Positions 1 through 64,000 of a stretch of 64,000 bases of DNA are shown piece after piece; positions within the stretch are counted from its first letter, which is position 1, and each line of letters begins with the position of its first letter. A program made the translations under genes and the position numbers. Source of the stretch: a virus; IMG/VR virus record IMGVR_UViG_3300043777_000365, positions 22,754 to 86,753 of that record. One strand, written 5' to 3'. Under the pieces are notes generated by a model that saw only the letters and a program-made list of their open reading frames with translations, was not told where the DNA came from and ran no database searches.

Positions 1-1292
1 CCGCCGACGGCGTTCTCTGCCAGCGTGAACGAGACCGCGCCGGTCGTGACGCCGGTGGCGTTCGCGAGCGACGCCGGGTTGGCGTTGGGGGACTGCGCCC
101 GGTTGGAGCTCGTGATCGACGTGAACGTCGAGGAGCTCGTCTTGTAGACGGCCCCGATGCACACCCCCGAGGTGCTCGCCGCCCCGGCGAACCCGAACAC
201 CGCCGGCAGCACGATCCCGGCGCTCTGGCTGCCGGTCCAGTGCAGCGGCCCCGTCGCCGAGAGGATGGGGATGCCCCGGGGGGAGCGCGGCTGGCGCACG
301 CCGAAGGACGCGTCCGTGTACCGGGCCCACCGCGGCAGGGAGAACATCGTGACCAGGTAGAGGAAGCTCATCCCCGCGGGGAACGCGTAGCCGGACTCCT
401 GGTTCGCCGAGTCGTAGAAGTCGACGTAGCCAGCGTGGTCGACGCCGGGGCTGCCCCGCTCGAGCCACCCCCCGAGCCTCCGGGTGCCCAGCGTGGCCGA
501 CGCCTCGACGAAGCCGTTCGCCCGGTACTGCCCCGACGTGGCCGTGTTCGAGGAGAAGTCGAGCCGCGTGTAGACGGGCAACGCGCGCGACGTGTTCCAC
601 GGGGTGAAGATCCGGTCGTTGAGGAGCGGCCTCACGTCCCAGACGGTGACCGTGTCCCAGGTGGTGGTGCCGGTGGGCACGCTCATCACCGCGATGGGCA
701 TCCACCCGGCCGCCGTCCCGGGGAAGCCCGCGCCCGCGGTGCCCGTGCGGATGCGGTACTGCAGCTGGCCCTGGCTCACCTTGTTCACGGCGGCCGCCGC
801 GAACGTCCCGGTGACGGTGTTGAACACGTCGCGGCTGTCGGTCTCGACGACGGTGTCCGGCTGCACGCGGGCGCACTCGAGCACGTCGACGCGGATGCTG
901 CCCGAGGCGTTGGCCGTGAGCGTGAGCGACGGGGTGAGCGCGCTCGTCGTGCCCGGGTCGAGCAGGTACTTGTACTGGCTGTCGTCCGTGCTCGGGATGG
1001 TGTCCGGGTCGTACATGAACATCGCCCCGGCGCTCACCGCGCTGGAGGTGCCCCCGACCACCGGCGTGAACACGAGCCCGCTCAGCACCTCGGCCCACGC
1101 CGGGTTGCCCTGGCTGGTGTTCTGCGACCACGACCCGGCGGCCGACTCGTCGTCCGAGCCCTGGCCGGTGTCCAGGATCGCCCGCATCATCTCGCTCATC
1201 ATCGCCTGCGAGAAGTTCTGCAGCCGGACGATGTCCCCGCTCAGGGCCCGCTCCAGAGGGTTGACGATGAGCTCTTTGCCGGCGCTGGACAT
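1..1292 (-). CDS. Putative tail fibre or baseplate-distal protein, C-terminus cut by window edge
   Basis: About 430 codons are visible and the frame is open to base 1, so the C-terminus is missing. It starts ATG at 1292 (MSSAGKELIVNPLERALSGD), preceded by AGGAGG ten bases upstream. The sequence is rich in Ser, Thr, Gly and aromatic residues in a beta-structure style, with a long variable C-terminal half typical of phage fibre or collar proteins. It follows the J-like and gpI-position genes, which is where fibres normally lie. Receptor binding is inferred from position and composition; no enzymatic motif is seen. Confidence 0.6.
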   Translation of the reverse strand, partial: MSSAGKELIVNPLERALSGDIVRLQNFSQAMMSEMMRAILDTGQGSDDESAAGSWSQNTSQGNPAWAEVLSGLVFTPVVGGTSSAVSAGAMFMYDPDTIPSTDDSQYKYLLDPGTTSALTPSLTLTANASGSIRVDVLECARVQPDTVVETDSRDVFNTVTGTFAAAAVNKVSQGQLQYRIRTGTAGAGFPGTAAGWMPIAVMSVPTGTTTWDTVTVWDVRPLLNDRIFTPWNTSRALPVYTRLDFSSNTATSGQYRANGFVEASATLGTRRLGGWLERGSPGVDHAGYVDFYDSANQESGYAFPAGMSFLYLVTMFSLPRWARYTDASFGVRQPRSPRGIPILSATGPLHWTGSQSAGIVLPAVFGFAGAASTSGVCIGAVYKTSSSTFTSITSSNRAQSPNANPASLANATGVTTGAVSFTLAENAVG

Positions 1293-1328
1293 GTTCGGTT
1301 GGCCTCCTAGGACCTTCTACCAGGCAAG

Positions 1329-1348
1329 TTGGAAACCCGGGTTTCCAA
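1329..1348. repeat. Dispersed 20-bp palindrome, copy 1
   Basis: Perfect TTGGAAACCCGGGTTTCCAA. It lies between the stop of the 1354-3294 gene and the start of the fibre gene at 1292, both on the minus strand. No TANNNT box adjoins it here. Confidence 0.95.
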
Positions 1349-1353
1349 ACCCC

Positions 1354-3294
1354 TCACACGCAAGGTCCGGTCATGAGCCCGACCTCGAAGAAAACCCCGG
1401 CCGCGCGGATGGCGTCCACCGCGTGGTACGCGTTCAGGTACGCGGTCGCCGCCGTCTCCGCCCACCCGTCGTAGAACGTGAGGAACGGAGCGTCGTCCCA
1501 GTAGTCGAAGCCCCCGCCCACCCCGCTCGCCGCCCCGCCCCAGAAGAACCCGAACTCGCCGAAGTCGCTCGGCTGCACCTCCACCCGGAAGTACGCCCGG
1601 AAGCGCAGGTAGTCCAAGAACACCCGGTTGGTGGTGGGCCCGGCGTCGAGCCCGGCGGCGAAGGTCATCGGGTTGGAGCCGACCCCCGTCGCCGCCGACG
1701 ACGCCCCGCTGTTCTTGCCCACGATGGGCAGCCCCGCCACGAACGCCCCGCCCGGCTGCGGGTTGATGTTCGCCACCCCGTAGAAGACCGACGGCCCCGG
1801 GATGCCCGTGGTGCCGGCCTGCCCCGGGACGAACGGCGTCGACGGGACGGCGCTCGACACGAGCGCGTGCCCCTGGGCCACCTGCCCGTTGGAGAGCGTC
1901 TGCCAAGCCCGCTCCCCGTCGACGAACGTCCCGGTCACGGTCCCCACGACGACGATCGCGTCGTAGTCGAACGCGTCGTGGTCGTAGAAGAACCCGGGCA
2001 GCAGCGGCGTGCCCACCTCGCGGAAGCACCAGGAGAGCCCGTCGCCCTTGGTGAGCGTGCGGTTGAGCATCCGCTTGACGGCGTTGGGGCTCACCGTGTC
2101 GGCCGGCACGGCCACGCGCTGCCGGTACACGGAGTCGGGCTCGCCGCTGTTCCTGGGCAGCTTCCGCTCGTAGCCGAGCTCGTCGAGCATGGGGCTCGTG
2201 CCGCCGGACGGCTGGGCCGCGTTGGTCACGGACAGCCCGAAGTCGAGCACCCAGTCGAGGATGCGCCAGCTGCTCGCGCCGGGCGCGTACGACACCGCCG
2301 GCGTCGGGTCGCCGAGCGGCACGGCGATGGTGAAGGTGGCGCCGCTGCTCTGCCCCGTGACGGTGTAGCCGGCGACGATCGCGGACGACACGTTCGCCAC
2401 CCGGAGGATGCCGACCACGACCATCGACGAGCCGACCTGCTGCGCGGCCCGCATCGTCAGGTAGGCGACGGGCGTGCCGCCGCTGGCCACGGTCAGGATC
2501 TCCCCCGCGGCGAACGTCCCCGAGAACGTCGTGCCCGAGAACGACAGGTCGTTCTCGACGTTGACCGAGCCGCCGTTGCCCGACGCCGGCGCGACGTACG
2601 AGGTGACCCGGTAGGCCGTCGGCGTGGAGACGCTCGACAGCGTGACGTACTGGCCGACGTGCTGGGGGAGGAACACCTCGGCCTGGTTGGCGGAGGCGAG
2701 GGTGATGGTCTGCAGCGCGCTCTTGGAGAAGGTCGGGTTGACGACGCTCAGCGTCGCCCCGGAGTTCGCGTACTGGGTGCCGGGCTGCTCGACGAGGTTG
2801 ATGCTGCCCGGCTGCGGGTTGTTGTAGCCGTAGCCGGGCCGCTCCGCGATGGCGGAGGCCGTGAGCGGGCCGGACTGCCCGGGCAGGAACACGAGGTCCT
2901 GCTGCAGGGTGAAGCGGCGCCCGGTGTTGACGGTGGTGCCCTGGCCCACGGCGGGCTCGGGCTCGACCTCGTCGTACCAGACGGTGCCGGCGCCGAGCAC
3001 GAGCGGCTCCTGCAGCCGCAGGGTCCTGGAGAACGTGAGCTGCACGGTGGCCTGCTGCGCGCCGGAGGCCGGCGGGGCCACCTGGCCGCTCCACGGCAGG
3101 ATGTACATCGCCCCCATCGTCGTGCTGATGGCGGAGCTCACCCGGGCCAGCTGCGCCATGCCCTGGGTGTAGGCCTCGTAGCCGTTGCCCTCGCCCGCGT
3201 TGGAGAACCCCTGGCCGAAGCCGGGGTCCACGACCGACTGCCACACGGCCTCGAACTGCGCGATGGTGAGGGGGGACTGGACGTAGGCGGGCAC
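1354..3294 (-). CDS. Baseplate/tail protein in the gpI position
   Basis: 646 aa. GTG start (MPAYVQSPLTIAQFEAVWQS) lies four bases after the stop of the J-like gene, indicating co-translation. The N-terminal part (QSVVDPGFGQGF) is followed by beta-rich segments, and the C-terminal 150 residues are aromatic-rich (FFWGG, FDYWDD, FYDGW). In P2-like and many myophage modules the gene after gpJ encodes tail protein I or a wedge-to-fibre connector. The role is taken from that position; no recognised catalytic motif was found, and the protein is much longer than P2 gpI. Confidence 0.55.
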   Translation of the reverse strand: MPAYVQSPLTIAQFEAVWQSVVDPGFGQGFSNAGEGNGYEAYTQGMAQLARVSSAISTTMGAMYILPWSGQVAPPASGAQQATVQLTFSRTLRLQEPLVLGAGTVWYDEVEPEPAVGQGTTVNTGRRFTLQQDLVFLPGQSGPLTASAIAERPGYGYNNPQPGSINLVEQPGTQYANSGATLSVVNPTFSKSALQTITLASANQAEVFLPQHVGQYVTLSSVSTPTAYRVTSYVAPASGNGGSVNVENDLSFSGTTFSGTFAAGEILTVASGGTPVAYLTMRAAQQVGSSMVVVGILRVANVSSAIVAGYTVTGQSSGATFTIAVPLGDPTPAVSYAPGASSWRILDWVLDFGLSVTNAAQPSGGTSPMLDELGYERKLPRNSGEPDSVYRQRVAVPADTVSPNAVKRMLNRTLTKGDGLSWCFREVGTPLLPGFFYDHDAFDYDAIVVVGTVTGTFVDGERAWQTLSNGQVAQGHALVSSAVPSTPFVPGQAGTTGIPGPSVFYGVANINPQPGGAFVAGLPIVGKNSGASSAATGVGSNPMTFAAGLDAGPTTNRVFLDYLRFRAYFRVEVQPSDFGEFGFFWGGAASGVGGGFDYWDDAPFLTFYDGWAETAATAYLNAYHAVDAIRAAGVFFEVGLMTGPCV

Positions 3295-3298
3295 GCGG

Positions 3299-4426
3299 TC
3301 ACACCAGGGTGATGCCCGAGGCGAGCGCGCGGAGCGTCTGCCCGGGGGTGGGGACGAGGTCGCCGGTGGGGCTGACGATGGTGCCCGGGGTGCTGACGAT
3401 GAGCCCCTGGCTCGCGTACCGCTGCAGCACGCTGTAGAGCGCGGAGAGCTGCAGCGTGCCGTTGGCGGGCAGCGAGTTGACGTAGTTGAGCACGGCCGCC
3501 TGCACCGACGCGCTGAGCGCCGACGTGTTCACCCCGGCCGCGAACACCAGGTGCATCGACACCGACACGATCTGCGGGACGGTCGGGAAGACGATGACCT
3601 GGATGCCGGCGGCCCTCCAGTTGCCCAGGTTCTGGACGACCGTGGCGGCGAGCACCAGGTTCGCCACCCCGCTCGAGTCGGCGATGTAGAGGTAGACGAG
3701 CCGCGCCGGGGCCCCCGTGTTCGTGATGACCTCGACGGCCTGCGCGCTGACGACGCCCGGGGTCTGGATGGCGCCGTACTGGATGGCGGAGAGGATGCCG
3801 CGCTGCTGCGCGGTCCAGTAGCCGCGGACGCGCTCGCGGAACGTGTCGTCGTCCTCGACGTCCTCGCCGCCGGCCGTGGCGAACAGGTTGTTGCACGTGA
3901 TGGACGGGTCGAAGACCTGCGACGGGTTCGCGAAGGCCGTGAGGCTGTTCGCCCCCACCTGCGACAGCTTGCCCGCCTGCACCGCGCGCACGGCCGCCAC
4001 GGCCACCGTGTCGCTCACGGCCCCCGTCCCCGAGGTGAAGGTGGCGCTCGTCGTCGTCAGGTAGTTGAAGCCGCTCTGGCTCTTGAGGACGGTGCCGGCG
4101 GGGATGGTGCCGGCGGGGTTGGTCGCGAGCACCCGCGAGAACGTCTCGAGCCCGAGCGCGGCCGAGGCCCCTTTGCGCAGGAGCTGGTAGCGGTCCCACG
4201 CGTAGCGGTCGAGGTCGTCGCCCTCGGCCCCGTCGAGGAAGAGCCGGTTGATGCTGTAGGCGAGCTGGAGGATGCAGAGGTAGGCGATCTCGCTGACGGA
4301 CCCGACGAAGATGTTCGCGTCGGTGCCCTGCACGTCGACCTGCTGCGGGTCGATCTTGATGGCCTTCGCGATGAGATACGAGCGCCCGACCTGGTACAGG
4401 TCATTTCGGCTCACGAGATCAGCCAT
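3299..4426 (-). CDS. Baseplate J-like wedge protein
   Basis: 375 aa, ATG at 4426 (MADLVSRNDLYQVGRSYLIA). The middle shows the Baseplate_J pattern: an LATNPAGTIPAGTVL segment, alternating beta stretches, a D/E-rich FRERVRGYW motif near residue 190, then GAIQTPGVVSAQAVEV. The C-terminal part (LNYVNSLPANGTL, LYSVLQRY) is also typical of the family. It forms the wedge ring around the hub. It sits between the 331-aa gene and the gpI-position gene, consistent with a P2/Mu-type baseplate module. Confidence 0.8.
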   Translation of the reverse strand: MADLVSRNDLYQVGRSYLIAKAIKIDPQQVDVQGTDANIFVGSVSEIAYLCILQLAYSINRLFLDGAEGDDLDRYAWDRYQLLRKGASAALGLETFSRVLATNPAGTIPAGTVLKSQSGFNYLTTTSATFTSGTGAVSDTVAVAAVRAVQAGKLSQVGANSLTAFANPSQVFDPSITCNNLFATAGGEDVEDDDTFRERVRGYWTAQQRGILSAIQYGAIQTPGVVSAQAVEVITNTGAPARLVYLYIADSSGVANLVLAATVVQNLGNWRAAGIQVIVFPTVPQIVSVSMHLVFAAGVNTSALSASVQAAVLNYVNSLPANGTLQLSALYSVLQRYASQGLIVSTPGTIVSPTGDLVPTPGQTLRALASGITLV

Positions 4427-4464
4427 GGTTTTGACCCATCGCCTGCCGAAGCTACCACCGACCC

Positions 4465-5460
4465 CTAAGTCTGAGGGCCGGTCGGGGCGAGCGGAGTGGC
4501 TCCGGCGGTCGGCGGGAGGGCCTGGCCGGTCTGCGTGTTGAAAGGCATGTTGAGCTGGCGGCTCACACCCTGCCGCGTCTGCACGTACGCGGAGAACCTC
4601 GTGATCTGCGGGGTCACCGGGTCGGAGTAGGCCTGCACCGCGCACTTCAGGACCTCGGGCTCGAGGGAGAACTGCGACTGGAGCGCCGCGGCGAGCTGGT
4701 TGCGCACGGCGGCCGTGCCCAGCGTCTTCACCTTGTCGGCGAGCCCCACCCCGTACGTGAGCGGCAGGTGCGCGAATGCCCCGGGCCGGCTCATCGCCCG
4801 GCGGTAGAGCCGCTTGAGCAGGGCGACGATCCCCTGCTCGACGGCGTAGTCGCCCGAGTCGTCCACGACGAAGGCCCCGAGCGTCACGAGGCCCCCGCCC
4901 ACGCTCGTCGCGACGGCGGCGGTGCTCGCGCCGATGGTCGACCCGGCGATGCCGGACTGGCTCTGCGGGTTGGCGAAGTCGCGCGTGGGCAGAGCCTGGT
5001 CCGAGCTCGCGACGACCAGCTGCTTGAGCACCCCGTAGAGCGTGTACGACTGGGTCAGCGGGAACATCGGCACCCCGCCCGACGTCGTCAGCCCTGAGAG
5101 CGTGATGGTGTACTGCGCCGGGTACGGGCTCATCGGCCGGTCCATCACGACGTCGATCTCGGAGCTTTGAATGGTGTCGGAGTAGTCGACGGTGGTGCCG
5201 GCCGAGACCGCCGTCACCGTGCGGACCGGGTTGTTGTCGTAGCCGACCGTGCCGGCCACCGCGGCGACCGTGTAGTGGGACGGGTCGGCGCCGTCGGCCG
5301 GGTCGAGCACGCCGGACACGTACGGGACGACGTTGAAGTAGAGCCGCACGACGTTCTCGGCGACGGCGACCGCGTAGAGCAGCTCGAGCCCGCCCGTGGA
5401 GGAGTCGGGGGTGCCGCCCCAGTTCGACCCGCCCCAGTTGGCTTCGCCCCAGCCGGGCAT
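4465..5460 (-). CDS. Baseplate-module protein of unknown function
   Basis: 331 aa. ATG at 5460 overlaps the stop of the preceding gene (ATGA). The N-terminus has a Trp/Gly/Asn repeat (GWGEANWGGSNWGG), followed by beta-rich sequence and an alpha-helical segment near residues 190-260 (EQGIVALLKRLYRRAMSRPG; ADKVKTLGTAAVRNQLAAAL). The stretch PLTYGVGLADKVK and the position before the J gene suggest a gp25- or gpW-like wedge component fused to a beta domain. This is inference only. Confidence 0.6.
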   Translation of the reverse strand: MPGWGEANWGGSNWGGTPDSSTGGLELLYAVAVAENVVRLYFNVVPYVSGVLDPADGADPSHYTVAAVAGTVGYDNNPVRTVTAVSAGTTVDYSDTIQSSEIDVVMDRPMSPYPAQYTITLSGLTTSGGVPMFPLTQSYTLYGVLKQLVVASSDQALPTRDFANPQSQSGIAGSTIGASTAAVATSVGGGLVTLGAFVVDDSGDYAVEQGIVALLKRLYRRAMSRPGAFAHLPLTYGVGLADKVKTLGTAAVRNQLAAALQSQFSLEPEVLKCAVQAYSDPVTPQITRFSAYVQTRQGVSRQLNMPFNTQTGQALPPTAGATPLAPTGPQT

Positions 5461-5819
5461 CAGGCCGCCAGCTCGAAGTCGTCGAGGTCGGGAACGCACG
5501 CGCTCACGCGCCCGCCGACCGCCGGGAGGGTGAGCCCCGCGGTGATGTTGAAGCCGTTGCAGTTGAGCAGGAACTTCAGGAAGAAGGTCGGCAGGTTGAG
5601 GATGAACTTGATCTGCAGCGCGAAGCCCGGGAGGGCGAACGAGAAGAAGAAGCTGAAGCTCAGCGTGAACGGGATGCACGGGATGGGGATGGTGATCGAG
5701 CCGCTGAAGCCCGCGCCGACCACCCCGCCGCATCCCCCCGTCCCGACCGACACCCCGCCCGAGGCCCCGACGAAGGTGCCGGAGCCCGGCGGCGGCAGGT
5801 CGACGATCGGCGCTCCCAT
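5460..5819 (-). CDS. Hydrophobic baseplate-module protein, unknown
   Basis: 119 aa, ATG at 5819. The first 45 residues are Gly/Pro/Val rich (PPPGSGTFVGASGG). Residues about 45-95 are very hydrophobic with repeated Phe (FSFFFSFALPGF, LPTFFLKFLLN), and four Cys are scattered. It sits between the spike-like gene and the 331-aa gene and overlaps the latter by ATGA. A PAAR-type tip was considered, but no PAAR motif is visible. It may be a membrane-active or buried tail-tip part. Confidence 0.55.
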   Translation of the reverse strand: MGAPIVDLPPPGSGTFVGASGGVSVGTGGCGGVVGAGFSGSITIPIPCIPFTLSFSFFFSFALPGFALQIKFILNLPTFFLKFLLNCNGFNITAGLTLPAVGGRVSACVPDLDDFELAA

Positions 5820-5829
5820 GGCGGCGAGC

Positions 5830-6786
5830 TTACACCAAGACCCCCCCGCACCCGACGCCGGAGCTGACGCCGGGAACGCGGGGCGTGGCGAGCGCGGTGG
5901 CGACGACGGGGTACACGGTGGAGTCGGGGATGACCGCGCCCAGGGGCAGGCCGGCGAGGACGTACGCGAGCGTCGTCGCCGGGGTCATCGTCGCGGCGAG
6001 GGTCGCCCCGGTGAGCGGCCCGGCCAGCGCGGCGACCGCCGCCGCCCACGGCACCATGAAGCCCATGATGATGTTGCACACCCCCTCGATGGTCGCGACG
6101 TGGTCGGTGGGCTGGGCCCCGGCCGCCCCGAGGTAGATGCTCCCGGACGGGTTGAGCATCGTGATGGAGCTGGTCGACGGGTCGATGGTGAACAGGATGG
6201 GCGAGTCGCCGCCGGCGACGATCGCGACGGCGTTCGACTGGGTGGAGAGCTTGATCCCGTTGGAGTCGAGCCGGACGTAGTCGCCCTCGCCCGACTGCAT
6301 CGCCCAGTTGCCGCTCGCGTCCATCGCCAGCTGGGACTGCGTCGTGTCGTTGAGGACCATCCACCCGTTCTCGAACTCGAGGATGGTGTTCGGGATGGTG
6401 CGCTGGACGTTGATGTTGTTCTGGGTGACGTCGAGCCCGGCGACGACGTTCGGCCACGTGTCGACCCCGTTGGACAGGTGCCCGGTGATGATCCCTCCCG
6501 CGCGCTCGTCCCCCTGGGGGATCTGGACGATGACCTCGTCGCCGGCCTGGATGGCGTGCCAGCTGCCCTCGCCCACGCCCGCGCTCGCCTGGGCCACGCG
6601 GCAGCGGACGGGGATGTCGCTCGGGTGCAGCCGCACGTTGACCAGCGGGTAGCCGTTGGTGAAGTCCACGGGGCTCGTGCCGCCGATGGCGTTCTCGACG
6701 ATGCCGATGCTCGTCCACTGCCGGGTGTCCATGCCCGGGCGGGCGACCGACTGGCCGATGTCGCTGGAGTCGAAGTCGTCGGGCAT
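5830..6786 (-). CDS. Baseplate spike protein, gpV/gp5 OB-fold type
   Basis: 318 aa, ATG at 6786. Residues about 25-105 show the OB-fold of phage spike proteins: TSIGIVENAIGG, YPLVNVRLHPSDIPVRCRV, AGDEVIVQIPQGDERAG, GIITGHL. A beta-rich middle region follows, then a small C-terminal Ala/Gly/Pro-rich part. The spike punctures the envelope and sits on the hub encoded just upstream. The start has no Shine-Dalgarno; instead TAAGCT at 6793-6798 lies six bases before ATG and abuts palindrome copy 2, indicating its own leaderless promoter. Confidence 0.8.
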   Translation of the reverse strand: MPDDFDSSDIGQSVARPGMDTRQWTSIGIVENAIGGTSPVDFTNGYPLVNVRLHPSDIPVRCRVAQASAGVGEGSWHAIQAGDEVIVQIPQGDERAGGIITGHLSNGVDTWPNVVAGLDVTQNNINVQRTIPNTILEFENGWMVLNDTTQSQLAMDASGNWAMQSGEGDYVRLDSNGIKLSTQSNAVAIVAGGDSPILFTIDPSTSSITMLNPSGSIYLGAAGAQPTDHVATIEGVCNIIMGFMVPWAAAVAALAGPLTGATLAATMTPATTLAYVLAGLPLGAVIPDSTVYPVVATALATPRVPGVSSGVGCGGVLV

Positions 6787-6792
6787 GGCCGG

Positions 6793-6798
6793 AGCTTA
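6793..6798 (-). promoter_or_regulatory. Leaderless -10 box (TAAGCT) for spike gene
   Basis: TAAGCT ends six bases before the ATG at 6786 and begins two bases from palindrome copy 2. The same arrangement recurs at the hub gene. Confidence 0.6.
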
Positions 6799-6799
6799 G

Positions 6800-6819
6800 T
6801 TGGAAACCCGGGTTTCCAA
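6800..6819. repeat. Dispersed 20-bp palindrome, copy 2
   Basis: Perfect copy between the hub-gene stop (6825) and the spike-gene -10 box. Confidence 0.95.
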
Positions 6820-6824
6820 ACCCC

Positions 6825-9671
6825 TCAGGTGACCCCGCTCGACTGCTGGGTCGAGGTCGGCTTCGTCCCCGCCTGCGGCATCAGCGTCGAGTCGTCGAAG
6901 CCGCTGTTCGCGTCAAGCGCCACCTCGACGAAGTTGACCGCGTCGACCTCGATCGTGAGCCCCTGGTCCACGTCCCACGCGAGCGAGTCGCTCTTCACGA
7001 CGAACTGGCTCTGGAAGCTCGTGGACGAGAACGCCTTGAGGTACGCGCTGATGAACTGCGGGTCGAACCCGAGCGCGGACAGCTGCTGCTGGGCGGCGGC
7101 CTGCTGGGTGGCGGCGTCCTCGAGCTCGCCGATGGAGTGCTGCACGGCGGTGGGCTGGCTCGTGTCCACCCGGTCGACCAGGTACTCGATGCGGTCGCCG
7201 GCGAGCATGTCGAGCACGTCCGGGTCGGAGTTGTCGCCGCCGTAGCTCGCGGTGTTGCGCGCGGTGAGCTTCACCTGCAGCTCCCCGCGGTTCAGCCCCT
7301 CGTAGTAGTGCTGCGCCGCCACCTGGAGCGTGTTGAGGTCGGTGATGCCGCTGACGGTGTAGACGCAGTACTTGGTGACGTTGCCGCCGTCGCCGGGGAG
7401 GGTGGAGACGGGGCGGATGTTCTTGGTGGGGGTGCCGGTGGAGCTGCCCTGCTTCAGCGGGGGGTGGCGCGCGACGAGAGTTTGCTTCTTGGACTCGTCG
7501 TAGCAGTTGTGGGTTATGATCCCGTCCGACGTGAACCAACCCGACCGAGTCTGGAGATTGTAGACGTGCCCCGACCAAGCAGAACGCTCGACCTTGAGGA
7601 CCTTGCTCGTCGTTACGCGGACGGAGCCACGTTCGCCGAGCTCGAACGCGCCGAGAACCTCCCGCACAACGCCTTGTGCAGGCACTTCCGACGAGCTGGG
7701 ATTCCGACTCGCACCGGTGGCGTGGAGCGGAATCGCAAACATCGAAGAGAGCTGGCGATGTTGCTGGAGAAGCTTCCAGACCTTCCGCAACAATATGCGA
7801 CCGGGGCCGCCTCCATCCGAGACTTGTCGAGGTCGTTCCACCTGGACAGCAAAGTCGTCCGAGACTTGCTCGTCCTCGCCGGGGTCGAGGTCCGAACTTT
7901 GTGCGCCGCCAGCCAAAACCGCTTCCGAAAACTCGGACCAGAGGGAGCCAAAGCCCTCACCGAGCCCATGCACGCCGCCGTGCGCGGTCGCCGCTGGCCT
8001 CGTGAGCTCGTGCGCCGAATGCAGGAGGAACGAGCAAAGGCGCTGCAGAAGTCTCGTCGCCACGAAGGTCGGTTCGAGGCCGAGCTTGCCAAAATGCTTC
8101 GGCGCCGAGGACTGCGGCCCGTCCCGCAGCAAGCCGTTGGTCGTTACAACCTCGACCTCGGACTCCATCCCATCGCCGTGGAAGTCCACCTTTCCGGTGG
8201 GTCTCCTCTCCACTCCGCCCGCCTTCGAAAGCGAGTCAAAGACCTTGCCGATCTCGGTTGGTCCAGCGTCTTCGTTTGGCTCAACCCCAGGTCCCCGCTT
8301 CGGGAGGGCGCAGCAGACAAGATCGTCGCCCTCCACGAGCTCGCCCATCGCGACCCATCCGCGCGCCGTGAGCACTGGGTGATTCGGGGTTCCGGAGAGG
8401 ACCCGCCCGTTCCAGGCACGTGCGGTTACAAGGGTCCCTGAGTACCACCGCCGATAGGCCTTCTCGACGTCCCTGGCCGCGACGACCGAGTCGCCCACCA
8501 GGCAGCGAAGCTCGATGGCCTTGCGGGCGGTGCGGGTGTACTTGCGCCCGCACTTCGCGCTCTTGAGGTTCCGCCCCCAGACGAACGTGCGCAGCGGGTG
8601 CACCTGGCCGTCGGCCCACGTGTAGCCGGTGAACGGGTCGTCGTAGCGGGGAGGGAACCCCTTGCTCGTCGCGGAGCGGACCCGCTGGATGACGACCGTG
8701 GTCCCCTCGACGCGGCAGTTGTGCCCGACGAGGAGCATGATCTCGACGAGGTAGTCCCACACGCTCATCTTGTTGGTGCCGCTGGTGCCGCCGCCCTTGT
8801 TCGCGGTGGGGCCGCCGAGGTCGGGCCGGTACGCGCTCGGCCCCATCGACGTCGAGAGCATCGGGATGCTGCCGGAGGGGACCGCCGGCCGGTACTCGAC
8901 CGACAGCCCCTGGAACTGGGGGAAGTTGGTGAGCAGCTGGGCCACGGCCTGGTCCAGGGGCTTGGTCACGTCGATGGAGAGCATCGGCGGCATCTCCTGG
9001 TCGAGCAGGAGGCGCGTGTTGTCGACGCACTTCATCCGCACGAGCGCCGTGCCCTCCGACGAGAACTCGTAGTCCCAGTCGTCGACCCAGCCCTGGAAGC
9101 GGAGGTTCGTGCGGGGGTTGCCCTTGGAGTCGACCCACGTGTCCGGGACCATGTTCACCGGGGTGGCGGTCTGCGTCTGGCCCTGCGTGGCGGTCTGCGT
9201 CTGCCCGGCCACCCCCTGGGAGAACTGGTCTTGGGTGAGCATGCCCAGGTAGAACTCGATGGCGACGGAGCGGAACGCGCGCGGGTCCACCGGCAGGTCG
9301 ATGTAGCGGAAGGCGACGTCGAGCGTGTCGCCCTGCTTCCAGCCGTTGCGGCCCATCTTCGCGTCGTGGGGGATGATGCCCGCGACCACCTGGGTGAGCC
9401 CGTCGGAGCTCGAGCTCTGCGCCTGCGGCCCGCCGGGGGCGGCCTGGGCGCCGGCCGCCGCGATGACGTAGCGGGTGATCCCCGCCGGGGCGGTGGGGTC
9501 CTGCTGGTAGGTGAGGGGGGCGTTCTGGGAGACGGTGCCCTTGAGCAGCTGCGGGGGCTGGAGCGTGGACGGGTCGACGATGCTGTCCGCGTACTCCTCG
9601 AGCCGGAGGATGAGCCGGATCTTCGCCCCCGGGAAGTACGACTGGTCGGTCGGGTAATCTTGGTTGGGCAC
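6825..9671 (-). CDS. Tail/baseplate hub-like protein interrupted by an intein
   Basis: 948-aa precursor, GTG at 9671, preceded by TAAGCT seven bases upstream and palindrome copy 3. The extein is residues 1-389 plus 723-948, giving a 615-aa mature protein. The N-extein contains YFPGAKIRLILRLEEYADSI, a Gln/Thr repeat (QTQTATQGQTQTA) near residue 165, and FQGWVDDWDYEFSSEGT. The C-extein begins CYDESKKQTLVARHPPL and contains LAARN-like ligand repeats and GDRIEYLVDRV. Position between LysM protein and spike, with the FQGWVDDWDYEF segment, fits a gpD/gp27-type hub. Splicing is required to join the halves. Intein details are given separately. Confidence 0.75.
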   Translation of the reverse strand: MPNQDYPTDQSYFPGAKIRLILRLEEYADSIVDPSTLQPPQLLKGTVSQNAPLTYQQDPTAPAGITRYVIAAAGAQAAPGGPQAQSSSSDGLTQVVAGIIPHDAKMGRNGWKQGDTLDVAFRYIDLPVDPRAFRSVAIEFYLGMLTQDQFSQGVAGQTQTATQGQTQTATPVNMVPDTWVDSKGNPRTNLRFQGWVDDWDYEFSSEGTALVRMKCVDNTRLLLDQEMPPMLSIDVTKPLDQAVAQLLTNFPQFQGLSVEYRPAVPSGSIPMLSTSMGPSAYRPDLGGPTANKGGGTSGTNKMSVWDYLVEIMLLVGHNCRVEGTTVVIQRVRSATSKGFPPRYDDPFTGYTWADGQVHPLRTFVWGRNLKSAKCGRKYTRTARKAIELRCLVGDSVVAARDVEKAYRRWYSGTLVTARAWNGRVLSGTPNHPVLTARGWVAMGELVEGDDLVCCALPKRGPGVEPNEDAGPTEIGKVFDSLSKAGGVERRPTGKVDFHGDGMESEVEVVTTNGLLRDGPQSSAPKHFGKLGLEPTFVATRLLQRLCSFLLHSAHELTRPAATAHGGVHGLGEGFGSLWSEFSEAVLAGGAQSSDLDPGEDEQVSDDFAVQVERPRQVSDGGGPGRILLRKVWKLLQQHRQLSSMFAIPLHATGASRNPSSSEVPAQGVVREVLGAFELGERGSVRVTTSKVLKVERSAWSGHVYNLQTRSGWFTSDGIITHNCYDESKKQTLVARHPPLKQGSSTGTPTKNIRPVSTLPGDGGNVTKYCVYTVSGITDLNTLQVAAQHYYEGLNRGELQVKLTARNTASYGGDNSDPDVLDMLAGDRIEYLVDRVDTSQPTAVQHSIGELEDAATQQAAAQQQLSALGFDPQFISAYLKAFSSTSFQSQFVVKSDSLAWDVDQGLTIEVDAVNFVEVALDANSGFDDSTLMPQAGTKPTSTQQSSGVT
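7515..7520 (+). promoter_or_regulatory. Possible -10 box for the antisense endonuclease
   Basis: TATGAT lies 45 bases before the GTG start, inside the codons of the intein's last residues. No convincing -35 is seen. Many promoters in this window also show only a -10. Confidence 0.35.
7566..8441 (+). CDS. Homing endonuclease, Vsr/DUF559-like, nested antisense inside the intein
   Basis: 291 aa, GTG at 7566 with GGAG nine bases upstream. N-terminal residues 1-50 read as an HTH/adaptor segment (DLEDLARRYADGATFAELER, HNALCRHFRRAGIPTR), and a second one lies near 75-105. The C-terminal domain shows a PD-(D/E)XK layout: FEAELAKMLRRRGL, then YNLDLGLHPIAVEVH, then KDLADLGWSSVFVWL. This resembles Vsr/DUF559-type homing endonucleases. 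The gene lies wholly within the intein coding sequence on the other strand. Its codons are in exact register with the sense codons, so the sense frame stays open as long as TTA, CTA and TCA are avoided here. It probably cuts intein-less hub alleles. Confidence 0.75.
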   Translation: MPRPSRTLDLEDLARRYADGATFAELERAENLPHNALCRHFRRAGIPTRTGGVERNRKHRRELAMLLEKLPDLPQQYATGAASIRDLSRSFHLDSKVVRDLLVLAGVEVRTLCAASQNRFRKLGPEGAKALTEPMHAAVRGRRWPRELVRRMQEERAKALQKSRRHEGRFEAELAKMLRRRGLRPVPQQAVGRYNLDLGLHPIAVEVHLSGGSPLHSARLRKRVKDLADLGWSSVFVWLNPRSPLREGAADKIVALHELAHRDPSARREHWVIRGSGEDPPVPGTCGYKGP

Positions 9672-9685
9672 GCTCCTGAGCTTAG

Positions 9686-9705
9686 TTGGAAACCCGGGTT
9701 TCCAA
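9686..9705. repeat. Dispersed 20-bp palindrome, copy 3
   Basis: Perfect copy between two divergent leaderless promoters: TAAGCT for the hub gene (minus) and CATGAT at 9716-9721 for the 9728 gene (plus). Confidence 0.95.
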
Positions 9706-9727
9706 CCGATGGCGGCATGATGGGCCT

Positions 9728-10069
9728 ATGTCAGGCCACGTCGACCAGCGGAACCGAGACCTGCGCGTGCTGCGCGAACTCTGCGAGGAGGGAGAGGTCG
9801 AAGGGACCTCGCTCGACGTGCCAGAGGCGTTCTACGAGATGCTCGTGCGGGTCGAGGAACGAGGCCTGGTCCTCACCCCGAAGCAGCGCAAGTGGGTGAA
9901 CGACGTCGCCGCCAAGTCGGGCTTCATCGAAGAGAGCGCTGGCCCAGAAGAGGACGGGGGACCCGAGCCCGCGTGCTTCACCGACGGCCCCATCCCTCGC
10001 GGCAAGGAGGTCGAGCTGCTCGTGCGCGACAAGCCGCTGCGTCCGCCGGCGAGGACCCCAGACCGATGA
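9728..10069 (+). CDS. Unknown small protein, first gene of a plus-strand four-gene operon
   Basis: 113 aa, ATG at 9728 (MSGHVDQRNRDLRVLRELCE). CATGAT at 9716-9721 lies six bases before it and there is no Shine-Dalgarno, so it is probably leaderless. The N-terminal half is helical and charged; VEERGLVLTPKQRKWVND resembles a short helix-turn-helix or phage accessory motif. The C-terminus is Pro-rich. It overlaps the next gene by ATGA. It runs against the surrounding late genes. Function unknown. Confidence 0.7.
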   Translation: MSGHVDQRNRDLRVLRELCEEGEVEGTSLDVPEAFYEMLVRVEERGLVLTPKQRKWVNDVAAKSGFIEESAGPEEDGGPEPACFTDGPIPRGKEVELLVRDKPLRPPARTPDR

Positions 10070-10257
10070 CTCGCAGACGGGAGGCCACCGTAACCATCGA
10101 GGGCTACCACCTCGGCTCCGGGCAGGTGACGGCCCTGCGGGTCGCGTGCACGAGCTGGCTGTGCGAGCTGGACGAGGGCCACGCCGCGGAGCTCGGGGAG
10201 ATTGGCCGGCTCTACCAAGAGCGACTACGCGAAGTCCTCGCGATGTTGGTCGACTGA
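10066..10257 (+). CDS. Unknown small protein
   Basis: 63 aa, ATG at 10066 overlapping the previous stop by ATGA. A short basic N-terminus (MTRRREATVTIEGYHL) is followed by VTALRVACTSWL and a helical acidic tail (GHAAELGEIGRLYQERLREV). It is translationally coupled on both sides. No family recognised. Confidence 0.65.
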   Translation: MTRRREATVTIEGYHLGSGQVTALRVACTSWLCELDEGHAAELGEIGRLYQERLREVLAMLVD

Positions 10258-10460
10258 TGCCCGACTCGGAAGCGCCCGACCCGCCCGAATCCGACCCCTA
10301 CTGCCGGCATTGGTCGGCGATCTGGGACTGCGAGGTCAAGTGCGCAAGGTGTGGGCACGAGTGCCGCAAGCACGACCACGATGTCTCCTTCGTGGAGGGC
10401 GAAGGAATCTCGTGCGAGGAGTGCGGGTGTCCGGCCTGGGTGGAACCATTGGAACCATGA
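10257..10460 (+). CDS. Small Cys/His-rich, zinc-ribbon-like protein
   Basis: 67 aa, ATG at 10257 in a TGATG overlap with the previous stop. It contains WDCEVKCARCGHECRKHDHD and CEECGC, that is, CxxC pairs and several His that could bind zinc. The N-terminus is acidic and Pro-rich. Third gene of the operon that starts at 9728. A zinc-binding role is inferred from the Cys spacing only. Confidence 0.65.
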   Translation: MPDSEAPDPPESDPYCRHWSAIWDCEVKCARCGHECRKHDHDVSFVEGEGISCEECGCPAWVEPLEP

Positions 10461-10726
10461 AATTAGAGATGCTCTATGCCGAATGCTGGAAGCTAAGCGG
10501 GCGAACCTTTCACTTGGAGGTCCTCACCGACCGGTTGGGATGTTGCACGACCATCAACTGGACCGCGTTGGTGCGTGGCGTCCCTTATCAGCTCATGATC
10601 CCGATCCTCGAGAATGGTCGCACGACGGGAGACCCGATCGACTTGCTCCGGACTCTCCTCGAGCAGGCGCACTCCTGCCTGCAAGAAGTCGCCGCTAGAC
10701 CGTCGTCGCCGACTGCTGGCTCGTAA
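10457..10726 (+). CDS. Unknown small protein, last gene of the plus operon
   Basis: 89 aa, ATG at 10457 overlapping the previous stop by ATGA. MKLEMLYAECWKLSGRTFHL is followed by a GCCTTINWTALV strand and a helical tail (PIDLLRTLLEQAHSCLQEVA). Its 3' end overlaps the convergent LysM-protein gene by 32 bases. No family recognised. Confidence 0.6.
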   Translation: MKLEMLYAECWKLSGRTFHLEVLTDRLGCCTTINWTALVRGVPYQLMIPILENGRTTGDPIDLLRTLLEQAHSCLQEVAARPSSPTAGS

Positions 10727-12035
10727 GCGCCGGGACGAGCAGCACGTCCCCGCCCACGAACGTCGCGAGCCCCCAGGGCAGGTGGTTCGCCCGCAGGAGG
10801 AACAGCGCCTGCTCCGCGCTCCCGTAGAACTTCCTCGCGATCCACTGCGGCGTGTCGCCGGCCTTGGCCGTGTACACCGCGACGAGCCCCGCGGTGGTCA
10901 TGCCGGCCGTCTGTTGCCCGCTCACGCGGCCGCCGCCCGGGTTGCTCGAGATGCGAGGCAGCGCCTTCGTCCGGGTGTCGCTCGCGGTCTTGGCCAGCTG
11001 CGCCGCGCTCGTCATCAGGTCGGACACGTACTTGGACGCGCGCAGGTAGTCCGCCAGGCTCGACCCGTTCTGCACGTCGAGCTCGAACGGCACCGCCGAC
11101 AGGCTCTGGCGGAAGTTGTTCGCCGCCACGATGGTCGTCGAGCACATCGCGACGACGTTCTGCGACTGGGCGATGGGGGTGGTCTTCAGCTTGTTGGCGA
11201 GGGCGCTCGCCTGCGCGTAGCGGTTCTGGATCTGCTGGAGGTTGGTGTTGAGCGTGGACACGGCCGCCGTGAGCGCCGGGCTCACCGCCTCGAGCCGGCC
11301 GAGCGTGGTCGCCGTCGCCCCGAAGCCGATGCCGCTGGAGAAGCCGCTGCCCCCGCTCACCACCCCGAAGCCGAAGCTACCCCCCAACGAGGCGGACAGC
11401 CCGATGGACGCGCTAAAGAACGCCGCCGTCGGGGCCGTGAGGACCATCGTGTCGTTCAGGGCGCCGATGACGGCGCTGCCGAGCGTGGCGACGTCGGTGT
11501 CGCGGGTGCTCGCCGCCACCTGCTGTGCGCCGCCCCGACCGTCCCAGTCGAACTTGATGGTCCAGTGGATGTCGTCGACGTCGTCGTGCGGGAACTCCCA
11601 CTCCGTCGCCCGCCCCGTCCGCACGACGCTGTACTGGTAGGCGGACACGTCCCCGCTGATCGGGTCGACCTCCTCCTTGTCCACGGTCCAGGTCACCTGC
11701 AGCCGCGCCCCCTGGAAGAACATCAGGTCGAGGAAGTTCTTCAGCACCGTCGGGGTCGCCGTGGCCTGGTCCCCCTGCTGCGAGGAGCCGTACGTGGACG
11801 GGGCGCGCGCCATCATGTTGCGGCGCCACTGCCCCTCCCACGTGGAGGGCATCTCGCGCGGGCCGAGCACCTGCTGCGTCGCGGTGGTGCCGTTGCCCGG
11901 GTACCAGTCGGTGATGACCTTCTGCGAGGTCTTCCACGACGCCCCCCAGTTGGGCAGTGCCGGGCCGATGAGGCTGACGCGCCGCCCTTGGCTGCCGCTG
12001 ATCTCGACGATGCTGATGACCGACCCGGCCGCCAT
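10695..12035 (-). CDS. LysM-domain baseplate/tail protein
   Basis: 446 aa, ATG at 12035. TAAGGT (12042-12047) lies six bases before the start and includes the TAA stop of the upstream gene. The C-terminal 55 residues form a LysM-like module: AVYTAKAGDTPQWIARKFYG, then ALFLLRANHLPWG and GDVLLVPAL. The N-terminal half is beta-rich (FQGARLQVTWTVDKEEVDP), the middle is Gly-rich, and then helical. LysM tail proteins such as T4 gp53 and P2 gpX homologues connect hub and wedge and can contact peptidoglycan. The position next to the hub gene supports this. Confidence 0.75.
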   Translation of the reverse strand: MAAGSVISIVEISGSQGRRVSLIGPALPNWGASWKTSQKVITDWYPGNGTTATQQVLGPREMPSTWEGQWRRNMMARAPSTYGSSQQGDQATATPTVLKNFLDLMFFQGARLQVTWTVDKEEVDPISGDVSAYQYSVVRTGRATEWEFPHDDVDDIHWTIKFDWDGRGGAQQVAASTRDTDVATLGSAVIGALNDTMVLTAPTAAFFSASIGLSASLGGSFGFGVVSGGSGFSSGIGFGATATTLGRLEAVSPALTAAVSTLNTNLQQIQNRYAQASALANKLKTTPIAQSQNVVAMCSTTIVAANNFRQSLSAVPFELDVQNGSSLADYLRASKYVSDLMTSAAQLAKTASDTRTKALPRISSNPGGGRVSGQQTAGMTTAGLVAVYTAKAGDTPQWIARKFYGSAEQALFLLRANHLPWGLATFVGGDVLLVPALTSQQSATTV

Positions 12036-12044
12036 GGACCGACC

Positions 12045-12389
12045 TTACAGCAGGGACCGGAACCCCGGGCGGGAGCGGACCGGCCGCCTGGCCCGCCGCG
12101 CGCCCAAGCGCCCCTTGGGGACGCGCCGAGGGAGGACCGGGGCGTTGGGCAGGGGAGGCTCGGGCGGGGCCGCGGAGGCCAGCCAGAGCGCCGCGGGAGG
12201 GCAGCTCTTGCCCTTCGCCCCCTGCCGGTAGTGCGGCGGGGGCTCGACCCTTGGCGGCGGGGGGATGTTGCTGGCCGCCTGGGCGTACGAGTGGCTGTAC
12301 CCGAAGCTGTCCACGTAGAGGAACGTCGACGACGTCCCTTGGTACCACTGCTGCTGGAAGCCCCCGGTGGGGAGCGGGTTCGAGACCAC
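12045..12389 (-). CDS. Pro/Arg-rich small tail-module protein
   Basis: 114 aa, GTG at 12389 with GGAGG four bases upstream. The N-terminus is Gln/Tyr/Ser-rich (GGFQQQWYQGTSSTFLYVDS), the middle is Pro-rich and the C-terminus is strongly basic (RRVPKGRLGARRARRPVRSR). It lies between LysM gene and an 85-aa gene, all co-directional. No family recognised; the basic tail may bind nucleic acid. Confidence 0.5.
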   Translation of the reverse strand: MVSNPLPTGGFQQQWYQGTSSTFLYVDSFGYSHSYAQAASNIPPPPRVEPPPHYRQGAKGKSCPPAALWLASAAPPEPPLPNAPVLPRRVPKGRLGARRARRPVRSRPGFRSLL

Positions 12390-12401
12390 GACGCCTCCCC
12401 C

Positions 12402-12659
12402 TCAGTGTGTGAACCGACCTTGGTCGTCCCTCGGTTGGTCCCCGCCAGACCCGGCCAGCCCGAACTTCTCCGCGTCCGCCTTCGAGTGCACGTAGGCGGT
12501 CTTGCCTTGGGCCCTCAACTCTTTGCCGTAGGCGTGGGCTTCCTTCTTCGACGCGTGGTCCTTCACCGTCCTCGTGCCATCGGCGTTGTGCACGACCGAG
12601 ACGTAGGGCGTCCCCTTGCCCTTGGGACTTTTCGACTTGGCCCAGCTGCTCAGCGACAC
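12402..12659 (-). CDS. Small basic protein with C-terminal GRFT motif
   Basis: 85 aa, GTG at 12659. TAAGGC at 12667-12672 lies seven bases upstream and includes the upstream TAA stop. VSVVHNADGTRTVKDHASKK suggests a small beta hairpin followed by a helix (EAHAYGKELRAQGKTAYVHS). It ends PRDDQGRFTH; a PDGKFT ending recurs in the 144-aa gene at 62049-62483. Unknown function. Confidence 0.6.
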   Translation of the reverse strand: MSLSSWAKSKSPKGKGTPYVSVVHNADGTRTVKDHASKKEAHAYGKELRAQGKTAYVHSKADAEKFGLAGSGGDQPRDDQGRFTH

Positions 12660-12669
12660 GGGCGCGGCC

Positions 12670-13143
12670 TTACTTGATGCCGGCCCACTTCTTCAGCGGG
12701 TTGGTCGACGCGCCGGCCCCGCCAGGAGACTTGCCGGGGACCGGGAGGCCAGCCGCGGCGGCCGCCGCCCGGTCGCTGCTCGAGGGGCCGTCGCTGCCCA
12801 TCGGGTTGCTCGACCCCGAGGAGCTGGAGCCGGACGAGCCGGAGCTCCCGCTCGAGGACCCGCTCGACCCCGACGACGAGTCGCTCGAGTCGCTCGAGTC
12901 GCTCGACGAGGAGGACGAGTCGCTGCTGGAGCTGCTGTCGCTCGAGTCCGAGGACGACGAGCTGCTGTCGCTCGAGTCGCTGGAGCTCGAGGATGAGCCA
13001 GAGGAGCCGCTCGACCCGCCGCTGGAGTCGGAGCTGCCGCTCGAGGACGAGTCGCTGGAGCCCGAGGAGCTGGAGCCAGACGAGCCCGAGCTGGAGCCTC
13101 CGGACGAGGGGAAGGGCATGGGGTCGAGCGGTGCGTTTGCCAT
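12670..13143 (-). CDS. Ser/Gly/Asp low-complexity protein
   Basis: 157 aa from ATG 13143. Other in-frame starts exist at 13155 and 13179, and none has a good ribosome site. About 100 residues consist almost only of Ser with Gly and Asp (runs such as SSSSSSDSSDSS). Short normal ends follow: MANAPLDPMPFPSS and NPLKKWAGIK. The repeat-like DNA also leaves a long Glu/Leu ORF open on the other strand, which I regard as a shadow. Expression of such a protein is plausible as a flexible linker or glycosylated virion part, but unproven. Confidence 0.5.
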   Translation of the reverse strand: MANAPLDPMPFPSSGGSSSGSSGSSSSGSSDSSSSGSSDSSGGSSGSSGSSSSSSDSSDSSSSSSDSSDSSSSSDSSSSSSDSSDSSDSSSGSSGSSSGSSGSSGSSSSGSSNPMGSDGPSSSDRAAAAAAGLPVPGKSPGGAGASTNPLKKWAGIK

Positions 13144-13185
13144 GCGCCTACCCATACCAACGTCTGGGGAAACCCGCACCCAGGG

Positions 13186-13800
13186 CTACCCGTACAGGCG
13201 CAAGATCTCTCTGGCCCAGGCGACTTTGTCGGACACCCGTTGACCGGCCGGCTGGGAGCTCGTCCAGAGCTCGAGGTTGCAACACGTGGCCGGACAACCC
13301 CCGAACTCGTGCCCCTTCTTGAGCCGGTTGTCATCCTTCACTCCGTTCTTGTGGTGGGGTGTCTCGTGCTTCTCGAGTGGGCGGCCTAGCGAACGCGCCA
13401 TCACGAGGCGATGCTCGAACACGTATCCAGACGTGTTCGATGGTCGACTGCGACTCATCGCAAACAAAGGATCCGTGTGGTCAATCCACACTTCGACGTA
13501 GCCATGTTTGGTGAGTTGTCGTCCGCCCTTCCACCGCCCGCTACTTTTCCCCACGCCACCCCGGCTAGGCTGCCCGGTGAGTTCCGCTCGCAACCGGTCC
13601 CCGCGGAAACACCCACAAGATCTGCTTCTCCCGGTGAGCAAAGAAGTTCGAAGAACGATTTTGGTCCGCCCGCATTGACAACGACACATTGCCGCCGGCC
13701 AAAGATCAGATCTTCTTCCCACCAACTTCGTCGTGAGGCCCAACACCGTCCAACGATCGAACCGGGCTCCCACCTTGAGAGGTTCCACATGTCTGAACAT
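13186..13800 (-). CDS. Free-standing HNH homing endonuclease
   Basis: 204 aa, ATG at 13800 with TAAGCT (13808-13813) seven bases upstream. The N-terminal domain has the VGARFDRWTVLG and RCQCGRTKIVL plus SRSCGCFRGDRL pattern found in phage homing enzymes. The C-terminal HNH domain contains SGYVFEHRLVMARSLGRPL and HETPHHKNGVKDDNR. It follows the tape-measure gene directly. Its base composition is visibly less GC-rich than its neighbours, as expected for a recent mobile insertion. Confidence 0.85.
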   Translation of the reverse strand: MFRHVEPLKVGARFDRWTVLGLTTKLVGRRSDLWPAAMCRCQCGRTKIVLRTSLLTGRSRSCGCFRGDRLRAELTGQPSRGGVGKSSGRWKGGRQLTKHGYVEVWIDHTDPLFAMSRSRPSNTSGYVFEHRLVMARSLGRPLEKHETPHHKNGVKDDNRLKKGHEFGGCPATCCNLELWTSSQPAGQRVSDKVAWAREILRLYG

Positions 13801-13824
13801 GGGATAAAGCTTACTACGATTCGT

Positions 13825-15618
13825 CTAAAAAGAAGATTGTGGCACTTGGGTTGAAGCCGACACCTTGCTTCGTGCTGCTCTACCAAACCCCTCTTTCATC
13901 ACAGCGACCAGGCGGTCCGGGTCGGTGTCCTTGAAGTCCTGCTGGATCGTGATCGCCCCCGTGAAGTTGTAGACGGGGGGAGCCTTGATGGCGCCGACCT
14001 CGGGCTCGCCCCCGCCCGCCACGCCCGTGCGCATCGCCCCGGGCCGGTCGTGCGCCATGCCGGCCCCCTGGATCTCGTGCCCGATGTCGAACGCCTCCTC
14101 GACGGTGTGCAGGAGGTCCACGAGGTGATGCTCCAGGAACGCGAACGCGTGCGCCAGGTCCGCGACGACGAAGGAGACCTCCTTCACCTTGTCCAGGAGC
14201 TCCATCCCGAGCCACTCGGCCAGCCCCTTCAGGTCCGCGCCCACGGAGTCCGACCCCTGCGTCAGCGCGTCCCACGCCTCCATCAGGTTCGACTCGATGA
14301 CCTCCATCGCGACCTGCGCCTCGCCGTAGTACTCGCTCGTCTCGTCGGTCAGGTCCACGAACGCCCCGTAGACGGCCGCCACGGCCCCCGCGAGCGCGAC
14401 GGCCGCCACCGCCTCGGCCGCGAGGGTGACCGGGTCGAACGCCGCGGCCACGGCCTCGCCGAGCTCGGTGACGGACGCGGACAGCCCCTTGGAGAAGAGC
14501 CCGCCGATGGCGTCCGCCGCCCCCGTCGCCGCCGCCGTGCCGACATTGGCCACGCCCGGGGCCGCCTGGAGGATCTTCCCCGCGGCGAACGCCTCCGCGA
14601 TGGCCGCCTTGTGCGCGAGGATGAAGTCGACGACGGCCTTGACGTCGTGCGCCCCCTTGGAGAACGCCTCCTTGATCTGCTCGGCGTGGTCCTGCAGGTA
14701 CTCGAACCCCTCCTGGATCTTGTCGGCGGCCTCGCCGATCCACTCGCCGACCTTGTCCCCCACCGTCGAGGCGAACGCCTCGATGGCCTCCTTGTGGTCC
14801 TGGAAGTAGCCGCGCAGCCGGTCGAGCGGCCCGCCCAGCGCCTTGAGGATGGGGGCGCCGAGGCTCTCGAAGATCTCCTCGCGCATCGTCTTGAGCGAGG
14901 TGACCAGCTCGTTGAAGGTGAGCGGCAGCCCCTTCATCTTCGCCCCCATCTTCTCGACGGCGTCGATGCCGAGCTGCATCGCCTGCTCCGGGCTCATCTT
15001 CGTCATCTGCGCGGCGACCTGCTTGGCCGTGCCGGCGAGCATCCCGGTGGCCGAGATCATCTGCACGATGGGGTTGCGGGCCCGGATGATGCCGGAGGAG
15101 AGGTTGGAGAACCCCGTGGAAAGCGCGCTGATGCCGCCGGGGACGGCCTTGCCCGCGTTCGCCATCTGCTCGGTGAGCTGCTCGACGTCCTTGGTGGCGA
15201 GGCCGGTGCGCTCCGCCATCTCGTCGAACGCCGCGACCACATCCCCCTTCGCCTGGCCGGTGGTCTCGGCGAGCTCAGCGAAGCTCTCGTTCAGCTCGTG
15301 CGCCTCGCCGCCGAGCTCCTCGAGCGACGCCCCCTCCTCGTCGATCATCGCGAGCACGCCGCGGATGGCCTTCTCCTGCTCCTCCATCCCCGCGGCGGCC
15401 TCGAACGCCTCGTGCCCGAGCTCCTTGATGCTCTCGACCGCCCCCTCCAGCTGGAACCCGAGCGCGACGGCGGCCGCGTTCTTGAACATCTCGACCAGCT
15501 CGTGGCCGGTCTCCATCACCTTCTCGTCCAGCGCCTCGAAGCCCTCCCCGATGTGGTGGAGGGCCTCGGACATGTGGTCTTCCAACCGGAGGGAAGTCTT
15601 CACCTCGTGTTCGGCCAT
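13825..15618 (-). CDS. Tail tape-measure protein
   Basis: 597 aa, ATG at 15618. Long helical Ala/Glu-rich protein: RLEDHMSEALHHIGEGFEAL at the N-terminus, repeated KELGHEAFEAAAGMEEQEK-type helices, and hydrophobic Ala/Val segments near residues 340-420 (AAEAVAAVALAGAVAAVYGA) that could cross membrane. It lies downstream of the chaperone G/GT pair, the canonical order. It sets tail length and is ejected with DNA. Variant palindrome copy 4 lies just upstream of the start. Confidence 0.85.
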   Translation of the reverse strand: MAEHEVKTSLRLEDHMSEALHHIGEGFEALDEKVMETGHELVEMFKNAAAVALGFQLEGAVESIKELGHEAFEAAAGMEEQEKAIRGVLAMIDEEGASLEELGGEAHELNESFAELAETTGQAKGDVVAAFDEMAERTGLATKDVEQLTEQMANAGKAVPGGISALSTGFSNLSSGIIRARNPIVQMISATGMLAGTAKQVAAQMTKMSPEQAMQLGIDAVEKMGAKMKGLPLTFNELVTSLKTMREEIFESLGAPILKALGGPLDRLRGYFQDHKEAIEAFASTVGDKVGEWIGEAADKIQEGFEYLQDHAEQIKEAFSKGAHDVKAVVDFILAHKAAIAEAFAAGKILQAAPGVANVGTAAATGAADAIGGLFSKGLSASVTELGEAVAAAFDPVTLAAEAVAAVALAGAVAAVYGAFVDLTDETSEYYGEAQVAMEVIESNLMEAWDALTQGSDSVGADLKGLAEWLGMELLDKVKEVSFVVADLAHAFAFLEHHLVDLLHTVEEAFDIGHEIQGAGMAHDRPGAMRTGVAGGGEPEVGAIKAPPVYNFTGAITIQQDFKDTDPDRLVAVMKEGFGRAARSKVSASTQVPQSSF

Positions 15619-15634
15619 CGCGCCTTAGACCTTA

Positions 15635-15654
15635 CTGGAAACCCAGGTTTCCAA
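15635..15654. repeat. Dispersed palindrome, copy 4 (variant)
   Basis: CTGGAAACCCAGGTTTCCAA differs from the consensus at two positions (C for T at 1, A for G in the centre). It sits 17 bases upstream of the tape-measure start. Confidence 0.85.
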
Positions 15655-15665
15655 CCCAGGGTGGC

Positions 15666-16576
15666 TCACTTCCCGTTCTCGGCCTGGATGATCCTCGACA
15701 GCTCCGCGTACGCCTCCAGGAGCTCGACCACCGGCCGGTCGCCCCAGCTGCCGATGGGCTCGCTCGCGTAGTGCGAGAGGTACACTCGCTGGTGCAGCCG
15801 GCGCTCGAGCCTCTCCCCCGGGTCGATGTCGATCCGGGCCTCCCAGCCGTCCCCGTCGACCTCCTCCGCCCAGCGGCGGAGGCCGCCTACCCCACCGTCC
15901 GGTCGTCGAGACAGTTGGCGAAAAAATCCAACCGGTCCTCCTTCGCGAGCACGTGCGTCTTCACGTACCAGCTCTCGATGAGCCTTCGGTAGGCCGCCCC
16001 GATGTCGTTCCAGAACTGGTCCAAGTGCCGCGGCGACTGCTTGTTCACCCACTCGGGCCGCTCCCCGTCGATGACCGCGATCTGCCACTTCGCCAGGACC
16101 CCGACCACCCCGCTCGAGGGCATCCCCTGCGCCTGCTTGTAGGCAAAGCCCTCGAGCTTCACCGTCAGCGGCACGAGCAGGCACTGCCGCTCGCCCAGCG
16201 CCGGCTTGGCCGTGTGCGCGGCGCGCAGCCGGAGGAACGCCACCCGTGTGCCGGGCTCGAGCTCCATGCCCTTCGGCATGTGGAACCAGTCCGGGACCCC
16301 CACGCGCGGGCCCGGGGACGGCGCCTGCGGGCTCCCGCCCCCGCCGAGCGCGGCCAGCGCGGCCTCGGCCTCCGGGTCGGTCTCGTCGTCGCCCAGGGCC
16401 GCCGCCTCGGGCCCCGGCGGGCCGTCCTCGACTTTCATCCCCGCCCCGGCGGCCAGGGAGAGGAGCGTGGCGAGGTCCTGCTTCTGCTTCTCGTTCTTCT
16501 GCATCAGCCCCGGCTGGGCGGGCGACGGCTCGGTCGCCCCCGCGGCCGGAGCGGGTCCGGTGGTGGGTTGGTGCAT
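15666..16576 (-). CDS. Tail assembly chaperone GT fusion made by -1 frameshift
   Basis: Reads the 229-aa frame from ATG 16576 to the slippery heptamer T_TTT_TTC (minus strand, plus coordinates 15920-15926), then shifts -1 and continues for 84 residues (RQLSRRPDGG, RRWAEEVDGDGWEARIDIDP, LLEAYAELSRIIQAENGK) to the stop at 15666. Total is about 303 aa. The downstream frame has no start of its own and ends just before the tape-measure gene. A G/GT pair upstream of the tape measure is a conserved feature of long-tailed phages. Confidence 0.75.
15887..16576 (-). CDS. Tail assembly chaperone G
   Basis: 229 aa, ATG at 16576 with GGAGG nine bases upstream. The first 75 residues are Pro/Ala/Gly rich and acidic. 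The remainder is folded, with WFHMPKGMELEPGTRVAFLR and WYVKTHVLAKEDRLDFFANC. Its stop lies 33 bases after the T_TTT_TTC slip site that yields the longer GT product. It is expected to coat the tape measure during tail assembly. Confidence 0.7.
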   Translation of the reverse strand: MHQPTTGPAPAAGATEPSPAQPGLMQKNEKQKQDLATLLSLAAGAGMKVEDGPPGPEAAALGDDETDPEAEAALAALGGGGSPQAPSPGPRVGVPDWFHMPKGMELEPGTRVAFLRLRAAHTAKPALGERQCLLVPLTVKLEGFAYKQAQGMPSSGVVGVLAKWQIAVIDGERPEWVNKQSPRHLDQFWNDIGAAYRRLIESWYVKTHVLAKEDRLDFFANCLDDRTVG

Positions 16577-16636
16577 CGTGCGTGTCCTCCGGGGACGAGC
16601 AGTAGCAGAAGGTCAGAGCTTCCGGCCACGGCGCGG

Positions 16637-16642
16637 CATGAT
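16637..16642 (+). promoter_or_regulatory. Leaderless -10 box (CATGAT)
   Basis: GCGGCATGATG motif seven bases before ATG 16650. The same GGCATGAT sequence precedes several other isolated genes. Confidence 0.55.
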
Positions 16643-16649
16643 GAGGACC

Positions 16650-17021
16650 ATGAGCATCTCGTTCTACGCGAGGCTGCAAGGTGACGCGTTCTTCTCCTCC
16701 GCCGCCGAGGAGCGGGGGCCGCGGTACTTCAACCTCTGCAACGCGAACGCGGCGGCGCTCCTCGGCTGGCTGGGCTTCTGCGACGAGAAGGGCGGCGGCC
16801 TCTGGGACCACGACCCGGTCCCCATCCCCGACGTCCGCCGGGCCATCGTGCGGGCCCGCAACACCGACGGGGCGGGGGCGTGGGTCCGCAAGACGGGGTA
16901 CGCCAAGAACCTCACGGCCTACGGCATCGACGAGGAGAGCCTGCGCGGCCACCTCGACCGGCTGGAGGCGTTCCTGCTCGAGGCGGAGTCGAAGGGGGCG
17001 CGGGAGGTTTACTGGGCCTGA
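16650..17021 (+). CDS. Unknown plus-strand protein
   Basis: 123 aa, ATG at 16650 seven bases after CATGAT, no Shine-Dalgarno. MSISFYARLQGDAFFSS leads to FNLCNANAAALLGWLGF, a motif seen in assorted hypothetical proteins. A helical C-terminus follows (LRGHLDRLEAFLLEAESK). Single gene facing the minus-strand tail genes on both sides. No function can be assigned. Confidence 0.65.
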   Translation: MSISFYARLQGDAFFSSAAEERGPRYFNLCNANAAALLGWLGFCDEKGGGLWDHDPVPIPDVRRAIVRARNTDGAGAWVRKTGYAKNLTAYGIDEESLRGHLDRLEAFLLEAESKGAREVYWA

Positions 17022-17026
17022 AGGAA

Positions 17027-17131
17027 GGCCGAGTGAGCCCAGGCGACCACGGGGTTGGGAGGCACGCCGGCCGCGAGCGGAGCCCTCGGGACCGTGAGCA
17101 GTCACCCGCCGCCGCCTGGGCTCGCTCGGCC
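17027..17131. terminator. Large inverted repeat between convergent genes
   Basis: Arms 17027-17045 and 17113-17131 are 19 bases each and complementary except for one T/C position (GGCCGAGTGAGCCCAGGCG on the left). Flanking GGAAGG and CCTTCC extend the pairing. About 67 bases lie between. It sits between the convergent ends of the 16650 gene and tail tube gene. No U-tract, so a structural or bidirectional stop is inferred. Confidence 0.45.
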
Positions 17132-17145
17132 CCCCTTCCGGGCCG

Positions 17146-17601
17146 CTACAGGTTCCCGATCGAGAACTCGCCGCACTGCCAGTCGAGCTCGATGGTGACG
17201 TAGTCCTTCGCGCTCCCGATATCGAGCGGGAAGTCGCCGAAGTTCAGGTCCGGGAAGGTGATGGTCGGGGCCTGCGGCCCGGTCACCCCTCCCGAGTTGG
17301 GGAAGTTCAGCGTCGTCACGCACGCGAACGTCACCGTCGGGCTCACCCGCCGCGCCCGGTTCTCGAGCGCCTGCAGGTACGGGAGGAAGGACTCGGTGAA
17401 GACCCTCAGCTTGATCTTGCCCTCGCACCCGCCGAAGATCTCGTCGGTGCGGATGGTGGTCTCGCCGAGGTTCCTCCGCTGCAGCTTCTCGAACTTGAAG
17501 ACGGCGTTGAAGGCGTCCACCTCGGTGAGCTGGTCCTCCAGGTTGCCGGACCGGAGGATGGTGACGACCGTCTCCTGGCCCTTTATTGCTAGCTGGCCCA
17601 T
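17146..17601 (-). CDS. Tail tube protein
   Basis: 151 aa, ATG at 17601 with GGGGGTG upstream. Beta-rich, GQETVVTILRSGNLEDQLTE at the N-terminus, a central ETTIRTDEIFGGCEGKIKL, and a C-terminal DYVTIELDWQCGEF. Size and the position between sheath and chaperones match myophage tube proteins, which stack as hexamers inside the sheath. An endonuclease gene separates it from the sheath gene. Confidence 0.8.
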   Translation of the reverse strand: MGQLAIKGQETVVTILRSGNLEDQLTEVDAFNAVFKFEKLQRRNLGETTIRTDEIFGGCEGKIKLRVFTESFLPYLQALENRARRVSPTVTFACVTTLNFPNSGGVTGPQAPTITFPDLNFGDFPLDIGSAKDYVTIELDWQCGEFSIGNL

Positions 17602-17668
17602 GGCGACACCCCCATCTCTTGGCCCTTGGCGATAGTCATCTTTCGGCTCCGGTTCGACGGGTATGCAA

Positions 17669-17674
17669 TATAAT
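17669..17674 (+). promoter_or_regulatory. Consensus -10 box (TATAAT) for leaderless endonuclease gene
   Basis: Exact TATAAT followed by seven bases and ATG 17682. No clear -35. This is the best match to a standard -10 among the leaderless starts. Confidence 0.7.
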
Positions 17675-17681
17675 GGGGGTT

Positions 17682-18440
17682 ATGAAGAAGCTCGATTTGT
17701 CCGGTGAGAAGTTCGGTCAGCTCGTGGTCCTCGGACCCGGTGAGACGTTGCCCAACGGAAAAACGACCTGGCAATGCGGATGCAAGTGCGGCCACATCCG
17801 CGACTTCCGTACGAACGACCTCCGCAGCGGGAAGACCACCTCGTGTGGGTGCGCGAAGGTGGAGCGGATGAGGTCCGTTGGCCTCTCGCGCAAAGGCAAA
17901 CCAAGGCACGACATCGCACTCGACCTTGTCGGGAGAACGTTCGGTCGCCTCGTGGTGCTCGAGCGGGGCCCGAACAACTCGCACAACAAGACGACGTGGA
18001 TCTGCCGTTGCGTCTGCGGCGCGGAGCGCGCTTTTCTCACTGCCCTCTTGGTGAGCGGCAAGACGAGCTCGTGTGGATGTCGCCGAACAGACAGCGCCGT
18101 GCAAATGGGCACCGCGAACCTCCGACATGGTCACGCCAGACACGAAACCATCGTTGTCGACAAACACACTCCCGAGTACGCCGTTTGGAGAGGCATGAAG
18201 GCCCGCTGCTACAACCCAAGAACTTGGAACTTCCGCGACTACGGTGGCCGAGGGATCCGCATCTGCGAGCGGTGGCTGAACTCGTTCGAGAACTTCCTCG
18301 CAGACGTTGGGCCCCGTCCCTCGGCAAGCCACACCATCGATCGGTTCCCCAACAACGATGGGAATTACGAACCGGGGAACGTCCGGTGGGCGACGAAGCG
18401 AGAGCAAGCGAACAATAGGCGACATAGAAGCTCCCGTTAG
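17682..18440 (+). CDS. Homing endonuclease with duplicated Cys-rich adaptor domain, HNH type
   Basis: 252 aa, ATG at 17682 seven bases after TATAAT. Two copies of an adaptor: residues about 6-55 (GEKFGQLVVLGPGE, CGCKCGHIRDF, TSCGCAK) and about 80-130 (GRTFGRLVVLERGP, CRCVCGAERAF, SSCGCRR). The C-terminal nuclease part includes [53 protein letters not shown] and ATKREQANNRR. It is inserted between tube and sheath genes on the opposite strand and overlaps the sheath 3' end by four bases. Close relative of 60274-60978. Confidence 0.85.
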   Translation: MKKLDLSGEKFGQLVVLGPGETLPNGKTTWQCGCKCGHIRDFRTNDLRSGKTTSCGCAKVERMRSVGLSRKGKPRHDIALDLVGRTFGRLVVLERGPNNSHNKTTWICRCVCGAERAFLTALLVSGKTSSCGCRRTDSAVQMGTANLRHGHARHETIVVDKHTPEYAVWRGMKARCYNPRTWNFRDYGGRGIRICERWLNSFENFLADVGPRPSASHTIDRFPNNDGNYEPGNVRWATKREQANNRRHRSSR

Positions 18441-20725
18441 TTCGCCAGGTTGACGTTGACGCTGTCCCCGATTGTGGTATCCAAGACTATATCGTCCATC
18501 GACGGGATGGTCTGCACGAGGATGGTCGCGCGCCACAAGCCCAGCGTGGTCGGGGCCACCCCGCCGGGCGGGGCGAGGTTGGGGGTCTTCGTGTCGAGGT
18601 AGAAGCCGTTGATGCGCTGGGAGTTGCTGTTCGTCGGCGACAGCAGCCCGATGAGGAACTGCTGGATGACGAGCGTCGCGGCGGCCTGCCGGTTGATGGT
18701 CATCAGCTGCTTGACGAACGGCTGGAGCGCGATGGCGAGCGAGTCCTGGATGTAGTCCGCCATGCGGCGGCGGTGGATGGGCGCCTGGCTCGGGTAGCTC
18801 GCGTAGAGCACCGAGGTCACCCCGCTCTGGAACTGCATCACCCCGTTGGTGAACGTCGGGGCCGCGATGCCGTTGGCCTTGAAGTTGATGTAGTCCTGCA
18901 GCGCGAACGGCACGCCGTTGTTCACGGCGGTGCCGGCGCTCGTCACCTCGAAGCCGACGGCCCCGGTCGTGTAGCTCGTGAGCTGCCCCGGGTTCTGCTC
19001 CGGGTTGAGCTGGCTGAGGATGCTCGCCATGAACCCGTCCGAGCCGATGCTCGCCGTGCCGATCGCCTGCCCCGGGATGGAGAAGCCCGTGCCCCCGGCC
19101 GACCCCACCGTCTGGATGGCGCTGATGGTCGTCGTGACCCCGGGGTAGTTGTAGATGATCCGCTCCGTCGTGTACGCGCCGACGCCCGGCTGCAGCGTGG
19201 AGCTCTCGGCCTGGGAGGCGAGGGTGCCGATGGGGGGGCGGATGCACGCCATGCGGCCCACGACGCCCGCGCCGCCACCGCTGCCGACGGTGTTCACGTT
19301 CTGGAGCAGCTGGTTGCGCACGCTGTTCGACTGGCGAGCGCTCCAGAGGATGTTGATGCCCTGGGCGACCTGGTTGGACGACTGCAGCGTCGCGAGGATG
19401 GCCGTCGTGTAGGCGGCGTCGATGGCCGACTCGGAGAGGGCCGCCGTCGTGGGCAGGAGGTTCGTGCACGCGAAGCTGTCGAGCAGGATCGGGTTCGTGA
19501 CCTGGGTGATGGTGCCGGCCGTGGCGACGGTGGAGCCGGAGTTGTCGTCCTGGGCGAAGCGGATGACCACCGGGTAGGGGCCGGCGCCGGACGGGGTCAC
19601 CCCGGTCTGCGTGGCCGAGGTCACGTTGACGTCCTGCATCGTGACGTACACGTTGCCCGACGGCACCTGGACCACCGTGCCCGCGGGGATGGTCCCCGCG
19701 TTGCCGACGGCGGCCGCGTCGGTCACCCCGATGGGGAAGCTGAAGCCGGTGGCCGTGGTCGCCGCGGTGAGCGCGATCGAGTCGGTCGCCGGGGTGGAGC
19801 TGGTCCGGTACATGCGGATCTGCCCGGTTGGGAGCAGCTCCACGTTGGCGGTGGAGACGGCCGCGTGCACGACCGTGTTGAGCTCGGCGGGGGCCACCGC
19901 GCTGATGTTCGAGACGTTGCCCGTGCCGTTGGTGGTCGCCGCGGTGAGCCCGAGGTCGGTCAGGGCGGAGCCGCCCGCGCCGATGATGATCTGGCCGCCG
20001 GTGCCGGCCTGGATGCCCGTGAGCTTGAGCTGGCCGGCCGAGTTGGACGCGAACGTGAACCCGGCGAACGAGTTGATGCGCGAGATGACGTTTGCGATGG
20101 TCGTGTCGCCCGTCTGGAACACGACGGTGAAGGCGACGTTCTGGTCGACGGTGAACGTTGCCGACAGCCCGGCCGTGATGCTGCCGAAGGCCGCGCCGGT
20201 GCCGGTGACGGTCGCCGCCACCCCGGTGAACGTCGCGTTGACCGCGCCGCCGCCGTCGATGGAGATGGCGAGCACCTGGCCGGTGAGCAGCGAGTAGCGG
20301 AACTGCGAGCCGCCGACGAGGTTCGCCTGCCGGGTGAACTGCACCGTGCCGACGCTCGTGTTCACGCGGCAGATGCAGAGCTGCGCGAACGCCTTGCCGT
20401 TGAGCTGCGCCGCCCCGTTGCCGTTCCAGTACTCGGCGAGCACCGCCCCGTCCGCGAAGCGCTGGCGCGCGCAGGGGTTGTTGCCGACCGTGTTCCCGTA
20501 CGTGTAGCCGAACGTGCCGAAGGTGCTCTTCATCTGGGTGAAGGAGGTCACCTGCGTCACCGTGTTGAACGGCCCGTTCTCGAACTCGCCGACGATGCAG
20601 GCGAGCCCCGTGTTGACCCCGATGACCTGCTGCGGGGGCGTGTTGTCGATGATGTCGACGCCCTCGATCTGGGTGAGAACCGTGTTCCCAGGGTCATAGG
20701 TCCAGCGCCTCACAATGTTGGGCAT
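18437..20725 (-). CDS. Contractile tail sheath protein
   Basis: 762 aa, ATG at 20725 preceded by TAGGAG. N-terminal part: IVRRWTYDPGNTVLTQIEGV, INVNTGL-like strands and GPFNTVTQVTSFTQMKSTFG, as in sheath domain I. A long beta-rich insertion spans about residues 130-400. The conserved C-terminal sheath domain contains DYIQDSLAIALQPFVKQLM, AAATLVIQQFLIGLL and GLWRATILVQTIPSMDDIVL. It is longer than the usual 400-550 aa because of the insertion. The mRNA leader carries the structured element shared with the capsid gene. Confidence 0.9.
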   Translation of the reverse strand: MPNIVRRWTYDPGNTVLTQIEGVDIIDNTPPQQVIGVNTGLACIVGEFENGPFNTVTQVTSFTQMKSTFGTFGYTYGNTVGNNPCARQRFADGAVLAEYWNGNGAAQLNGKAFAQLCICRVNTSVGTVQFTRQANLVGGSQFRYSLLTGQVLAISIDGGGAVNATFTGVAATVTGTGAAFGSITAGLSATFTVDQNVAFTVVFQTGDTTIANVISRINSFAGFTFASNSAGQLKLTGIQAGTGGQIIIGAGGSALTDLGLTAATTNGTGNVSNISAVAPAELNTVVHAAVSTANVELLPTGQIRMYRTSSTPATDSIALTAATTATGFSFPIGVTDAAAVGNAGTIPAGTVVQVPSGNVYVTMQDVNVTSATQTGVTPSGAGPYPVVIRFAQDDNSGSTVATAGTITQVTNPILLDSFACTNLLPTTAALSESAIDAAYTTAILATLQSSNQVAQGINILWSARQSNSVRNQLLQNVNTVGSGGGAGVVGRMACIRPPIGTLASQAESSTLQPGVGAYTTERIIYNYPGVTTTISAIQTVGSAGGTGFSIPGQAIGTASIGSDGFMASILSQLNPEQNPGQLTSYTTGAVGFEVTSAGTAVNNGVPFALQDYINFKANGIAAPTFTNGVMQFQSGVTSVLYASYPSQAPIHRRRMADYIQDSLAIALQPFVKQLMTINRQAAATLVIQQFLIGLLSPTNSNSQRINGFYLDTKTPNLAPPGGVAPTTLGLWRATILVQTIPSMDDIVLDTTIGDSVNVNLAN

Positions 20726-20890
20726 CGCGAAAGACTCCTACGGGGCGAGTTCGTCCGGGTGGACGGTTCCGCGGCTCCCTGGGGTCCACGCTGGTCTCGA
20801 TCGACCTGTCCGCCGTGGTAGCGGTGTTCGGGGGCTTGGCTTGGGGGAGAGAGTCGCGCGCGGAGGCCGGATCCGTCAAGGAGCCCACCT
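20726..20890 (-). promoter_or_regulatory. 5' leader of the sheath gene
   Basis: 165 bases without a gene. From upstream to downstream it contains palindrome copy 5 (just outside), the structured element (20784-20832), a run of mostly C/G sequence and the TAGGAG ribosome site. No clear -10 could be fixed. Confidence 0.5.
20784..20832 (-). ncRNA. Structured leader element shared with the capsid gene
   Basis: Nearly identical to 32909-32957. On the plus strand CCACG (20786-20790) pairs with CGTGG (20814-20818), and inside it GGTC (20793-20796) pairs with GACC (20803-20806) around a six-base loop. In the capsid copy the inner pair is GGCC/GGCC, a compensatory T-A to C-G change at identical spacing. 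Internal-loop bases (GCGGACA on the minus strand) are conserved. Confidence 0.55.
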
Positions 20891-20910
20891 TTGGAAACCC
20901 GGGTTTCCAA
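20891..20910. repeat. Dispersed 20-bp palindrome, copy 5
   Basis: Perfect copy between the sheath leader and the plus-strand gene at 20942, in a divergent intergenic region. Confidence 0.95.
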
Positions 20911-20941
20911 CCCCGCCCCCGAGCGCGGCATGATGCTCCCC

Positions 20942-21406
20942 ATGAGCACCAACGGGATCACCACACGGGACAAGAAGATGCCTCTGGAGGCCTACGTCCT
21001 CGCGCACGCGTGCGGCCGGCTCGTCGTCGGGGCGGCGTGGCAGGAGGATGAATGGCAGCCCATCCCGCCGACCATCGACCTGACCGGGCCGCACCTGCAC
21101 CGGGCGCCCCTCGTGCTCTTCCCCGCCTACGACCTGCGGGTGGACCTCGTGCGCAACGGCCCCGGCATCGCCCAGAACTTCCAGGTGCTGCCGCTCTTCA
21201 ACCTGCTCAACCCGGGGTCGGTCCGGGTCCTCCCCGACGACTGGCGCATGTCGATCATGCACTGCACCGGCGAGGAGCGGCGCGTGCTCGCCGCCCAGCT
21301 CGAGAACGTGCAGGTCCTCGTCGCCGACATGCGCGCGTCGCACGAGCGGGCCACCGCCGAAGGCGGCGGCGGCGGGGCCCCCCGCATCATCGTCCCGGGC
21401 CGCTAG
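20942..21406 (+). CDS. Unknown plus-strand protein
   Basis: 154 aa, ATG at 20942 seven bases after CATGAT (20929-20934). EAYVLAHACGRLVVGAAWQE, a beta-rich core (LVLFPAYDLRVDLV) and a His/Cys near the C-terminus (MSIMHCTGEE) can be seen, ending in a Gly run. Single gene running against the late operon; its stop overlaps that of the next minus gene. No family recognised. Confidence 0.6.
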   Translation: MSTNGITTRDKKMPLEAYVLAHACGRLVVGAAWQEDEWQPIPPTIDLTGPHLHRAPLVLFPAYDLRVDLVRNGPGIAQNFQVLPLFNLLNPGSVRVLPDDWRMSIMHCTGEERRVLAAQLENVQVLVADMRASHERATAEGGGGGAPRIIVPGR

Positions 21407-22281
21407 ACCGCCTCGTCCTCGGCGGTGGAGGCGCTCGCGTAGGCGGGGGTCTCCACGTCGACGGTGACGTTCGGCGTCATGAGCGCGTACGCGACGAGCC
21501 GCACGACGTTGAAGTCGAGGCGGACCTTGTGCACGGCCGAGCGCCGGTTGCGGATGGCTCCGTCGTCGCGCTCCCACTCCGACCCGGTCAGCGTGAAGCG
21601 CGCCGTCTCCCCGTAGTAGTCGGGCATCACCAGGAGGGTGCCGCCGACCCCGTCGGCCGGGACGAGCATCTGCTCCACCATGCTCATCAGCCCGCGCAGG
21701 AGGCCGAGCTGCGACGCGTAGACGTGGAGGGTGACCTCCTCCGAGTGCGTCCACATCGGCACGACCACCGTGCCCGCGCCGTACACGTCGACGGTCGTGG
21801 CGTCCGGGTTGGGGGTGAAGCCGTGCGGCGTCTTCTCCACCGGCCCACCCGCGCACGTGATGGACGGGTAGACCATGTCGGTCTCGGGGTCGGGGTCGTC
21901 GACGTAGAAGTTGCCCGGGGGCAGCAGCCCGGAGGCGGCCGGGGGCAGCCCCGGCTGGGCGGACGGGTCCACCTTGTTGCCCCGCCGCCGGTAGGGGACC
22001 TCGGTCAGGTACCGCCCGAGCGCCTGCAGGGCGCACGTGCGCCCGTCCACCGGGGCGCTGCCGGGGTCGGCGATGAGCGGGAGCACGTTGCCGAGCAGCG
22101 TCCCGGAGGAGGTCTGGAACTGGTACTGGGCCCCCTGCGCGAGGATCTGCGAGTGGCCGGTGGGGACGGTGGCCGGCACGAGCGGCTGCGGGGGCATGCG
22201 CGCGGGGGGCCGCGGCGGCTGCGCGGCCGAGTCGTAGGGCCAGCGCGGGTCGCGCCTCGGCGGGTTGTAGGTCGGGCGCAC
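21403..22281 (-). CDS. Neck/tail-module structural protein, unknown
   Basis: 292 aa from GTG 22281 (MRPTYNPPRRDPRWPYDSAA). The start is chosen because TAAGCT (22289-22294) lies seven bases upstream and the frame further up runs through the palindrome. A Pro-rich N-terminus (about 35 aa) leads into beta-rich sequence and VTLHVYASQLGLLRGLMSMV and VHKVRLDFNVVRLVAYALMT. The position between sheath and tail-completion genes suggests a tail terminator or neck protein. This is inferred only. Confidence 0.55.
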   Translation of the reverse strand: MRPTYNPPRRDPRWPYDSAAQPPRPPARMPPQPLVPATVPTGHSQILAQGAQYQFQTSSGTLLGNVLPLIADPGSAPVDGRTCALQALGRYLTEVPYRRRGNKVDPSAQPGLPPAASGLLPPGNFYVDDPDPETDMVYPSITCAGGPVEKTPHGFTPNPDATTVDVYGAGTVVVPMWTHSEEVTLHVYASQLGLLRGLMSMVEQMLVPADGVGGTLLVMPDYYGETARFTLTGSEWERDDGAIRNRRSAVHKVRLDFNVVRLVAYALMTPNVTVDVETPAYASASTAEDEAV

Positions 22282-22288
22282 GCAGCAG

Positions 22289-22294
22289 AGCTTA
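22289..22294 (-). promoter_or_regulatory. Leaderless -10 box (TAAGCT)
   Basis: Seven bases before GTG 22281; palindrome copy 6 begins three bases upstream. A CATGAT box for the opposite strand lies on the other side of the palindrome. Confidence 0.6.
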
Positions 22295-22296
22295 CC

Positions 22297-22316
22297 TTGG
22301 AAACCCGGGTTTCCAA
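22297..22316. repeat. Dispersed 20-bp palindrome, copy 6
   Basis: Perfect copy centred between two divergent leaderless promoters (TAAGCT at 22289-22294 minus, CATGAT at 22322-22327 plus), so one bound protein could affect both. Confidence 0.95.
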
Positions 22317-22334
22317 GACGGCATGATGGGACCC

Positions 22335-22715
22335 ATGCCGAAGAACCCACCGGATGACATCTTGGGCGAGGTGATGTCGGGGGCTTGCCTCGCGACGTAC
22401 GAAGGGTTCGTCCGGTGGGACGCTGCGCTCGACGACCGGGCCGTCCACCACTGCGGCCACTGCATGGGGCACTTCGTGTACGTGCCGAAGGGAGCACCCC
22501 GCCGGATGAGCGACGCGTCCAACGTCGAGGGCTTGCGCATCCACGACCTCGGCGACGAGTGCTTCGTCGTGACCAGGCGGCACCGGATGGTCCACTTCTC
22601 CCTCACCGACGAGCTGCTCGGCCGCAGGTCCCCGGTCTTCGAGGATTCGGACATCGTCTCCGTGACCACGACGCTGGCTGCGGCCGAGGCCGCGCTCAGG
22701 CTCGCGTCCCTCTAG
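22335..22715 (+). CDS. Unknown plus-strand protein with Cys/His cluster
   Basis: 126 aa, ATG at 22335 seven bases after CATGAT. HHCGHCMGHFVYVPKGAPRR suggests a metal site. Then GLRIHDLGDECFVVTRRHRM and a helical C-terminus. Isolated between minus-strand genes. Function unknown. Confidence 0.6.
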   Translation: MPKNPPDDILGEVMSGACLATYEGFVRWDAALDDRAVHHCGHCMGHFVYVPKGAPRRMSDASNVEGLRIHDLGDECFVVTRRHRMVHFSLTDELLGRRSPVFEDSDIVSVTTTLAAAEAALRLASL

Positions 22716-22736
22716 CGCACCTTCTTGAGCTCCCGC

Positions 22737-23354
22737 TCAGAGCGAGAGTCGGAGCTGCGCGTGCCTCTCGATGTACTCGGCGAGGGCCCGAAGCTTGCTC
22801 GGGCTGCCTTTCATGTGGCCCTCGGCGAGATTGCAATGCGTGCACAAGAATCCACGGACCTGCCTGGTTACGTGATCATGGTCGAGGTGAGTACCCCTCC
22901 CAGGCTTCAGCTTGTCTCTACAAGCCGCGCATCGTCCCTTCTGTTTTTCCAAGAGCCTCGCTTGGTCCTCCTTGGATATCCCGTACACGATCTTCCGCTT
23001 GGTGGCGGCTTGGCGCTCCGTGTGTCCAGGGCGAGCTCGGTGGGCAGTCGCTGCACGTTGGGCGCAATCCAAACAGTTGCCCAACCACGTAGTCCCCTTT
23101 TTAGGCTGCCCTCTTCGCAGCGATCCGCACTTCGAGCATGACCTGAGAACACCTGGCGGAGGTCGAGGCTTCATCCCTTTTTCCCTCCGCTCTTGCTCCC
23201 GTTCCGCTCGGACCTTCACGGCGTTGGCCGGCACCTTGTACCAAGCTCGGCTCCAAGCCTTCCGGTACTCGCGGATGCAAGGTGAACAATGTCCTTGCGA
23301 GTCGCGCTCACTTCCACCGCACTTGCCGCACGGATGTCGTCTACGATCACTCAT
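22737..23354 (-). CDS. Endonuclease VII-type (HNH) homing endonuclease
   Basis: 205 aa, ATG at 23354, with GAGAGG five bases upstream. The N-terminus has two zinc-ribbon-like Cys pairs (CGKCGGSERDSQGHCSPC and CSKCGSLRRG). The C-terminal domain has the EndoVII signature: ISKEDQARLLEKQKGRCAAC, THLDHDHVTRQVRGFLCTHC, NLAEGHMKG. Base composition is less GC-rich than the neighbours. It sits after a tail-completion gene and is probably a mobile insertion rather than the phage's own packaging resolvase. Confidence 0.85.
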   Translation of the reverse strand: MSDRRRHPCGKCGGSERDSQGHCSPCIREYRKAWSRAWYKVPANAVKVRAEREQERREKGMKPRPPPGVLRSCSKCGSLRRGQPKKGTTWLGNCLDCAQRAATAHRARPGHTERQAATKRKIVYGISKEDQARLLEKQKGRCAACRDKLKPGRGTHLDHDHVTRQVRGFLCTHCNLAEGHMKGSPSKLRALAEYIERHAQLRLSL

Positions 23355-23420
23355 CGTCGCCTCTCATCCAGGTGATGGTCGGGCCCGGAGCGTTAGTAGC
23401 GCTGCCGGGCTCACTTCATT

Positions 23421-23972
23421 TTACTTCACCTTCGCCAACTCCCGCTCTACTTCCTCTTTGATGAACGTGGGCACCCTCTTTTCCGCCTTCTCCAAAATGC
23501 GAAGACCGGTACCTCCGAAGATGCCCTTGGCCTGCATGCTCTTGGCGATAGCCCAGGCTATGGACGTTGCCTCGGCCTTGCTGGCCTTCACTTGTCGAAC
23601 TCTCCCACTCGCGCTGGTAACGGTTCTCCCGCCCAAGCCTTTCCGTTGGACCCACTCTGTGAGCGCAGCGATGAGCTTACGACCGATCTTCACATGACCA
23701 GGCCGGACTCCTAAATCCACAAACGGTGCGTGCGGCGACGAGTTTTGGACGATGACCTCACCCTCGCTCTTCACCGGCTGCACGCGCCAGCCAGCTCGGT
23801 AGGCCCCCTTGTCGACGGGCATCCGCGAGCCGAAGGACGGGATGACGTCGGCGACGATGTGCTCGACGGTCTTGTGGCCGGCCGCGACGAGGCCCCGGAA
23901 CGCCGCCTCGCGGAGCCCGCCCTTGATGTCCTCGAGCATCACCCCGGCGTCCTTGAGCGAGTAACTCTTCAC
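23421..23972 (-). CDS. HK97 gp10-like tail/neck completion protein
   Basis: 183 aa, GTG at 23972 with TATGAT six bases upstream. It has the family layout: SRMPVDKGAYRAGWRVQPV, IVQNSSPHAPFVDLGVRPG, followed by an extended basic helical C-terminus. These proteins close the head-tail joint. The 3' half has lower GC than the 5' half, next to the inserted EndoVII gene. Confidence 0.65.
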   Translation of the reverse strand: MKSYSLKDAGVMLEDIKGGLREAAFRGLVAAGHKTVEHIVADVIPSFGSRMPVDKGAYRAGWRVQPVKSEGEVIVQNSSPHAPFVDLGVRPGHVKIGRKLIAALTEWVQRKGLGGRTVTSASGRVRQVKASKAEATSIAWAIAKSMQAKGIFGGTGLRILEKAEKRVPTFIKEEVERELAKVK

Positions 23973-23977
23973 CGAGG

Positions 23978-23984
23978 CATCATA
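23978..23984. promoter_or_regulatory. Overlapping divergent leaderless promoters
   Basis: The same bases read CATCAT on plus (six bases before ATG 23990) and TATGAT on minus (six bases before GTG 23972). Two starts are thus served by one mirror-like element of about 18 bases. Confidence 0.55.
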
Positions 23985-23989
23985 AGGGC

Positions 23990-24508
23990 ATGCCCAACAA
24001 CGTCGAGCACCCGTACCGACCCGAGCCCGTCGTCCAGCTCAGCTATCCCGGCCGAGCCCAGCTCGGGCTCATGGCCGCGGCGATCCTCGTGCTCGTCGGT
24101 TGGTGCGCGCTCGAGATGAACAAGGTCGGGCGACTCGAGCACCGGCTGGACGAGATGGCCGCGGCGCAAGCGGCGTGGCTGGCCAACTTCCCGCCGACGT
24201 CGTCCCACCCCTTGGCGATGACCGACGGCCTGGGGGTCCTGCACCTCGAAGAGGCCGCGGCGTTCAACAAGGAGGCCCACCCGACGAGCGGGGTCATCCT
24301 CTGGGTCACCGACGACGGAGACTACGAGACGCTGCACCTCCGGGGCCCGGGCAACGGCGGCGACATCTTGTTCACGCTCGCCAAGGGTGGGGTGCGGTCG
24401 GCTTCGCCGACCGACCTCGTCATGGGACCACCGTTCATCCCGGGGCAGGCCCTCAACCTTTCCTTCCAAACTCAGGGTGGGGCTCAGCCCTCGTCGCCCA
24501 GCCCGTAG
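23990..24508 (+). CDS. Unknown single-pass membrane protein
   Basis: 172 aa, ATG at 23990. One transmembrane segment at residues about 25-43 (AQLGLMAAAILVLVGWCALE) is followed by a short amphipathic helix and a soluble domain (HPTSGVILWVTDDGDYETLH). The divergent -10 is shared with the gp10-like gene. Its 3' end overlaps the next minus gene by 25 bases. No family recognised. Confidence 0.6.
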   Translation: MPNNVEHPYRPEPVVQLSYPGRAQLGLMAAAILVLVGWCALEMNKVGRLEHRLDEMAAAQAAWLANFPPTSSHPLAMTDGLGVLHLEEAAAFNKEAHPTSGVILWVTDDGDYETLHLRGPGNGGDILFTLAKGGVRSASPTDLVMGPPFIPGQALNLSFQTQGGAQPSSPSP

Positions 24509-25104
24509 GCGCTCGACCCGTCGCGCGCGGGGTCCTCCGAGATCCTCTCGAGCACCAGCCTCCACTGCACGCTGGTCTCGTCGAGCGCGGGCTGGGCCGC
24601 GAGCCGGTACTTCTGCCGCAGCGGCAGCCCCTCGTGGCGGCCGTCCTCGACGATCTCGTAGAAGAAGCTCACCGGCTGCGGGACGCGGTCGGCCGGGTGC
24701 GGCCCGCACGGGAGCAGCTGGACCGTCGGGCTCGACGCGTTCACCTCCTCGAACACCCCGGCCTTGACGCTGTAGAGCCCCGTGAGCTGGCTCTCGGTGA
24801 GGGTGGCGCTCACCTCCTCGAGCCTCACCGACCCCGTCGCCAGGTAGCCGGCCCCTCCCGCCTGGAACCCGACGGAGTCGAGCCCGACGACCTTGGGCGT
24901 GGGCAGGAGCTCGAACCGGTCCACCTCGTACGGGGTCCCGTCCCCGCGCTCGTTGCCGCCCCACCGCACCCACACGAGGAACACCCGGCGCGAGCGGGCC
25001 CCGAGCCGCACGGCCATCTGGCGGATGCGGTCGACGGGGCGGGCGAGCCGGTTGGCCAGGCTCCGGGTCGCCGCGCGCGGGGTGAGCGGCTTGGGCTCGG
25101 ACAT
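24484..25104 (-). CDS. Neck/connector-region protein, unknown
   Basis: 206 aa, ATG at 25104 with TACGCT six bases upstream. A basic N-terminus (RSLANRLARPVDRIRQMAVR) is followed by beta strands (RVFLVWVRWGGNERGD, YLATGSVRLEEVSATL, QKYRLAAQPALDETSVQW). It lies in the head-completion block before the gp10-like gene. A head-tail connector role is inferred from position. Confidence 0.55.
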   Translation of the reverse strand: MSEPKPLTPRAATRSLANRLARPVDRIRQMAVRLGARSRRVFLVWVRWGGNERGDGTPYEVDRFELLPTPKVVGLDSVGFQAGGAGYLATGSVRLEEVSATLTESQLTGLYSVKAGVFEEVNASSPTVQLLPCGPHPADRVPQPVSFFYEIVEDGRHEGLPLRQKYRLAAQPALDETSVQWRLVLERISEDPARDGSSAYGLGDEG

Positions 25105-25105
25105 C

Positions 25106-25243
25106 TCAGAAGCGTACTGCGTCGTCGGACAGCTTGCTCCTCAACGTCGCCCGGAGGCATGCCCAGCAGCCAGCGACCCACCCGACGAACGTCGCCGAGT
25201 AGTACTCGCGGAAGGGGACCTTCCAGCCGAGCGAGGTCTTCAC
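25106..25243 (-). CDS. Small unknown protein (45 aa)
   Basis: GTG at 25243 overlaps the upstream stop (GTGA); it ends one base before the next ATG. MKTSLGWKVPFREYYSATFV, then GWVAGCWACLRATL and a short charged tail. Possibly a small membrane-associated peptide. Supported mainly by tight coupling on both sides. Confidence 0.5.
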   Translation of the reverse strand: MKTSLGWKVPFREYYSATFVGWVAGCWACLRATLRSKLSDDAVRF

Positions 25244-25479
25244 GCCGGCTCCAGGTCGACCGGCTCGTCCGCCGGCGGCTCGTGGGCCGCCTGGGGCTCC
25301 TCGAGCTTCTCGAGCGGGACGGGCTTGGGCTTCTGCCGGCCTTGGACCATGTCGCCGAGCTCGGAGCAGAGCCGGACCATCGCGGCGGTCACGTCGTGCC
25401 CGACCCCGACCGCGTCGACGCCCTCGACGCGGGCCTCGTGCTGCCCGTGCTCGTTCTTGGTGAAGACGACCTCGCTCAC
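25240..25479 (-). CDS. Small unknown protein (79 aa)
   Basis: GTG at 25479 overlaps the stop of the lipoprotein-like gene (GTGA). VVFTKNEHGQHEARVEGVDA is followed by a helix (DVTAAMVRLCSELGDMVQ) and a Pro/Glu-rich tail. No family recognised; part of the 25.1-25.8 kb chain of overlapping genes. Confidence 0.6.
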   Translation of the reverse strand: MSEVVFTKNEHGQHEARVEGVDAVGVGHDVTAAMVRLCSELGDMVQGRQKPKPVPLEKLEEPQAAHEPPADEPVDLEPA

Positions 25480-25844
25480 TTGGGGCTCGCTTTCTTGGCG
25501 GCCTTCTTGGCCTGGACGAACGGCGCCGGCTGGTACGCGGCCCCGGCCGGCGGGACGGTGCCTGCGTCGGCCTGGGAGGCCTCGAAGGACGCGACCACCT
25601 TCTCGAGGTCGGGGACGAGCGCCTCGACGAGGCCGCAGCCGACCTGGACGTCGGCCGCGACGATGCCCACCGGGGTCCCGGCCGGGATGACGCTGCCGGC
25701 GAGGGCGGCCGAGATGCAGGCCGTGTCCGCGTCGTTGAAGATCGCGTCCGCCTCCGCGACCTCCTTCGCCGTGCAGCCCATCCACGCCCCCCAAGCGACC
25801 ACCAAGAGCACGCACGCCGCCATGAAGCTCACCACGGTTTTCAT
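25476..25844 (-). CDS. Putative lipoprotein or secreted small protein
   Basis: 122 aa, ATG at 25844, AGAGGT four bases upstream. The N-terminus MKTVVSFMAACVLLVVAWGA followed by WMGC is a signal peptide with a weak lipobox. The mature part is helical (VAEADAIFNDADTACISAAL) with a second Cys pair and ends in Ala/Lys-rich sequence. A spanin or other envelope protein is possible, but there is no second partner gene to confirm that. Confidence 0.6.
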   Translation of the reverse strand: MKTVVSFMAACVLLVVAWGAWMGCTAKEVAEADAIFNDADTACISAALAGSVIPAGTPVGIVAADVQVGCGLVEALVPDLEKVVASFEASQADAGTVPPAGAAYQPAPFVQAKKAAKKASPK

Positions 25845-25884
25845 CTGGACCTCTTTCCTGAAGGTCGGGGTATAACAGCCCCGT

Positions 25885-26283
25885 TCAACCCACGCGAGCG
25901 TTGATGCCGCTTGCACCGATGCCGCCGAACCTCGCGTCGAACGGGTTGCGGTAGCAGCTCATGATCTGGAGCATGTCGTCGACGAAGAAGATGTACCGCT
26001 GCACGAGCTGCTCGAACTGCTGGGGGTTGATCTCGATGTCCCCGACCTTCGAGGCCACGAGGGTGTCCGTGTCGTCGAAGATGATCGCGTAGACCCGGTC
26101 GCACCGGTCGAGCCCCTCTCGGAGCAAGAACTCCGCGCTCGGGATGATGGCGTCCATCGCCGCCTCGAGGATGAAGAACGGCTCCATCGCGGCCGGGTTC
26201 CCCAAGAAATACGTCTGGGCCGCGCTCACGTTGGGCCAGCCACCGTGTTTCCGAACCCTTGCCTTCTCTTCCGGGGTGAGCAC
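25885..26283 (-). CDS. Unknown acidic protein (132 aa)
   Basis: GTG at 26283 with TAGCCT (26290-26295) six bases upstream. MLTPEEKARVRKHGGWPN, then FFILEAAMDAIIPSAEFLLR, VYAIIFDDTDTLVASKVGDI and helical FEQLVQRYIFFVDDMLQI. It is divergent from thyX, whose -10 is 11 bases away. No family recognised; probably a virion or accessory gene. Confidence 0.6.
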   Translation of the reverse strand: MLTPEEKARVRKHGGWPNVSAAQTYFLGNPAAMEPFFILEAAMDAIIPSAEFLLREGLDRCDRVYAIIFDDTDTLVASKVGDIEINPQQFEQLVQRYIFFVDDMLQIMSCYRNPFDARFGGIGASGINARVG

Positions 26284-26289
26284 GGGACG

Positions 26290-26311
26290 AGGCTACCACG
26301 CGCGGCATGAT
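26290..26311. promoter_or_regulatory. Divergent leaderless promoters upstream of thyX
   Basis: TAGCCT on minus (26290-26295) serves GTG 26283 and CATGAT on plus (26306-26311) serves ATG 26319. No palindrome copy is present between them. Confidence 0.55.
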
Positions 26312-26318
26312 GGGCCGC

Positions 26319-27134
26319 ATGGACACCCCGACCTCGTTCCGCCGCCATCTCCTCGACCACGGTTACCTGAAGCTCGTGGACGCTTGGGGGCGAGACGGGC
26401 TCGAGGAGGCGGTCGGCGAGGAGTCGATCATCGCGGCCGCGCGCATGTCGACGGGCAAGGGCTTCCTCGGGTGGGGTAAGTCGACATGTCGACTTTGTCG
26501 GTGGGAAGGTCAACCGGCGGACTTCCAAAGAGGCTGCCCAGGTTGTTCTCACGAAAAGACCTATGACTATCAACCTGGCGATGAGAAGCTCCTGCGCTTC
26601 CTCTACGAGAACAAGCACGCGACCCCGTTCGAGATGGCCGGAATCACCGTCGAGGTCATGGCTCCCATCTTCGTCTTCCGGGAATGGCACCGCCACCGCA
26701 CACAATCTTTCAATGAAATGAGCGCCCGCTACATCCCGCTCCCCGACGTGAACCACGTCCCCTCGGTCGATCGCCTGATGCTCAACTCGAAGACGAACAA
26801 GCAGGCGGGGACCGTTCAAGGCGCAGAAGAGCTGACCCCGGGGGTCGCCGAGCTCGACAGGCGGGAGCTCGAGGAGGAGTGGGCGAGGCAGGAGGCGTTC
26901 TACCAACGTCGGCTGAAGCGCGGGGTGCCGAAGGAGCTCGCGCGCACGCACATCGGGACGGGCCGCTACTCGCGCATGAGGGCGAGCGCGAACCTCCGCA
27001 ACTGGCTCGGCTTCGTGACGCTGCGCTCCGCCCCCGCCGCCATGTGGGAGATCCGGATGTACTCGGACGCGCTCGGCGAGCTCGTCGGGCAGCTCTTCCC
27101 GCGCACGTGGGCCCTCTTCCAGGAGAGGCGATGA
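26319..27134 (+). CDS. thyX: Flavin-dependent thymidylate synthase ThyX with zinc-ribbon insertion
   Basis: 271 aa, ATG at 26319 seven bases after CATGAT. The ThyX signature is clear: FREWHRHRTQSFNEMSARY near residues 123-141. IIAAARMSTGKG near residue 40 and KLLRFLYENKHATPFEMAG flank it, and the C-terminal RNWLGFVTLRSAPAAMWEIR completes the fold. It converts dUMP to dTMP with FADH2 and methylene-THF. Unusually, about 40 residues with CRLC and CPGC pairs are inserted between the AARMS strand and the following helix, a place where most ThyX proteins have a short loop. It starts a two-gene plus operon. Confidence 0.9.
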   Translation: MDTPTSFRRHLLDHGYLKLVDAWGRDGLEEAVGEESIIAAARMSTGKGFLGWGKSTCRLCRWEGQPADFQRGCPGCSHEKTYDYQPGDEKLLRFLYENKHATPFEMAGITVEVMAPIFVFREWHRHRTQSFNEMSARYIPLPDVNHVPSVDRLMLNSKTNKQAGTVQGAEELTPGVAELDRRELEEEWARQEAFYQRRLKRGVPKELARTHIGTGRYSRMRASANLRNWLGFVTLRSAPAAMWEIRMYSDALGELVGQLFPRTWALFQERR

Positions 27135-27298
27135 GCACCTGGAACGACGAGCAGTCGGCCAACTGGATCGTGGTGGGCCTCGCGCTCTTCCTGTTCGTCG
27201 CGACCTCGTGCGTGCAGTGCGCCGGCCCGTGCTCCTGGCTCATGTGGGAGCCGGTGACGGACCTGCCCGCCCGCTGCCTGCCTGGGACGGGTCGCTAG
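27131..27298 (+). CDS. Small membrane protein coupled to thyX
   Basis: 55 aa, ATG at 27131 overlapping the thyX stop (ATGA), with AGGAGAGG upstream. One hydrophobic segment at residues about 11-28 (NWIVVGLALFLFVATSCVQC) and four Cys. Ends overlapping the convergent 27295-27726 gene. Unknown. Confidence 0.55.
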   Translation: MSTWNDEQSANWIVVGLALFLFVATSCVQCAGPCSWLMWEPVTDLPARCLPGTGR

Positions 27299-27726
27299 AG
27301 CGAGTCGAACCGCCTCGGCGCCGCCTGCGGCCGCAGTGGGGCGATCGGCGGCGGGGGAACGGCCGACGGGGCGGCGAACGCCCGGACGATGCTCGGAGGC
27401 GGCAGCGCTGACTGCGGCACCCCGGCGTCCGCCGGCTGCACCGGCACCGTCAGCACCTCGTGCTCCCGGGTGTAGCCCTCGACGTACTGGCGCAGGCGCT
27501 CGAGGTCGTCGTGCTGCTGGCGCACCTCGGCCTGCGTCTCGAGGATGCTCTTGGTCAGCTCGAGGTAGCCGGCGCGCGCCCCTTCCTCGGGCTTGAACAC
27601 CGCCCCCACCGCCGTCACCAGCCCGGCCGCCGCGAGCAGCAGCGCCGCGTACCCGCGCAGGCTCGACGAGCGCGCGTGCCGCAGCGCCTCGAGCGCCGCC
27701 TCCTCCGCCTCCAAGACCTCGCCCAT
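27295..27726 (-). CDS. Single-pass membrane protein with coiled coil
   Basis: 143 aa, ATG at 27726, TAGGCT seven bases upstream. The N-terminal helix MGEVLEAEEAALEALRHARS is followed by a transmembrane segment (LRGYAALLLAAAGLVTAVGA, about residues 23-42), a Glu/Gln coiled coil (ILETQAEVRQQHDDLERLRQ) and a Pro-rich tail. i-spanin-like topology, but this is only inferred. Confidence 0.6.
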   Translation of the reverse strand: MGEVLEAEEAALEALRHARSSSLRGYAALLLAAAGLVTAVGAVFKPEEGARAGYLELTKSILETQAEVRQQHDDLERLRQYVEGYTREHEVLTVPVQPADAGVPQSALPPPSIVRAFAAPSAVPPPPIAPLRPQAAPRRFDSL

Positions 27727-27795
27727 GCCACCGAGCCTACCCCAAGCCCCGGCGCGAGCATTGCTAGCTCGCCCTCCCGGAGGCACGAAACCAAG

Positions 27796-27987
27796 ATGGT
27801 CAACCACCGGCAGCAGTGGCAGGCAGAGGTGCGCGCGCGGCAGCTCAGGCTCGCCAAGTGCGAGCAACTAGGGCACTTGTGGGACGCGGGGTTCTTCGGG
27901 AGGGAGGTGCGGTGCGACCGGTGCGGCGCCTGCGCCGACCCCCCGGCCGTCGGCGAGATGCCTCCCGCCGTTGGCGAGATGCCTTAG
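27796..27987 (+). CDS. Small zinc-finger-like protein
   Basis: 63 aa, ATG at 27796. The GGAGG upstream is rather distant (12 bases), so the start is uncertain. It has a basic helix (QWQAEVRARQLRLAKCEQLG) then REVRCDRCGACADPP. It ends with a tandem heptapeptide PPAVGEM repeated twice, from a direct DNA repeat. Convergent with 27984-28295. Confidence 0.5.
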   Translation: MVNHRQQWQAEVRARQLRLAKCEQLGHLWDAGFFGREVRCDRCGACADPPAVGEMPPAVGEMP

Positions 27988-28295
27988 CTCCCGACCACCC
28001 CGCCGCCCGACTGCCACGTGAACTCGCCCACCGGGCGCTTGGCCCGGCAGTGGGGGCACGTCAGCTGCCCGATCACCCCTGGGTTGCGGGCCATCTCCTT
28101 GGCCACGTCCTGGGCGAGCACCGACAGGATGCCGCACTGCTTGTGCACGACCGCGTCACGAACGGGCCGGGGGCCGGCCTGGGCTGGCTTAGGCGCGCCT
28201 GCGGCGTCGGCCTGGGGCTTTGCCGCGTCCGGGGCCGTCGGGGCTTCCTGGGGCGGGCTGGGGGCGGCGGGCGGGGGTGCTTTCGGGTCGGCCAT
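27984..28295 (-). CDS. Pro/Ala-rich protein with C-terminal CxxC
   Basis: 103 aa, ATG at 28295 with TACAGT six bases upstream. The N-terminal 45 residues are Pro/Ala rich. The folded part contains VVHKQCGILSVLAQDVAKEM and QLTCPHCRAKRPVGEF. Palindrome copy 7 is nine bases upstream of the -10. Function unknown. Confidence 0.55.
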   Translation of the reverse strand: MADPKAPPPAAPSPPQEAPTAPDAAKPQADAAGAPKPAQAGPRPVRDAVVHKQCGILSVLAQDVAKEMARNPGVIGQLTCPHCRAKRPVGEFTWQSGGGVVGS

Positions 28296-28449
28296 GGGGG
28301 GACTGTACACCAGCGTTGGAAGCCCGGGTTTCCAACCCGCGCGGCGGGACGCGGGGCGGGTCCGCGTGCACGACCACCCAATCGTTCGCGACCTCGCTCC
28401 ACGCGACGTCCTTGCGGAACGCCCAGGGTGGGTGCTCCGGGAAGCTCAC
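28189..28449 (-). CDS. Possible small gene reading through a palindrome
   Basis: 86-codon frame from GTG 28449, overlapping the upstream stop by GTGA. The first 35 residues look protein-like (MSFPEHPPWAFRKDVAWSEV, NDWVVVHADPPR). It then translates palindrome copy 7 (LETRASN) and continues in what may be only a shadow of the 27984-28295 gene. Weak call. Confidence 0.3.
   Translation of the reverse strand: MSFPEHPPWAFRKDVAWSEVANDWVVVHADPPRVPPRGLETRASNAGVQSPHGRPESTPARRPQPAPGSPDGPGRGKAPGRRRRRA
28316..28335. repeat. Dispersed palindrome, copy 7 (one mismatch)
   Basis: TTGGAAGCCCGGGTTTCCAA: one G for A. Upstream of the leaderless start at 28295. Confidence 0.9.
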
Positions 28450-28631
28450 GCGGGCTTGGGCCCGGGGCAGGTGCCTGGTCGGTCGGGGAGGTCGCCCGCG
28501 CAGAGGCAAGGTGGCCGATGCCCGACCTTTAGGCAGCACGGGCCGCCGCACGCGAGCTTCGTCCTGCACCACGGCCCCTCGCGGTTGTCGGTGGCGGGGG
28601 TGGGCCTCGGCCTCGTCGGGTCGGTGCTCAT
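28446..28631 (-). CDS. Small Cys-rich protein (61 aa)
   Basis: ATG at 28631 overlaps the upstream stop (ATGA). A Pro/Thr-rich start is followed by WCRTKLACGGPCCLKVGHRP and PCLCAGD, seven Cys that suggest metal binding. Part of a chain of coupled genes from 30500 down. Confidence 0.55.
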   Translation of the reverse strand: MSTDPTRPRPTPATDNREGPWCRTKLACGGPCCLKVGHRPPCLCAGDLPDRPGTCPGPKPA

Positions 28632-28933
28632 CGGCCGGTCCTCCGGATCTCCTCCAGGATGGCGCGGGCGCGACGCACCATGGCGGCCTGGTGGAGGTCG
28701 CTCATCGACCGCACCTCCATGCGGACCTCGGCCTCGCCGAGGTTGCGGACCGGACTCCGTTGGTGTTCGCCACCATGCTTGTGGCAGAGGAGGTCCCCCA
28801 CCGAATCGTCGGGGTAAACCTCGGCCGGCTCCTGGCAAAAGACGCAGGTGGCGAGGTTCCGGTTGTTGTGGAGGAACGCGAGCGCGGTCATCTCCGTGTT
28901 GAGGTCGAGGCTCCTGCGCAGCTCGTCGCTCAT
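28628..28933 (-). CDS. Small protein with CxxC and His pairs
   Basis: 101 aa, ATG at 28933 overlapping the upstream stop (ATGA). LNTEMTALAFLHNNRNLATC, VFCQEPAEVYPDD and LLCHKHGGEHQ suggest a zinc site made of CxxC and CxxH. A helical C-terminus follows (MVRRARAILEEIRRTGR). Function unknown. Confidence 0.6.
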   Translation of the reverse strand: MSDELRRSLDLNTEMTALAFLHNNRNLATCVFCQEPAEVYPDDSVGDLLCHKHGGEHQRSPVRNLGEAEVRMEVRSMSDLHQAAMVRRARAILEEIRRTGR

Positions 28934-29211
28934 CGGGAGAGCCCTCGACGCCGCAGCTCCTCGACGGCGTCGTCCACCTCGCGCTGCAACCGCCTGGCGA
29001 AGTTCCCGAGGTGGTCCGGGTTGAAGTCGTCCTCCGGCACACGGATGACCGCGCTGCACTCGTGCCGGGCCATGCGCACCTCCACGACGGCCGCGTGGAT
29101 CATGAGCGTCAAGAGGACCACGGCACATTCCCGTGGGGTCCAGTTCTTCGACCCAGACTCGAGCTGCACGACGAGCCTCAGCTTGGAGCAAACCTCGTTC
29201 ACGGTCGGCAT
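28930..29211 (-). CDS. Unknown helical protein (93 aa)
   Basis: ATG at 29211 overlaps the upstream stop. MPTVNEVCSKLRLVVQLESG, then a hydrophobic helix (CAVVLLTLMIHAAVVEVRMA) and an acidic helix (FARRLQREVDDAVEELRRRG). Translationally coupled in the chain 30500-28446. No family recognised. Confidence 0.6.
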   Translation of the reverse strand: MPTVNEVCSKLRLVVQLESGSKNWTPRECAVVLLTLMIHAAVVEVRMARHECSAVIRVPEDDFNPDHLGNFARRLQREVDDAVEELRRRGLSR

Positions 29212-30500
29212 CAGACCAGCTCCGGGTTCTTGAACAGCTCCGCGAACGTGAACGGTGGCGCGCTGACGGCCGGGTTCCACTGCTGCATCGCGGCGCAGTA
29301 CTTCGCCATGATGAGGTCCTGCGACTCGGGGGCGAGCCCGGACCACCTCCGCAGCTCGTCCCCCTCCAGCGTCGACGCGAGCCGCAGGCGCAGGTCGGGG
29401 CACGTCGGCAGGTGCTGCTCGCCGGGGATGCACCGGCAGGTCGACGACTTGCCGTGCCGGTCGGCAAGAACGGGTCCACCATCTCCAGTCCGGGTTGTGA
29501 TCGTGTTCATCGCCTCCAGGTTCTCGGGGGTGTTGGGCTTGGCGACGTAGGTCTTCACCGCCTCCTCCACCTGCCGCTGGACCACGTCCTTCAAAGCTCG
29601 CTCGGCCTTCTCGAACCTGCCCCTCCAATAATCCTCGTTCGTCGCGTGGAAAGCCGCCGTCTCGACCCAGTTGGTCGCGAACTTCTCGAGCATCGCCACG
29701 TAGTCGGCCGCCGGCCCGGGGATGTCCTTGAGGTTGGGGAACCACTTGGGCCGTAACGCCTCGACGATCTCCTCGGCCATCTTCCTCCGGTCTCGGTCGA
29801 TGTCCGCCTGCGGCTTGTCGAGCTGGCCGCTCGCGCTCTCGTCGACGAGGTATGCCGGGTATGCCGTGCGGCCGATCCCGCAGCGGTTGCACACCAGCAT
29901 CTTCCCGTCCTCCGTCGACCAGTCGTGCTGCTCGCACGGTCGCGACGGCTGCCTTTCAGGCTGGCTGACGTCGCCCCGCGCGAGCGAGTTTCCGTAGCCC
30001 TCGGCCCGACGACGCGCGGGCTCCCGGGCCATGACCTCCTCGAACTTCTCCTTCCAATACCTCGCCCCCTTCCAGTCACACTCGGGCACGTCGACGACGG
30101 TGGTCGCGTCCCCCATGTCGACGTGGACGGTGCACGGTGGCCCGCTTCGCCCCTCTAGGTAGAGGGTCACCCGATGGGGCATCGGGGTGCCAGCGTCCAC
30201 CGCGTAGAGGGTCACCCGATGGGGCATCGGGGTGCCAGCGTCCACCGCCCCCAGCGGGATCGGGACGCTGCCGACGATCCTCCCGTCGAGCGCGACGTGC
30301 ACCGCGGGCCCGTCCACCTTCGCCGGCTCCTCCCGCGGGTCCAGGTGGCGGAACAGCACCCACGTCCCCTCGAGCAGAGACGGCTGCCCCGTCCCGTCGA
30401 GCCCCGTCACGTACTCGAGCCCGTCCGACCTCGCGTCGTTCAGGAACTTGACCCTCGCCTCCCGAGAGGACCCGACGAACTGCTTGTACACGTAACCCAT
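29211..30500 (-). CDS. Unknown 429-aa protein with an internal 15-residue tandem repeat
   Basis: ATG at 30500 with GGAGG six bases upstream. The N-terminus (MGYVYKQFVGSSREARVKFL) leads to a perfect duplication of a 15-residue unit around AVDAGTPMPHRVTLY (residues about 85-114). Then a CEQHDWS...CNRCG metal-like stretch near residue 200, a long helical part, CRCIPGEQHLPTC near 365 and an aromatic C-terminus. First gene of the coupled chain down to 28446. Its promoter is probably the CATGAT at 30595-30600, giving a leader of about 90 bases. Function unknown. Confidence 0.6.
   Translation of the reverse strand: MGYVYKQFVGSSREARVKFLNDARSDGLEYVTGLDGTGQPSLLEGTWVLFRHLDPREEPAKVDGPAVHVALDGRIVGSVPIPLGAVDAGTPMPHRVTLYAVDAGTPMPHRVTLYLEGRSGPPCTVHVDMGDATTVVDVPECDWKGARYWKEKFEEVMAREPARRRAEGYGNSLARGDVSQPERQPSRPCEQHDWSTEDGKMLVCNRCGIGRTAYPAYLVDESASGQLDKPQADIDRDRRKMAEEIVEALRPKWFPNLKDIPGPAADYVAMLEKFATNWVETAAFHATNEDYWRGRFEKAERALKDVVQRQVEEAVKTYVAKPNTPENLEAMNTITTRTGDGGPVLADRHGKSSTCRCIPGEQHLPTCPDLRLRLASTLEGDELRRWSGLAPESQDLIMAKYCAAMQQWNPAVSAPPFTFAELFKNPELV
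30159..30248. repeat. 45-bp perfect tandem duplication
   Basis: Two adjacent copies, 30159-30203 and 30204-30248, in frame within the 429-aa gene. A recent slippage or duplication event is likely because no differences have accumulated. Confidence 0.9.
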
Positions 30501-30613
30501 TGCCTGCCTCCGACCCTGAAATAGGAAAGGCCGGCCGAGCAAACCGTTAGCGCCCAGGCCGGCCTGGCGCCCGGACCATCCGGCCGCCTCCCCCATCATG
30601 CCGCGAGGACCGC
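30501..30613 (-). promoter_or_regulatory. Leader with CATGAT box and GGCCGGCC palindromes
   Basis: 113 bases without a gene. CATGAT at 30595-30600 starts the region on the minus strand. A 14-base palindrome CCAGGCCGGCCTGG lies at 30554-30567 and a second GGCCGGCC at 30529-30536. A 10-codon frame with GGGGGAGG in front (MVRAPGRPGR) spans the first palindrome. Possible leader-peptide or hairpin control of the 429-aa gene. Confidence 0.4.
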
Positions 30614-31009
30614 TCAGCCCGCGGCCTCCGCCGCCTCGGCCGCCTGGTCGATCTCCTCGAGCTTCACCCCCTGCCGGCGGATGGACGGGATGTCGAAGTA
30701 CCTCTCGTCGAGCTCCTTGCCCTCGTTGATCTTGAACTGCCGGCCGCCGCGGCCGACGACGAGCTGCACCATCCCGTCCTGGTTCCGGGGCACCTTGGTC
30801 ACCCGGTACTTCCTCGGGAGGGGGACGGCGTCGACCCGCTCCTGCCGCTCCTGCTGGAAGGTGCGCTGCACCTCCTGGCGGGCGAGCGGGGGCAGCGGCT
30901 GGCGCGGGCCCCCGTTCATCCCGGAGCCGGACAGCTCCTGGTCGTCGGGGTTCCCGCTGCCCCCGCCCTCCTCGTACACCTGGTTCGGCTTGCGCTCCGC
31001 TCTCGGCAT
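30614..31009 (-). CDS. Unknown charged protein (131 aa)
   Basis: ATG at 31009 with CGGAGG eight bases upstream and TAGCTT further up. The N-terminal 45 residues are disordered (Gly/Pro/Gln-rich), followed by VDAVPLPRKYRVTKVPRNQD, MVQLVVGRGGRQFKINEGKE and an acidic helical tail. Located just below the capsid gene; possibly a head accessory protein. Confidence 0.6.
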   Translation of the reverse strand: MPRAERKPNQVYEEGGGSGNPDDQELSGSGMNGGPRQPLPPLARQEVQRTFQQERQERVDAVPLPRKYRVTKVPRNQDGMVQLVVGRGGRQFKINEGKELDERYFDIPSIRRQGVKLEEIDQAAEAAEAAG

Positions 31010-31044
31010 GTTCGTGGCCTCCGGAGGACGAAGCTACCACGCGG

Positions 31045-31050
31045 CATGCT
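31045..31050 (+). promoter_or_regulatory. Leaderless -10 box (CATGCT)
   Basis: GCGGCATGCTGG seven bases before ATG 31058. Divergent to the TAGCTT of the 31009 gene. Confidence 0.5.
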
Positions 31051-31057
31051 GGTGGGC

Positions 31058-31300
31058 ATGGGAGATGTCCACGCGAGCGTCTGCATCTTCTGCCTCCGGC
31101 CCGAGGGCGACGCCCGCGCCTGGTGCCCTGACAACCCCGGCCGCGGCTGCACCTACGGGCTCGCCCACGAGCACCCGGCCGGGCCGAGGCCGAAGCCCAA
31201 GACGGCCACCGTCGCCAACGCGAGGTGCCTCAAGTGCGGGCTCCACCCCAAGAACCCGGCCTACCGCGTCATCGTGTGCGCCCACGAGCACGCGGCTTGA
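31058..31300 (+). CDS. Small Cys-rich zinc-binding-like protein
   Basis: 80 aa, ATG at 31058. It has CIFCLRPEGDARAWC, then GRGCTYGLAHEH, and near the end CLKCGLHPKNPAYRVIVCAH. Two CxxC-type pairs with His suggest a zinc ribbon. Plus-strand single gene convergent with the capsid gene. Unknown role. Confidence 0.6.
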   Translation: MGDVHASVCIFCLRPEGDARAWCPDNPGRGCTYGLAHEHPAGPRPKPKTATVANARCLKCGLHPKNPAYRVIVCAHEHAA

Positions 31301-31309
31301 ACCAAGGGT

Positions 31310-31329
31310 TTGGAAACCCGGGTTTCCAA
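31310..31329. repeat. Dispersed 20-bp palindrome, copy 8
   Basis: Perfect copy between convergent genes, so it cannot be part of a promoter for either. It abuts the U-tract of the capsid terminator. Confidence 0.95.
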
Positions 31330-31370
31330 AAAGCACGAGGGTCCGGAGGCCGTGGCCGCCGAGCCCTCGT
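31328..31370 (-). terminator. Rho-independent-type terminator after the capsid gene
   Basis: On the minus strand ACGAGGG (from 31370) pairs with CCCTCGT (ending 31335) around a 22-base GC-rich loop, then GC and five T. It lies 49 bases past the capsid stop. Confidence 0.6.
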
Positions 31371-31418
31371 CCGGCCATGCGCCGGTTGCCTAGCTCAGAC
31401 AGAAGCTAAGTAGCTATG

Positions 31419-32825
31419 TCACGTGGCACTTTGTAGGACCACGGCCCGCTTGAAGAGGGCCGTGCTGGTCGTCGCCCCGAGGTCCGTCGGCACCGGGAAG
31501 CAGGTGCTGATGGACCAGGTCGCGCGGACCATGTCCTGCAGTCGGTCGATCGGGCTCGCGATGACCAGGCGGATGCGGTCCGTCTGGATCGAGATGCCCT
31601 GGTTGACGACGTCGAACTCGCCCACCTTGCCCGTGACGCCGGCCTCCGAGACGTACTGGTTCTCGTTGACCCAGCGCTCGTAGAGGGCGCCGCGGCCCGT
31701 GATGAGGGTCTGCGAGATCTGCACCCCCGTGTAGTTGATGATCTCGCTGCCGAGCTCCTGCGCGTACAGCGCCGGCTGCCCGGAGACCGTGAGCGTCTGG
31801 TTGCCCGTGTTGATGGGCGCCGGCGACTCCGTGTTCATGAAGAACTTGATGCCGACCTGCGGGACGGGGAAGCCGTTGATGTAGCTCTCCGACTGGGGCA
31901 GGGCGGTGTAAAGGCGCTGGTAGGCCGGGTCCGCGAACAGCTGGGCCGCGACGTTCGGGGCCAGGTGCGCGTGGTAGAAGCCGTCCTCGTGCGGCTGGAC
32001 GTTGTTCGCCCGGAGCACGGTGGCCGCGTTCAGGAAGTCCTGCATCACGACGATGTCGGCGCTGCTGATGGCGTCGATGCTGTTGCCGCCGCCCGACCGG
32101 ATGACCACCGGGGCGTTGTTGCTGTAGATGGGCGTGCGGACCGCGAGCGCCGAGCCGATCTGCGCGGACAGCTGGAGGATGCCCGGGCCGTTCAGCGGGT
32201 CGGCCGGGTTCAGGCTCGTGTACCCGATGACGTTCGCCGTCACCGTCACCGTCGGGCTGACGATGATGCTGATGGGCAGCGGGTTGGCCGAGGACACGCC
32301 CACCGGGCGCACCGTGGAGCCCATCTGCACGACCGTCGTGAACCCGTTGAGCGACGCCACGTTGAGGACCGTGTCGGTCGTCAGCTGGGTCGCCGTCGTG
32401 AGCGTCTGCCCGGACAGGTACGCCTGGAAGAGCGCGTCGCGGGAGACCCGGTTCACCGTCTGCCCGGCCTGCAGGCCGAGCTGCTGCAGGTTCCTCATGA
32501 ACTGGTCGGCGTTCGACCAGACCGAGGTCGGCATGTGCGTGTCGATGCCGCTGCCGTAGCGCAGGAGGTTGACGTACCACTGCTCGTACTGGAGCGCCTG
32601 CGGCTGCGGGTCCTGCCCCGCGATGAGCGGGGTGATGGCCGGCGCGAGCAGGCTCGGGCGGGTCTCGATGGTCTGCACGCCGGTGTGCGCCGGCCACTCC
32701 TCGGCCATCGCCTCGGTGCGGTACAGGAGGGCGGGGTAGAGGGCGTCGTGGAACGCGCGCTCGAGCAGGCCGGTCTGCACCAGCTGGACGATCGACGGGG
32801 GGATGCCGAGGATTACACCGGCCAT
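31419..32825 (-). CDS. Major capsid protein (candidate)
   Basis: 468 aa, ATG at 32825 with TAGGAG upstream. Features are a helical N-terminus (IVQLVQTGLLERAFHDALYP), long beta-rich middle, and a C-terminal ISIQTDRIRLVIASPIDRLQ segment as in HK97-fold P domains. Supporting context: it follows a scaffold-like gene, has its own structured leader shared only with the sheath gene, and a terminator after it, as expected for the most expressed virion gene. Identification rests on size, context and fold impression, not on a database match. Confidence 0.75.
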   Translation of the reverse strand: MAGVILGIPPSIVQLVQTGLLERAFHDALYPALLYRTEAMAEEWPAHTGVQTIETRPSLLAPAITPLIAGQDPQPQALQYEQWYVNLLRYGSGIDTHMPTSVWSNADQFMRNLQQLGLQAGQTVNRVSRDALFQAYLSGQTLTTATQLTTDTVLNVASLNGFTTVVQMGSTVRPVGVSSANPLPISIIVSPTVTVTANVIGYTSLNPADPLNGPGILQLSAQIGSALAVRTPIYSNNAPVVIRSGGGNSIDAISSADIVVMQDFLNAATVLRANNVQPHEDGFYHAHLAPNVAAQLFADPAYQRLYTALPQSESYINGFPVPQVGIKFFMNTESPAPINTGNQTLTVSGQPALYAQELGSEIINYTGVQISQTLITGRGALYERWVNENQYVSEAGVTGKVGEFDVVNQGISIQTDRIRLVIASPIDRLQDMVRATWSISTCFPVPTDLGATTSTALFKRAVVLQSAT

Positions 32826-33027
32826 GGTTGTGGACTCCTAACTTCGGGATGAACGACGACGAGAGAGGGCTTTCGCTCCTCGATCCGCTCGCTCACTTCG
32901 CCCCGGGAGTCCACGCTGGCCGCTGGGGGCCTGTCCGCCGTGGTCGCGGTGTTGGGGGTCCGTGCTCTTACGTTGGCGCCAGAATGCGGGCAGCCCCGCG
33001 GCTAAGTCAAGCGCCGGGGTTGCCCCG
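32826..33027 (-). promoter_or_regulatory. 5' leader of the capsid gene
   Basis: 202 bases without a gene. It holds the structured element (32909-32957) and a TTAGGAGTCC ribosome site shared in style with the sheath leader. No palindrome copy and no clear -10 seen. Confidence 0.5.
32909..32957 (-). ncRNA. Structured leader element shared with the sheath gene
   Basis: On the plus strand CCACG (32911-32915) pairs with CGTGG (32939-32943), and GGCC (32918-32921) pairs with GGCC (32928-32931). Spacing of all four arms is identical to the sheath copy at 20784-20832, and the inner stem shows a compensatory change. Confidence 0.55.
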
Positions 33028-33276
33028 TCACTTCCCGGGCGGCCTCTTGTCCAGGCCCTTCTCGGCCAGGAGCGCGGCGAGGTCCTCCTCGTGGAGGCAG
33101 TCGACCATGCACGCGCCGCTCATGCCGGCGGTCGTGGTCGGAGCGATGTAGCCGTTGCAGTAGTCGTTGCCGGGGGTCGCGTCGACCAGCACTCCGACAG
33201 CCGTGATGCGCCCCGTGTTGCCGAGCTGGATGACCCTGTCGCCGTTCTTCGCTTCTCTTCCGTTTCGGTAGTGCAT
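33028..33276 (-). CDS. Small unknown head-region protein (82 aa)
   Basis: ATG at 33276 with AGGAG eight bases upstream. MHYRNGREAKNGDRVIQLGN and TGRITAVGVLVDATPGNDYC form a small beta barrel-like sequence, followed by GACMVDCLHEEDLAALLAEK. The start resembles small phage proteins with a KOW-like strand. Function unknown. Confidence 0.6.
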   Translation of the reverse strand: MHYRNGREAKNGDRVIQLGNTGRITAVGVLVDATPGNDYCNGYIAPTTTAGMSGACMVDCLHEEDLAALLAEKGLDKRPPGK

Positions 33277-33287
33277 GGTCGTTTCTC

Positions 33288-33482
33288 CTATGGTTCGAAC
33301 GTGAAAACTTGCCGGGGGCAGGCCAACCCGATGCCGGGGACGTCCATGTGGCGGGCCTTCGGCTGGTCGCAGCGCCGGCAGACTCGGTCGTTGTCCGGGT
33401 CCTCGCCCCGCTTCCTCGCCTGCTCGATCAACCTCTCGAACTCGGAGAGCCTCTCGCCCAGGGGCGGAGGGCCGCCGTACAT
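33288..33482 (-). CDS. Small CxxC protein (64 aa)
   Basis: ATG at 33482 (a GTG at 33491, overlapping the upstream stop, is an alternative). A helical GERLSEFERLIEQARKRGED is followed by RVCRRCDQPKARHMDV and GLACPRQ. The CxxC-H-C arrangement suggests zinc. Translated after the 123-aa gene. Unknown role. Confidence 0.55.
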   Translation of the reverse strand: MYGGPPPLGERLSEFERLIEQARKRGEDPDNDRVCRRCDQPKARHMDVPGIGLACPRQVFTFEP

Positions 33483-33487
33483 CAGCC

Positions 33488-33859
33488 TCACGGGAGCACG
33501 ATCTCGGCCACCGACCTGGGGAAGGAGACCCCCGCAGCCGGGGACCCGCCCCCGTCGACGGGCACCGGCGCGAAGCCGAAGTCCTCGTCGCGCCTGTAGC
33601 CCTTCGGGACGAGCGCGCCGTAGTAGCGGCGGGCCTCCTCGGGGGTCAGCTCGTCGACCCCCCTCCCCTCGAACATTACGCTGAGCAGCTTGTCGGAGAG
33701 GTGCTTCACCTCCGCCGACAGCTCGAGGATCTTGTCCTGGTCCCGCTCCCACGCGACCTCGAGCCTGCGCATGCACCTCGGGCACTCCGCCACGTGAGAC
33801 GTCGCGATGGCGAGGCCCGCCCGGTGCTGGTCGCAGGCGAACGTCCTCGGCCAGCTCAT
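33488..33859 (-). CDS. Small protein with zinc-like N-terminus and coiled coil (123 aa)
   Basis: ATG at 33859 overlaps the stop of the scaffold-like gene (ATGA). WPRTFACDQHRAGLA and HVAECPRCMRRLE provide a C-H-C-C site. A helix follows (ILELSAEVKHLSDKLLSVMF), then PEEARRYYGALVPKGYRRDE. Translationally coupled with the scaffold candidate, so perhaps a head assembly accessory. Confidence 0.6.
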   Translation of the reverse strand: MSWPRTFACDQHRAGLAIATSHVAECPRCMRRLEVAWERDQDKILELSAEVKHLSDKLLSVMFEGRGVDELTPEEARRYYGALVPKGYRRDEDFGFAPVPVDGGGSPAAGVSFPRSVAEIVLP

Positions 33860-34845
33860 TGCTGCTGGACGGGCGGGGGCGCTCGCATGATGGCCTGCTG
33901 CACCTGCGCCACCTCGGCCGGGGTCAGGCTGTTCGGCCTGCCGCTCGCCATGGTCTTCCCGGGGAACATCTGCTGCACGATGCTGCTCTCCCCGGACGAC
34001 GGCCGCTGCGGCGTCTGGCGGTTGTTGTTCGGGGGCGCGCCGCTGCTCATCGGCCGGCCGTTCTGCGGCTGCGCTTGGGCCGGCGGCTGCTGCGCCGGGG
34101 GCTGCTGCTGGTGCTGCGCGTCGGGCTGACCGCCGGCGTCGTCCGCCGGGGCCTGCTGCTGCGCCTGCTTGAAGCCGAGGCTCACGCACTTCTTGTCGAA
34201 CCACTCGCGCAGCCGGCGCTCGCCGTGGCCGCGCTTCGGGTTGAGCTTCTTCAGGAGGTGCCGGTCGCTCCGGAGCTCGGTCTTCAGGATCTTGATGACC
34301 TCGCCCATCTTGTCGGTGGGCACGACGTCTCCGGCGACGCGCGAGATGCGCCTGTCCCAGCGCTGCACGCTCACCTTGTCCTTGTACTTCTCCATCCGGC
34401 GGACGGCGTGGCGGGCGTGGCGCTCGGCGGCGGCCTTGTCCGCCTCGTACTTCTGCTTCTCCGTCATCGAGTCGCGCTGCCGCTGCTCCTCCGCCTCCTT
34501 GAGCTTCGCGTACTCCTGCTGCCGCGCCTTCAGCGCCTCGCGCATCTGGTCGCTGTTCGTCCCGCTCGGGAAGTCCAGCCCCATCTCCTTGCCCCACGAG
34601 CGCAGCTCCTTGCGGCCGTACTTGGACAGCTGCTTCTGGAACTCGCGCCGCGACAGCCGGTAGAAGCCGTCCTTGTCCGGGGCCGGGGGCTCGCCCGAGT
34701 CGACCGGCGGGGGCTGTCCCCCGGCCGCCTGCTGCGTCTGCGCGGGCGGAGCCGCGGGGGTCCCCGTCGCCGGGGGTGCTGCCGGCGGGGCCGCCGGCGG
34801 CGCTCCCCCCACGGGCTGGTTCGGCTGCTCCACGACCTCGGCCAT
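33856..34845 (-). CDS. Scaffold-like head protein
   Basis: 329 aa, ATG at 34845. The N-terminal 55 residues are Pro/Ala-rich, then YRLSRREFQKQLSKYGRKEL and a long charged helical region (RQQEYAKLKEAEEQRQRDSM, HARHAVRRMEKYKDKVSVQR), and a Gln/Pro-rich C-terminus ending in a helix (LTPAEVAQVQQAIMRA). Composition, length and position upstream of the capsid candidate fit a scaffolding protein. No protease motif is visible. Confidence 0.6.
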   Translation of the reverse strand: MAEVVEQPNQPVGGAPPAAPPAAPPATGTPAAPPAQTQQAAGGQPPPVDSGEPPAPDKDGFYRLSRREFQKQLSKYGRKELRSWGKEMGLDFPSGTNSDQMREALKARQQEYAKLKEAEEQRQRDSMTEKQKYEADKAAAERHARHAVRRMEKYKDKVSVQRWDRRISRVAGDVVPTDKMGEVIKILKTELRSDRHLLKKLNPKRGHGERRLREWFDKKCVSLGFKQAQQQAPADDAGGQPDAQHQQQPPAQQPPAQAQPQNGRPMSSGAPPNNNRQTPQRPSSGESSIVQQMFPGKTMASGRPNSLTPAEVAQVQQAIMRAPPPVQQQ

Positions 34846-34921
34846 GCGTGCTTCTCCCTTGTGCTCTCTTCGTTGTGTGCTGCTCGGGGCCCGGCTCCGG
34901 GGCCCCTTCCGTCTTCCGACC
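34846..34921 (-). terminator. GC-rich hairpin between two head genes
   Basis: On the minus strand GGGGCCC and GGGCCCC pair around a seven-base loop in the gap between the 34922-35731 gene and scaffold gene. No U-tract, so it may be a processing or partial-stop hairpin. Confidence 0.3.
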
Positions 34922-35731
34922 TTAGGTGAACAGGGCCGTGTTCGGCACCGCGCCGCCGTTGGCCTGCTCGAGGATGGAGTTGAGGTCGGTCGTCTGGGCG
35001 CTCGCCCCGGTGAGCTGCGCCCCCGGGATCTGCGTCGTCGACACGAGCCCGCTCGCGACGAGCAGGTCGACCTGGCACTGGGTCACCACGTCGGTGGCGC
35101 TGTTGAAGTAGACCTTCGTCCCGTCCTTGGAGAGGGCGGCGGTGAGGGTCGCGGTGTTCGTGGTCGCCGGCACGAGGATCTGCTTCTGGCCGGTGAAGGT
35201 CGCGACGGTGGCGTTCGCCTGCAGCAGCAGGATGGCCAGCCCGGAGTAGGGGGCCGGGATGGTCGCGACGCCGGCCGGGGCGGCGAGCGTGAGGCTCGTG
35301 ATGCCGAGCTTGCTGTTCGCCTGGTTGCCGAGCACGTCGCCCTTCTGCGGCGTGTAGATGACGTCCACGCTCGTGACCGCGTCGGACGTGAGGAAGACGA
35401 TGTCGCCGTTGGGGGCGATGGCCGCCTGCGTGGTGGTCGGCGTGGTGCCGTACGCGACGATGGTGAACTCGCCCGCGGCCGCGGTCGCCGTGCGGACGGT
35501 GACGCGGTGGAGGATGGCGGCCTTCGCGTCCTGCGGCAGCTGGATGGCCGAGAGCGTCGAGACCTGCTGCGGGTAGGCCGCGACGGGCGTCCTGCCGCGC
35601 AGGTAGACCGGCATCCCGCGGAGCGCGTCGCCGAAGGCGATGCTTCGCAGCATGTCGGCGAGCACGTTGGGGTCGGCGCGGTTGAGCGCCTCACGGACCG
35701 ACTCGTTGCTGGAGGTCTGCGCGATCGTCAT
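34922..35731 (-). CDS. Head/virion structural protein, unknown
   Basis: 269 aa, ATG at 35731. Helical N-terminus (SVREALNRADPNVLADMLRS) then beta-rich Ala/Thr/Val sequence throughout (HRVTVRTATAAAGEFTIVAY, VTSVDVIYTPQKGDVLGNQA). Similar in style to the 229-aa protein at 37106-37795, with a strand-rich shell-protein look. A head decoration or second capsid component is likely; not proven. Confidence 0.55.
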   Translation of the reverse strand: MTIAQTSSNESVREALNRADPNVLADMLRSIAFGDALRGMPVYLRGRTPVAAYPQQVSTLSAIQLPQDAKAAILHRVTVRTATAAAGEFTIVAYGTTPTTTQAAIAPNGDIVFLTSDAVTSVDVIYTPQKGDVLGNQANSKLGITSLTLAAPAGVATIPAPYSGLAILLLQANATVATFTGQKQILVPATTNTATLTAALSKDGTKVYFNSATDVVTQCQVDLLVASGLVSTTQIPGAQLTGASAQTTDLNSILEQANGGAVPNTALFT

Positions 35732-35790
35732 GGCTTGGAATCTCCCTCGGGGGTGTTGCTGAGACTTCTATCAGCGCTCGGGCGCGCTTG

Positions 35791-36234
35791 TCACTGGGGG
35801 CCGCTCACGACGTACTCGACGTCGGCCGCCCCGGCGATGGCGATGCCCGTGCAGTAGCCCCCGCTCGGCGCCTCCCAGAGGAACGTCCCGTACACCGGGA
35901 CGACGCTCGTGATGGTGCCCGAGCCCCCGAGGTTCTGGATGGTGAGCTGCACCTGCACCGGGCCGTCGGTGCGGATGTAGACCGTGTCGGCGGTGGTGAC
36001 GTTGTCGGTCGCGCCCACCCCCGAGAGCGCGACGTAGGTGCCGTACGCGCTCGTGTTCGTCTTGTAGCCGCGCGCCTGCTTCGCGCTGTTCTTCGGGTTG
36101 GGCGTCGTAGCGAGCCCGGTCTGCACCGTGCCGGCGGGGATGGTCCCCTGCGCCGACACGCTCGTCGTCGTGCCCTGCACGCTCTGGGGCGTGAGGGTGA
36201 GCGTGCCGGTGAGGAGGATCTGCGCGGCGGCCAT
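35791..36234 (-). CDS. Small beta-rich virion protein, decoration candidate
   Basis: 147 aa, ATG at 36234 with GGGAG six bases upstream. MAAAQILLTGTLTLTPQSVQ and later strands (DTVYIRTDGPVQVQLTIQNL, GTITSVVPVYGTFLWEAPSG) give an all-beta pattern like head fibre or decoration proteins. Palindrome copy 9 lies 14 bases upstream. Confidence 0.5.
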   Translation of the reverse strand: MAAAQILLTGTLTLTPQSVQGTTTSVSAQGTIPAGTVQTGLATTPNPKNSAKQARGYKTNTSAYGTYVALSGVGATDNVTTADTVYIRTDGPVQVQLTIQNLGGSGTITSVVPVYGTFLWEAPSGGYCTGIAIAGAADVEYVVSGPQ

Positions 36235-36247
36235 GGAATCTCCCTAG

Positions 36248-36267
36248 TTGGAAACCCGGGTTTCCAA
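36248..36267. repeat. Dispersed 20-bp palindrome, copy 9
   Basis: Perfect copy between the 36270-36659 gene stop and the 36234 start. Here the gene has a normal ribosome site instead of an obvious -10. Confidence 0.95.
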
Positions 36268-36269
36268 CC

Positions 36270-36659
36270 TCAGCGGCTCGAGACCTTGAAGGGCTTGTGC
36301 GCCGGCATGATCTTCGGGGCGCCAAGGTCGCGCGCGGGCGTCTGGATGCTCGCGTCGATCTGCTCCTGCGGCCAGATGCCCCCGGCCGGGATGCTGTCCT
36401 CGCACCGGGGCGTGCCCTCAGGCTGAGCGCCCTTCTCGGTCTTCGCCGGGTTGACGGTGCCCTGGCCCGAGTCCGCGCCCGGGGGCTTCTGCCCGTCCTT
36501 GACGAAGTTGTGCCCGGCGCTCGGCCCGCCCGAGCCCGCCGGCTTCTGCACGAAGTTGTTGCCCGTGCTGGGGCCGCCGGTCTTGCCACCGGGGGCTCCG
36601 CCTCCGTTGCCGAAGGGGCTGCTCACTCCACCACCGCTGGTCTTTCCATCGCCGGGCAT
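36270..36659 (-). CDS. Low-complexity head-region protein with KPFKV tail
   Basis: 129 aa, ATG at 36659, AAGGAG eight bases upstream. The first 70 residues are Gly/Ser/Pro-rich with repeated NNFVQKP and HNFVKDG units. The C-terminus ends HKPFKVSSR; the next protein (36687-36929) ends RKPFKVK. The shared tail hints at a common partner. Function unknown. Confidence 0.55.
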   Translation of the reverse strand: MPGDGKTSGGGVSSPFGNGGGAPGGKTGGPSTGNNFVQKPAGSGGPSAGHNFVKDGQKPPGADSGQGTVNPAKTEKGAQPEGTPRCEDSIPAGGIWPQEQIDASIQTPARDLGAPKIMPAHKPFKVSSR

Positions 36660-36686
36660 TTGGTTTGCTCCTTGTTTCCTTGGACT

Positions 36687-36929
36687 CTACTTGACCTTGA
36701 ACGGCTTGCGGGCGGCCGGCGCCTCCGGGTACGGCATCGTCGCGTGGAAGCTCGGGGTCAGCCCGGTCTTCTCGGGAGGGGCCGGGATGGGCATGTCCGG
36801 CACCCGCTCCATCGGGTCCGCGGTCGTCTTCATCGACTCGTCCTGGATGACCCGCTGCCCGTCGTGGGGGAACTTGGCGGCGGCCGCCTTCGCGGCCCCC
36901 TGCTGCCCTGGCTTGAAGTTGCTCCTCAT
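36687..36929 (-). CDS. Small head-region protein with KPFKV tail (80 aa)
   Basis: ATG at 36929 overlaps the upstream stop (ATGA). MRSNFKPGQQGAAKAAAAKF is followed by a Pro/Met-rich middle and ends RKPFKVK, like its downstream neighbour. Unknown; probably capsid-associated. Confidence 0.55.
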   Translation of the reverse strand: MRSNFKPGQQGAAKAAAAKFPHDGQRVIQDESMKTTADPMERVPDMPIPAPPEKTGLTPSFHATMPYPEAPAARKPFKVK

Positions 36930-37099
36930 CGGCGGCCTCCAAGCGCAGAGGCTACAGCCTCCGGCGGCTGCTTGAACAGCTGCTGGCCGGCCTGGAGGAT
37001 CACCTCGGTCCTCCAGCCCTGCTCGTTGGCGTCGGCCGCCCTGACGAGGCACACCGCGTCCGGGTTGAGCCACACCCCTTCGATCTCCACGAGCTCCAT
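36926..37099 (-). CDS. Small unknown protein (57 aa)
   Basis: ATG at 37099, just after the TAG of the 37106-37795 gene. MELVEIEGVWLNPDAVCLVR and WRTEVILQAGQQLFKQPPEA give a compact beta-alpha protein. Many phages carry a similar short protein opening with an ELVEIDGVW-like strand. Its stop overlaps the next start (ATGA). Confidence 0.6.
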   Translation of the reverse strand: MELVEIEGVWLNPDAVCLVRAADANEQGWRTEVILQAGQQLFKQPPEAVASALGGRR

Positions 37100-37105
37100 C
37101 TCGAG

Positions 37106-37795
37106 CTAGGGGAGAACAAAGTAGAGGATGTCGATGGTGACCGAGCCCGCGGTGGCCGCGTTAACGTTCGCGCTCGTCGACGTGAAGAGCACCGTCACCT
37201 GCGTGGACGCCGAGTAGAGCGGCTGCGGGTTGGTGCCCGAGGTGCCGGCCACGAGCCCGACCGCCGTGAAGACGGACTGGCTCGACACGATGTCGATGCT
37301 CGACACCCCGCCGACCCCGATGGTCATCGCGGTCAGGCCGCCGCCGGTGAAGGCCACCGTGCCGTTGATCTCCCTCGAGACCACGCGAGCGTTCGCCGGC
37401 AGGAGCAGCGAGCCCGTGATGCCGGTCGCCGTGCCGTTGGGGCTCAGCGTCTGGGTGGTCGCGGCCGACGTGAGCGCCGCGTTGGTGATGGTGGTCGTGG
37501 CCTTCTGGATGGTGCCGTAGACGTTCGGCGTGGCCCCGCCCAGCGTGCTGCCGTTGGTGGCGGCCTCGGCCGCCGCGAGCATGAGCGGGGCGAGGATGTC
37601 GCTCGGGACGCCGCGGCGCTTCATGAGCGTGATGTTCGCGGAGGCCGCCGCGACCACCGGGTCGGCCGCCGGCCAGAGCACCCCGCCGTTCGCCTGGATC
37701 TTGGGCGTCGAGTAGATGGCGTCGTTGATCTGCTTGCCGGCGCGCAGGAGGTAGACGCCGTACTGCGTGTCGTTGAGGAGGTACCAGAGGGCCAT
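37106..37795 (-). CDS. Virion structural protein, unknown (229 aa)
   Basis: ATG at 37795 (MALWYLLNDTQYGVYLLRAG). The helix/strand N-terminal part contains NITLMKRRGVPSDILAPLML, and the C-terminal half is strongly beta (SREINGTVAFTGGGLTAMTI, TQVTVLFTSTSANVNAATAG). Part of the head operon between MuF-side genes and capsid. A head-shell or head-fibre role is inferred. Confidence 0.55.
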   Translation of the reverse strand: MALWYLLNDTQYGVYLLRAGKQINDAIYSTPKIQANGGVLWPAADPVVAAASANITLMKRRGVPSDILAPLMLAAAEAATNGSTLGGATPNVYGTIQKATTTITNAALTSAATTQTLSPNGTATGITGSLLLPANARVVSREINGTVAFTGGGLTAMTIGVGGVSSIDIVSSQSVFTAVGLVAGTSGTNPQPLYSASTQVTVLFTSTSANVNAATAGSVTIDILYFVLP

Positions 37796-37868
37796 GGGGG
37801 TCCGAATCCTTCGCCGGGCTTGGTGTGTTGCCGGCCGCACTTGCAGCGTGGACGTGACCCCTAGACCG

Positions 37869-38225
37869 CTACGCGCTTCCCTCGTCCTCCGCAAGGCCGG
37901 GGTTGGAAACCCGGGTTTCCAACCTGGCCCGGTTCGCCCCGCGCACCTCCTCGAGCAGCGCCCTCACCGACCGCGCGCGCCTGCGCCGCTTCACCACCGA
38001 CTTGGGCAGCTCCGGCTTGGCCGGCGGGGGCCGCTTGGCCTCCTTGAAGAACAACGACGCCGGGTACGGCACCACCGCCGCCTTGTGCGTCTCGTCCGAG
38101 GCCGACTCGAACCATCCCCCGTCGTGGCACCTGAGATGCCCTCCTCGGTTCACATGCTCGCGGTGGTGCCGCCTGCAGTGCCTGCAGAGCAGCATCGAGA
38201 GGGCGAACTCTTGGAGCCTGTTCAT
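37869..38225 (-). CDS. Small zinc-finger-like protein ending across a palindrome
   Basis: 118 aa, ATG at 38225 overlapping the upstream stop (ATGA). RLQEFALSMLLCRHCRRHHR and LRCHDGGWFES make a Cys/His cluster. A basic stretch follows (VVKRRRRARSVRALLEEVRG). The last 20 residues include the translated palindrome (LETRVSN), so copy 10 lies inside the gene. Possibly a DNA-binding accessory protein. Confidence 0.55.
   Translation of the reverse strand: MNRLQEFALSMLLCRHCRRHHREHVNRGGHLRCHDGGWFESASDETHKAAVVPYPASLFFKEAKRPPPAKPELPKSVVKRRRRARSVRALLEEVRGANRARLETRVSNPGLAEDEGSA
37903..37922. repeat. Dispersed 20-bp palindrome, copy 10
   Basis: Perfect copy within the 3' end of the 118-aa gene, 108 bases upstream of the 37795 start. 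Confidence 0.95.
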
Positions 38226-38407
38226 GTCCCGCTAAACTTTACAGCCCCCCGCGACCTGGCGAGGTCGCCGCGGATGGCCTTCTCGCGCTTGCTCAGCTCC
38301 ACGAGCTCCCTCCGGACGCACACGTCTTGGTACTGGGAGAGCTGGGACCGGAGCAGCTTGGTCAGCTTCTCCTTCATCGACGCGATGCGATCGTCCTCGG
38401 TGGTCAT
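38222..38407 (-). CDS. Small helical protein (61 aa)
   Basis: ATG at 38407 overlaps the upstream stop (ATGA). MTTEDDRIASMKEKLTKLLR, SQYQDVCVRRELVELSKREK: almost entirely charged helix. Coupled to both neighbours. Unknown. Confidence 0.6.
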   Translation of the reverse strand: MTTEDDRIASMKEKLTKLLRSQLSQYQDVCVRRELVELSKREKAIRGDLARSRGAVKFSGT

Positions 38408-38745
38408 CGACGGGGACCGTGCTCGAGGACGACGACGGCCTCGCCCACGTCGAGCGAGGCCCACTGCTTGAACGCCTTGCGCACGACGACCCACCGGTGC
38501 GCGGCCTCCTCGGCGTGCTTGGCGACCCAGCGCGCGTGGGCCATGGCGGCGTGCGCGTCGGGCTCGGACAGGGCCAGCAAGCAATGATCGAGGAGCTCCC
38601 GGCGCATCCGCTCCGCCTCCTCCACCTCGCGGCGGGCCCAGCCTTCCGGCATCGCCCGCTTGAACCTGGACCACGCGTCGTGCTCGGCGTTCGCCATCAG
38701 CTGCAGCGCCAGCGCCTGGTAGCCCGCGTCCCCGTGCTCTCCCAT
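38404..38745 (-). CDS. Unknown helical protein (113 aa)
   Basis: ATG at 38745, CATGAT (38753-38758) seven bases upstream, palindrome copy 11 beyond it. ALALQLMANAEHDAWSRFKR, VEEAERMRRELLDHCLLALS and VAKHAEEAAHRWVVVRKAFK form several amphipathic helices. First of a three-gene coupled unit. Function unknown. Confidence 0.6.
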   Translation of the reverse strand: MGEHGDAGYQALALQLMANAEHDAWSRFKRAMPEGWARREVEEAERMRRELLDHCLLALSEPDAHAAMAHARWVAKHAEEAAHRWVVVRKAFKQWASLDVGEAVVVLEHGPRR

Positions 38746-38773
38746 GCCCCCCATCATGCCGCCCGCCCAGGGT

Positions 38774-38793
38774 TTGGAAACCCGGGTTTCCAA
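38774..38793. repeat. Dispersed 20-bp palindrome, copy 11
   Basis: Perfect copy between the MuF stop and the CATGAT box of the 38745 gene. Confidence 0.95.
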
Positions 38794-38798
38794 ACCCT

Positions 38799-39797
38799 TC
38801 ACCCGAAGCGGCTCGCCGGGATGGTCGACATCACTCGGGGCCTGCCGGGGAACTTCTTCAGCCCGTCGCGGACGGCGCGCGCGTGCACCTCGCCGGTGCC
38901 CTTGGGCCGAAGCTGCTGCGGGACGGGCCACGAGAGCCGGTGCGCCACGACGATCTCGCGATCGTTCGGCCTGTTCGGGGGGGTGAGGAAGAGCTCGTGC
39001 TCGCCGTCGTAGGTCACGTACTCGAACGGCTCGGAGACGCGCCGCACCTCGCCGTGCACGTTGTAGCTATCCCAAGATGTGCGGTCGTCGAACGTCGCGC
39101 TGACGATGCGCACGACGTCGCCGAGCTCTCGCTGCGCCGCCTTGTGCGTCTCGTGGGCGGCGCGGTTGCTGGCCCCGTGCAGCTCGGTCCTCGCGATCCG
39201 CTCGGCCCACGAGGCAGGCGCACCCTGGAGGAACGGGCTGGCCTCGATGAGCTCGCCCCTCACCTCCGCGGTCGACTTGCCCTGCGCCACCCCCTGCTGG
39301 AGGACCCGCTCGAACTCGCCGACGGTGGCCTCGCCGTAGCGGGCCAGCACCCCGGGATCCCCCTGCGTCCCCAGCCGCCTCAGCAAGCTCGCCTTGGCCC
39401 CTTGGGCGGCCGCGTCGAGCATCATCGCCTCGTTCAGGGCCAGCGGGCTCGAGCCCACCCCGCGGAAGGCCTGCTCGGCGGCCTTGAGGTAGCCCAGGGC
39501 CCCCTCGCCGGCCTTGTGGGCCACCTCCCCCGCCCGATCGGAGAGGACGTCCCTCAGGTCGTCCTCGAGCCCGCGCACCACCTCCCGCACCTGGGCGAGT
39601 GAGGCGCGCATCCTCGCCTCGGTGAAGGTCTCGGCCCTCTTGCCGCGCAGCCCCTCGGCCTGGTGCAGGCGCCGGGCGAGCTCGCCCTCGGACTGGCGGA
39701 GCACCCGGAGGAGCGCGCGCCGGCCGGTGGAGGAGGCGACGTCGAGCGCCTGCTGGCGGTTGGCGGCGAGCGCGTCGCGGATGCGGTCGATGGGCAC
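38799..39797 (-). CDS. MuF-like head morphogenesis protein
   Basis: 332 aa from GTG 39797 (MPIDRIRDALAANRQQALDV). TAACCT (39805-39810) lies seven bases upstream and includes the TAA of the preceding small gene. The N-terminal two-thirds are long helices. The MuF signature SWAERIARTELHGASNRAAH lies near residue 210, followed by a beta-rich C-terminal domain (DDRTSWDSYNVHGEVRRVSE, DREIVVAHRLSWPVPQQLRP). Such proteins follow the portal and help head assembly or are ejected. Here a small-gene block separates it from portal. Confidence 0.8.
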   Translation of the reverse strand: MPIDRIRDALAANRQQALDVASSTGRRALLRVLRQSEGELARRLHQAEGLRGKRAETFTEARMRASLAQVREVVRGLEDDLRDVLSDRAGEVAHKAGEGALGYLKAAEQAFRGVGSSPLALNEAMMLDAAAQGAKASLLRRLGTQGDPGVLARYGEATVGEFERVLQQGVAQGKSTAEVRGELIEASPFLQGAPASWAERIARTELHGASNRAAHETHKAAQRELGDVVRIVSATFDDRTSWDSYNVHGEVRRVSEPFEYVTYDGEHELFLTPPNRPNDREIVVAHRLSWPVPQQLRPKGTGEVHARAVRDGLKKFPGRPRVMSTIPASRFG

Positions 39798-39807
39798 GGT
39801 GGGGAGG

Positions 39808-39915
39808 TTACTCCCACTCGTAGTAGGGCCACGTCGCCAGCCCGAACCGCACCGCACGGCGCCAGGCATCGAGCTCGCCCTCTAGCTGTACGATCCGCGC
39901 CTTCAATCGCTTCAC
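39808..39915 (-). CDS. Small leucine-zipper-like protein (35 aa)
   Basis: GTG at 39915 overlapping the micro-ORF stop upstream (GTGA). MKRLKARIVQLEGELDAWRR is followed by VRFGLATWPYYEWE. Its TAA stop forms the start of the MuF -10 box. Good coding look for its size. Confidence 0.5.
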   Translation of the reverse strand: MKRLKARIVQLEGELDAWRRAVRFGLATWPYYEWE

Positions 39916-39932
39916 GCACACGAATCACTCAT
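39912..39932 (-). CDS. Micro-ORF (6 aa) coupling two genes
   Basis: MSDSCA with an upstream GGAG about nine bases away. It overlaps the ORF before it by ATGA and the ORF after it by GTGA. Perhaps only a translational bridge. Confidence 0.25.
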   Translation of the reverse strand: MSDSCA

Positions 39933-39976
39933 CGGCTGATCTCCTTCGTTTGGGCCTGAATCGCGCGCACGGTCAC
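39929..39976 (-). CDS. Micro-ORF (15 aa) in coupling chain
   Basis: GTG at 39976 overlaps the stop of the 90-aa gene (GTGA). The frame begins MTVRAI, like the micro-ORF at 40242-40277, because both lie on a 22-bp direct repeat. Its stop overlaps the next ATG (ATGA). Confidence 0.3.
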   Translation of the reverse strand: MTVRAIQAQTKEISR

Positions 39977-39980
39977 GCGC
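39959..39980. repeat. 22-bp direct repeat, copy A
   Basis: Identical to 40260-40281, both at the 3' ends of small genes with the stop codon inside the repeat. Contains inverted GCGCG and CGCGC ends around ACGGTCA. Confidence 0.85.
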
Positions 39981-40245
39981 CGGCTTTCGATTCTGCACAC
40001 GCAGGCACGTACGCCTCGCACGCGCATCGAGCGCATGCGTGAGGTGGGAAGCGATAGTGCTTGTGCGGTGTCGCAGCTCGCGGGTCAGACGCATTCCCCT
40101 GACATACGCATCTGTCGGGATGCTCGGCTGCACTCCGGTAGTTCCATGACAAGCACCCCGTGGTGTCATTGAAACGTTCACTCCGCTCCCATATCGGAGT
40201 CGGTCGGAAGATGCGCTCCCATCCCTCACGGTATGCCTGCGTCAC
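39973..40245 (-). CDS. Small Cys-rich protein (90 aa)
   Basis: GTG at 40245 with GAGGAGG six bases upstream; it overlaps the preceding micro-ORF by GTGA. MTQAYREGWERIFRPTPIWE precedes GCLSWNYRSAAEHPDRCVCQ and a Cys cluster (HACARCACEAYVPAC). Lower GC than the flanking virion genes. Possibly metal-binding; unknown. Confidence 0.6.
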   Translation of the reverse strand: MTQAYREGWERIFRPTPIWERSERFNDTTGCLSWNYRSAAEHPDRCVCQGNASDPRAATPHKHYRFPPHACARCACEAYVPACAESKAGA

Positions 40246-40277
40246 TTCGTCCTCCTCTCAATCGCGCGCACGGTCAC
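40242..40277 (-). CDS. Micro-ORF (11 aa) in coupling chain
   Basis: MTVRAIERRTK from GTG 40277, overlapping the stop before (GTGA) and the start after (GTGA). It carries the AGGAGG ribosome site of the next gene within its own codons. Confidence 0.3.
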   Translation of the reverse strand: MTVRAIERRTK

Positions 40278-40281
40278 GCGC
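40260..40281. repeat. 22-bp direct repeat, copy B
   Basis: Second copy of the repeat at 39959-39980, 301 bases away. Confidence 0.85.
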
Positions 40282-40528
40282 TCTTGTCCGAGATCCATCG
40301 TCCTCGCTTCTCGTCGATTCGAGGCTGCATGAGGTAGCGCAACGCCTCCGCGACGGTGCGCATGTCCTCGTCGAGGTCCCGGCGACGGAGGACTCGGCCG
40401 GCAGCTTCGTAGAGAGGTCGATTGGCGCGTTGCCGTTGCACCGCATAGCACCAGTGGCACCCGCCCTGGCATCCGGGGAAGTCGCAGAACTTTCGTGGGT
40501 TCCCCTTAGCTGCCCTTACCGCTGCCAT
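40274..40528 (-). CDS. Small Cys-rich protein (84 aa)
   Basis: ATG at 40528 with AAGG six to eight bases upstream. MAAVRAAKGNPRKFCDFPGC, then QGGCHWCYAVQRQRANRPLY and a helical part (DEDMRTVAEALRYLMQPRID). CxxxC and CxxC pairs suggest zinc. Member of the operator-controlled small-gene block. Confidence 0.6.
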   Translation of the reverse strand: MAAVRAAKGNPRKFCDFPGCQGGCHWCYAVQRQRANRPLYEAAGRVLRRRDLDEDMRTVAEALRYLMQPRIDEKRGRWISDKSA

Positions 40529-40561
40529 GTCTCGCCTTCCTTCGCGCGCATTTTCGGTGAC

Positions 40562-40744
40562 CTACTTACCGTCGCTTCCGAGCCTCGCCCGGCGAATGAG
40601 TTGCTCGACGGCGCCGCTCCGAGACTGTCCGCGCTCATACGCAATTGCGTCGAGGCGGGCGAGCGCTTCGGGCGAGAGGGTAAGCGTCACCATGGGGCGC
40701 TTGCGGCGGTCGTTCGTGTAGGTGGGATCGGGGGCCCGGCTCAC
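40562..40744 (-). CDS. Ribbon-helix-helix (CopG/Arc-like) DNA-binding protein
   Basis: 60 aa, GTG at 40744 overlapping the ParB-like stop (GTGA). Residues about 18-58 match an RHH fold: PMVTLTLSPEALARLDAIAY, then ERGQSRSGAVEQLIRRARLG. RHH dimers bind palindromes, and two CTGTACGTACAG sites lie in front of the operon, so this is the likely autoregulator. It could alternatively be an antitoxin or partition-site binder. Confidence 0.8.
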   Translation of the reverse strand: MSRAPDPTYTNDRRKRPMVTLTLSPEALARLDAIAYERGQSRSGAVEQLIRRARLGSDGK

Positions 40745-41055
40745 ACCTCTACCTCGTAGGTTTTGCCTTCGGCGCCGCGCAGGTACGTCTCTATCTCCTC
40801 GTCCACCTCACGTCCGGCAAAGGCTCCCTCGTTGAGATCGCTGTCGTCTGGGATCCGGTCGACAAGCTCGATCTCGACGGCCAGGCCGAGCGCGTCGGCG
40901 GCGGCCATTCGGTGGACGCCTTCGACCGCGATCAGGTCGCCGCACGACTCGTACACTCGGATGACCGGGGCTCCCCGCCCGCGCATCTCGCCGATCACTT
41001 CGGCGAGATGCGCTGGGTCGGGCCGGTGAAGCGTCGTAACGTAGCGCGTTGCCAT
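40741..41055 (-). CDS. ParB/Srx-like small nuclease-domain protein
   Basis: 104 aa, ATG at 41055 with GGAGG seven bases upstream. TTLHRPDPAHLAEVIGEMRG, VIRVYESCGDLIAVEGVHRM and AAADALGLAVEIELVDRIPD match the ParB N-terminal core, with the G-x-HR motif as EGVHRM. It is shorter than partition ParB and has no HTH. With the RHH protein it forms a small regulated pair under its own sigma70-type promoter. Confidence 0.7.
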   Translation of the reverse strand: MATRYVTTLHRPDPAHLAEVIGEMRGRGAPVIRVYESCGDLIAVEGVHRMAAADALGLAVEIELVDRIPDDSDLNEGAFAGREVDEEIETYLRGAEGKTYEVEV

Positions 41056-41174
41056 AACCTTACCTCCAGAAGTAACTATACGTGCTCTGTACGTACAGCG
41101 CAAGGGGTCCGATGTCGATTCTTGAAAGTACAGCCAGACTGTACGTACAGGGCGAAGCGCGCAAAACCGGGTGT
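41056..41174 (-). promoter_or_regulatory. Promoter with two CTGTACGTACAG operators
   Basis: Minus-strand promoter TTGCGC (41098-41103), 17 bases, TATAGT (41075-41080), then GGAGG and ATG 41055. Perfect 12-base palindromes lie at 41087-41098 (in the spacer) and 41139-41150, 52 bases apart centre to centre, about five helical turns. A further GTACAG half lies between them. This is the most standard promoter in the window. Confidence 0.75.
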
Positions 41175-41528
41175 TTACTTCCGCTGGTTATGGCTCTCGT
41201 GCCAGAGACTCGGAGAGCCGTCCGAGCCCCGCATGACGTCGATGACGGCAGGGTCGTCCTTCCGGTGCGGGCCTGCGTCGGCGTCCCCATTACCCTCCCG
41301 CTCGCGGTAGCGGTCGAAGTCGTCCGCCAGGTCGAAGAGACTGGTCACGTAGTCCTTGTCGAGTCCGTTTCGCCCGCACCAATCGGCATAGGCTCGGAGC
41401 GCGTGAGGCGTCCCGGGGTCGCGGGCGCCGAGCACGAAGTGTGGCCAGCACGGGATCGACCCATCACGCCTCACGACAAGAAACTTACCCTCACGCACTT
41501 CACCATCAGTCTTCGCCCAAACTTTCAT
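41175..41528 (-). CDS. Unknown small protein (117 aa)
   Basis: ATG at 41528 with GAGGAG seven bases upstream. MKVWAKTDGEVREGKFLVVR, SIPCWPHFVLGARDPGTPHA and a charged helical C-terminus (VTSLFDLADDFDRYRERE). The longer frame upstream runs through the palindrome and is not believed. Unknown. Confidence 0.65.
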   Translation of the reverse strand: MKVWAKTDGEVREGKFLVVRRDGSIPCWPHFVLGARDPGTPHALRAYADWCGRNGLDKDYVTSLFDLADDFDRYREREGNGDADAGPHRKDDPAVIDVMRGSDGSPSLWHESHNQRK

Positions 41529-41571
41529 CGTTTTGCTCCTCGCGCGCAGAAGTGGGAACGCCACCTTGCAT
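41506..41571 (-). CDS. Possible leader peptide (21 aa)
   Basis: ATG at 41571 five bases after TATGAT (41577-41582), overlapping the start of the 117-aa gene in another frame. The codons hold the GAGGAG ribosome site of that gene, so translation could control it. Confidence 0.3.
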   Translation of the reverse strand: MQGGVPTSAREEQNDESLGED

Positions 41572-41590
41572 CCCCCATCATACCGCCAGG

Positions 41591-41785
41591 CTAGGTTGGA
41601 AACCCGGGTTTCCAACCCCGGTCGACCTTCCTCCGCGACACGCGCTCCGCGTGCTCGCAGAAGGAACAGCAGCAGATCCCGCCCAGCGCGGCCCGGTGCG
41701 CCGCGTACACGAACAACAGGTGCTCCAGGTTGAGCGGCCACCTACGGGCCGGCTTCGCTGAACGACCCGCCGGCTCCCGACGCAT
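41591..41785 (-). CDS. Small Cys-rich protein ending in a palindrome
   Basis: 64 aa from ATG 41785, starting inside the portal 3' end. NLEHLLFVYAAHRAALGGIC and CSFCEHAERVSRR look coding, and it ends WKPGFPT read from palindrome copy 12. The start is uncertain. Confidence 0.4.
   Translation of the reverse strand: MRREPAGRSAKPARRWPLNLEHLLFVYAAHRAALGGICCCSFCEHAERVSRRKVDRGWKPGFPT
41596..41615. repeat. Dispersed 20-bp palindrome, copy 12
   Basis: Perfect copy, 13 bases upstream of a TATGAT box on the minus strand and inside the last codons of the 64-aa frame. Confidence 0.95.
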
Positions 41786-43502
41786 CCCCGCCTCCTCCCG
41801 GCGCGCCGCCCTTGCCCGGCGCCCCCGCCGACCCGGCGACCACGACCGCCACCCCGTCCGTCGGGTCCACCGTCGCCTGCACCTGCCTGCCCCCGGCGTC
41901 CGCGTCCTCGAAGAGCGAGGCCTTCTCCGCGCGCTGCTGCGCCTGCTCCTGCGAGTAGCGCCTCCACTCCTCCTCAGGGTCCTTGCCCAGCACCACCGCC
42001 GCGTCCTCCACGGCCGTCTGCTTCGCGATGACGGCCGTGTTCCCGGCCGCCGCCCCGAGGCTCGCCAGCCCCTTCTGCCGGTCGTCCGGGGTCGTCTGGA
42101 AGTACGGGCCCCACACGTTCTCGTAGTCGCTGCTCGCCCCCGGCGAGCGCGGGGTCGGGTCCACCTTCCCCTGGACCACCCGCGGCGGCAGGTAGAGGAA
42201 CTGCCCGGTCCCGTCGGCCATCTTCCTCCGGGCGACCGTCATCATCTGGCTGATGAGCCGCCGCTTCGCCTCGCCGTACTGCTCGCGCAGCACGTCGCAC
42301 TTGGCCGTCATCGCCGAGTAGATGACCTTGAGCGCCACCGACGAGATGCCCTGGGCGGCGACCTCGTTCGGGTCGGTGAGCACGCACTGCCCCACGTCGA
42401 GCACGTTCTGCTTCTGCTGCTCGAAGAACTTCAGCCCGGCCTCGATGCTCGTGCCGGCGAGCTCCATGTAGTGCGCGTCGCCGCCCTCGCCGACGGTGAG
42501 GGCGTTCTCGCTCCCCTTCTTCACCGAGCCCATCTTCACGAGCACCGGGGCAACCTGGAGCACCAGCGTCGGGTCGAGGTTCAGCACGCAGCCCTTGGTG
42601 AGCACGGAGTTCAGCACGTCCAGCGTGTCGAAGTTCTCGTAGAGCCCGTCGTAGTCGGCCTCGCCGTCGACCTCGTCGGAGGGGAGGTTCTGGCACCACA
42701 CGAACGGGCAGAACCCGTTGTCGTGCCGGTCGCTGTGCTCCTCGTCGGGGACCCACACGGGCTCCACCTTCGGGTCGAACCGGACCGGGAGCATGGTCAC
42801 GTCCAGCTGCTCGTCCCAGTAGCGGTGGTGCCAGTAGTAGTTGCGGATGAACGCCCCCTTCTCCCCGTCCCACTCGTCCTTCGGGTACCGGTAGACCTCG
42901 CTCACCTCCGCCGGCACGAGCAGCTCGCGGTCGGCCCACCGGTGCACGAACAGGTGCTTGGCCGAGTGCACGTTCACCCGCGGGCGGCCGAGGTGGAAGC
43001 TCCAGGAGAAGCCCACCGTCCCGCAGGAGCCGCCCTCGCCGCGCGCCTGGATGAACCGCGCCTGGAGCGCCGCCGCCTTGTCGAGGGCGTTGGCGAAGTC
43101 CGCCGCGGCGTCGTCGCCCGGGGTCTCGACGCGCGGCCACCTCTGCTCGCCGATGAGCAGCGCGGTGAACGCGTTCACCATCAGCTTGGGCAGCCGGTAG
43201 GGCGAGCTCGGCTTGCGGAGCGACAGCGGCACGTAGGCCGCGCTCTTCTCCTGCGACAGGTACGGCATCGACGTCGGGGGCCCGGCCTTGGTCGCCCTCC
43301 CCTCGAAGTCGAACGTCTTCCCGTCGTGTTGGCTGCACTTGAAGTAGCTCGACTTGAAGCTCAGCTCCTTGTACCGGACCGAGTCGAGGATGCTCCGGGC
43401 GCTGAAGTTGTCGCCCAGCTTGACCGGGCCGACGCCGGCGCTGGGCTCGCGCGCGGAGGACGACGGGCTGAAGGAACCGGACAGCTGGATCGCGTCGGCC
43501 AT
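41742..43502 (-). CDS. Portal protein
   Basis: 586 aa, ATG at 43502. The order of helices and strands fits phage portals: SPYRLPKLMVNAFTALLIGE, FNVHSAKHLFVHRW-like wing strands, WCQNLPSDEVDGEADYDGLY, LNSVLTKGCVLNLDPTLVLQ, a stem-like EAGLKFFEQQKQNVLDVGQC, then ISSVALKVIYSAMTAKCDVL and a disordered Gly/Ala tail. It forms the dodecameric DNA channel. Separated from the large terminase by the fibre and lysis block, which is less usual. Confidence 0.8.
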   Translation of the reverse strand: MADAIQLSGSFSPSSSAREPSAGVGPVKLGDNFSARSILDSVRYKELSFKSSYFKCSQHDGKTFDFEGRATKAGPPTSMPYLSQEKSAAYVPLSLRKPSSPYRLPKLMVNAFTALLIGEQRWPRVETPGDDAAADFANALDKAAALQARFIQARGEGGSCGTVGFSWSFHLGRPRVNVHSAKHLFVHRWADRELLVPAEVSEVYRYPKDEWDGEKGAFIRNYYWHHRYWDEQLDVTMLPVRFDPKVEPVWVPDEEHSDRHDNGFCPFVWCQNLPSDEVDGEADYDGLYENFDTLDVLNSVLTKGCVLNLDPTLVLQVAPVLVKMGSVKKGSENALTVGEGGDAHYMELAGTSIEAGLKFFEQQKQNVLDVGQCVLTDPNEVAAQGISSVALKVIYSAMTAKCDVLREQYGEAKRRLISQMMTVARRKMADGTGQFLYLPPRVVQGKVDPTPRSPGASSDYENVWGPYFQTTPDDRQKGLASLGAAAGNTAVIAKQTAVEDAAVVLGKDPEEEWRRYSQEQAQQRAEKASLFEDADAGGRQVQATVDPTDGVAVVVAGSAGAPGKGGAPGGGGDASGAGGSFSEAGP

Positions 43503-43518
43503 GCTCGGCCCACCTTAG

Positions 43519-43537
43519 CGGAAACCCGGAGGTTCCG
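43519..43537. repeat. Dispersed palindrome, copy 13 (degenerate)
   Basis: CGGAAACCCGGAGGTTCCG retains GGAAACCCGG and GGTTCC with an altered right half. It lies 16 bases upstream of the portal start, next to a TAAGGT sequence. Confidence 0.55.
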
Positions 43538-43547
43538 GTCCGGCCCC

Positions 43548-44198
43548 TCAGCGCTCTGGGACGGAGAGGGCCGGCGGGGTCTTGCGCGCCTGGAAGAGGA
43601 GCATGTTGAGCACGAGCCCCGTCATTCCCACGGCGAGCGCGCACGCGACGCACACGAGGACGACCCCCAGCTTGGACAGCACCCACCTTTGCCGCTGAAG
43701 CGCCTGGACGGCCTCCTTGGCCGCGTCCCGCTCGGCGAGGAGCTTGTCGAGCTGGTGCTCCGGAAGCTTGAAGCTCCCGGTGTCGCCCCGCTTCAGGGAG
43801 GCCTTCACGTCCTCGGCCGGGCGAATCGAGTCGAAGACGACCTTGCGGGCGACGTTGAGCGGGACGACCTCTGGCGCCGGAGAAACCACCCGGTACTTGC
43901 CCGGCTCCCTCGTCTCGAGGATCGTCACCCGCGCGCTCACCCCCTTGATCTCCTCCTTGAGCTCGGTGCGCACCAGCTCGACGTCCCCCTTCAGCTCCGC
44001 CCGGAGCTCCACCATCGAACCCTTCACCTCGGTGAGCTCGAGGAAGATCGCGTCCATGCTCCTCTGGAGCGCCCGCTTGTGGTCAGGCTCCTCCCTGAGG
44101 AACGCGATGAGAAGCTCGTCTCGCTCTTCGTCTCGGGTCGAGGGCACGGGGGCGAATCTCCTTCGGGGCACAAGGTCTACGACGGGCGCGCAGCTCAT
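43548..44198 (-). CDS. Coiled-coil membrane protein (216 aa)
   Basis: ATG at 44198. Heptad-rich middle (FLELTEVKGSMVELRAELKG, VELVRTELKEEIKGVSARVT) and a C-terminal transmembrane segment (LGVVLVCVACALAVGMTGLV, about residues 178-200). This topology is seen in holin-associated and envelope-remodelling proteins. Located between the glycine-rich fibre and portal genes. Function inferred only. Confidence 0.6.
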   Translation of the reverse strand: MSCAPVVDLVPRRRFAPVPSTRDEERDELLIAFLREEPDHKRALQRSMDAIFLELTEVKGSMVELRAELKGDVELVRTELKEEIKGVSARVTILETREPGKYRVVSPAPEVVPLNVARKVVFDSIRPAEDVKASLKRGDTGSFKLPEHQLDKLLAERDAAKEAVQALQRQRWVLSKLGVVLVCVACALAVGMTGLVLNMLLFQARKTPPALSVPER

Positions 44199-44227
44199 CT
44201 AGTGGCATCCTCTCACGGAAGCGTGGC

Positions 44228-45178
44228 TCACAAGCTGAAGCAAACCCAAATGTATCCCGAGCCACCGTTCCCGCCGGCGCCGCCCGCAGTCGACGAACCA
44301 TTGCCACCGCCGCCGCCGCCGCCTGCGCACGTGTTCGCGCCCGCCGCTGACCCAGCATTCGCGGAGCCGGACGCAACACCAGCTCCCCCAGCGCCACCGT
44401 TGCCCGCTGCCTTGACCCCTCCCGCGCCACCACCACCGCCGCCAGAGGTCGCCAGACCGCCGCCCGCCCCACCATGGCCGACGCCGTCGGAGCCCGCTAC
44501 TCCCGCCGTCGCTACGGTGTCCCAGCCGCCGCACCCAGCGGTCGAGAAACAGCCGGTCGTGGTGCCGCTCGTGATCGTTCCGGTCGTCGACTGGCAATAG
44601 TTGTTCGATCCGTTAGAGAGCGACCCGCTCCCACCACACGCGCTACCCGACGCGGTGATCGAGCCCCCCGCGCCGCCGCTCGCCCCGACATACCCGTCGA
44701 GCGAACCGCTGACCGTGGACGTGCTCCCCACGGCACCCGCCGTGCCCGCTGCGCCCGCGGTACCGGACGGACCAGTGCCCCCCGCACCAGCCGTGATCGT
44801 GTAGCTCGTGTTCGGGGCCGGATTGACGATGTGGCACTGGTACTGAGACGCTCCGCCTCCACCACCGCCACCAGAGTTTGACGCCGCGGAGCCGCCGCTG
44901 CCACCCGAGCCACCGCCGCCGCACCCGCAGTCTATCCACCACACGACGCCGGGTGGGTCGAGGAACGCCGTCCCAGACGTGGAGGTGTATTGCACGCACG
45001 TCAGCTGCGAAGCCTTCGCCTCGGGGAGGTCGAACCAGGACGGCCCGACCTCGAGGGCGCGCGCTTGGATCTGGGTGAGCGCAAGCCACTGGCTGTAGCC
45101 CTTCTTGGGCAGAGGCGAGCAGAGGCACGCGTACGCGGCGAGGAGGAGACCGAGGAGCTTGGAGAGTCGTTTCATCAT
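44228..45178 (-). CDS. Glycine-rich tail-fibre-type protein with signal peptide
   Basis: 316 aa, ATG at 45178 overlapping the upstream stop. The N-terminus MMKRLSKLLGLLLAAYACLC is a typical signal sequence. Residues about 80-316 are Gly-rich with repeated GGAGG, GTAGAAGTAG and GGGGGG runs and end NGGSGYIWVCFSL, as in glycine-rich fibre tips (polyglycine-II bundles of T-even and S16-like adhesins). A signal peptide on such a protein is odd and suggests export to the cell surface. Confidence 0.65.
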   Translation of the reverse strand: MMKRLSKLLGLLLAAYACLCSPLPKKGYSQWLALTQIQARALEVGPSWFDLPEAKASQLTCVQYTSTSGTAFLDPPGVVWWIDCGCGGGGSGGSGGSAASNSGGGGGGGASQYQCHIVNPAPNTSYTITAGAGGTGPSGTAGAAGTAGAVGSTSTVSGSLDGYVGASGGAGGSITASGSACGGSGSLSNGSNNYCQSTTGTITSGTTTGCFSTAGCGGWDTVATAGVAGSDGVGHGGAGGGLATSGGGGGGAGGVKAAGNGGAGGAGVASGSANAGSAAGANTCAGGGGGGGNGSSTAGGAGGNGGSGYIWVCFSL

Positions 45179-48100
45179 AGGAGCCACCATGCCGATCCAT
45201 CGTCGTAGAAGCAGATCTTTCCGTAATTAGTTCCAAAGACGTAGCTCGCCGCGACCCCGTCGATGTTCCCGGTGCCACCCGCGCGCGCGAAGGTCGCGTT
45301 GTTCGTAGAGATGGTCCCCGAGATGTCCTTCGCGCAGATGTAGCGGCCCGTGTTCGTCGCGTTGTGCGCGGGGAGCGTGATCGTCTTCGCCGCGGACAGG
45401 TTGAGGAGCAGGAACCCATCACTCGACGTCGAGTTCGTGTCGATCGTGTACGTGTTGGTGATCGTCAGCGGGTGAATGCGGAATCCGGTGACGACGTTGA
45501 CCGCGCCGCCGAACCCCGCGCTCGACTGCCCGAGCCCGCCACTCAGTGCGAGGTCGCCTCCCGTCTTGTTCGTGCTAGCAGCCGAATATGCGCTCTGTCC
45601 CTGGATTGTGAACGTTATGGGCGCAACGTCGCTCGCCTTTGCATCAACAACGATCGCCGCTGAGGTGTCCGCGACGCCGAAGTGAAACTCTGCCGCGGCC
45701 TCAATATCGAGATACTCGTTGGCAGTGCCTGCAGTGGTTCCGCCGTAAAAGAGGCTCGGCGCAGCCGGCCAGTACTCGACGAAGAACGAGCCGCCGCTGA
45801 GCATGGCTAGCGCGCCTGGGGAGTTGATATACGTGTACGAGGCGCCGTCACCGGTGATTGAGTAGTTCGACGTCGTCGGCGCGGATGTTCCTACCCAGAA
45901 TTGCGCTCTCGCGTTGGCGGTCGAGTATCCCGCCGACATTGCGCGGTTGGACCCCTCGAAAACCTGAAGGAACGGATCGGCTCCGCTACCCGTCGGAGCA
46001 GACAGGCCCACGACGACGTTCCCGGGCGTCCCGTTGGTCGTCGCGCCGGAGCCAGGCGACAGGACCAAGTTCCCACCCGTGCGGTTCGTCACCGCGCTCG
46101 CGTAGGCGCTCGAAGCTTGGATCGTCAGGTTGTTGGGGACCCCATCGGTCCCATATGCAGCCTGATAGATGAGCGGAGCGTAGCCGTAGTTCGAGAACTC
46201 GAAATCTTGCCCGTTGAAGAGCAGGTTCGATCCTCCGAGCGACAAGCTGTTCCCAGCCCCATCCTCAATTTGGACCGTGGGCCCGCCGATGAGCGTCTGA
46301 GCCGGGTTGTTGACGCTCCCGATGAGCACGTCGTTGGAGTTGTCCGAGCCGAAGACGACGATCTCGCCTGTCCCCGCAGCCGTCTGCGCGAACACGCACG
46401 ACGTGTTGTTCGGGCAGAGCCCGCCCCAGTAGCTCGGCCCAGGGTTCCCTGAGTACATCGAGGTCCAGATGTAGTTCCCGACGAAGCCCGCCCCGAGGTC
46501 GTTCGGGTGGACCCCGTCGGCCGCGAGCATGGTCGAGGTGCTGTAGTTCGGGGCGTTCGCGATGTCGACGAGCGTGACCCACGGCCGCGATGCCGCGTAG
46601 TTTCGGACGCCGGTCCGGTAGACGGAGTTGAGCTCGCCGTTGCCGTTCGTGATCGCCTCGTTGCCTGAGCTCTCGAGCGCCCACGTCGCCACGTAGAACG
46701 TCGCGTTTGGGATGGCCGCATGGAGCGCGTCGTTGGCCCACGTGTAGGCGGCCTGGAACGCCGTGACCGAGCCGTACTTGGTGAGCGCCCAATCGTTCCG
46801 TCCGAGGACTTGCAGGATCTTCGTTGGGTGCGCCATCGAGAGCCGCGAGATCGTCGCGGACGCCACCGCCGGCGTGCTGAACATCTGCCAGAGCGAGATC
46901 GACCCCCACGCCTCGACGAGCCAGGACGCGGCCGGAGTGTCCCGACGAAGGACCGCGTCGACCCCCGTGACCGGCGGGTTGGAGGCGTCGAATCCGCCCT
47001 CTTTCGAGTCACCCAGCAGAAGGACCCGGTCGTTGTTCGTCGGCGGCGGGACGACTTGGAAATATGCACTCTGCGGCACGTACACGCCGAGCACGTACGA
47101 GCCCTCGCTCGCCGTGTAGTACGGCTGGACCGTGGTCCCATAGACCTGCATCGCCCCGGTCCACACCTCGACGAGGTTGAGCCCCGAGGGGAGCGAACAC
47201 GAGTCGACGTCGAAATACTGGTACTGCGGCGAGAGGGTGCATTGCTCACGCCCGTTCACGTAAACGGCGATGTTCCCGTAGGGCGCCGTTCCCTGCGCGT
47301 TGAACGCTTGCACGGCGATTGCCGAAGCGTTCGTCCAAAAGACGAACCGGCTGTAGGGGGATTCGAGCCGCACGGGGATGCCCGCGGCGAGTTCGTTGAT
47401 CATCTCGTCGTGGATGTTGTCCCAGAGAAGGCGCGGTGAGGCGTTGTACCGGACGAACGGTTGGGTGAGCGACGGGATCGTGGTCGCGGTCGGCACGACC
47501 CTCACCTTGCCGATGAGCGCTTGCGCCGCGGAGCTGCTCGGGTAGATGACGGCCTCGACGATTCCCGCCGTGGGGGTCACGCTCGTCGTCTCGCACGTCT
47601 GCCAGCTCGACGTGAGCGTGCACGCGACGGTCGAGAGCGAAGACCCTTGGTAGAGCATCACGTTGATCGTCGACGACCCGACGCCCATGGGCAGCTTCGC
47701 GTCGACCTGGAGCTGGAAGGAGGTCGCTCCGGAGATCGCACTGAACTCGTTCTCGAGGTACCAGGACGCGATGCCGGTAGGGTTCACCCACGTGGCGTCG
47801 CCATATCCGTCGACGGTCGTGCCCGCGTTCGGCTGGAGCAGGGGAGCGTCGCCAGCAAACGACGGCACGGACTGCCACTCCGCCTGCGACACGTCTCCCA
47901 TGACGATCGAGTTGAGATCCTGGACGAGGCCTGGCGGGTTGACGTTCGTGAGCGCGCCGGCGCTACCATCGAAGCCGCCGCCGCCCCCCGCGCTGACGCA
48001 CTGGAGGCCCGCGCCGCCGTCCACCGGGCCGTACGCCTGCCCCGCGGAGCAGCTCGGGAACACGAGCCCCGGGGCGTTGCCGACGCTGGTGCCGTTCACC

Positions 48101-48252
48101 GTCATCGGGAAGACGGGGCTGCCCACGCCGACCACGTGGACGCCGGCGTCGGCCTTGCCGGCGTCCGACGCAGGGGCGCCCGGCTGGCACCCGAACAAGG
48201 CGAGCAGCAGGGCCGCGAGGGCCCAGATCCTACTGGTAGAAGTTCGCACCAT
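45175..48252 (-). CDS. Lipoprotein-like SGNH hydrolase / fibre protein
   Basis: 1025 aa, ATG at 48252 with GGAGGA six bases upstream. N-terminal signal with lipobox LFGC, then a DAGKADAG linker. Residues about 400-625 form an SGNH/GDSL esterase: RVLLLGDSKEGG (Ser), QVLGRNDWA (Asn block), and ADGVHPNDLG (Asp-His). The C-terminal 350 residues are fibre-like, with two TNRTGG/TNKTGG repeats. The enzyme probably deacetylates surface polysaccharide. A lipoprotein signal on a fibre would place it on the host envelope. Confidence 0.7.
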   Translation of the reverse strand: MVRTSTSRIWALAALLLALFGCQPGAPASDAGKADAGVHVVGVGSPVFPMTVNGTSVGNAPGLVFPSCSAGQAYGPVDGGAGLQCVSAGGGGGFDGSAGALTNVNPPGLVQDLNSIVMGDVSQAEWQSVPSFAGDAPLLQPNAGTTVDGYGDATWVNPTGIASWYLENEFSAISGATSFQLQVDAKLPMGVGSSTINVMLYQGSSLSTVACTLTSSWQTCETTSVTPTAGIVEAVIYPSSSAAQALIGKVRVVPTATTIPSLTQPFVRYNASPRLLWDNIHDEMINELAAGIPVRLESPYSRFVFWTNASAIAVQAFNAQGTAPYGNIAVYVNGREQCTLSPQYQYFDVDSCSLPSGLNLVEVWTGAMQVYGTTVQPYYTASEGSYVLGVYVPQSAYFQVVPPPTNNDRVLLLGDSKEGGFDASNPPVTGVDAVLRRDTPAASWLVEAWGSISLWQMFSTPAVASATISRLSMAHPTKILQVLGRNDWALTKYGSVTAFQAAYTWANDALHAAIPNATFYVATWALESSGNEAITNGNGELNSVYRTGVRNYAASRPWVTLVDIANAPNYSTSTMLAADGVHPNDLGAGFVGNYIWTSMYSGNPGPSYWGGLCPNNTSCVFAQTAAGTGEIVVFGSDNSNDVLIGSVNNPAQTLIGGPTVQIEDGAGNSLSLGGSNLLFNGQDFEFSNYGYAPLIYQAAYGTDGVPNNLTIQASSAYASAVTNRTGGNLVLSPGSGATTNGTPGNVVVGLSAPTGSGADPFLQVFEGSNRAMSAGYSTANARAQFWVGTSAPTTSNYSITGDGASYTYINSPGALAMLSGGSFFVEYWPAAPSLFYGGTTAGTANEYLDIEAAAEFHFGVADTSAAIVVDAKASDVAPITFTIQGQSAYSAASTNKTGGDLALSGGLGQSSAGFGGAVNVVTGFRIHPLTITNTYTIDTNSTSSDGFLLLNLSAAKTITLPAHNATNTGRYICAKDISGTISTNNATFARAGGTGNIDGVAASYVFGTNYGKICFYDDGSAWWLL

Positions 48253-49012
48253 CAGGGCTCCTCCAATTGAGCTCGTCCCCGTTCGCGCTCATCACGATCG
48301 CGGTCCCGTTCGTCCCGAGCACCCCGGGGGTCAGCCGGCCCTCGTAGGCGGCGCTCCCGCTCGTCGTGTTGAGCGTGCACGTGTACGACCCGTTGTTGCC
48401 GACGAGCTTCACCCCGTAGCCGCCGAACGCCGGCCAGGGCGTGGCCGGCGTGACCGTCACGCTCGCCCCGATGGTCGACAGCGGCACCCAGAGGTACTGC
48501 CCGGGCTGCACCGTCACCGTCGTCGTGCTCACGACCTTCTGCACGTTGCCGCTGGCCGCCGCCAGGACCCAGAGCAGGTTCAGCCACGCCTCCATGAACA
48601 CGTCCCAGCCCGTCGTCTGGGACGAGAAGTTCATGGAGAGGTTGTTCCCGGTGAACGCCGGGATGAGGTAGCTCACCCCGCCGATGGCCCCGGTGTAGAT
48701 GCCGAACGCGAGGGCCTGCGTGCTGGTGGCGGCCGTCGTGTTGTCGGTGACCTGGAGCTGCACGATGTAGCAGCCGGGCACGTCCGGGGTGAAGGTCCAC
48801 GTCTGCGTGGAGCCCGTCTGCACGATCCCGGTGGGCACCGCGCTCCCGCTCGGCACCCCGAGCACCGTGAAGGTCCAGGTGCCCGGGTCGGGCGAGGGGT
48901 TGGTGCCCCCGTTGGACACCGTGACGGCCGTGCCGGCCACGCCGATGAGGGCCACCCCGGGCGTGCCGACGGTGGCCCCCTGGACGAACTTCACGAGGGT
49001 GTTCACCGCCAC
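48230..49012 (-). CDS. Beta-sandwich (PKD-like) fibre protein
   Basis: 260 aa from GTG 49012. The true start may be the GTG six bases later, since a 6-codon frame from ATG 49023 ends there. PDPGTWTFTVLGVPSGSA, QTWTFTPDVPGCYIVQLQVT form a PKD/Ig-like pattern, then FSSQTTGWDVFMEAWLNLLW and a beta C-terminus. It overlaps the SGNH gene by 23 bases. TAAGGT lies seven bases before ATG 49023. Probably a fibre or collar component. Confidence 0.6.
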   Translation of the reverse strand: MAVNTLVKFVQGATVGTPGVALIGVAGTAVTVSNGGTNPSPDPGTWTFTVLGVPSGSAVPTGIVQTGSTQTWTFTPDVPGCYIVQLQVTDNTTAATSTQALAFGIYTGAIGGVSYLIPAFTGNNLSMNFSSQTTGWDVFMEAWLNLLWVLAAASGNVQKVVSTTTVTVQPGQYLWVPLSTIGASVTVTPATPWPAFGGYGVKLVGNNGSYTCTLNTTSGSAAYEGRLTPGVLGTNGTAIVMSANGDELNWRSPDGANFYQ

Positions 49013-49069
49013 GTCTGCACCATGAGCGCGACCTTATCAGCGACCCAACCCCGCCGCATGCGCCCCGGG

Positions 49070-49089
49070 TTGGAAACCCGGGTTTCCAA
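49070..49089. repeat. Dispersed 20-bp palindrome, copy 14
   Basis: Perfect copy between the 49099-49674 gene stop and the 49012 start, about 30 bases upstream of TAAGGT. Confidence 0.95.
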
Positions 49090-49098
49090 CCCCACGGG

Positions 49099-49674
49099 CT
49101 AGGTGACGTTGTCGGCGAACGACGGGGCCATCGCGAACTGGTAGGTGCCGGCGCCGAGCGAGCCCGCGTCCACCCGGAGCATGAGCGCGAGGCTGCCCGG
49201 GTCCGCCTGGAGCGACGTCCCCGGGTTGCGGGCGAACGGCTGCTGCGCGGCCGACTGCGACTGGGCCCCGGTGGCCGTGCCGGACATCGGGGGCTCGCCG
49301 AACGTCGGCACCGTCACCGACACGAGGCTGCCGCTCGTTAGCGTGGTGCCGCTGAGCGCCGAGCCCAAGAGGTGCCAGTGCTGGGTGAGACCGTCCCAGA
49401 CGAACAGCGAGCACGTCGTCGTCAGCCCCTGCGTCGCCCCGAGGAAGAGGATCGCCACCCGCTTGTAGCTCTCCGCGATCTTCGAGAAGTGCCGCATCGG
49501 GAGGATGTTGTCGCACCCCGTGCTGCCCGCGCTGGCCGTGAACGCCGTGAGCGCCGCGTACTTGGGCGGGGCGATGCCGGCCGTGCCGTAGGCCGTGCGC
49601 GGGTCGATGTCGGCGCCGAGCGCCGGCGACCCGGACCCGCTCACGTTGCGCACGAACTGCAGGTGGAAGTTCAT
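49099..49674 (-). CDS. Unknown virion-type protein (191 aa)
   Basis: ATG at 49674; TAGCAT (49682-49687) seven bases upstream includes the preceding stop. MNFHLQFVRNVSGSGSPALG, KYALTAF-like segments, RVAILFLGATQGLTTTCSLF and LMLRVDAGSLGAGTYQFAMA give a beta-rich protein. Within the fibre block; probably virion-associated. Confidence 0.55.
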   Translation of the reverse strand: MNFHLQFVRNVSGSGSPALGADIDPRTAYGTAGIAPPKYAALTAFTASAGSTGCDNILPMRHFSKIAESYKRVAILFLGATQGLTTTCSLFVWDGLTQHWHLLGSALSGTTLTSGSLVSVTVPTFGEPPMSGTATGAQSQSAAQQPFARNPGTSLQADPGSLALMLRVDAGSLGAGTYQFAMAPSFADNVT

Positions 49675-49684
49675 GCCCGGGATG

Positions 49685-50266
49685 CTACTCCGGGTTGGTC
49701 GTCTGCGTGAGCGCCGCCCACACGACGCGCAGCTGCGGCCGCGCCCCCATCGCCGCCCCGTGCAGGCTCACCGAGGCCTTCGCGTCGATGGGCTGGTGGA
49801 TGCGCGCCGAGCCGGCGACCGTCCAGCCGCCCCACTCGTCCGGCTGGCCGAGCTGCTCGAGGTCCACCCGGTCGCGCTCCGCCCCCTCGAGCGACGCCTG
49901 GAAGCCCCCGCGCTGCGTGCCGTCGGGCACGAGCCTCAGCATCCCGCGAACAGGGTCGAGCTTGCCGTCGAGCGCCTGGGGCACGTCCGCCGTCGGCACG
50001 AGCCGCGCGGCCCAGTGCAGGTAGTGCATGTCGTGCAGGGCGTAGATGCTCAGAGGGCAGACGGCCTGGTGGCCGCCGGTGGGCAGCGCCCAGCCCTTGC
50101 CCCACGCCCGCTTGAAGAAGCCCGCGTCCGCCGCGAGCCGCAGCGCCGCCGCCACGCACGGCATGAGGCACGCGCCCCGCTTCGCCAGGTGCCGGGCCAT
50201 CTCCACCTCCGGCACCAACGCCCCCTCCCAATACTCGCCCAACGGGTCCCAGACGACCACATGCAT
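49685..50266 (-). CDS. Unknown protein (193 aa)
   Basis: ATG at 50266 with GGAGG about 12 bases upstream. VVVWDPLGEYWEGALVPEVE, a helical HLAKRGACLMPCVAAALRLA and YALHDMHYLHWAARLVPTAD, then RVDLEQLGQPDEWGGWTVAG. Two Cys and several His, but no known motif. Part of the fibre/lysis operon. Confidence 0.55.
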   Translation of the reverse strand: MHVVVWDPLGEYWEGALVPEVEMARHLAKRGACLMPCVAAALRLAADAGFFKRAWGKGWALPTGGHQAVCPLSIYALHDMHYLHWAARLVPTADVPQALDGKLDPVRGMLRLVPDGTQRGGFQASLEGAERDRVDLEQLGQPDEWGGWTVAGSARIHQPIDAKASVSLHGAAMGARPQLRVVWAALTQTTNPE

Positions 50267-50298
50267 GACGCTTCGAGCCTCCCGCCTCGGAAGCTACC

Positions 50299-50529
50299 TC
50301 ACTTCGGGCAGGGAACCACCAACGCTTTGCCGGCCTCGTCCCGGACGAGGCGCGCCTGGGTGATGGCGTCGGCCACGTCGCACGGGCCCGCGTCCGTGCT
50401 CGTGATCACCCACGCGTCGGGTACGGGCGGCACCGCCGCGCTCGGCGTGCACCCGAGCAGCACCAGCGCCGCCCCCACGACCCCCAACGCCACCATCCCC
50501 GCCGCCGCCGCGATCTCCCTCGCCGTCAT
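50299..50529 (-). CDS. Small lipoprotein
   Basis: 76 aa, ATG at 50529 overlapping the protease stop (ATGA). AAAAGMVALGVVGAALVLLG followed by C gives a clear lipobox (LLGC), then a Pro/Asp linker and one Cys pair (GPCDVADAI, VVPCPK). Translational coupling suggests it works with the protease, or is an outer spanin-like peptide. Confidence 0.65.
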   Translation of the reverse strand: MTAREIAAAAGMVALGVVGAALVLLGCTPSAAVPPVPDAWVITSTDAGPCDVADAITQARLVRDEAGKALVVPCPK

Positions 50530-51404
50530 GACGCTCCTCCGTCCGTGAAGGGGATCAGGGACCAGGCGTTGCACACCCAGTCCTCCGAGGCCCAGCAGTA
50601 CCCGCCCATGCACCAGCTCTTCCCCCACGAGTTGAGCACCTTGTAGAGCCGCACGAGCGTGCCGTTGATGGGCGCCGTCTTGTAGCCGAGGATGGCCTGG
50701 GCGTGGCCGCCCGCCGACGGGTCGCTCGTCGGGCAGGTCTGCGCGACGTCGCCCGGGCCGAGCGCCTGGTAGGCCTGGCCCACGAGGTTGCCCGTCCACA
50801 CGCCGACCCCGGCCTCGAGCGAGGCCGCCACGAGGTCCCCCGCCGAGCTGCCCGTCTTGACGTCGTACGGGCCGCCGAACGGCACCGTCGCCCCGGTCTC
50901 CACCGCGATGACCTCGAGCTCCGGGACGGCGATGGCGTTGCCCATGTCGTCCTGGGTGGCCGGCATGTCCGTGTCGCCGCTCTGCTGGGGGGTGCCGAAC
51001 GGCTGGCTGCCCCACTGCGCGAACGCCCGGCACGCGTCGTCGAGCTGCGCCCCGGTGTCCTGCAGGTCGGGCAGGTCGCCGGTCGGGTTCTGCTGCGCGC
51101 GGTAGACCGCGTAGAGCGTCTGGGCGAAGTAGAGCGGGCTCTGCAGCACCGGCGTCTCCGGAAGGTGGACTGGACCGCGCTGCGCGTCGAACACGTACTT
51201 GAGGGCGGCGGCCGAGTGCGCCCAGCACGTCTCGCTGACCCCCTGGTCGAGCACCCTCGCCACGTGGGGGGTGAGGTCGGCGGAGCCCTTGAGCGCCTTG
51301 AGCGCCGCGGCGATGGGGGCGTGCTGCTCGGCGCCCACCCGCTGGTGTGCCGTTGATGGGTCTTGTGGGTTGAGCCCGCGCCGCCTCACGACCAAGTCCA
51401 CCAT
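50526..51404 (-). CDS. Papain-like (C1) cysteine protease
   Basis: 292 aa, ATG at 51404 with AGGAGG eight bases upstream. The catalytic triad is in order: VLDQGVSETCWAHSAAAL (Gln-Cys, near residue 55-70), GGHAQAILGYK (His, near 230), LNSWGKSWCMGGYCW (Asn in NSWG, near 250). The N-terminal 45 residues resemble a short propeptide; no signal peptide is seen. C1 proteases are rare in phages. Located beside lipoprotein and lysis genes, so envelope or host-protein degradation is possible. Confidence 0.8.
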   Translation of the reverse strand: MVDLVVRRRGLNPQDPSTAHQRVGAEQHAPIAAALKALKGSADLTPHVARVLDQGVSETCWAHSAAALKYVFDAQRGPVHLPETPVLQSPLYFAQTLYAVYRAQQNPTGDLPDLQDTGAQLDDACRAFAQWGSQPFGTPQQSGDTDMPATQDDMGNAIAVPELEVIAVETGATVPFGGPYDVKTGSSAGDLVAASLEAGVGVWTGNLVGQAYQALGPGDVAQTCPTSDPSAGGHAQAILGYKTAPINGTLVRLYKVLNSWGKSWCMGGYCWASEDWVCNAWSLIPFTDGGAS

Positions 51405-51493
51405 CGCCCGTCCCTCCTGAAAGACGAACGCCCCGATCTCTCGGGGCGCCGCGCCTGCCTGTCGCTCCCCGACCAAGAGGAGATGGGCCAAAG
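51405..51493 (-). terminator. GNRA-capped hairpin before the protease gene
   Basis: On the minus strand GCCCCGA and TCGGGGC form a seven-base-pair stem with a GAGA loop, followed by a weakly T-rich stretch and then AGGAGG. May be a terminator of the transglycosylase gene or a stabilising leader. Confidence 0.4.
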
Positions 51494-51967
51494 CTACGGT
51501 CTGTCGACGGAATCCGCAAGGAGCTTGGCCTGGTGCATCCGGTGGCGGGACATCTCCGCCCGCTGCTCACAATCGCGCCCCGCCAAGTACCAGGCGAGCC
51601 TGTCCGCGAACGGGCTCTTCTCGCAGATCTCGAAGCTCTTGTGCATGACGCGCAGCGACGTCTCGGCGGTGGGCTCGCCCCAGCCGCGCCACGTCTGGAA
51701 CCGCCCGAGGCTCGCCCCGTGGTCGCAGTCGTACTTCTTCTGCCGGGCGCACGGGTTCGGGTCGAAGCGGCTCTCCTGGTGGGCCGTGTAGGTGAGCAGC
51801 GCCGCCGTGTACCGGGGATCGTGGCCGATGGGGTTCGCCTCCGCCGCGTCGGCTATCTCCTGGGCCGTCGCCGGGTACGAGGCCGCCCACTCCGGCGTGA
51901 CCCCCCAGCCGTTGGGGTCTTGCAGCTTCACCATCCAAAGCAGCACCGTCATCGCCAGCTTCGTCAT
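51494..51967 (-). CDS. SLT-type transglycosylase/lysozyme with signal-like N-terminus
   Basis: 157 aa from ATG 51967 (GGAGG nine bases upstream). An in-frame ATG at 52045 would add 26 residues. MTKLAMTVLLWMVKLQD is a short hydrophobic N-terminus. AALLTYTAHQESRFDPNPCA carries the catalytic Glu, and GASLGRFQTWRGWG resembles the conserved GLMQ-like loop of the lytic transglycosylase fold. It would cleave peptidoglycan during lysis or DNA entry. A regulated leader precedes it. Confidence 0.65.
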   Translation of the reverse strand: MTKLAMTVLLWMVKLQDPNGWGVTPEWAASYPATAQEIADAAEANPIGHDPRYTAALLTYTAHQESRFDPNPCARQKKYDCDHGASLGRFQTWRGWGEPTAETSLRVMHKSFEICEKSPFADRLAWYLAGRDCEQRAEMSRHRMHQAKLLADSVDRP

Positions 51968-51999
51968 CGGGGGTTTCCTCCTTTCCAGGGTGGGGCAAG

Positions 52000-52088
52000 A
52001 AAAAGCGCAGCGCTCACAAGTGCCTCGGTCGGGACGGGGGGGCATCCAGACCTAAGACGCGGCGAGCGCTGCGCCGACCCTTATAATG
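52000..52088 (-). ncRNA. Promoter-hairpin-U-tract cassette (attenuator or small RNA)
   Basis: On the minus strand CATTAT (52083-52088) acts as -10. About eight bases on begins an 11-base arm (52074-52064) that pairs perfectly with 52015-52005, followed directly by TTTTTCTT. The loop is 48 bases and contains an ATG (52045) in frame with the transglycosylase. Transcripts would be about 75 bases if termination occurs. Confidence 0.5.
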
Positions 52089-52102
52089 CCGCGCTCGGGG
52101 GG

Positions 52103-52123
52103 TTGGAAACCCCGGGTTTCCAA
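52103..52123. repeat. Dispersed palindrome, copy 15 (one inserted base)
   Basis: TTGGAAACCCCGGGTTTCCAA, a 21-base form with an extra C. It lies 15 bases upstream of the CATTAT box. Confidence 0.9.
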
Positions 52124-52128
52124 CCCGG

Positions 52129-52350
52129 TCACTCCTCCGGGTCGCCCTTGGCCCTCTTGAAGATCTCCTCGGTGACCGCCGCCAGCCCCGGCCTGGACGG
52201 CTTCCGCTCCGGCCGGGTGGGCACCTCCTCGATGGCGAAGGGGCCCTCCAGCCTGTCCACGACCGCTTCTAACAACTCCCAGAGCCGCGGGCTGACGGAC
52301 GGGTCGTCCCGGAGCACCTGGAGCCTCCTGAGGCACTCCTGGTGGGTCAC
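52129..52350 (-). CDS. Small unknown protein (73 aa)
   Basis: GTG at 52350 overlaps the lysozyme stop (GTGA). MTHQECLRRLQVLRDDPSVS, LWELLEAVVDRLEGPFAIEE and a basic tail; mainly helical. Possibly lysis-associated by position. Confidence 0.6.
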   Translation of the reverse strand: MTHQECLRRLQVLRDDPSVSPRLWELLEAVVDRLEGPFAIEEVPTRPERKPSRPGLAAVTEEIFKRAKGDPEE

Positions 52351-52958
52351 GGCCAGCCGTAGAGCTTGTCGAAGTCCCAGCCGCCCAGCGCGGCCTGGGC
52401 GGCGGCCTCGAAGAGCCTCTGGTCCTGGGCGTTGCGCGGGACGAGCCCCGGGTTGCCCTGCGCGCTCATCTTGCACTCCACCGCGCACGTGGCGAAGTCG
52501 GCGACCTTGAGGGCGGCCATGAACTTGGGGAAGTCGAACCACGGCCCGCACGCCCACGCCATCGACAAGACCCCGAGCTGGGCGTCGGCCGGGAGCAGCG
52601 CCCAGTTGGGGATGCGCTGGGCGAGCGTGGCCTCGTTCTCGTTGCACTTGGTCCGGACCAGCTGGTCGATCGCCTGGGGGGTGAGCCGGAGGTCGGTCGC
52701 GCCCACGTACGCCTTCCACGACAGCCCCGGGGGCATCGCCTTGACCGCCTCCCAGCCCGCGATGATGGCCGCGTCGTCGGCCGGGTCGCTGGGGTTGCCC
52801 CCGTGACACCAGGGGAGGTTCATCGCGAGCGAGATGGGGTCGACGAGGTCCCCGTCGGCGACCGTCACGAGCCCCTTCACGTCCTGGTACATCGACGCGA
52901 CCCGGCCCTCGTCGGACTCCGTGAACGCCGGGAACGCGTCCGCCACCGCCTGCCTCAC
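52347..52958 (-). CDS. Lysozyme-like endolysin
   Basis: 203 aa, GTG at 52958 overlapping the upstream stop (GTGA). FTESDEGRVASMYQDVKGLV has the Glu-...-Asp/Tyr layout of muramidases of the T4/P22 type, and VTVADGDLVDPISLAMNLPW replaces the usual TIGxGH region. WALLPADAQLGVLSMAWACG and helices follow. No signal peptide. Expected to hydrolyse peptidoglycan. The missing canonical His lowers certainty. Confidence 0.6.
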   Translation of the reverse strand: MRQAVADAFPAFTESDEGRVASMYQDVKGLVTVADGDLVDPISLAMNLPWCHGGNPSDPADDAAIIAGWEAVKAMPPGLSWKAYVGATDLRLTPQAIDQLVRTKCNENEATLAQRIPNWALLPADAQLGVLSMAWACGPWFDFPKFMAALKVADFATCAVECKMSAQGNPGLVPRNAQDQRLFEAAAQAALGGWDFDKLYGWP

Positions 52959-53113
52959 GACCGCCTCCCGCTCTCCGGCGACACGCCGCACGCGTCGCGC
53001 AGGGTCGGCCTGTCGTCCTCCACGAACGCCGCGATGCTCTGCGAGTCGAACGCCCTCAGCAGCCCAGCCTCGTCGAGCTCGAGCTCGCAAGGGTCCAGCT
53101 CCACCGTCTCCAT
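52955..53113 (-). CDS. Small acidic protein (52 aa)
   Basis: ATG at 53113; TAGAGT (53120-53125) six bases upstream includes the phosphatase stop. METVELDPCELELDEAGLLR and AFDSQSIAAFVEDDRPTLRD. Its stop overlaps the lysozyme GTG. Unknown; perhaps needed for coupled lysozyme translation. Confidence 0.55.
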   Translation of the reverse strand: METVELDPCELELDEAGLLRAFDSQSIAAFVEDDRPTLRDACGVSPESGRRS

Positions 53114-53122
53114 CCCCAGACT

Positions 53123-53599
53123 CTACCGCGCGAAGTACCTCTTGAGCACCTGCATCCAGACGTCCGACTCGCCGAGCACGTCGTCGCCGCGCCGCTCCTT
53201 GAGCATGTCGACCGCCTGCTCGGCGCCCAGGCGACCTTGCCCGAGGGTCATCAGGGCGAGCGCCGCGATGAAGGCCGAGCGGTTCAACCCGCGCGCGCAC
53301 GTCACGAGCACCCGGTCGCCCCCGGCCACCGCCTTGGCCACCTTGCGGCCCATCTTCACCGCGTGCTGCACCGACTTCAGGTCCAGCTGCTTGTCGGGGT
53401 CGTCGCCGAGCTTCACCCGCCACACCTCGACCCCGGGGAACATGTCCTCGCCCGGCTGGTACTCCTCGGTCGAGAGCACGAGCACGTCGAAGTCGACGTG
53501 CGTGACGAGCCCCGGCCGCGGCGCCGCCCCGACGAACAGCCCGGGGACGATCTCCGTCGCGTCGACGCCGGGTACGCCGGCCTTGTCCTCGTCGCTCAC
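53123..53599 (-). CDS. Dual-specificity-type protein phosphatase
   Basis: 158 aa, GTG at 53599 overlapping the upstream stop (GTGA). ATEIVPGLFVGAAPRPG starts the DSP fold. The P-loop is LVTCARGLNRSAF (C-x5-R followed by Ser), with VWRVKLGDDPDKQLD upstream supplying the general-acid Asp. The usual His before the catalytic Cys is Thr. AALALMTLGQG and a helical C-terminus complete it. It may act on host phosphoproteins or on phosphorylated small molecules. Confidence 0.75.
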   Translation of the reverse strand: MSDEDKAGVPGVDATEIVPGLFVGAAPRPGLVTHVDFDVLVLSTEEYQPGEDMFPGVEVWRVKLGDDPDKQLDLKSVQHAVKMGRKVAKAVAGGDRVLVTCARGLNRSAFIAALALMTLGQGRLGAEQAVDMLKERRGDDVLGESDVWMQVLKRYFAR

Positions 53600-54093
53600 G
53601 TCAGCGCCCGGGTCACCGAGGGCGGCACGAGGATGAAGCCCTCGTTGCCCGTGAACAGGTTGGCCGACGGGTCCTTCACCCGCACGTCGTAGACGAGCCT
53701 GGTCACCCCGTCGCCGAAGGTGGAGTTGGAGAGCGGGGTGGCCTTCGCCTGGAACGTGCCGGCCGCCGCGGTGGTGACGGTGATGCCGCCGATGCTCGCG
53801 CTGTCGATCTGGAACACCGCGGCCGAGTCCTGGTCCTCGACCTCGTTCTTGGCCGTCATCGTGAGCGTGAAGCCCGTGAGGTTGAGCGGGGCCCAGCTGC
53901 CGGACCCGCGCGGGGGCTGCGGGTACATGCCAGGCGCCGCCCACGTGACCGCGTACCGCTGGGTGAAGAGCTCGAAGTACACCTGGCCGTTCTGCAGGAA
54001 GGTGTTCGACCGAAACCACACGATGTTGCGGGGGTCCCAGGCGCGCGTGCCCCAGTCCTCCGACAGCATCCTCTCGAGCTCTTCTCCTCGCAT
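53596..54093 (-). CDS. Baseplate/fibre-attachment-like protein (165 aa)
   Basis: ATG at 54093; TAAAGT lies eight bases upstream. ELERMLSEDWGTRAWDPRNI, then FELFTQRYAVTW and LNLTGFTLTMTAKNEVEDQD, AVFQIDSASIGGITVTTAAA, a strand pattern resembling BppU/upper-baseplate N-terminal domains. It overlaps the phosphatase start by GTGA. Assigned by pattern only. Confidence 0.5.
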   Translation of the reverse strand: MRGEELERMLSEDWGTRAWDPRNIVWFRSNTFLQNGQVYFELFTQRYAVTWAAPGMYPQPPRGSGSWAPLNLTGFTLTMTAKNEVEDQDSAAVFQIDSASIGGITVTTAAAGTFQAKATPLSNSTFGDGVTRLVYDVRVKDPSANLFTGNEGFILVPPSVTRALT

Positions 54094-54107
54094 CCCCCCG
54101 AACTTTA

Positions 54108-54485
54108 TCAGCTGTCGGGGGTGGTGGGGCCGCCCGGGACGTACTGCGGCGCGTTCGGCTGCCCGGTGAGGCCGTTGTACGGCACGCCGTAGGTGCCCAT
54201 CCGGAGGTCGATGGAGTCCATCGCGGTCCAGGCGGCGTTCAGCGCGAGCTGCTGCGCCCACGACGAGACCCCGGTCGGCACGACGAACCCGAGGCTCGTC
54301 ACCTTGCGGGTGCGGTAGCGGAAGCTCCACGCGATGAGCGTGCGCGCCGCGTGCTTGGAGGTCGTCGCGAACTGGGACTGCAGCGGGTCGGACCCGAGCA
54401 CCTGGCTCGTGCCGTTCGTCACCGTGAGGGTGAACTGGGCCCCGTCCGCCCTCGCCTGCAGCTGCGCCAACGTGATGTTCGCCAC
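54108..54485 (-). CDS. Unknown small virion-type protein (125 aa)
   Basis: GTG at 54485; TAGACT (54493-54498) seven bases upstream. MANITLAQLQARADGAQFTL, SQVLGSDPLQSQFATTSKHA, AQQLALNAAWTAMDSIDLRM and a Pro-rich end. Upstream of the BppU-like gene. Unknown. Confidence 0.55.
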   Translation of the reverse strand: MANITLAQLQARADGAQFTLTVTNGTSQVLGSDPLQSQFATTSKHAARTLIAWSFRYRTRKVTSLGFVVPTGVSSWAQQLALNAAWTAMDSIDLRMGTYGVPYNGLTGQPNAPQYVPGGPTTPDS

Positions 54486-54495
54486 GAGGGCGAGT

Positions 54496-54714
54496 CTACG
54501 CGCGTATCGCCTCGCACGCCTCGGCGGCCCGCCCCAGGTGGAACCACGCGCGCTCGAGCGCCCAGCAGTTCACCGTCGGGTCGTCCAACCACGCCCTGAG
54601 CAGCCACTTGGCCCGGCGCACGTCGTCGACCATCTGCCGGAGCCGCCTCGTCCGCAGCTCCCGCTCGGAGCCGACGAAGTCCCCGTCCCAAGCTTGGTTC
54701 AAGGGCACGCCCAC
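54496..54714 (-). CDS. Small helical protein (72 aa)
   Basis: GTG at 54714 with GAGGAG six bases upstream. MGVPLNQAWDGDFVGSEREL, then RLRQMVDDVRRAKWLLRAWL and a Trp-containing helix. No family recognised. Confidence 0.55.
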   Translation of the reverse strand: MGVPLNQAWDGDFVGSERELRTRRLRQMVDDVRRAKWLLRAWLDDPTVNCWALERAWFHLGRAAEACEAIRA

Positions 54715-54717
54715 GGC

Positions 54718-54855
54718 TCACTCCTCCGTCTGGAGCTTCCGCCTGACGGAAGCTTTCTCTTTGTACTTCGCCCCGTTGGCCTTGTGCGGCTTGCACATCA
54801 AGCATCCGGCGCGACGGTTCTTTGGTCTTCGGCGCTTGTGGTTCGCCACCGTCAT
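54718..54855 (-). CDS. Small basic Cys protein (45 aa)
   Basis: ATG at 54855 overlaps the upstream stop (ATGA). MTVANHKRRRPKNRRAGCLM and CKPHKANGAKYKEKA. The CLMCKPHK-type motif occurs in short basic proteins of many phages and bacteria. Nucleic-acid or zinc binding is likely; exact role unknown. Confidence 0.65.
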   Translation of the reverse strand: MTVANHKRRRPKNRRAGCLMCKPHKANGAKYKEKASVRRKLQTEE

Positions 54856-55034
54856 CTCCTCTTCCGGAGCTCGAGCCTGACGTGCTCGCCCTGCTTCTCC
54901 ACGGCCTCGATGATGTCTCGCATCTCCTTCCGCCACAAGAACTCCGCCGCCTTCCTGACCTCGCGCCGTGCAAGCCAGAAGCCGGCGGCCAAGCCGGCGG
55001 CGAAGACCAAAGCACCCGCGACGAGCTCGCCCAC
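54852..55034 (-). CDS. Small single-pass membrane protein (60 aa)
   Basis: GTG at 55034; CATGAT six bases upstream, no Shine-Dalgarno. A transmembrane segment at residues 4-22 (LVAGALVFAAGLAAGFWLAR) is followed by a charged amphipathic helix. Holin or holin-partner size, but unproven. Confidence 0.55.
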   Translation of the reverse strand: MGELVAGALVFAAGLAAGFWLARREVRKAAEFLWRKEMRDIIEAVEKQGEHVRLELRKRR

Positions 55035-55052
55035 GGGCCCATCATGCCGCCC

Positions 55053-56762
55053 TCAGCGGACCATGATCGACCCGAGCCCCGACCCCTGCCCCGGCACCGG
55101 GCGGGCCAGCGCCCCGTACTTGCTCGCGAGCCGCCGCGCGATGAACGCCGCCATGAGCACGTCGCCCGGGTGGGCCGTCGGCGTGTACTCCGTGCACTCG
55201 TCGACGAACTTCTGCACCTCGTGCCGCACGAGGCCGTCGCGGTTGGGGATGAGCCAGAGCCCGCGGGCCATCTCGTAGAAGAGCGTCTCCACCCCGTACT
55301 CCGGGTGGGCCTTGGCGGTCTCGGTCGTGGTGAGCGCCTCCACCTGCACGTAGTTCGACATCTCCATGACCTTGGTGCTCTGGCCGTTGGGGTCGCGCGC
55401 GGGGATGCCGAGCTTGGTCTCGATGATGGAGATCATGTAGCTGGCGCCGCCGTTGTCCTCCACCCCGAGCAGGCTGTTGAAGCGCCGCGCCTTGCCGATG
55501 GCCTTCTCGGCGATGGTCATCGTGTCCCAGTGGCCGAACTCGATGTCGAGGATGCGGTAGAGCCCGTCGGGCCGGTTGCACTCGAACGTGAAGAGCGCCG
55601 TGTAGTCGGACTCGCTCCCGCTCTTGAACGCGAGGTCCACCCCGGTGATGGTCATGAAGTCGTCGCCGGGGCGGCGCTGCAGCGTCGTGCCGGGCTGCAT
55701 CCCGTAGTACGGGGCGAAGTCCTTGGTGCTGTCGCCGCTCTGCCCGTACGCGCCCACCGCGCGCGCCCGCGCCAGGCACAGGTCGACGAACTCCTGCTTG
55801 CAGTGCGCGGTGGAGTCGTCCTTCGTGTTGGACATGTAGAGCCGGTTGAAGCTCCCCGGGTCGTGCACGTACTCGGCCCGCTTGTCCTCGAGCCGCTTGG
55901 GCGGCCAGCGCGCCGGCCAGAGCGTCCGGCGGTGCTCGGGGTCGGGCTCGTGCGCCATGAGCCGGAAGTGCGTGGGGTTGCCGGACGCCTGCCTCAGGCC
56001 GGGCGTGTCCCAGGCGGGGTCCTCGTTGTGCACCCACACGTCGCCGAGCGCGCTCATCACGAGGGCCGGGTAGCCGGGGCCGTGCGGAGGCGGCTTGCGC
56101 AGGACGTTGAGCGCGTCGCCCGAGTGGAACGTGCTGTTGGTGAACACGAGGCGCGAGCCCTCGGTCATGCGGCTCTTCACCATCATGTCGAGCGAGCGGA
56201 GCGTCTCGCGCCGGCGCTCGGGGGTGCGGGTGTTCTCGTAGTCGAGGATGTCGTCGGCGATGCAGAAGTCGAGGCGGTAGCCGCCGATGGCGGTGTCGAG
56301 CCCGGCCGCGGCGAAGCTCGGGTCCTTCGGGCCGAGCTCGCGCTGCACGGTGAACTTCGTGTCGCTCCAGGGGTCGCCGCGCCTGCGCGACGGGACCATC
56401 ATCGGGTTGACGAGCTTGATCCTGGGCTCCTCCTCGACGATCTGCCGCATCAGGTTCGTGATCTTGGTCGCCTGGCGCTGCGTCTTCGAGAGCACCAGCC
56501 CGCGCCGGCCGGTGTCCTCGGCCAGCTGGAAGAGCGCGTAGGTCAAAAGCGAGAAGGTCTTCGTGTGGTCGACCGGCAGGATGACCACGCACTTGGGGTG
56601 GTGCTGGATGAAGCTGAAGAGGACCCGCTGGTGGGCGGCCGCGGTCATGCGCGCGCGGGTCTGCTCCTCGCGCATGACGAACTCGAAGAAGTCGACGAGG
56701 TTCGTCCTCGCCCGGTGCGCCCGCAGGCGCAGCGCCATGATCTTGTCCCGCTCGTCCGCCAT
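55053..56762 (-). CDS. Terminase large subunit
   Basis: 569 aa, ATG at 56762 with GGGAGC just upstream. ATPase domain: a deviant Walker A (VVILPVDHTKTFSLL, residues about 57-71), GLVLSKTQRQATKI as motif Q/adenine region, and Walker B LDFCIADDILDYEN. The nuclease domain has TGVDLAFKSGSESDYTALF, giving the first RNase-H-fold Asp, and HPGDVLMAAFIARR at the end. It packages DNA with the portal. The Walker A lacks the usual GxxGK glycine pair. Confidence 0.88.
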   Translation of the reverse strand: MADERDKIMALRLRAHRARTNLVDFFEFVMREEQTRARMTAAAHQRVLFSFIQHHPKCVVILPVDHTKTFSLLTYALFQLAEDTGRRGLVLSKTQRQATKITNLMRQIVEEEPRIKLVNPMMVPSRRRGDPWSDTKFTVQRELGPKDPSFAAAGLDTAIGGYRLDFCIADDILDYENTRTPERRRETLRSLDMMVKSRMTEGSRLVFTNSTFHSGDALNVLRKPPPHGPGYPALVMSALGDVWVHNEDPAWDTPGLRQASGNPTHFRLMAHEPDPEHRRTLWPARWPPKRLEDKRAEYVHDPGSFNRLYMSNTKDDSTAHCKQEFVDLCLARARAVGAYGQSGDSTKDFAPYYGMQPGTTLQRRPGDDFMTITGVDLAFKSGSESDYTALFTFECNRPDGLYRILDIEFGHWDTMTIAEKAIGKARRFNSLLGVEDNGGASYMISIIETKLGIPARDPNGQSTKVMEMSNYVQVEALTTTETAKAHPEYGVETLFYEMARGLWLIPNRDGLVRHEVQKFVDECTEYTPTAHPGDVLMAAFIARRLASKYGALARPVPGQGSGLGSIMVR

Positions 56763-56789
56763 GCTCCCGCAGCGTGGGAGCCTAGCGCA

Positions 56790-57359
56790 TCAGGGCAGGT
56801 GCCCGCGCTTCTTCCCCTCGTCGTAGAGGAGCTCGGCGAACTCCCACGCGCTCACGATGGACCGGGCCACGGCGCCGGTGGAAAGGTCTTGCCACGCGTG
56901 CTCCCGCACCCCTCCCGCCAGCTCGGCCACCCGCTCCGCCACCCACTCGTGCCGGTCGTCCTCGGCCGTGACCCGCACCGTCTCCGGGGGGTTGGAAACC
57001 CGGGTTTCCAACGGGGCCAGGTCGGCCTCGATCTTCACCATCGGCGGGAGCTCCGGGGGTGCGGGCGCCGGCGGCGCGGGAGCGGGCCCCGACCGGGTGA
57101 TGACTGCGTCGGCCTCCTTGCTCCCGTCCGGCCGGCACTTAAACCACCGACCCTTGGTCATGGCGTCGTCCGGGAACTGCCCGGTGCACCGGTCGTTGCG
57201 GCACCTCGCCGGCGGCCCCTCCTCGTACGACACCGTCGCCACGCCGCACATGCGAGCGCGACAGATGTAGATGCCGTGGACGTGCCGGGCCGGCGGGTCG
57301 TCGAGCTCCGGGGCCTGCGGGGGACGCTTAGAGTTGGGTAGGGCGCTGTCTTGGATCAT
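56790..57359 (-). CDS. Unknown protein with zinc-like N-terminus and in-frame palindrome
   Basis: 189 aa, ATG at 57359 with GGAGG nine bases upstream. HVHGIYICRARMCGVATV and ARCRNDRCTGQFPDD form two Cys pairs, and WFKCRPDGS adds a fifth. Pro/Ala linker follows. Palindrome copy 16 is read in frame as LETRVSN near residue 118, then a C-terminal helical part (WVAERVAELAGGVREHAWQD, IVSAWEFAELLYDEGKKRG). Upstream neighbour of the large terminase. Function unknown. Confidence 0.6.
   Translation of the reverse strand: MIQDSALPNSKRPPQAPELDDPPARHVHGIYICRARMCGVATVSYEEGPPARCRNDRCTGQFPDDAMTKGRWFKCRPDGSKEADAVITRSGPAPAPPAPAPPELPPMVKIEADLAPLETRVSNPPETVRVTAEDDRHEWVAERVAELAGGVREHAWQDLSTGAVARSIVSAWEFAELLYDEGKKRGHLP
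56992..57011. repeat. Dispersed 20-bp palindrome, copy 16
   Basis: Perfect copy well inside the 189-aa coding region, far from any start. Confidence 0.95.
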
Positions 57360-57687
57360 GGGGTTCGTCCTCCGTGGTCGTTATCTCGAGCCGCTCCTTG
57401 GGGTCCGCCTTGCCGGCGCGGATGTCCTCGTGGAGCTGCCTTATGGGTCCGTGGATCTGCCGTATCTGGTCGGCCGTCAGCGGCCGGATGACCTGGTCCC
57501 GGGCGACCTTGCCCAGCCTCCTCTGGTTGCGGTTGCTGGCGGGCACCGGCAGGAGGATCCCCTTCACCTCCTGCTTCTCCTTCTTGCGGGCGAGCCACGC
57601 CGGGTCGCCGATGCGCACCCGGAAGCCGTCGTCCACCTCGCCCGCCGCCTCGCGCGCGAGCCTCCGCCTCTTCGCCTCTCCTCCCAC
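57328..57687 (-). CDS. Unknown basic protein (119 aa)
   Basis: GTG at 57687 with GAGGAGG six bases upstream. Basic helix (GGEAKRRRLAREAAGEVDDG), then RIGDPAWLARKKEKQEVKGI, LLPVPASNRNQRRLGKVARD and DQIRQIHGPIRQLHEDIRAG. It overlaps the next gene by 32 bases. Located between candidate small terminase and the large terminase. Confidence 0.6.
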   Translation of the reverse strand: MGGEAKRRRLAREAAGEVDDGFRVRIGDPAWLARKKEKQEVKGILLPVPASNRNQRRLGKVARDQVIRPLTADQIRQIHGPIRQLHEDIRAGKADPKERLEITTTEDEPHDPRQRPTQL

Positions 57688-57698
57688 TCGCCACCTCC

Positions 57699-58295
57699 TC
57701 AGTGTTTGGTCCTGCCACGGCCGTTGTCCCCCGGCTCCGCCTCGACGTCGATGACCCCGGGCAGCCTCCGCCGGTCCTCCGCCAGCATCCTGGCGAACTC
57801 CTCGTCGCTCGTCTCCTGGGCCGCGCGCATCAGGTTCTCGTCGAAGCCGTGCGTCACCTTCACCTCGAGCTCCTGCGGCTCGTCCACCCCGAGCAGCCGG
57901 CAGAGCTTCACGAGGGCCTCGTTGCGCACGCGGAGGGCAAGCAGCTTGGAGTGCGGCCGCCGGGCCCGCTGGTGCACCTGCAGCGCGCGGGCGGCCGAGT
58001 CGACCAGGCCGCGCACCGCCATGTCCCGCGCCACCGACCCGAGCTCCGCCGTCTCGAGCGCGTAGCGGTTGCAGCACTCGCGCACCACCTCCACCGCGCG
58101 CTCCTTGGACATCCCCCGCGCGAACGCCTGCGCCCGGAACGACGACACCCTCCGGTCGAAGCTCGACACCCCGGCGAGGAACGTGTTGTCCACGAACGCC
58201 TGCCACGTCGCCCGCTGCGCCTCCTCGTGCTCGGGGGGCGGGCCCGCCTCGGGCATGGGGGCGAGCAGGGGCGGGGGCCGAGGTCGCCTAGGCAT
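57699..58295 (-). CDS. Terminase small subunit candidate
   Basis: 198 aa, ATG at 58295 overlapping the previous stop by eight bases. Pro-rich start, then a helical body: EEAQRATWQAFVDNTFLAGV, ARGMSKERAVEVVRECCNRY (HTH-like), GLVDSAARALQVHQRARRPH, and TSDEEFARMLAEDRRRLPGV near the C-terminus. Position two genes before the large terminase and the mixed HTH/oligomer-helix look support this. No match could be run. Confidence 0.5.
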   Translation of the reverse strand: MPRRPRPPPLLAPMPEAGPPPEHEEAQRATWQAFVDNTFLAGVSSFDRRVSSFRAQAFARGMSKERAVEVVRECCNRYALETAELGSVARDMAVRGLVDSAARALQVHQRARRPHSKLLALRVRNEALVKLCRLLGVDEPQELEVKVTHGFDENLMRAAQETSDEEFARMLAEDRRRLPGVIDVEAEPGDNGRGRTKH

Positions 58296-58596
58296 GGTGG
58301 GACGCCACCCTGACCATGCGCAGGTAGAAGTCCACCGAGTCGGTGCGCCGGACGAACTGCACGAGCCCCCTCTCCAGGCACACGACGCGCAGCTCGGAGC
58401 CAAGCTCCCTGGCGACGTCGGCGGCGCAGAGCAGCGCGAAGGCGAGCGCCTCGCCGGCCGGCGGGTGCACGAACGCCATGATCCCCCTCCTCGCCAGCTC
58501 GACGAACAGGTGCTTGTCGGGGTCCGCGTGGCTGGCCGCCACCGTGAACAGGGCGAACTCGCTCATCCCGTAGAGCGGGTGGACCCTCGCCGTCAC
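58288..58596 (-). CDS. Unknown protein (102 aa)
   Basis: GTG at 58596 overlaps the upstream stop (GTGA); an ATG nine codons... further in (MSEFALFTVAASHADPDKHL) is an alternative start. ALLCAADVARELGSELRVVC and RGLVQFVRRTDSVDFYLRMV form a compact alpha/beta protein. Unknown. Confidence 0.55.
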   Translation of the reverse strand: MTARVHPLYGMSEFALFTVAASHADPDKHLFVELARRGIMAFVHPPAGEALAFALLCAADVARELGSELRVVCLERGLVQFVRRTDSVDFYLRMVRVASHHA

Positions 58597-59234
58597 GCGG
58601 CGGCAGCGCACCGGGGGTTGGAAACCCGGGTTTCCAACCTGGCCCCCCGACGACGCTTGCGCCTCCTCCGACATGCTCCCTCGACCACCCTCCGGATCCG
58701 CCCCACCACCCGTCGTAGCACCCCCATCATGCCCTGGTAGCCCTCCAGCTCCTCCACGAGGGCCAGCGGCCGGCCCTTGGCGGCCCTCCTGGCGACCTCC
58801 AGGGCAAGCTGGACGCCGGCCCCGTCCGGGCACCCCGAGGCCTTCTCCAGGGCGCCCAGGGCCGTCCACTTGACCGCCCGCTCGTTCAGCGAGTCCACCC
58901 CGTGCCGGCTCATGGCCGGGCGCCACGCCGCCCGGCGCTTGCCCCACCGGGCGAACCCCACCGCCGCCCGCACGTCCTTGCCCGTCCAGCACCGCTTGTC
59001 CGCGAGCAGCCCGAGCGCCCCCTCCGCCGCCTCCAGCGCGTCCCACCACGCGTCGTGCTCCGGCGGGGGCAGCGCCGCCTTGTGGCTGCTCCTCCTGCCG
59101 AGCACCCACGCGTAGCTCGGGGGCCGCCTCCACTGGCCGCGCAGCTCCTCCACCAGGGCGAGCACCGGCGTCTCCGGGGTGAGGAAGTGGTCGCTCTCGG
59201 GCGTCGAGCAGGAGCTCTGCGAGGAGTCGTCCAC
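58593..59234 (-). CDS. Unknown helical protein ending across a palindrome
   Basis: 213 aa, GTG at 59234 without a good ribosome site. PVLALVEELRGQWRRPPSYA, HDAWWDALEAAEGALGLLAD, and a Lys/Arg-rich C-terminus (RRRRKRRRGAR) that continues through palindrome copy 17 (LETRVSN) to the stop. The last part may have been added by the palindrome. Function unknown. Confidence 0.55.
   Translation of the reverse strand: MDDSSQSSCSTPESDHFLTPETPVLALVEELRGQWRRPPSYAWVLGRRSSHKAALPPPEHDAWWDALEAAEGALGLLADKRCWTGKDVRAAVGFARWGKRRAAWRPAMSRHGVDSLNERAVKWTALGALEKASGCPDGAGVQLALEVARRAAKGRPLALVEELEGYQGMMGVLRRVVGRIRRVVEGACRRRRKRRRGARLETRVSNPRCAAAA
58618..58637. repeat. Dispersed 20-bp palindrome, copy 17
   Basis: Perfect copy inside the last codons of the 213-aa gene, 22 bases upstream of the 58596 start. 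Confidence 0.95.
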
Positions 59235-59270
59235 CTTGGAGCAGCAGACTACGGAAGAGGTCGGCCCAAG

Positions 59271-59450
59271 TCACTCTTCCCATTCATCGACTTCCATCCT
59301 CGGCTTGCGGAAGCACTCCTCGCACACCGGCAGCCACCCGTGCGCGAGCGACCACCTCCACCGGGTCGCCCGCTCGTCGCAGCCGCCCCAGTCGCACGTG
59401 CCCGACGGGTCGTTGGCCGGGCCGTATCCGTAGGGGTCAAACTTCCCCAT
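59271..59450 (-). CDS. Small zinc-ribbon-like protein (59 aa)
   Basis: ATG at 59450 overlaps the upstream stop (ATGA). DPYGYGPANDPSGTCDWGGC, then HGWLPVCEECFRKP: a C-x4-C and CxxC pair. Coupled to the 129-aa gene. Unknown role. Confidence 0.6.
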   Translation of the reverse strand: MGKFDPYGYGPANDPSGTCDWGGCDERATRWRWSLAHGWLPVCEECFRKPRMEVDEWEE

Positions 59451-59839
59451 CAGCCCTTCTCTTCGACGACCAACGGGTGTGGCACGTGCCCCCACTTCTC
59501 GAAATAAAAATACTCCATCCCTAAATTGTACGCTGCGGCGACGAGGTGCCACTTGGGAGAGCCGAACCGATCGTGCGGCTTGCCGCAGACGTACAGGTCG
59601 ATGTGCTCCTTCGCGTGGTTGATGGGGCTCTTCTCGCCCACGAGCCGAGCGTTGGTGTACTGCAGCGCCGACCCGTACTTCCCCGCCGCGTAGCCGGCGA
59701 TCCGGGCGAGCCCCTTGATGAACCCGGGGTTCAGGGCCGAGTAGTCGAAGTCGACCGGAACCCGCTTCACCTTCCCAGCCTCGGGCTTGGATAGGTCGTC
59801 CAACACTTCCTGGGTCACCTTGCGTCCGCGCTTGCTCAT
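59450..59839 (-). CDS. DUF5664-like (dATP/dGTP diphosphohydrolase-type) protein
   Basis: 129 aa, ATG at 59839; CATGAT (59847-59852) seven bases upstream. GYAAGKYGSALQYTNARLVG, then INHAKEHIDLYVCGKPHDRF and KWHLVAAAYNLGMEYFYFEK. The KYG, RH/EH-type helix and HLxxAxxNxxF pattern matches the DUF5664 helical domain found in phage nucleotide hydrolases. Would remove a nucleotide from the pool. Assignment is by pattern. Confidence 0.55.
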   Translation of the reverse strand: MSKRGRKVTQEVLDDLSKPEAGKVKRVPVDFDYSALNPGFIKGLARIAGYAAGKYGSALQYTNARLVGEKSPINHAKEHIDLYVCGKPHDRFGSPKWHLVAAAYNLGMEYFYFEKWGHVPHPLVVEEKG

Positions 59840-59859
59840 GCGGCCCATCATGCCGCGCT

Positions 59860-60023
59860 AGGCTCCCACCATCCACCGAAAGCACAACCCCACAATCACA
59901 CTCACACAACCACCAAACACTCCCACCAGAGTACCCACGTGGCTTAGGCACTCTTCTCAGAGCGAGCAACCGGCCAAACTTCTGACCAACATGATCTAAA
60001 TACCCTCTCTTCCAAGCTGTCAT
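59860..60023 (-). pseudogene. Truncated homing-endonuclease adaptor
   Basis: From ATG 60023 the frame reads HVGQKFGRLLALRRVPKPRG and WWLCECDCGVVLSVDGGSL, matching the first adaptor of 60274-60978 ([31 protein letters not shown]). Homology stops at the CATGAT promoter of the next gene. No nuclease domain remains. Lower GC than surroundings. Confidence 0.65.
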
Positions 60024-60274
60024 GACACAGGCCGATACCGCGAAAAATGCAACCGCATGTGGAGAGCCCCGAACTGCTGGATGTGCCGGCGGGGCTGCCC
60101 CGAGTCGCACGTCGTCTGGAAGTGCTCGCCGCACACCAGGCAGTCCGCCTCGACGGCCTGGCGGGGCACGTCGTCGAGCGGGTCGCGCTCCTCGTGCCTG
60201 CCGGCCACGACCGGGAGCTTCGTCTCCGGGTGCACGGCGAACGCCGGGCTCCAGAGCGTCCACTCCTTGGACAT
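60020..60274 (-). CDS. Small Cys/His protein (84 aa)
   Basis: ATG at 60274 overlaps the endonuclease stop. [39 protein letters not shown] and a His-rich end (PRRHIQQFGALHMRLHFSRY). CxxC plus His suggests zinc. Its stop overlaps the remnant's ATG. Could be an original phage gene between two mobile pieces. Confidence 0.55.
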   Translation of the reverse strand: MSKEWTLWSPAFAVHPETKLPVVAGRHEERDPLDDVPRQAVEADCLVCGEHFQTTCDSGQPRRHIQQFGALHMRLHFSRYRPVS

Positions 60275-60978
60275 CAGCGGTGCCCACGCTGGTGCATGTC
60301 CGACGCCGATCTTCTAGGTCGCCTGTTATTGGCTTGTTCGACCCACGTTGCCCATCGGCAGTTCCCAGGCTCGTAGTTCCCGTCGTTGTCGATGCGGTCA
60401 ATCGAATGGCTTGGGCTGGGCTTAGGCCCCATGTCGGAGAAGAAATCCTCGAAGGATTGGCACCATCGCTCGCAAACTTGGATTCCCCGTCCTCCGTAGT
60501 TTTCATACGCCGGACACTTGGGATTCTGACATCGCTGCCGAATGCCTTCCCAAGTGTTGTACTCCGACGACTCGGCCCCCTTTCGGGCATGCCCGTGAAT
60601 CAAATTCACCCCCACCGAGATCACTTCCGAACGCCGACATCCACACGACGTGGTGTCCCCGGACCGGAGATGCAGCGCTGAAACCAAGTGCATCTCCCCA
60701 CAATCACAACGACACCTCCACACGGCTCCATTCCGACTTCCAACCCACGCGACCACGACCAACCGACCAAATCTCTGGCCAACCAAGTCCGCGGTGCACC
60801 TGGAGATGTTGACTTCCCTCCGATAACACCCACACGACGTCGTGTTGCCACTTCGAAGGTTGACTACACGGACCACCTTCAAAGCCCCACAATCGCAAGC
60901 ACATCTCCACCGAACGCCGCGGCCGTTGCTTTCAGCCGAGCCTTGTACGACCAACCTCCCAAATCGCTGGCCAATCAT
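60274..60978 (-). CDS. HNH-type homing endonuclease with duplicated adaptor
   Basis: 234 aa, ATG at 60978. Two adaptors: residues 1-55 ([33 protein letters not shown]) and about 65-118 ([34 protein letters not shown]). The nuclease domain reads [60 protein letters not shown]. Same family as 17682-18440, and clearly lower GC than neighbours. Confidence 0.85.
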
Positions 60979-61295
60979 GGCCCACTCGGTGGCTTTATCG
61001 CTTCGCCCAGCGGCTGAAGCCGCCGATCTTCTTCGCCACGACCTTGGCGGGCTTGCCCGGGGGGCTCTTGCCGGGCGGCACCGCCCCCTGGGTCCCGGTC
61101 TCCTTGGGGTTGGGGGGCATGGGCGGGGGGTTCTGCATCGGGGGCTTGGGCATGGGTGGTCCTCTCGAGCGCGGAGCGTAGCGCATGCTCGAGCATCTGG
61201 ATGCGTTGCTGCTTCTCGGCGAGCGCCTGGCCGTAGTAGGCGACCAGCGCGGCGACGGCGTTGTGGCCGACGATGTCGAGCGGGGCCTGGCTCAC
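60975..61295 (-). CDS. Unknown protein (106 aa) containing a nested second frame
   Basis: GTG at 61295 overlaps the upstream stop (GTGA) and its own stop overlaps the endonuclease ATG (ATGA). [20 protein letters not shown] and [20 protein letters not shown] are good helices. The C-terminal 60 residues overlap the 52-aa gene in another frame and are low complexity. Confidence 0.5.
60995..61153 (-). CDS. Pro-rich small protein (52 aa), nested
   Basis: ATG at 61153 with GAGAGG seven bases upstream. [20 protein letters not shown], then a basic end [19 protein letters not shown] also opens the 62049-62483 protein. Read entirely inside the 3' part of the 106-aa gene, so one of the two may be spurious. 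Confidence 0.45.
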
Positions 61296-61720
61296 GTGGA
61301 CTCCGCCTTGAGGGGGACGATCTCGTCCGGCGACCCCGGAGGGTCCCGCTTGTCGGCGACGGCCCGGAGCAGCCTCCCTTGGCGCGCGACGACGTTGGAG
61401 ATGGCGAGCGCGGACAGCCGCACGTCGAGCCCGTAGGCGGCCGCGTGCTTGGCGAGCAGCTCCACCGCGTCGGCGACCACCTTGGTCGACAGCTCGTGCA
61501 GCATCGCCGCGTTGCGGCTCATCGGCCTGAAGAGATGCTGCCGGTCGTCGGAGGCGACCGCGCTCGACCCGTCCTCGAACTCGACGACGGGGTCGGCCAC
61601 GTTGCGCCCCTGCGCGTCCACGTACTCGCCCGGGCCGTGGGCCGCGGCAACCACCCCGGCGATGCCGAGCTGGTGGTGCCAAACGAACTTCCCCACGAGC
61701 TCCTGCCTCCAGTCCGTCAT
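61292..61720 (-). CDS. Unknown protein (142 aa)
   Basis: ATG at 61720 overlapping the upstream stop, with AGAGGG four bases upstream. [20 protein letters not shown] begins a small beta domain, then [20 protein letters not shown] and a helical C-terminus ([20 protein letters not shown]). No family recognised. Confidence 0.6.
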
Positions 61721-62007
61721 GCGACCCTCTCTTGCCCGAGCCGGGCCTGGTGCTTGTCCGCCTGCGAGCGGAACGGGGACCACTCCCAGCGCATCCGGAG
61801 CTCCTTGCACCCGCGCAGCTGGTGCTGCCCCTTCATGTTGGCCCGCATCCACACGAGCAGCCGCTCCACCTCGGCCTTGGACCCCTCCGGCAGCCCCTCC
61901 ACCGCGTAGATCTTCAGCCCGCACGACTGGCAGTAGGCACGGCACGACACTCGCTCGCCCATCGGGACTCCCACCTTCCTCAGGTGCCTCTCGGCGAACC
62001 TCATCAT
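61717..62007 (-). CDS. Small protein with CxxC (96 aa)
   Basis: ATG at 62007 (or 62004). TAAGCT lies nine bases upstream next to palindrome copy 18. MMRFAERHLRKVGVPMGERV, CRAYCQSCGLKIYAVEG, VERLLVWMRANMKGQHQLRG and a basic end. One Cys cluster may bind zinc. Unknown. Confidence 0.55.
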   Translation of the reverse strand: MMRFAERHLRKVGVPMGERVSCRAYCQSCGLKIYAVEGLPEGSKAEVERLLVWMRANMKGQHQLRGCKELRMRWEWSPFRSQADKHQARLGQERVA

Positions 62008-62023
62008 GCCGCGCCGAGCTTAG

Positions 62024-62043
62024 TTGGAAACCCGGGTTTCCAA
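62024..62043. repeat. Dispersed 20-bp palindrome, copy 18
   Basis: Perfect copy between the 62049-62483 stop and a TAAGCT box. Confidence 0.95.
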
Positions 62044-62048
62044 ACCCT

Positions 62049-62483
62049 TCAGGTGAACTTGCCGTCGGGTCCCCTCGGGTGCTTCGAGTCGTCCCACCCC
62101 ATCGAGGTGGCTTCTTTCTGGTGAGCGGCCGCCTTTTGGTCGTGGGCTTTGGCCTTGTTGTTCCACTCCTCGGCCTTGCGATCCTCCGCCTCGTTCGGCG
62201 CGCGAACCTCCTTGATGGACTTGGCGACCGCCCCACGGGCCACCTCGCGCGCCGCCTTGGCGGCCGTCTTGTGCGCGTCGGCCGCCTCCGCGTGGTCCCG
62301 CGCCGTGGCTCCAGGCTTGCCGGCTTTTTCCGAGGCCGACTTGGCCTTCTGGCCAGCCTCGAAGTGCGCGAGCTCCGGGTGAGTGGTCGCCGGCTCGCGT
62401 GGTGCTTTGCCCAAGCCTTTGTCCAACGGGGTCGACCAATGGTTTGGCCCTTTGTTTGATGCCCACCTCGAGAACCCGCTCAT
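62049..62483 (-). CDS. Ala/Lys-rich helical protein with C-terminal GKFT
   Basis: 144 aa, ATG at 62483; TATGAT (62490-62495) six bases upstream. MSGFSRWASNKGPNHWSTPL, then a long helical Ala/Lys/Glu region (HAEAADAHKTAAKAAREVAR) and the end HPRGPDGKFT. Similar endings are common on small phage head proteins. Shares GFSRWA and GxFT features with 60995 and 12402 genes. Unknown. Confidence 0.6.
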   Translation of the reverse strand: MSGFSRWASNKGPNHWSTPLDKGLGKAPREPATTHPELAHFEAGQKAKSASEKAGKPGATARDHAEAADAHKTAAKAAREVARGAVAKSIKEVRAPNEAEDRKAEEWNNKAKAHDQKAAAHQKEATSMGWDDSKHPRGPDGKFT

Positions 62484-62498
62484 GACCTCATCATACCT

Positions 62499-62933
62499 TC
62501 ACCGGCCGGGGCCCAGCGCCCGCCGGCCGAGGTCGTACTCGATGGAGCCCCGGTTGTGCACGTCGACGACCTCGGCCGCCTCCGCCCGCTCGTCGCGCTC
62601 CTCGGGGACCACGCGCGGGTCGTCCACCGTGCCCGGCACCCCGTCCATCACCCACGCGTGCTCGAGCTCCTCGGCGACCCGCTCGGACTCGGCGACCTTG
62701 GGCCCCATGTCCTCGCGCGCGCTCCACTGGTACCCGCGCTCCCAGCCGGCCCGGTAGCTGCTCATCGCGTGGGAGGAGGCGAACTCCGCCCACTCGGAGA
62801 CGGTCGCCCTGGGGTGCTCCCTGGCGAACAGGGCGACGTGCTGCGCAAGCCGGGCCGGCGGCTCGGGGCCCTCGTAATATTCACCTAGCCAACGCTCCCG
62901 TGTGCGCTTCACCCAAGTCATAAGGGGCGTCAT
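62499..62933 (-). CDS. Unknown acidic protein (144 aa)
   Basis: ATG at 62933 (MTPLMTWVKRTRERWLGEYY); the ATG in MTWVKR four codons in is an alternative. EFASSHAMSSYRAGWERGYQ and SERVAEELEHAWVMDGVPGT are helical, followed by an acidic EERDERAEAAEVVDV tail. No family recognised. Confidence 0.6.
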   Translation of the reverse strand: MTPLMTWVKRTRERWLGEYYEGPEPPARLAQHVALFAREHPRATVSEWAEFASSHAMSSYRAGWERGYQWSAREDMGPKVAESERVAEELEHAWVMDGVPGTVDDPRVVPEERDERAEAAEVVDVHNRGSIEYDLGRRALGPGR

Positions 62934-63040
62934 TGGACGTGAGCCCACCCCATCGCTGCGATCCTCCGGCCGCTAGGCCCCTCGAACGGCTCCCGCCGCC
63001 CGTTCCTTCTTCCCGGAGCCTGCCCGACGATCGTGGCCAT
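62930..63040 (-). CDS. Possible small ORF (36 aa)
   Basis: ATG at 63040, ten bases after CATGAT (63051-63056). MATIVGQAPGRRNGRREPFE and a short end; its stop overlaps ATG 62933 (ATGA). It lies in the 3' end of the ParB-like gene, so it may only mark a promoter for the 144-aa gene. Confidence 0.35.
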   Translation of the reverse strand: MATIVGQAPGRRNGRREPFEGPSGRRIAAMGWAHVQ

Positions 63041-63716
63041 TGTTCCCCCCATCATGCCGCCCCGAAGCCTTCGCCGCCCGCATCGCCCTGAGCAAGAACG
63101 TCCCCGGCTTGCCGCCTTTGCCGGCGGCCGCCTTGAGCAGCTCCTTGGCTTGGTCGCGCTGCTCGACCGTCTCGAACTCGACGGTGAGCGTCACGCTGCT
63201 CGCAAACCCGGTGAGCTCGCCCGCCTGCTCCTCGAGCAAGGCCGCCGCGTCGTCGACCGGGGCGACGAGGGCGATGAGCTCGGCGATGTTCTCCTGGGCG
63301 AAGCCGGTCGCGAGCACGTCGTCCCCCGTCATCTTGGGGAAGATGTCCGCGAAGATCTCCCCGAGCTTGTATGGGTCGAACTCGCCCTCGACGTTGTTGA
63401 GGGCGATGTTGAGCTGCTTGGCCGTCGCGTCGTCCACGTCGAGGACCGTGCTGGGCAGCTCGTCCGGCTCGGGCCACCCGCGCTCGGCGCAGATCTCCCG
63501 CATCGCGGTGACACGCTGGTGGCCGCCGATGAGGACCGTCCCCCTCTTCTGCACCACGAGGTTCAGGACGAACCCGTGCTTCAGGAGGGACGCCTTGAGC
63601 GCCGCCATCTTCTCCGGCGGCATGACGCGCGGGTTGTATACCGCCATGTTCACGTCGGAGAGCTTGAGCTTCGTTTGCTCCGGAACCGCGATGCCCTTAG
63701 GCTTCTTCACCTGCAT
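62973..63716 (-). CDS. ParB-like nuclease-domain protein
   Basis: 247 aa, ATG at 63716 with AAGGAAGG upstream. VKKPKGIAVPEQTKLKLSDV, YNPRVMPPEKMAALKASLLK, HGFVLNLVVQKRGTVLIGGH and QRVTAMREI give the ParB N-terminal fold with the GGHQR motif. Helices, then a basic low-complexity tail. Stand-alone phage ParB-like proteins often lie beside DNA methyltransferases, as here. Role may be a regulator or nuclease. Confidence 0.75.
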   Translation of the reverse strand: MQVKKPKGIAVPEQTKLKLSDVNMAVYNPRVMPPEKMAALKASLLKHGFVLNLVVQKRGTVLIGGHQRVTAMREICAERGWPEPDELPSTVLDVDDATAKQLNIALNNVEGEFDPYKLGEIFADIFPKMTGDDVLATGFAQENIAELIALVAPVDDAAALLEEQAGELTGFASSVTLTVEFETVEQRDQAKELLKAAAGKGGKPGTFLLRAMRAAKASGRHDGGNNGHDRRAGSGKKERAAGAVRGA

Positions 63717-64000
63717 ACCTTCCTTTTGTCGTAGTCGAGGATCGCGAGAGCGAGGCGCTTTGCGTACAGCGGCGGCACCGCGTTGCCGACGAGCGTGTAG
63801 CCGTCCGCCTGCGAGGCCGGGAACCGGTACCAGTCCGGGAAGCTTTGCACCCTGGCGCACTCGCGCACCGTCATCCGGCGCATGCCCCCAGCCCGCTCTA
63901 GGACCTCGGCCTGGCCGCCGCTCGTCATCGTCACGGCCGGCTCACCGGCGCCGCGCACCGGGTTAAAGAAGTCCGGGTTGCGGCCCGCGACGACGTCGCG
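63707..64000 (-). CDS. Cytosine-C5 DNA methyltransferase, C-terminal part
   Basis: The frame is open to the window end, so only the last 97 codons are seen. GMRRMTVRECARVQSFPDWY is motif IX and the following region, and DGYTLVGNAVPPLYAKRLAL is motif X of m5C methyltransferases. It overlaps the ParB-like start by ten bases. It likely modifies phage DNA against host restriction. Confidence 0.88.
   Translation of the reverse strand, partial: RDVVAGRNPDFFNPVRGAGEPAVTMTSGGQAEVLERAGGMRRMTVRECARVQSFPDWYRFPASQADGYTLVGNAVPPLYAKRLALAILDYDKRKVCR

Follow-up and report, generated by a model that had tools for sequence, protein, structure and literature searches.

Putative homing endonuclease genes nested antisense and in codon register within phage inteins

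Canonical homing-endonuclease inteins contain a LAGLIDADG or HNH domain within the Hint fold. The intein described here, located in a 64,000-nucleotide stretch of the virus record IMGVR_UViG_3300043777_000365 (the window), resembles them in its Hint ends, in the coding of an endonuclease between blocks B and F and in the site-specific insertion into conserved genes. In contrast to the canonical elements, its endonuclease is encoded on the opposite strand and outside the spliced polypeptide, with its own start codon and Shine-Dalgarno (SD) sequence, and the codons involved are double-coding. Antisense homing endonuclease genes have been described in nuclear group I introns, such as I-DsqI in Dsq.L2066 (PMC9548176), where the endonuclease gene is likewise antisense to the host gene in a self-splicing element; however, the sense strand of Dsq.L2066 is a ribozyme without protein-coding duty, whereas both strands of the window intein are protein-coding and in register. 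Phage methylases can contain the ShiLan domain or similar out-of-frame HNH insertions (PMC11855218), which also combine an endonuclease in another frame of the insertion with an open host frame and a disjunct distribution, but the ShiLan endonuclease, an HNH enzyme with zinc fingers, uses an alternative frame with no documented antisense gene, there is no splicing domain, no SD was found, and the inserted product is thought to be retained in the protein. Regarding the enzyme, the catalytic-domain fold (Vsr/DUF559/MTES_1575) and the position of a glutamate are shared with I-Bth0305I (3r3p), which differs in having Ala at the position of the invariant D of the YNxD motif and in belonging to a group I intron instead of lying antisense in an intein.

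Non-canonical actinophage inteins are the subject of a 2025 preprint (10.1101/2025.01.02.630785), which PMC11855218 cites with regard to overlapping reading frames and which surveys the inteins of PhagesDB. The survey probably includes the Gordonia MuF inteins considered below and may overlap with the present finding for Gordonia phages. No report of an intein with an endonuclease gene on its antisense strand was found in the literature, in a search that did not extend to this preprint.

The intein and the gene on its complementary strand

Coordinates of the features are given in Table 1. The neighbours of the host gene encode a baseplate wedge protein (3299-4645, minus strand; phrog_6, E 1e-37) and a tape measure protein (13825-15618, minus strand; E 4.5e-10), and the name "hub" for its product is a guess based on gene position and neighbourhood alone. 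No homologue of the exteins (residues 1-389 and 723-948) was detected among viral contigs and phage records. The earlier note, made from the sequence alone, had placed an intein with all splice residues in this gene, and both its coordinates and the residues were confirmed in the translation: the intein extends over precursor residues 390-722 (Cys390 to Asn722) and contains Cys1, TPNH (block B), GHVYNLQT (block F), a terminal HN and Cys+1. It matches Pfam Intein_splicing (E 1.8e-6, under the curated cut-off) and PHROG 15127, annotated as "head protein" (4e-31). The AF2 model has pLDDT values of 93-98 at residues 1-65 and 300-333 and mostly of 35-60 in the interior, and its best Foldseek matches are the RecA, GyrA and DnaB inteins. 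By sequence and predicted structure, the criteria for a class 1 intein (splice residues and Hint fold) are met, splicing itself being inferred. The Pfam search gave no nuclease family on the sense strand of the intein, as expected from the claim that its middle lacks a sense-strand endonuclease.

Table 1. Position of the host gene, the intein and the nested gene in the window.
Feature	Position	Strand	Basis or sequence
Host gene, tail-module protein, 948-aa precursor	6825..9671	-	ORF
Intein, 333 aa, Cys1 ... HN, then Cys+1	7506..8504	-	Splicing motifs in translation, Pfam, AF2, Foldseek
Dual-use block F	7551..7571	both	Sense GHVYNLQ; antisense ctGGAG-N9-GTG
Antisense homing-type endonuclease gene (putative), 291 aa, GTG start	7566..8441	+	tblastn, Pfam, AF2
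Nuclease N-terminal helical region, two predicted helix-turn-helix units (DNA binding)	7593..7880	+	AF2 helices 10-104
Nuclease active-site core (putative) E171, Y194-N195-x-D197, E206	8076..8183	+	Nuclease alignment
Dual-use block B	8376..8390	both	Sense TPNHP; antisense nuclease C-terminal WVIRG

The ORF coordinates also bear out the 291-codon antisense gene proposed earlier, which runs from its GTG to its stop codon in exact codon register with the sense frame, so that 87% of the intein is double-coding. Helix-turn-helix (HTH) and PD-(D/E)XK features had been read from its sequence, and both were supported. AF2 predicts a confident fold (mean pLDDT 92.6), in which helical DNA-binding units at the N-terminus are followed by a nuclease domain at the C-terminus; HTH families were found in members of the nuclease family, along with a profile match to PDB 2lvs (E 4e-9). 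Among the Foldseek matches of the model there are 3r3p, the catalytic domain of I-Bth0305I (prob 0.99, TMt 0.54), and the endonuclease-like 3hrl (TMt 0.71), the best E-values being weak (2e-2), and a profile search matched 3r3p with E 2.7e-4. A search of both frames with Pfam HMMs, which had been suggested as a check, returned on this strand MTES_1575 (E 2e-4 in the window nuclease, which like the intein match is below the curated cut-off, and E<=0.01 in 62 of 80 relatives). Throughout 80 nuclease sequences, Y194, N195, D197 and E206 are invariant and E171 is nearly so; read backwards, this core is the sense-strand motif DFHGD. In the alignment to 3r3p, the invariant D197 stands opposite Ala and E206 opposite Glu. 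Because 3r3p lacks the D of YNxD in this alignment, the family was not filed as EDxHD and is treated, on these alignments, as a sister group of the EDxHD enzymes. The requirements for a Vsr/PD-(D/E)XK-type nuclease fold with a conserved acidic active site are met at the level of sequence and model, and catalysis is inferred.

The open antisense frame itself carries no weight in this phage. The exteins have a GC3 of 0.987, and in four of the nine neighbouring late-gene ORFs checked the antisense register-0 frame is completely open over the whole length. Openness within the window, equally found in these neighbours, was therefore rejected as evidence: it is at chance level, and the window by itself is no proof of a nested gene. 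The fall of the sense-frame GC3 to 0.75 inside the intein is a hint of such a gene, and the evidence beyond chance comes from the homologues.

Homologues, free-standing relatives and alleles

Searches by tblastn retrieved 111 annotated phage records with the antisense protein and 120 with the sense intein. A scan of viral contigs with the single nuclease sequence gave no match and a 12-sequence nuclease alignment was too divergent as a query, but split alignments succeeded, and the scans by nuclease sequence alone yielded 244 loci, corresponding to 190 distinct cores, which share common ancestry and so do not represent 190 independent events. Of the 190 cores, 188 are nested, and in these antisense register 0 is free of stops along some 170-300 codons; the other two registers were open in none of the 190 (mean 7-24 stops), and register 0 was still stop-free in the 44 nested cores at 35-50% GC. 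The host genes of low-GC phages have no long antisense-open stretch other than the intein. Canonical splicing motifs surround most nested cores, and C1, T39, H42 and N333 are invariant in a 50-sequence intein alignment.

Among the annotated phages examined, the nuclease is antisense, in register 0 and inside an intein in Gordonia Vivi2, Angelicage and Malisha, in Rctr197k, Vibrio H2, Idiomarinaceae 1N2-2, Aaphi23, P. aeruginosa BR313c, Salmonella SGPC and E. coli Snoke, in genes annotated as head morphogenesis, minor capsid or hypothetical. The hosts of the phages comprise Gordonia, Mycobacterium, Salmonella, E. coli, Klebsiella, Pseudomonas, Vibrio and Aggregatibacter, in addition to environmental virus contigs. 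Four matches with the same arrangement were found in bacterial genome contigs, and the nuclease is rare on bacterial chromosomes, occurring in 2 of the 398 genomes of a single phylum. The genes interrupted by nested inteins match Phage_Mu_F in 76 of 126 cases, others matching min_cap2, VG15, portal, dCMP deaminase and UDG, and the window intein extends this range to a tail gene. When the search was conducted from the sense side, all five distinct same-family phage inteins examined carried an intact antisense nuclease (HMM E 1e-47 to 1e-67); the sixth record, Xanthomonas FoX3, is an unrelated ordinary helicase intein without one. Absence of homologues of the antisense frame, or homologous inteins with that frame broken, had been named as grounds for refutation, and neither was encountered; the central reading, a nuclease gene antisense in an intein that appears competent for splicing, survived all tests made.

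In Acinetobacter IME285 (L011) and in a second locus (L150), the nuclease is free-standing and adjoins an uninterrupted MuF gene. These two genes contain 12 and 5 TTA, CTA or TCA codons; their sense frames are closed, with 12 and 5 stops, and the mirror motifs are lost. Nuclease coding alone does not impose an open mirror frame, and the two loci constitute a natural control. The earlier note had attributed the open sense frame to avoidance of TTA, CTA and TCA, and this holds throughout the nested nucleases, where none occurs among 3712 Leu and 3102 Ser codons. We infer that the free-standing relatives might be a source or an escape form.

Evidence consistent with mobility comes from the codon boundary VIN|CRCTML in the MuF gene of Gordonia Vividuovirus phages, where flanks are mostly 90-99% identical. 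Geodirt and Brandonk123 have no insertion there, whereas Vivi2 and Angelicage share a 948-nt intein; Kewpiedoll has a divergent intein of 825 nt, with an antisense nuclease of the same family (E 4e-53), and Nordenberg an unrelated one, also of 825 nt. At this gene the nuclease sits in a site-specific element with both filled and empty alleles. In the E. coli phages KMB36 and Snoke the inteins occupy different sites of the same gene. Intein-less relatives of the window host gene, whose insertion point had been put forward for testing as the nuclease target, were not found among viral contigs or phage records, and the target in this phage is unproven.

Selection on both frames and dual use of the splicing blocks

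In the codon-position analysis, variation is greatest at the sense third position throughout the extein and the splicing flanks, and at the nuclease third position inside the intein. Outside the nuclease ORF the ratio of sense position 3 to position 1 divergence is 1.5-2.7; it is 1.0-1.3 at the nuclease ends, which overlap blocks B and F, and 0.57-0.72 in the interior, and the flip coincides with the borders of the ORF; the position profile indicates dual constraint at the block B end of the nuclease. In a four-class test, single-base changes in 39 disjoint pairs were sorted by their effect on the two frames, ignoring codons with more than one change. NN/SN was 0.146 [0.130-0.163] for the nuclease and NN/NS 0.397 [0.350-0.452] for the sense frame, the control with the antisense of exteins giving 1.026 [0.918-1.149]; SN exceeded NS in 38 of 39 pairs, and nuclease-silent, sense-changing substitutions outnumbered the reverse 2.7 to 1. 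These ratios indicate that both frames are constrained and the nuclease far more: judged by the substitutions, purifying selection is strong on the nuclease and weaker on the sense frame, and that on the antisense frame goes beyond what the sense frame explains. Selection confined to the sense frame, the remaining ground for refutation, is thus contradicted by the comparison of rates that had been proposed.

The ribosome site attributed to the nuclease was also corroborated. The SD sequence GGAG lies at 7553-7556, and the start codon (7566-7568) is formed on the opposite strand by the His codon of block F. In the relatives, block F read backwards is [C/T]TGGAGGTTGTAAAC-ATG, that is, SD, spacer and start codon, the N-L-Q codons giving GGAG on the other strand and the His codon giving ATG or GTG. 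Either His codon would yield a start codon, ATG or GTG; nevertheless, His is CAT (ATG) in 106 of 122 relatives versus 35% in exteins (z 9.4), and Leu is CTC in 100 of 122 versus 23% (z 15.9). The His of block G, which is outside the nuclease, served as a control and has no such bias (CAC 50 : CAT 31). This strong codon bias is good evidence that the antisense frame would be translated from its own mRNA, expression remaining an inference. A sigma-70-like promoter for the antisense transcript was searched for in the window and none was found; the suggestion that the nuclease is expressed early from its own promoter is not supported.

Proposed mechanism and alternative explanations

We propose, with a probability of roughly 0.88, that this is a mobile intein whose homing endonuclease is a separate gene of the complementary strand instead of an intein domain. 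We have demonstrated the architecture, the dual selection and, at one Gordonia phage site, the disjunct allelic distribution, while splicing, antisense transcription, cleavage and homing are inferred. Translation of the sense strand, as part of the late tail gene, would yield a Hint splicing domain with a poorly structured stretch connecting its two ends, and protein splicing would excise the intein. The other strand, in exact codon register, would encode a nuclease with two HTH units and a Vsr/PD-(D/E)XK-type domain, with its putative ribosome entry within block F and its C-terminus mirroring block B. Made from an antisense transcript, the nuclease would cut intein-less alleles at the insertion site, and repair would copy the intein and the nested gene into the cut allele.

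The antisense ORF could be a mere side effect of GC-rich codon usage in an intein that alone is real, a view with which the open frames of neighbouring genes in the window agree. However, the homologues are open even at 38-50% GC, low-GC phages have no other long antisense-open stretch in the gene, the antisense protein is predicted to fold with high confidence, and substitutions are mostly synonymous in its frame; the codon-position test rules this explanation out, and we give it practically no credence. It could also be argued that the sense frame encodes a selected domain, for example around DFHGD, of which the antisense conservation is the mirror image, given that this motif is well conserved in the sense alignment and that the sense frame is under some purifying selection. 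Against this stand the 2.7 to 1 excess of nuclease-silent substitutions, the lack of a confident predicted fold for the sense interior and active-site residues that are intelligible in the nuclease frame only, and such a domain seems very improbable.

Somewhat less remote, but still unlikely, is that the nuclease works and is not, or is no longer, the homing enzyme of this intein, serving instead for self-homing, phage exclusion or packaging. In other families of phage nucleases, free-standing members are known to take part in intronless homing or exclusion, and L011 and L150 stand directly beside uninterrupted MuF genes; nevertheless, the nuclease is found almost exclusively within inteins, and homing would be expected to leave just such a pattern, in which empty, filled and rival alleles share a single codon boundary between flanks that are mostly 90-99% identical.

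The mobile intein with a complementary-strand endonuclease appears not to be the only case of antisense nesting. The intein of Nordenberg encodes on its antisense strand, in register, a 196-codon LAGLIDADG-like protein (AAYVAAFIDGEG). Between the Nordenberg and Barsten alleles the antisense codon positions 1/2/3 differ 16/6/51 times, which marks the antisense frame as the one under selection. There was no informative Pfam match for this protein and no relative in viral contigs; its presumed relation to LAGLIDADG enzymes is based on the motif FIDGEG, on a weak match to I-MsoI (E 1.3e-3), a match to a free-standing cyanophage endonuclease (E 2e-6) and the codon-position test. From this case, antisense nesting in inteins appears to have arisen at least twice.

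Taking both cases together, we consider it somewhat more likely than not that antisense nesting is a general intein architecture that has recurred, having arisen at least twice, with unrelated folds (Vsr-like and LAGLIDADG-like) and always in codon register, where a stop-free mirror frame is cheap. Block F of the larger family would be bidirectional, serving splicing and nuclease initiation, and nuclease and splicing domain would be locked together yet separately expressed, with the free-standing relatives beside intein-less MuF genes as source or escape form. About 290 codons under measurable selection on both strands make an unusually large and clean case of double coding, offer a natural system for its study and point to a new source of site-specific nucleases. 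The arrangement is relevant to the question of how a homing endonuclease could enter an intein and leave splicing intact, as a selfish gene inside an essential gene. Inteins without a sense endonuclease need to be re-read, given that apparent mini-inteins may be fully armed; in the records examined, most members carry no annotation beyond "head morphogenesis" or "hypothetical protein".

Free-standing relatives and a rival intein

Two relatives of the antisense nuclease, a Vsr/PD-(D/E)XK-type homing-type endonuclease, were found as free-standing genes, one of them in Acinetobacter phage IME285. Both lie directly downstream of an uninterrupted MuF gene and are convergent to it, and in both the mirror frame, which is the opposite-strand frame in codon register with the nuclease, is closed.

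In Gordonia phage Nordenberg, the MuF gene carries an intein that is unrelated to those of the Vsr-type antisense-nuclease family and occupies the MuF site at which other Gordonia phages carry inteins of that family. This intein has a LAGLIDADG-like nuclease on its antisense strand, in the same codon register as in the Vsr-type cases, and the antisense frame is the one under selection.

Other intein positions

The related phages Snoke (an Escherichia phage) and KMB36 have antisense-nuclease inteins in the same minor head gene, at two different sites. In virus Rctr197k (619-2025), the intein interrupts a dCMP deaminase-like gene within its PCxxC zinc motif; this gene is annotated in the record as a head morphogenesis protein.

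A repeated palindrome

The perfect 20-bp palindrome TTGGAAACCCGGGTTTCCAA occurs 17 times in the window with up to three mismatches allowed (expected, 0). Several copies are located at gene starts, for instance directly upstream of the hub gene (so named from its position) and of 5830-6786(-). The palindrome may serve across the whole phage as an operator, a promoter or an element resembling a stoperator.

Positions of free-standing nuclease genes and palindrome copies
Feature	Sequence	Positions
Free-standing nuclease	L011 (IME285)	449-1348
Free-standing nuclease	L150	3498-4364
Palindrome copies	Window	1329, 6800, 9686, 15635, 20891, 22297, 28316, 31310, 36248, 37903, 38774, 41596, 49070, 52104, 56992, 58618, 62024

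Follow-up and report, generated by a model that had tools for sequence, protein, structure and literature searches.

The analysed DNA (the window) is a stretch of 64,000 nucleotides, positions 22,754 to 86,753 of the virus record IMGVR_UViG_3300043777_000365. Its minus strand carries genes for the major capsid protein (MCP) and for the contractile tail sheath, and the leader of each holds one copy of a short conserved block. The features referred to below, in window coordinates, are:

31419..32825, minus strand: MCP gene, 468 aa (phrog_1357, major head protein; tblastn to annotated MCPs of isolates)
18437..20725, minus strand: tail sheath gene, 762 aa (AlphaFold (AF2) model against T4 gp18, Z 15.8, and other sheaths)
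32981..33010, minus strand: promoter-like site, MCP gene, TTGACT (33010-33005), 18 nt, CATTCT (32986-32981); conserved in the relative L003; TTGAC enrichment
20850..20879, minus strand: promoter-like site, sheath gene, TTGACG (20879-20874), 18 nt, GACTCT (20855-20850); TTGAC enrichment
32901..32957, minus strand: predicted outer helix P1, MCP leader, CCCC (32957-32954) with GGGG (32904-32901); from the sequence and the family P1 test
32946..32949, minus strand: predicted pseudoknot 5′ strand CCGC, MCP leader, complementing GCGG (32938-32935); from the sequence and covariation of the matching pairing in 76 family members
32911..32943, minus strand: P2 and apical region, MCP leader; stem compensated in relatives
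32943-32939, minus strand: P2 5′ strand CCACG, MCP leader
32938-32935, minus strand: predicted pseudoknot 3′ strand GCGG, MCP leader
32931-32918, minus strand: lineage-specific inner stem GGCC/GGCC, MCP leader
32915-32911, minus strand: P2 3′ strand CGTGG, MCP leader
32830..32838, minus strand: Shine-Dalgarno (SD) region GGAGUCCAC, MCP gene
20774..20835, minus strand: predicted outer helix P1, sheath leader, GC.CCC (20835-20830) with GGG.GC (20779-20774); from a computed fold and the family P1 test
20821..20824, minus strand: predicted pseudoknot 5′ strand CCGC, sheath leader, complementing GCGG (20813-20810); from the sequence and family covariation
20786..20818, minus strand: P2 and apical region, sheath leader; from the sequence, compensated in relatives
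20818-20814, minus strand: P2 5′ strand CCACG, sheath leader
20813-20810, minus strand: predicted pseudoknot 3′ strand GCGG, sheath leader
20806-20793, minus strand: inner stem GGTC/GACC, sheath leader
20790-20786, minus strand: P2 3′ strand CGTGG, sheath leader

The blocks at 20784-20832 and 32909-32957 are identical at 40 of 49 positions, and comparison of one leader with the other by BLAST gives 54.5 bits, as against 31.0 bits for the best of 40 Markov shuffles. Exactly two copies (≤3 mismatches) are found in the whole 86,753-bp phage record. The original prediction of near-identical blocks limited to the sheath and capsid leaders is thus borne out, and the CCACG/CGTGG outer and GGYC/GRCC inner stems that it described, with the same spacing and a T-A for C-G exchange, are seen on the minus strand. 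Such likeness could reflect shared ancestry if a leader carrying a strong promoter had recently been duplicated without any RNA function, and copies within one genome are indeed more similar than copies between phages. This origin is, however, contradicted by compensatory changes at P2, the pseudoknot and P1 across divergent phages, and it is hardly credible.

In two other phages (G002 and G003) the element likewise occurs in the leaders of both genes, capsid and sheath, with the outer stem altered on both sides (CCGAC/GTCGG and CCGGC/GCCGG). Including these forms and CCACG/CGTGG, this stem (P2) is fully paired throughout the window clade; homologues with conserved sequence and broken pairing were looked for, and pairing was kept in the relatives. 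The inner GGYC/GRCC stem is missing or altered in relatives, and is thus lineage-specific, and GCGGACA, earlier described as an invariant bulge, reads GCGGGC or GCGGGY there. The relatives therefore support an RNA, but with a different fold from the stem-loop drawn first: the outer stem stands, the inner stem does not belong to the common structure, and the supposed bulge is likely a pseudoknot strand. The conserved core is more likely P2 combined with GCGG paired to the CCGC located 5′ of the stem, giving an H-type pseudoknot that the outer helix P1 would close. By inspection, the CCGC/GCGG pairing is perfect in the window copies, and variation within the clade is limited to a change from CCGC to CCG. 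Single-sequence folding of single elements (MFE z-scores) performed no better than shuffles, which is expected for a small pseudoknot, yet lends no support.

Approximately 68 further elements with the same P1-pseudoknot-P2 form, with a unit length of 45-60 nt, make up a wider family. Across 31 sequences, P2 and the pseudoknot were paired in 217 of 217 cells (21-72% in slid controls) with 29 both-sided changes compared with 9.5 after shuffling, counts that take in related sequences. P2 alone was 100% paired, with a covariation of 0.536 (0.188 shuffled), and its loop opens with a CGG-type strand. The pseudoknot helix was scored by script as paired in 74 of 76 members, the remaining two being parse errors (0 of 10000 shuffles), and P1 reached -12.3 kcal/mol as compared to -9.3 kcal/mol with swapped flanks (0 of 5000 permutations). 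Of 55 leaders, 37 carried a strict version of the motif; the shuffles gave 2.0 and the antisense strand 3. The wide-family covariance model (R1) misses the window-clade copies, which give background scores with filters off; their membership consequently rests on topology and homologous position, not on model score, and on architecture and position both window blocks appear to belong to the family. In combination with the changes in G002 and G003, the covariation of P2 and the pseudoknot and the P1 result argue, far more strongly than the window sequence by itself, for selection on an RNA carried by the leaders of genes in high demand, in line with the original prediction.

Both window copies sit just 3′ of a TTGAC-N18 promoter-like site, and in the window clade the element begins ~25-35 nt downstream of where transcription is expected to start. 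A location 5′ of the transcription start was looked for; as the element follows the promoter-like site, it should be transcribed. Still, an inverted repeat bound as DNA by a dimeric protein would, under selection, also change on both sides, and the position is promoter-proximal. Such an operator or promoter element is disfavoured and very improbable, given that the distance between the arms is not fixed (~10 to 23 nt), the pseudoknot helix joins strands that lack dyad symmetry with P2, the sequences paired in P1 are unrelated, and some copies lie within the first codons of scaffold genes, distant from any promoter-like site.

All strong matches checked precede MCP, scaffold or sheath genes, and 19 whole records (1.2 Mb) contained one, at most two, strong matches each. 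The wider-family locus L143 has the element at both the MCP and the sheath gene. Often a second copy precedes the following gene, only ~0.8-1.2 kb further downstream (L152, L153, L157, L160 and L162), and tandem copies occur in L119, L175 and L209. Matches within the N-terminal codons of scaffold genes (L180, L196, L207, L209 and L214), which may in part be coding coincidence, were not relied upon. An RNA that acts on RNA polymerase in the manner of HK022 put, allowing processive antitermination or anti-pausing in late operons, would suit an element that lies just 3′ of a promoter-like site in the window clade and is retained across phages, and put RNAs, too, are found in leaders and keep some unpaired letters conserved (PMC9378689). 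The downstream second copies would be redundant for this function, however, a terminator scan around the window genes gave no excess of terminator-like sites over chance, and put consists of two stem-loops rather than a 45-60-nt pseudoknot; we regard this role as quite unlikely.

The scaffold copies often abut the SD, whereas MCP copies are located 44-117 nt 5′ of the start codon, and because these positions differ one mode of translational control may not account for every copy. The apical sequence N′CGGU-N-AA is conserved while the stems vary freely, which leads us to infer a trans-acting factor. A 5′-proximal pseudoknot might alternatively extend the life of bulk mRNAs by blocking 5′-end-dependent decay (RNase J or RppH/RNase E type), or mark a cleavage site; the constant association with the highest-demand genes, the short distance from the expected start site and the tandem copies would all agree with this. 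Conversely, the conserved apical letters imply specific recognition, not mere obstruction, and ribosomes would unfold those copies that lie at the SD or in the first scaffold codons, leaving stabilisation or processing a minority possibility.

The SD region of the MCP gene, GGAGUCCAC (32830-32838), is perfectly complementary over 9 bp to GUGGACUCC (32914-32906), which is made up of the P2 3′ strand and the 5 nt that follow it. This helix is a possible SD-hiding alternative to P2. On average the effect of SD pairing is modest (-11.7 kcal/mol for own and -10.4 kcal/mol for swapped partners, 6 of 5000 permutations): the alternative is strong in a subset of leaders only, the remaining leaders being no better than swapped partners, and the SD is predicted to be hidden in about ten leaders besides that of the window MCP gene.

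Structure (by covariation), gene association and, in the window clade, the place 3′ of a promoter-like site are here counted as established. With moderate confidence, we read the blocks as a cis-acting element of mRNA leaders that has an H-type pseudoknot enclosed by P1 and sets bulk structural-protein expression, likely at translation. Phages would place it ahead of major capsid, scaffold and tail sheath genes; the strand just 5′ of P2 would pair with the first bases of the loop of P2, inside the outer P1, and the folded pseudoknot would be recognised by the putative factor. Expression would then be set after transcription starts, most likely at translation initiation. For the window MCP leader, and for about ten more, this would leave the SD free when P2 is formed and hidden when P2 is lost. 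More tentatively, the elements might form a widespread, so far undescribed class of switch-like phage leader RNA, in which a common trans-acting factor coordinates capsid, scaffold and sheath across unrelated capsid lineages via SD exposure and hiding.

None of the 4227 families of Rfam 15 matched in the window at gathering score, nor did Rfam searches of 14 further loci (E up to 5) give a convincing match, and no match to the motif was found in the literature. Among isolate phages, neither the window region (megablast) nor the sheath (tblastn) had a match, and a search for isolates with a CACC-type core yielded no convincing case. In 84,980 genomes the capsid was not found as a prophage, and the 20-nt core gave 28 matches, treated as a negative control, with none seen at head genes; the lone full-model match among them was attributed to chance. 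The pattern AACACCGCNACCACGGCGG gave 12 matches in IMG/VR, 11 of them chance coding matches. Among isolates, Arthrobacter phage ArV2 carries the element and Mycobacterium phage FF47 possibly does; in 12 isolate phages with related capsids it is absent as far as R1 and reading show.

Tailed phages have to produce capsid, scaffold and sheath subunits by the hundred and in proportion to one another; beyond a few model phages, little is known about RNA-level control. The leader pseudoknots make up a previously unlisted family that many bacterial viruses carry ahead of the genes encoding their most abundant components, probably to set protein amounts. Their presence in ArV2, and possibly FF47, makes control of structural genes testable, the conserved pseudoknot allows head-gene operons of uncultivated phages to be traced by sequence, and its occurrence on these genes suggests an undiscovered RNA-binding factor or ligand.

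In translational riboswitches and r-protein leaders, a P1-closed pseudoknot has a 3′ strand that can alternatively pair with the SD. The leader pseudoknots resemble these in their P1-closed form and, in a subset of leaders, in a possible alternative pairing of that strand with the SD, but differ in that their targets are virion proteins and no Rfam family matches. The T4/RB69 gene 32 translational operator is a 5′ leader pseudoknot bound by gp32 (PMC535899); it too is an H-type pseudoknot located 5′ of the SD in a phage mRNA, ahead of a highly made protein, and its sequence has diverged between phages while the structure is kept. That operator serves one gene autoregulated by its own ssDNA-binding protein and has UUAAA repeats downstream, whereas the present family is found at unrelated structural genes (MCP, scaffold and sheath) and has an outer P1 and a conserved N′CGGUNAA loop. 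The put RNA of HK022, ~70 nt with two stem-loops, belongs to early operons and acts on RNA polymerase (PMC9378689). Like the elements described here, it is structured, acts in cis, lies near phage promoters, keeps certain unpaired positions conserved and occurs twice per genome; the window family, by comparison, is a single 45-60-nt P1-pseudoknot-P2 unit preceding late head and sheath genes.

The blocks upstream of the sheath and capsid genes share 40 of 49 bases, and a leader-versus-leader BLAST gave 54.5 bits against 31.0 for the best among 40 shuffled windows, bearing out the original prediction of near-identical blocks in two leaders. No third copy was found with ≤3 mismatches allowed across the whole 86,753-bp virus record, of which the window spans bases 22754-86753.

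20784-20832, minus strand: element, sheath leader
32909-32957, minus strand: element, capsid leader
18437-20725, minus strand: sheath gene; AlphaFold model matches T4 tail sheath gp18 best
31419-32825, minus strand: major capsid protein (MCP) gene; phrog_1357, tblastn matches MCP genes annotated in Streptomyces phage Kromp and in Komagataeibacter phages

The naming of the two leaders was correct, since the MCP gene has these phrog and tblastn matches, the other product has a sheath-like model and a baseplate wedge protein is encoded nearby. The sole phrog match of the sheath gene is weak (function unknown) and its product gave no Pfam match; the model, built from an alignment of 10 sequences (mean pLDDT 62), matches T4 gp18 (VIA Z 15.8; 204 residues at rmsd 4.3) as well as many further sheaths. 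Separately, a 948-aa ORF (6825-9671, minus strand) is possibly an intein-carrying head protein: it matches a head protein in PHROG and, below threshold, a Pfam intein splicing entry (at 397-722).

Two related contigs, G002 (sheath 62%, capsid 56% identical to the window) and G003 (61% and 57%), have the element in each of the two leaders, and the scan found no copies elsewhere in them. These copies, and those of the related loci L003 and L082, read as follows.

G002: CCGAC-gcgggcagatc-GTCGG; CCGAC-gcgggcagaata-GTCGG
G003: CCGGC-gcgggtaaaaca-GCCGG; CCGGC-gcgggtaaaaaca-GCCGG
L003: CCACG-gcgggcggcatccagcag-CGTGG
L082, 5' of the capsid gene: CCGAC-gcgggtagaaca-GTCGG

From these sequences, the outer stem is altered on both sides (CCACG/CGTGG, CCGAC/GTCGG, CCGGC/GCCGG) with pairing kept. 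Conversely, the inner GGYC/GRCC stem, proposed as a shared feature, is confined to the window copies among the relatives compared, and of the supposedly invariant seven-base bulge only GCGG is constant, the remaining bases varying.

An alignment of five capsid proteins was used to find 80 related IMG/VR loci (L handles), and most of their capsid leaders hold one common form: 5' to 3', a variable outer helix (P1), ACGN, 1-6 nt, the P2 stem (4-6 bp; CCACG/CGTGG in the window), one base, N'CGG, U-N-AA-C/U-A, P2' and G. The sequences are related and the seeds hand-picked by reading, so that covariation events are not independent, and slid and swapped controls preserve the relatedness; read in this way, P2 in 28 leaders has 100% of cells paired, 24 both-sided changes versus 9.2 shuffled and covariation of 0.536 versus 0.188, with slid controls 20-46% paired. 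The co-occurrence of ACGT with ACGG, ACGG with CCGG and ACGA with TCGG was the clue to a pseudoknot helix (PK, CGN:N'CG) joining the conserved ACGN to the loop start. By script, PK is paired in 74 of 76 elements (63 C-G, 6 U-A, 3 U-G, 1 G-C, 1 A-U), the exceptions L156 and L217 being parsing errors on inspection, and 0 of 10,000 shuffles matched this level. For P2 and PK together, a 31-core alignment made from sequence alone (L122, L119 and L123, with misaligned tails, excluded) has 217/217 cells paired and 29 both-sided changes versus 9.5 (slid controls 21-72%). Likewise, P1 pairs better between an element's own flanks than with those of others (-12.3 versus -9.3 kcal/mol; 0/5000 permutations; z -9.4), and the strict motif occurs in 37 of 55 leaders, shuffled leaders averaging 2.0 and the antisense giving 3. 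In combination, we take these comparisons to show a predicted RNA fold under selection on bulk structural genes, upholding the selected RNA first proposed.

The window copies have P2, a perfect PK (CCGC/GCGG) and P1 (CCCC/GGGG in the capsid leader, GC.CCC/GGG.GC in the sheath leader), and lie in leaders of genes homologous to those of the wider family. Because they combine these helices and positions with no recovery by R1, the covariance model of the family core, filters off included, we call them a putative divergent subclass by topology and position, not score; their inner hairpin would be a loop insertion.

In a search of 1.38 Mb, R1 matched almost exclusively upstream of capsid genes, and in 19 whole records (1.2 Mb) it gave one strong match per record, two at most. 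Two exact 20-nt patterns added 5 and 44 IMG/VR stretches; where legible, the gene that follows encodes a capsid or scaffold protein, or else the match itself falls within a scaffold gene's first codons. Besides capsid genes, copies precede scaffold genes (L152, L153, L157, L160, L162, L165, L045) and a sheath gene (L143), and tandem copies occur in L119 (8777-8932), L175 (2100-2199) and L209 (5433-5533); in L209 one abuts the Shine-Dalgarno (SD) and the other lies within the first scaffold codons. In the isolate Arthrobacter phage vB_ArS-ArV2, the region separating the protease gene from the scaffold gene contains ACGCGTTC-CAGAC-GGCGGTCAACA-GTCTG-G. Reading alone points to a likely copy in Mycobacterium phage FF47, where R1 gave no match, and the element was not seen in twelve other isolates. 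Among 84,980 genomes of bacteria and archaea, the 20-nt core had 28 matches, none seen at head genes; the whole model fits only one, which lies in a stretch of archaeal DNA where phage genes are absent. Six capsid leaders (L099, L102, L106, L130, L142, L150) show a CGCGGU-N-AAA type or GGCGUGACCGAAAA loop on a CCAC/GTGG-like stem with no ACGN strand, perhaps a further subclass. By reading, a CUGCGAAG ... UUCGCAG helix lies between element and start codon, often ending right at the SD (GAGG), in the capsid leaders of L116, L119, L125, L132, L141, L143 and L145.

A DNA promoter element was the alternative to an RNA; TTGAC-type consensus sites were instead found upstream of the element. On the gene strand, TTGACT-N18-CATTCT precedes the capsid-leader element by ~37 nt and TTGACG-N18-GACTCT the sheath-leader element by ~31 nt, and L003 (capsid 82% identical) has TTGACG-N18-CATCCT at the equivalent position. 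TTGAC occurs ≤150 nt upstream in 16 of 76 element-bearing leaders versus 6.1 expected (maximum of 200 shuffles, 14), and in 7 of 8 leaders of the window and its close relatives, 46-62 nt from the sampled edge. The element would thus sit within the transcribed leader, not at the promoter, judging from these promoter-like consensus matches.

A 20-bp near-perfect palindrome, TTGGAAACCCGGGTTTCCAA, has 19 copies in the record (window 1329, 6800, 9686, 20891, 22297, 28316, 31310, 36248, 37903, 38774, 41596, 49070, 56992, 58618 and 62024; four left of the window), and 15 of the 19 are intergenic. Several adjoin a -10-like CATCATGCC, and one lies upstream of the sheath promoter-like site; related forms are present in L003 and absent from G002, G003 and L082. 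It resembles an operator or promoter element acting across a whole regulon of the phage. A 39-nt repeat rich in CCCCACAATCACA has three related copies at 59875-60910.

A trans-acting factor may recognise the element, because its stems drift whereas its apical letters stay conserved. As to mechanism, the best clue is a potential alternative helix with the SD. In the capsid leader of the window, GUGGACUCC, made up of the 3' strand of P2 and its flank, is a perfect complement of GGAGUCCAC, the SD region; L003 retains such pairing (GGGACUCC/GGAGUCCC), and perfect alternatives of 6-10 bp, mostly in different letters, occur in L112, L148, L149, L123 and L142. Because own pairing beats swapped across 48 leaders (-11.7 versus -10.4 kcal/mol; z -3.5; 6/5000), the predicted effect is real on average, concentrated in a subset of leaders. 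Nested folding hides the SD in most of thirteen leaders, which were picked for SD pairing and folded by a program that cannot score pseudoknots, and several scaffold leaders (L152, L153) contain the SD in the P1 3' strand. We favour translational control, in which the pseudoknot would be the sensed state; the main rival is that the element protects the mRNA, and antitermination ranks after that.

No family in Rfam 15 matched, and our literature search found no published description of the motif, one elsewhere being possible. HK022 put consists of two stem-loops in early operons (PMC9378689). The T4/RB69 gene 32 operator, a gp32-bound leader pseudoknot 5' of the SD with structure conserved and sequence diverged, comes closest in kind (PMC535899); it was rejected as the element's family on three differences, namely the gene, the UUAAA repeats farther downstream and P1.
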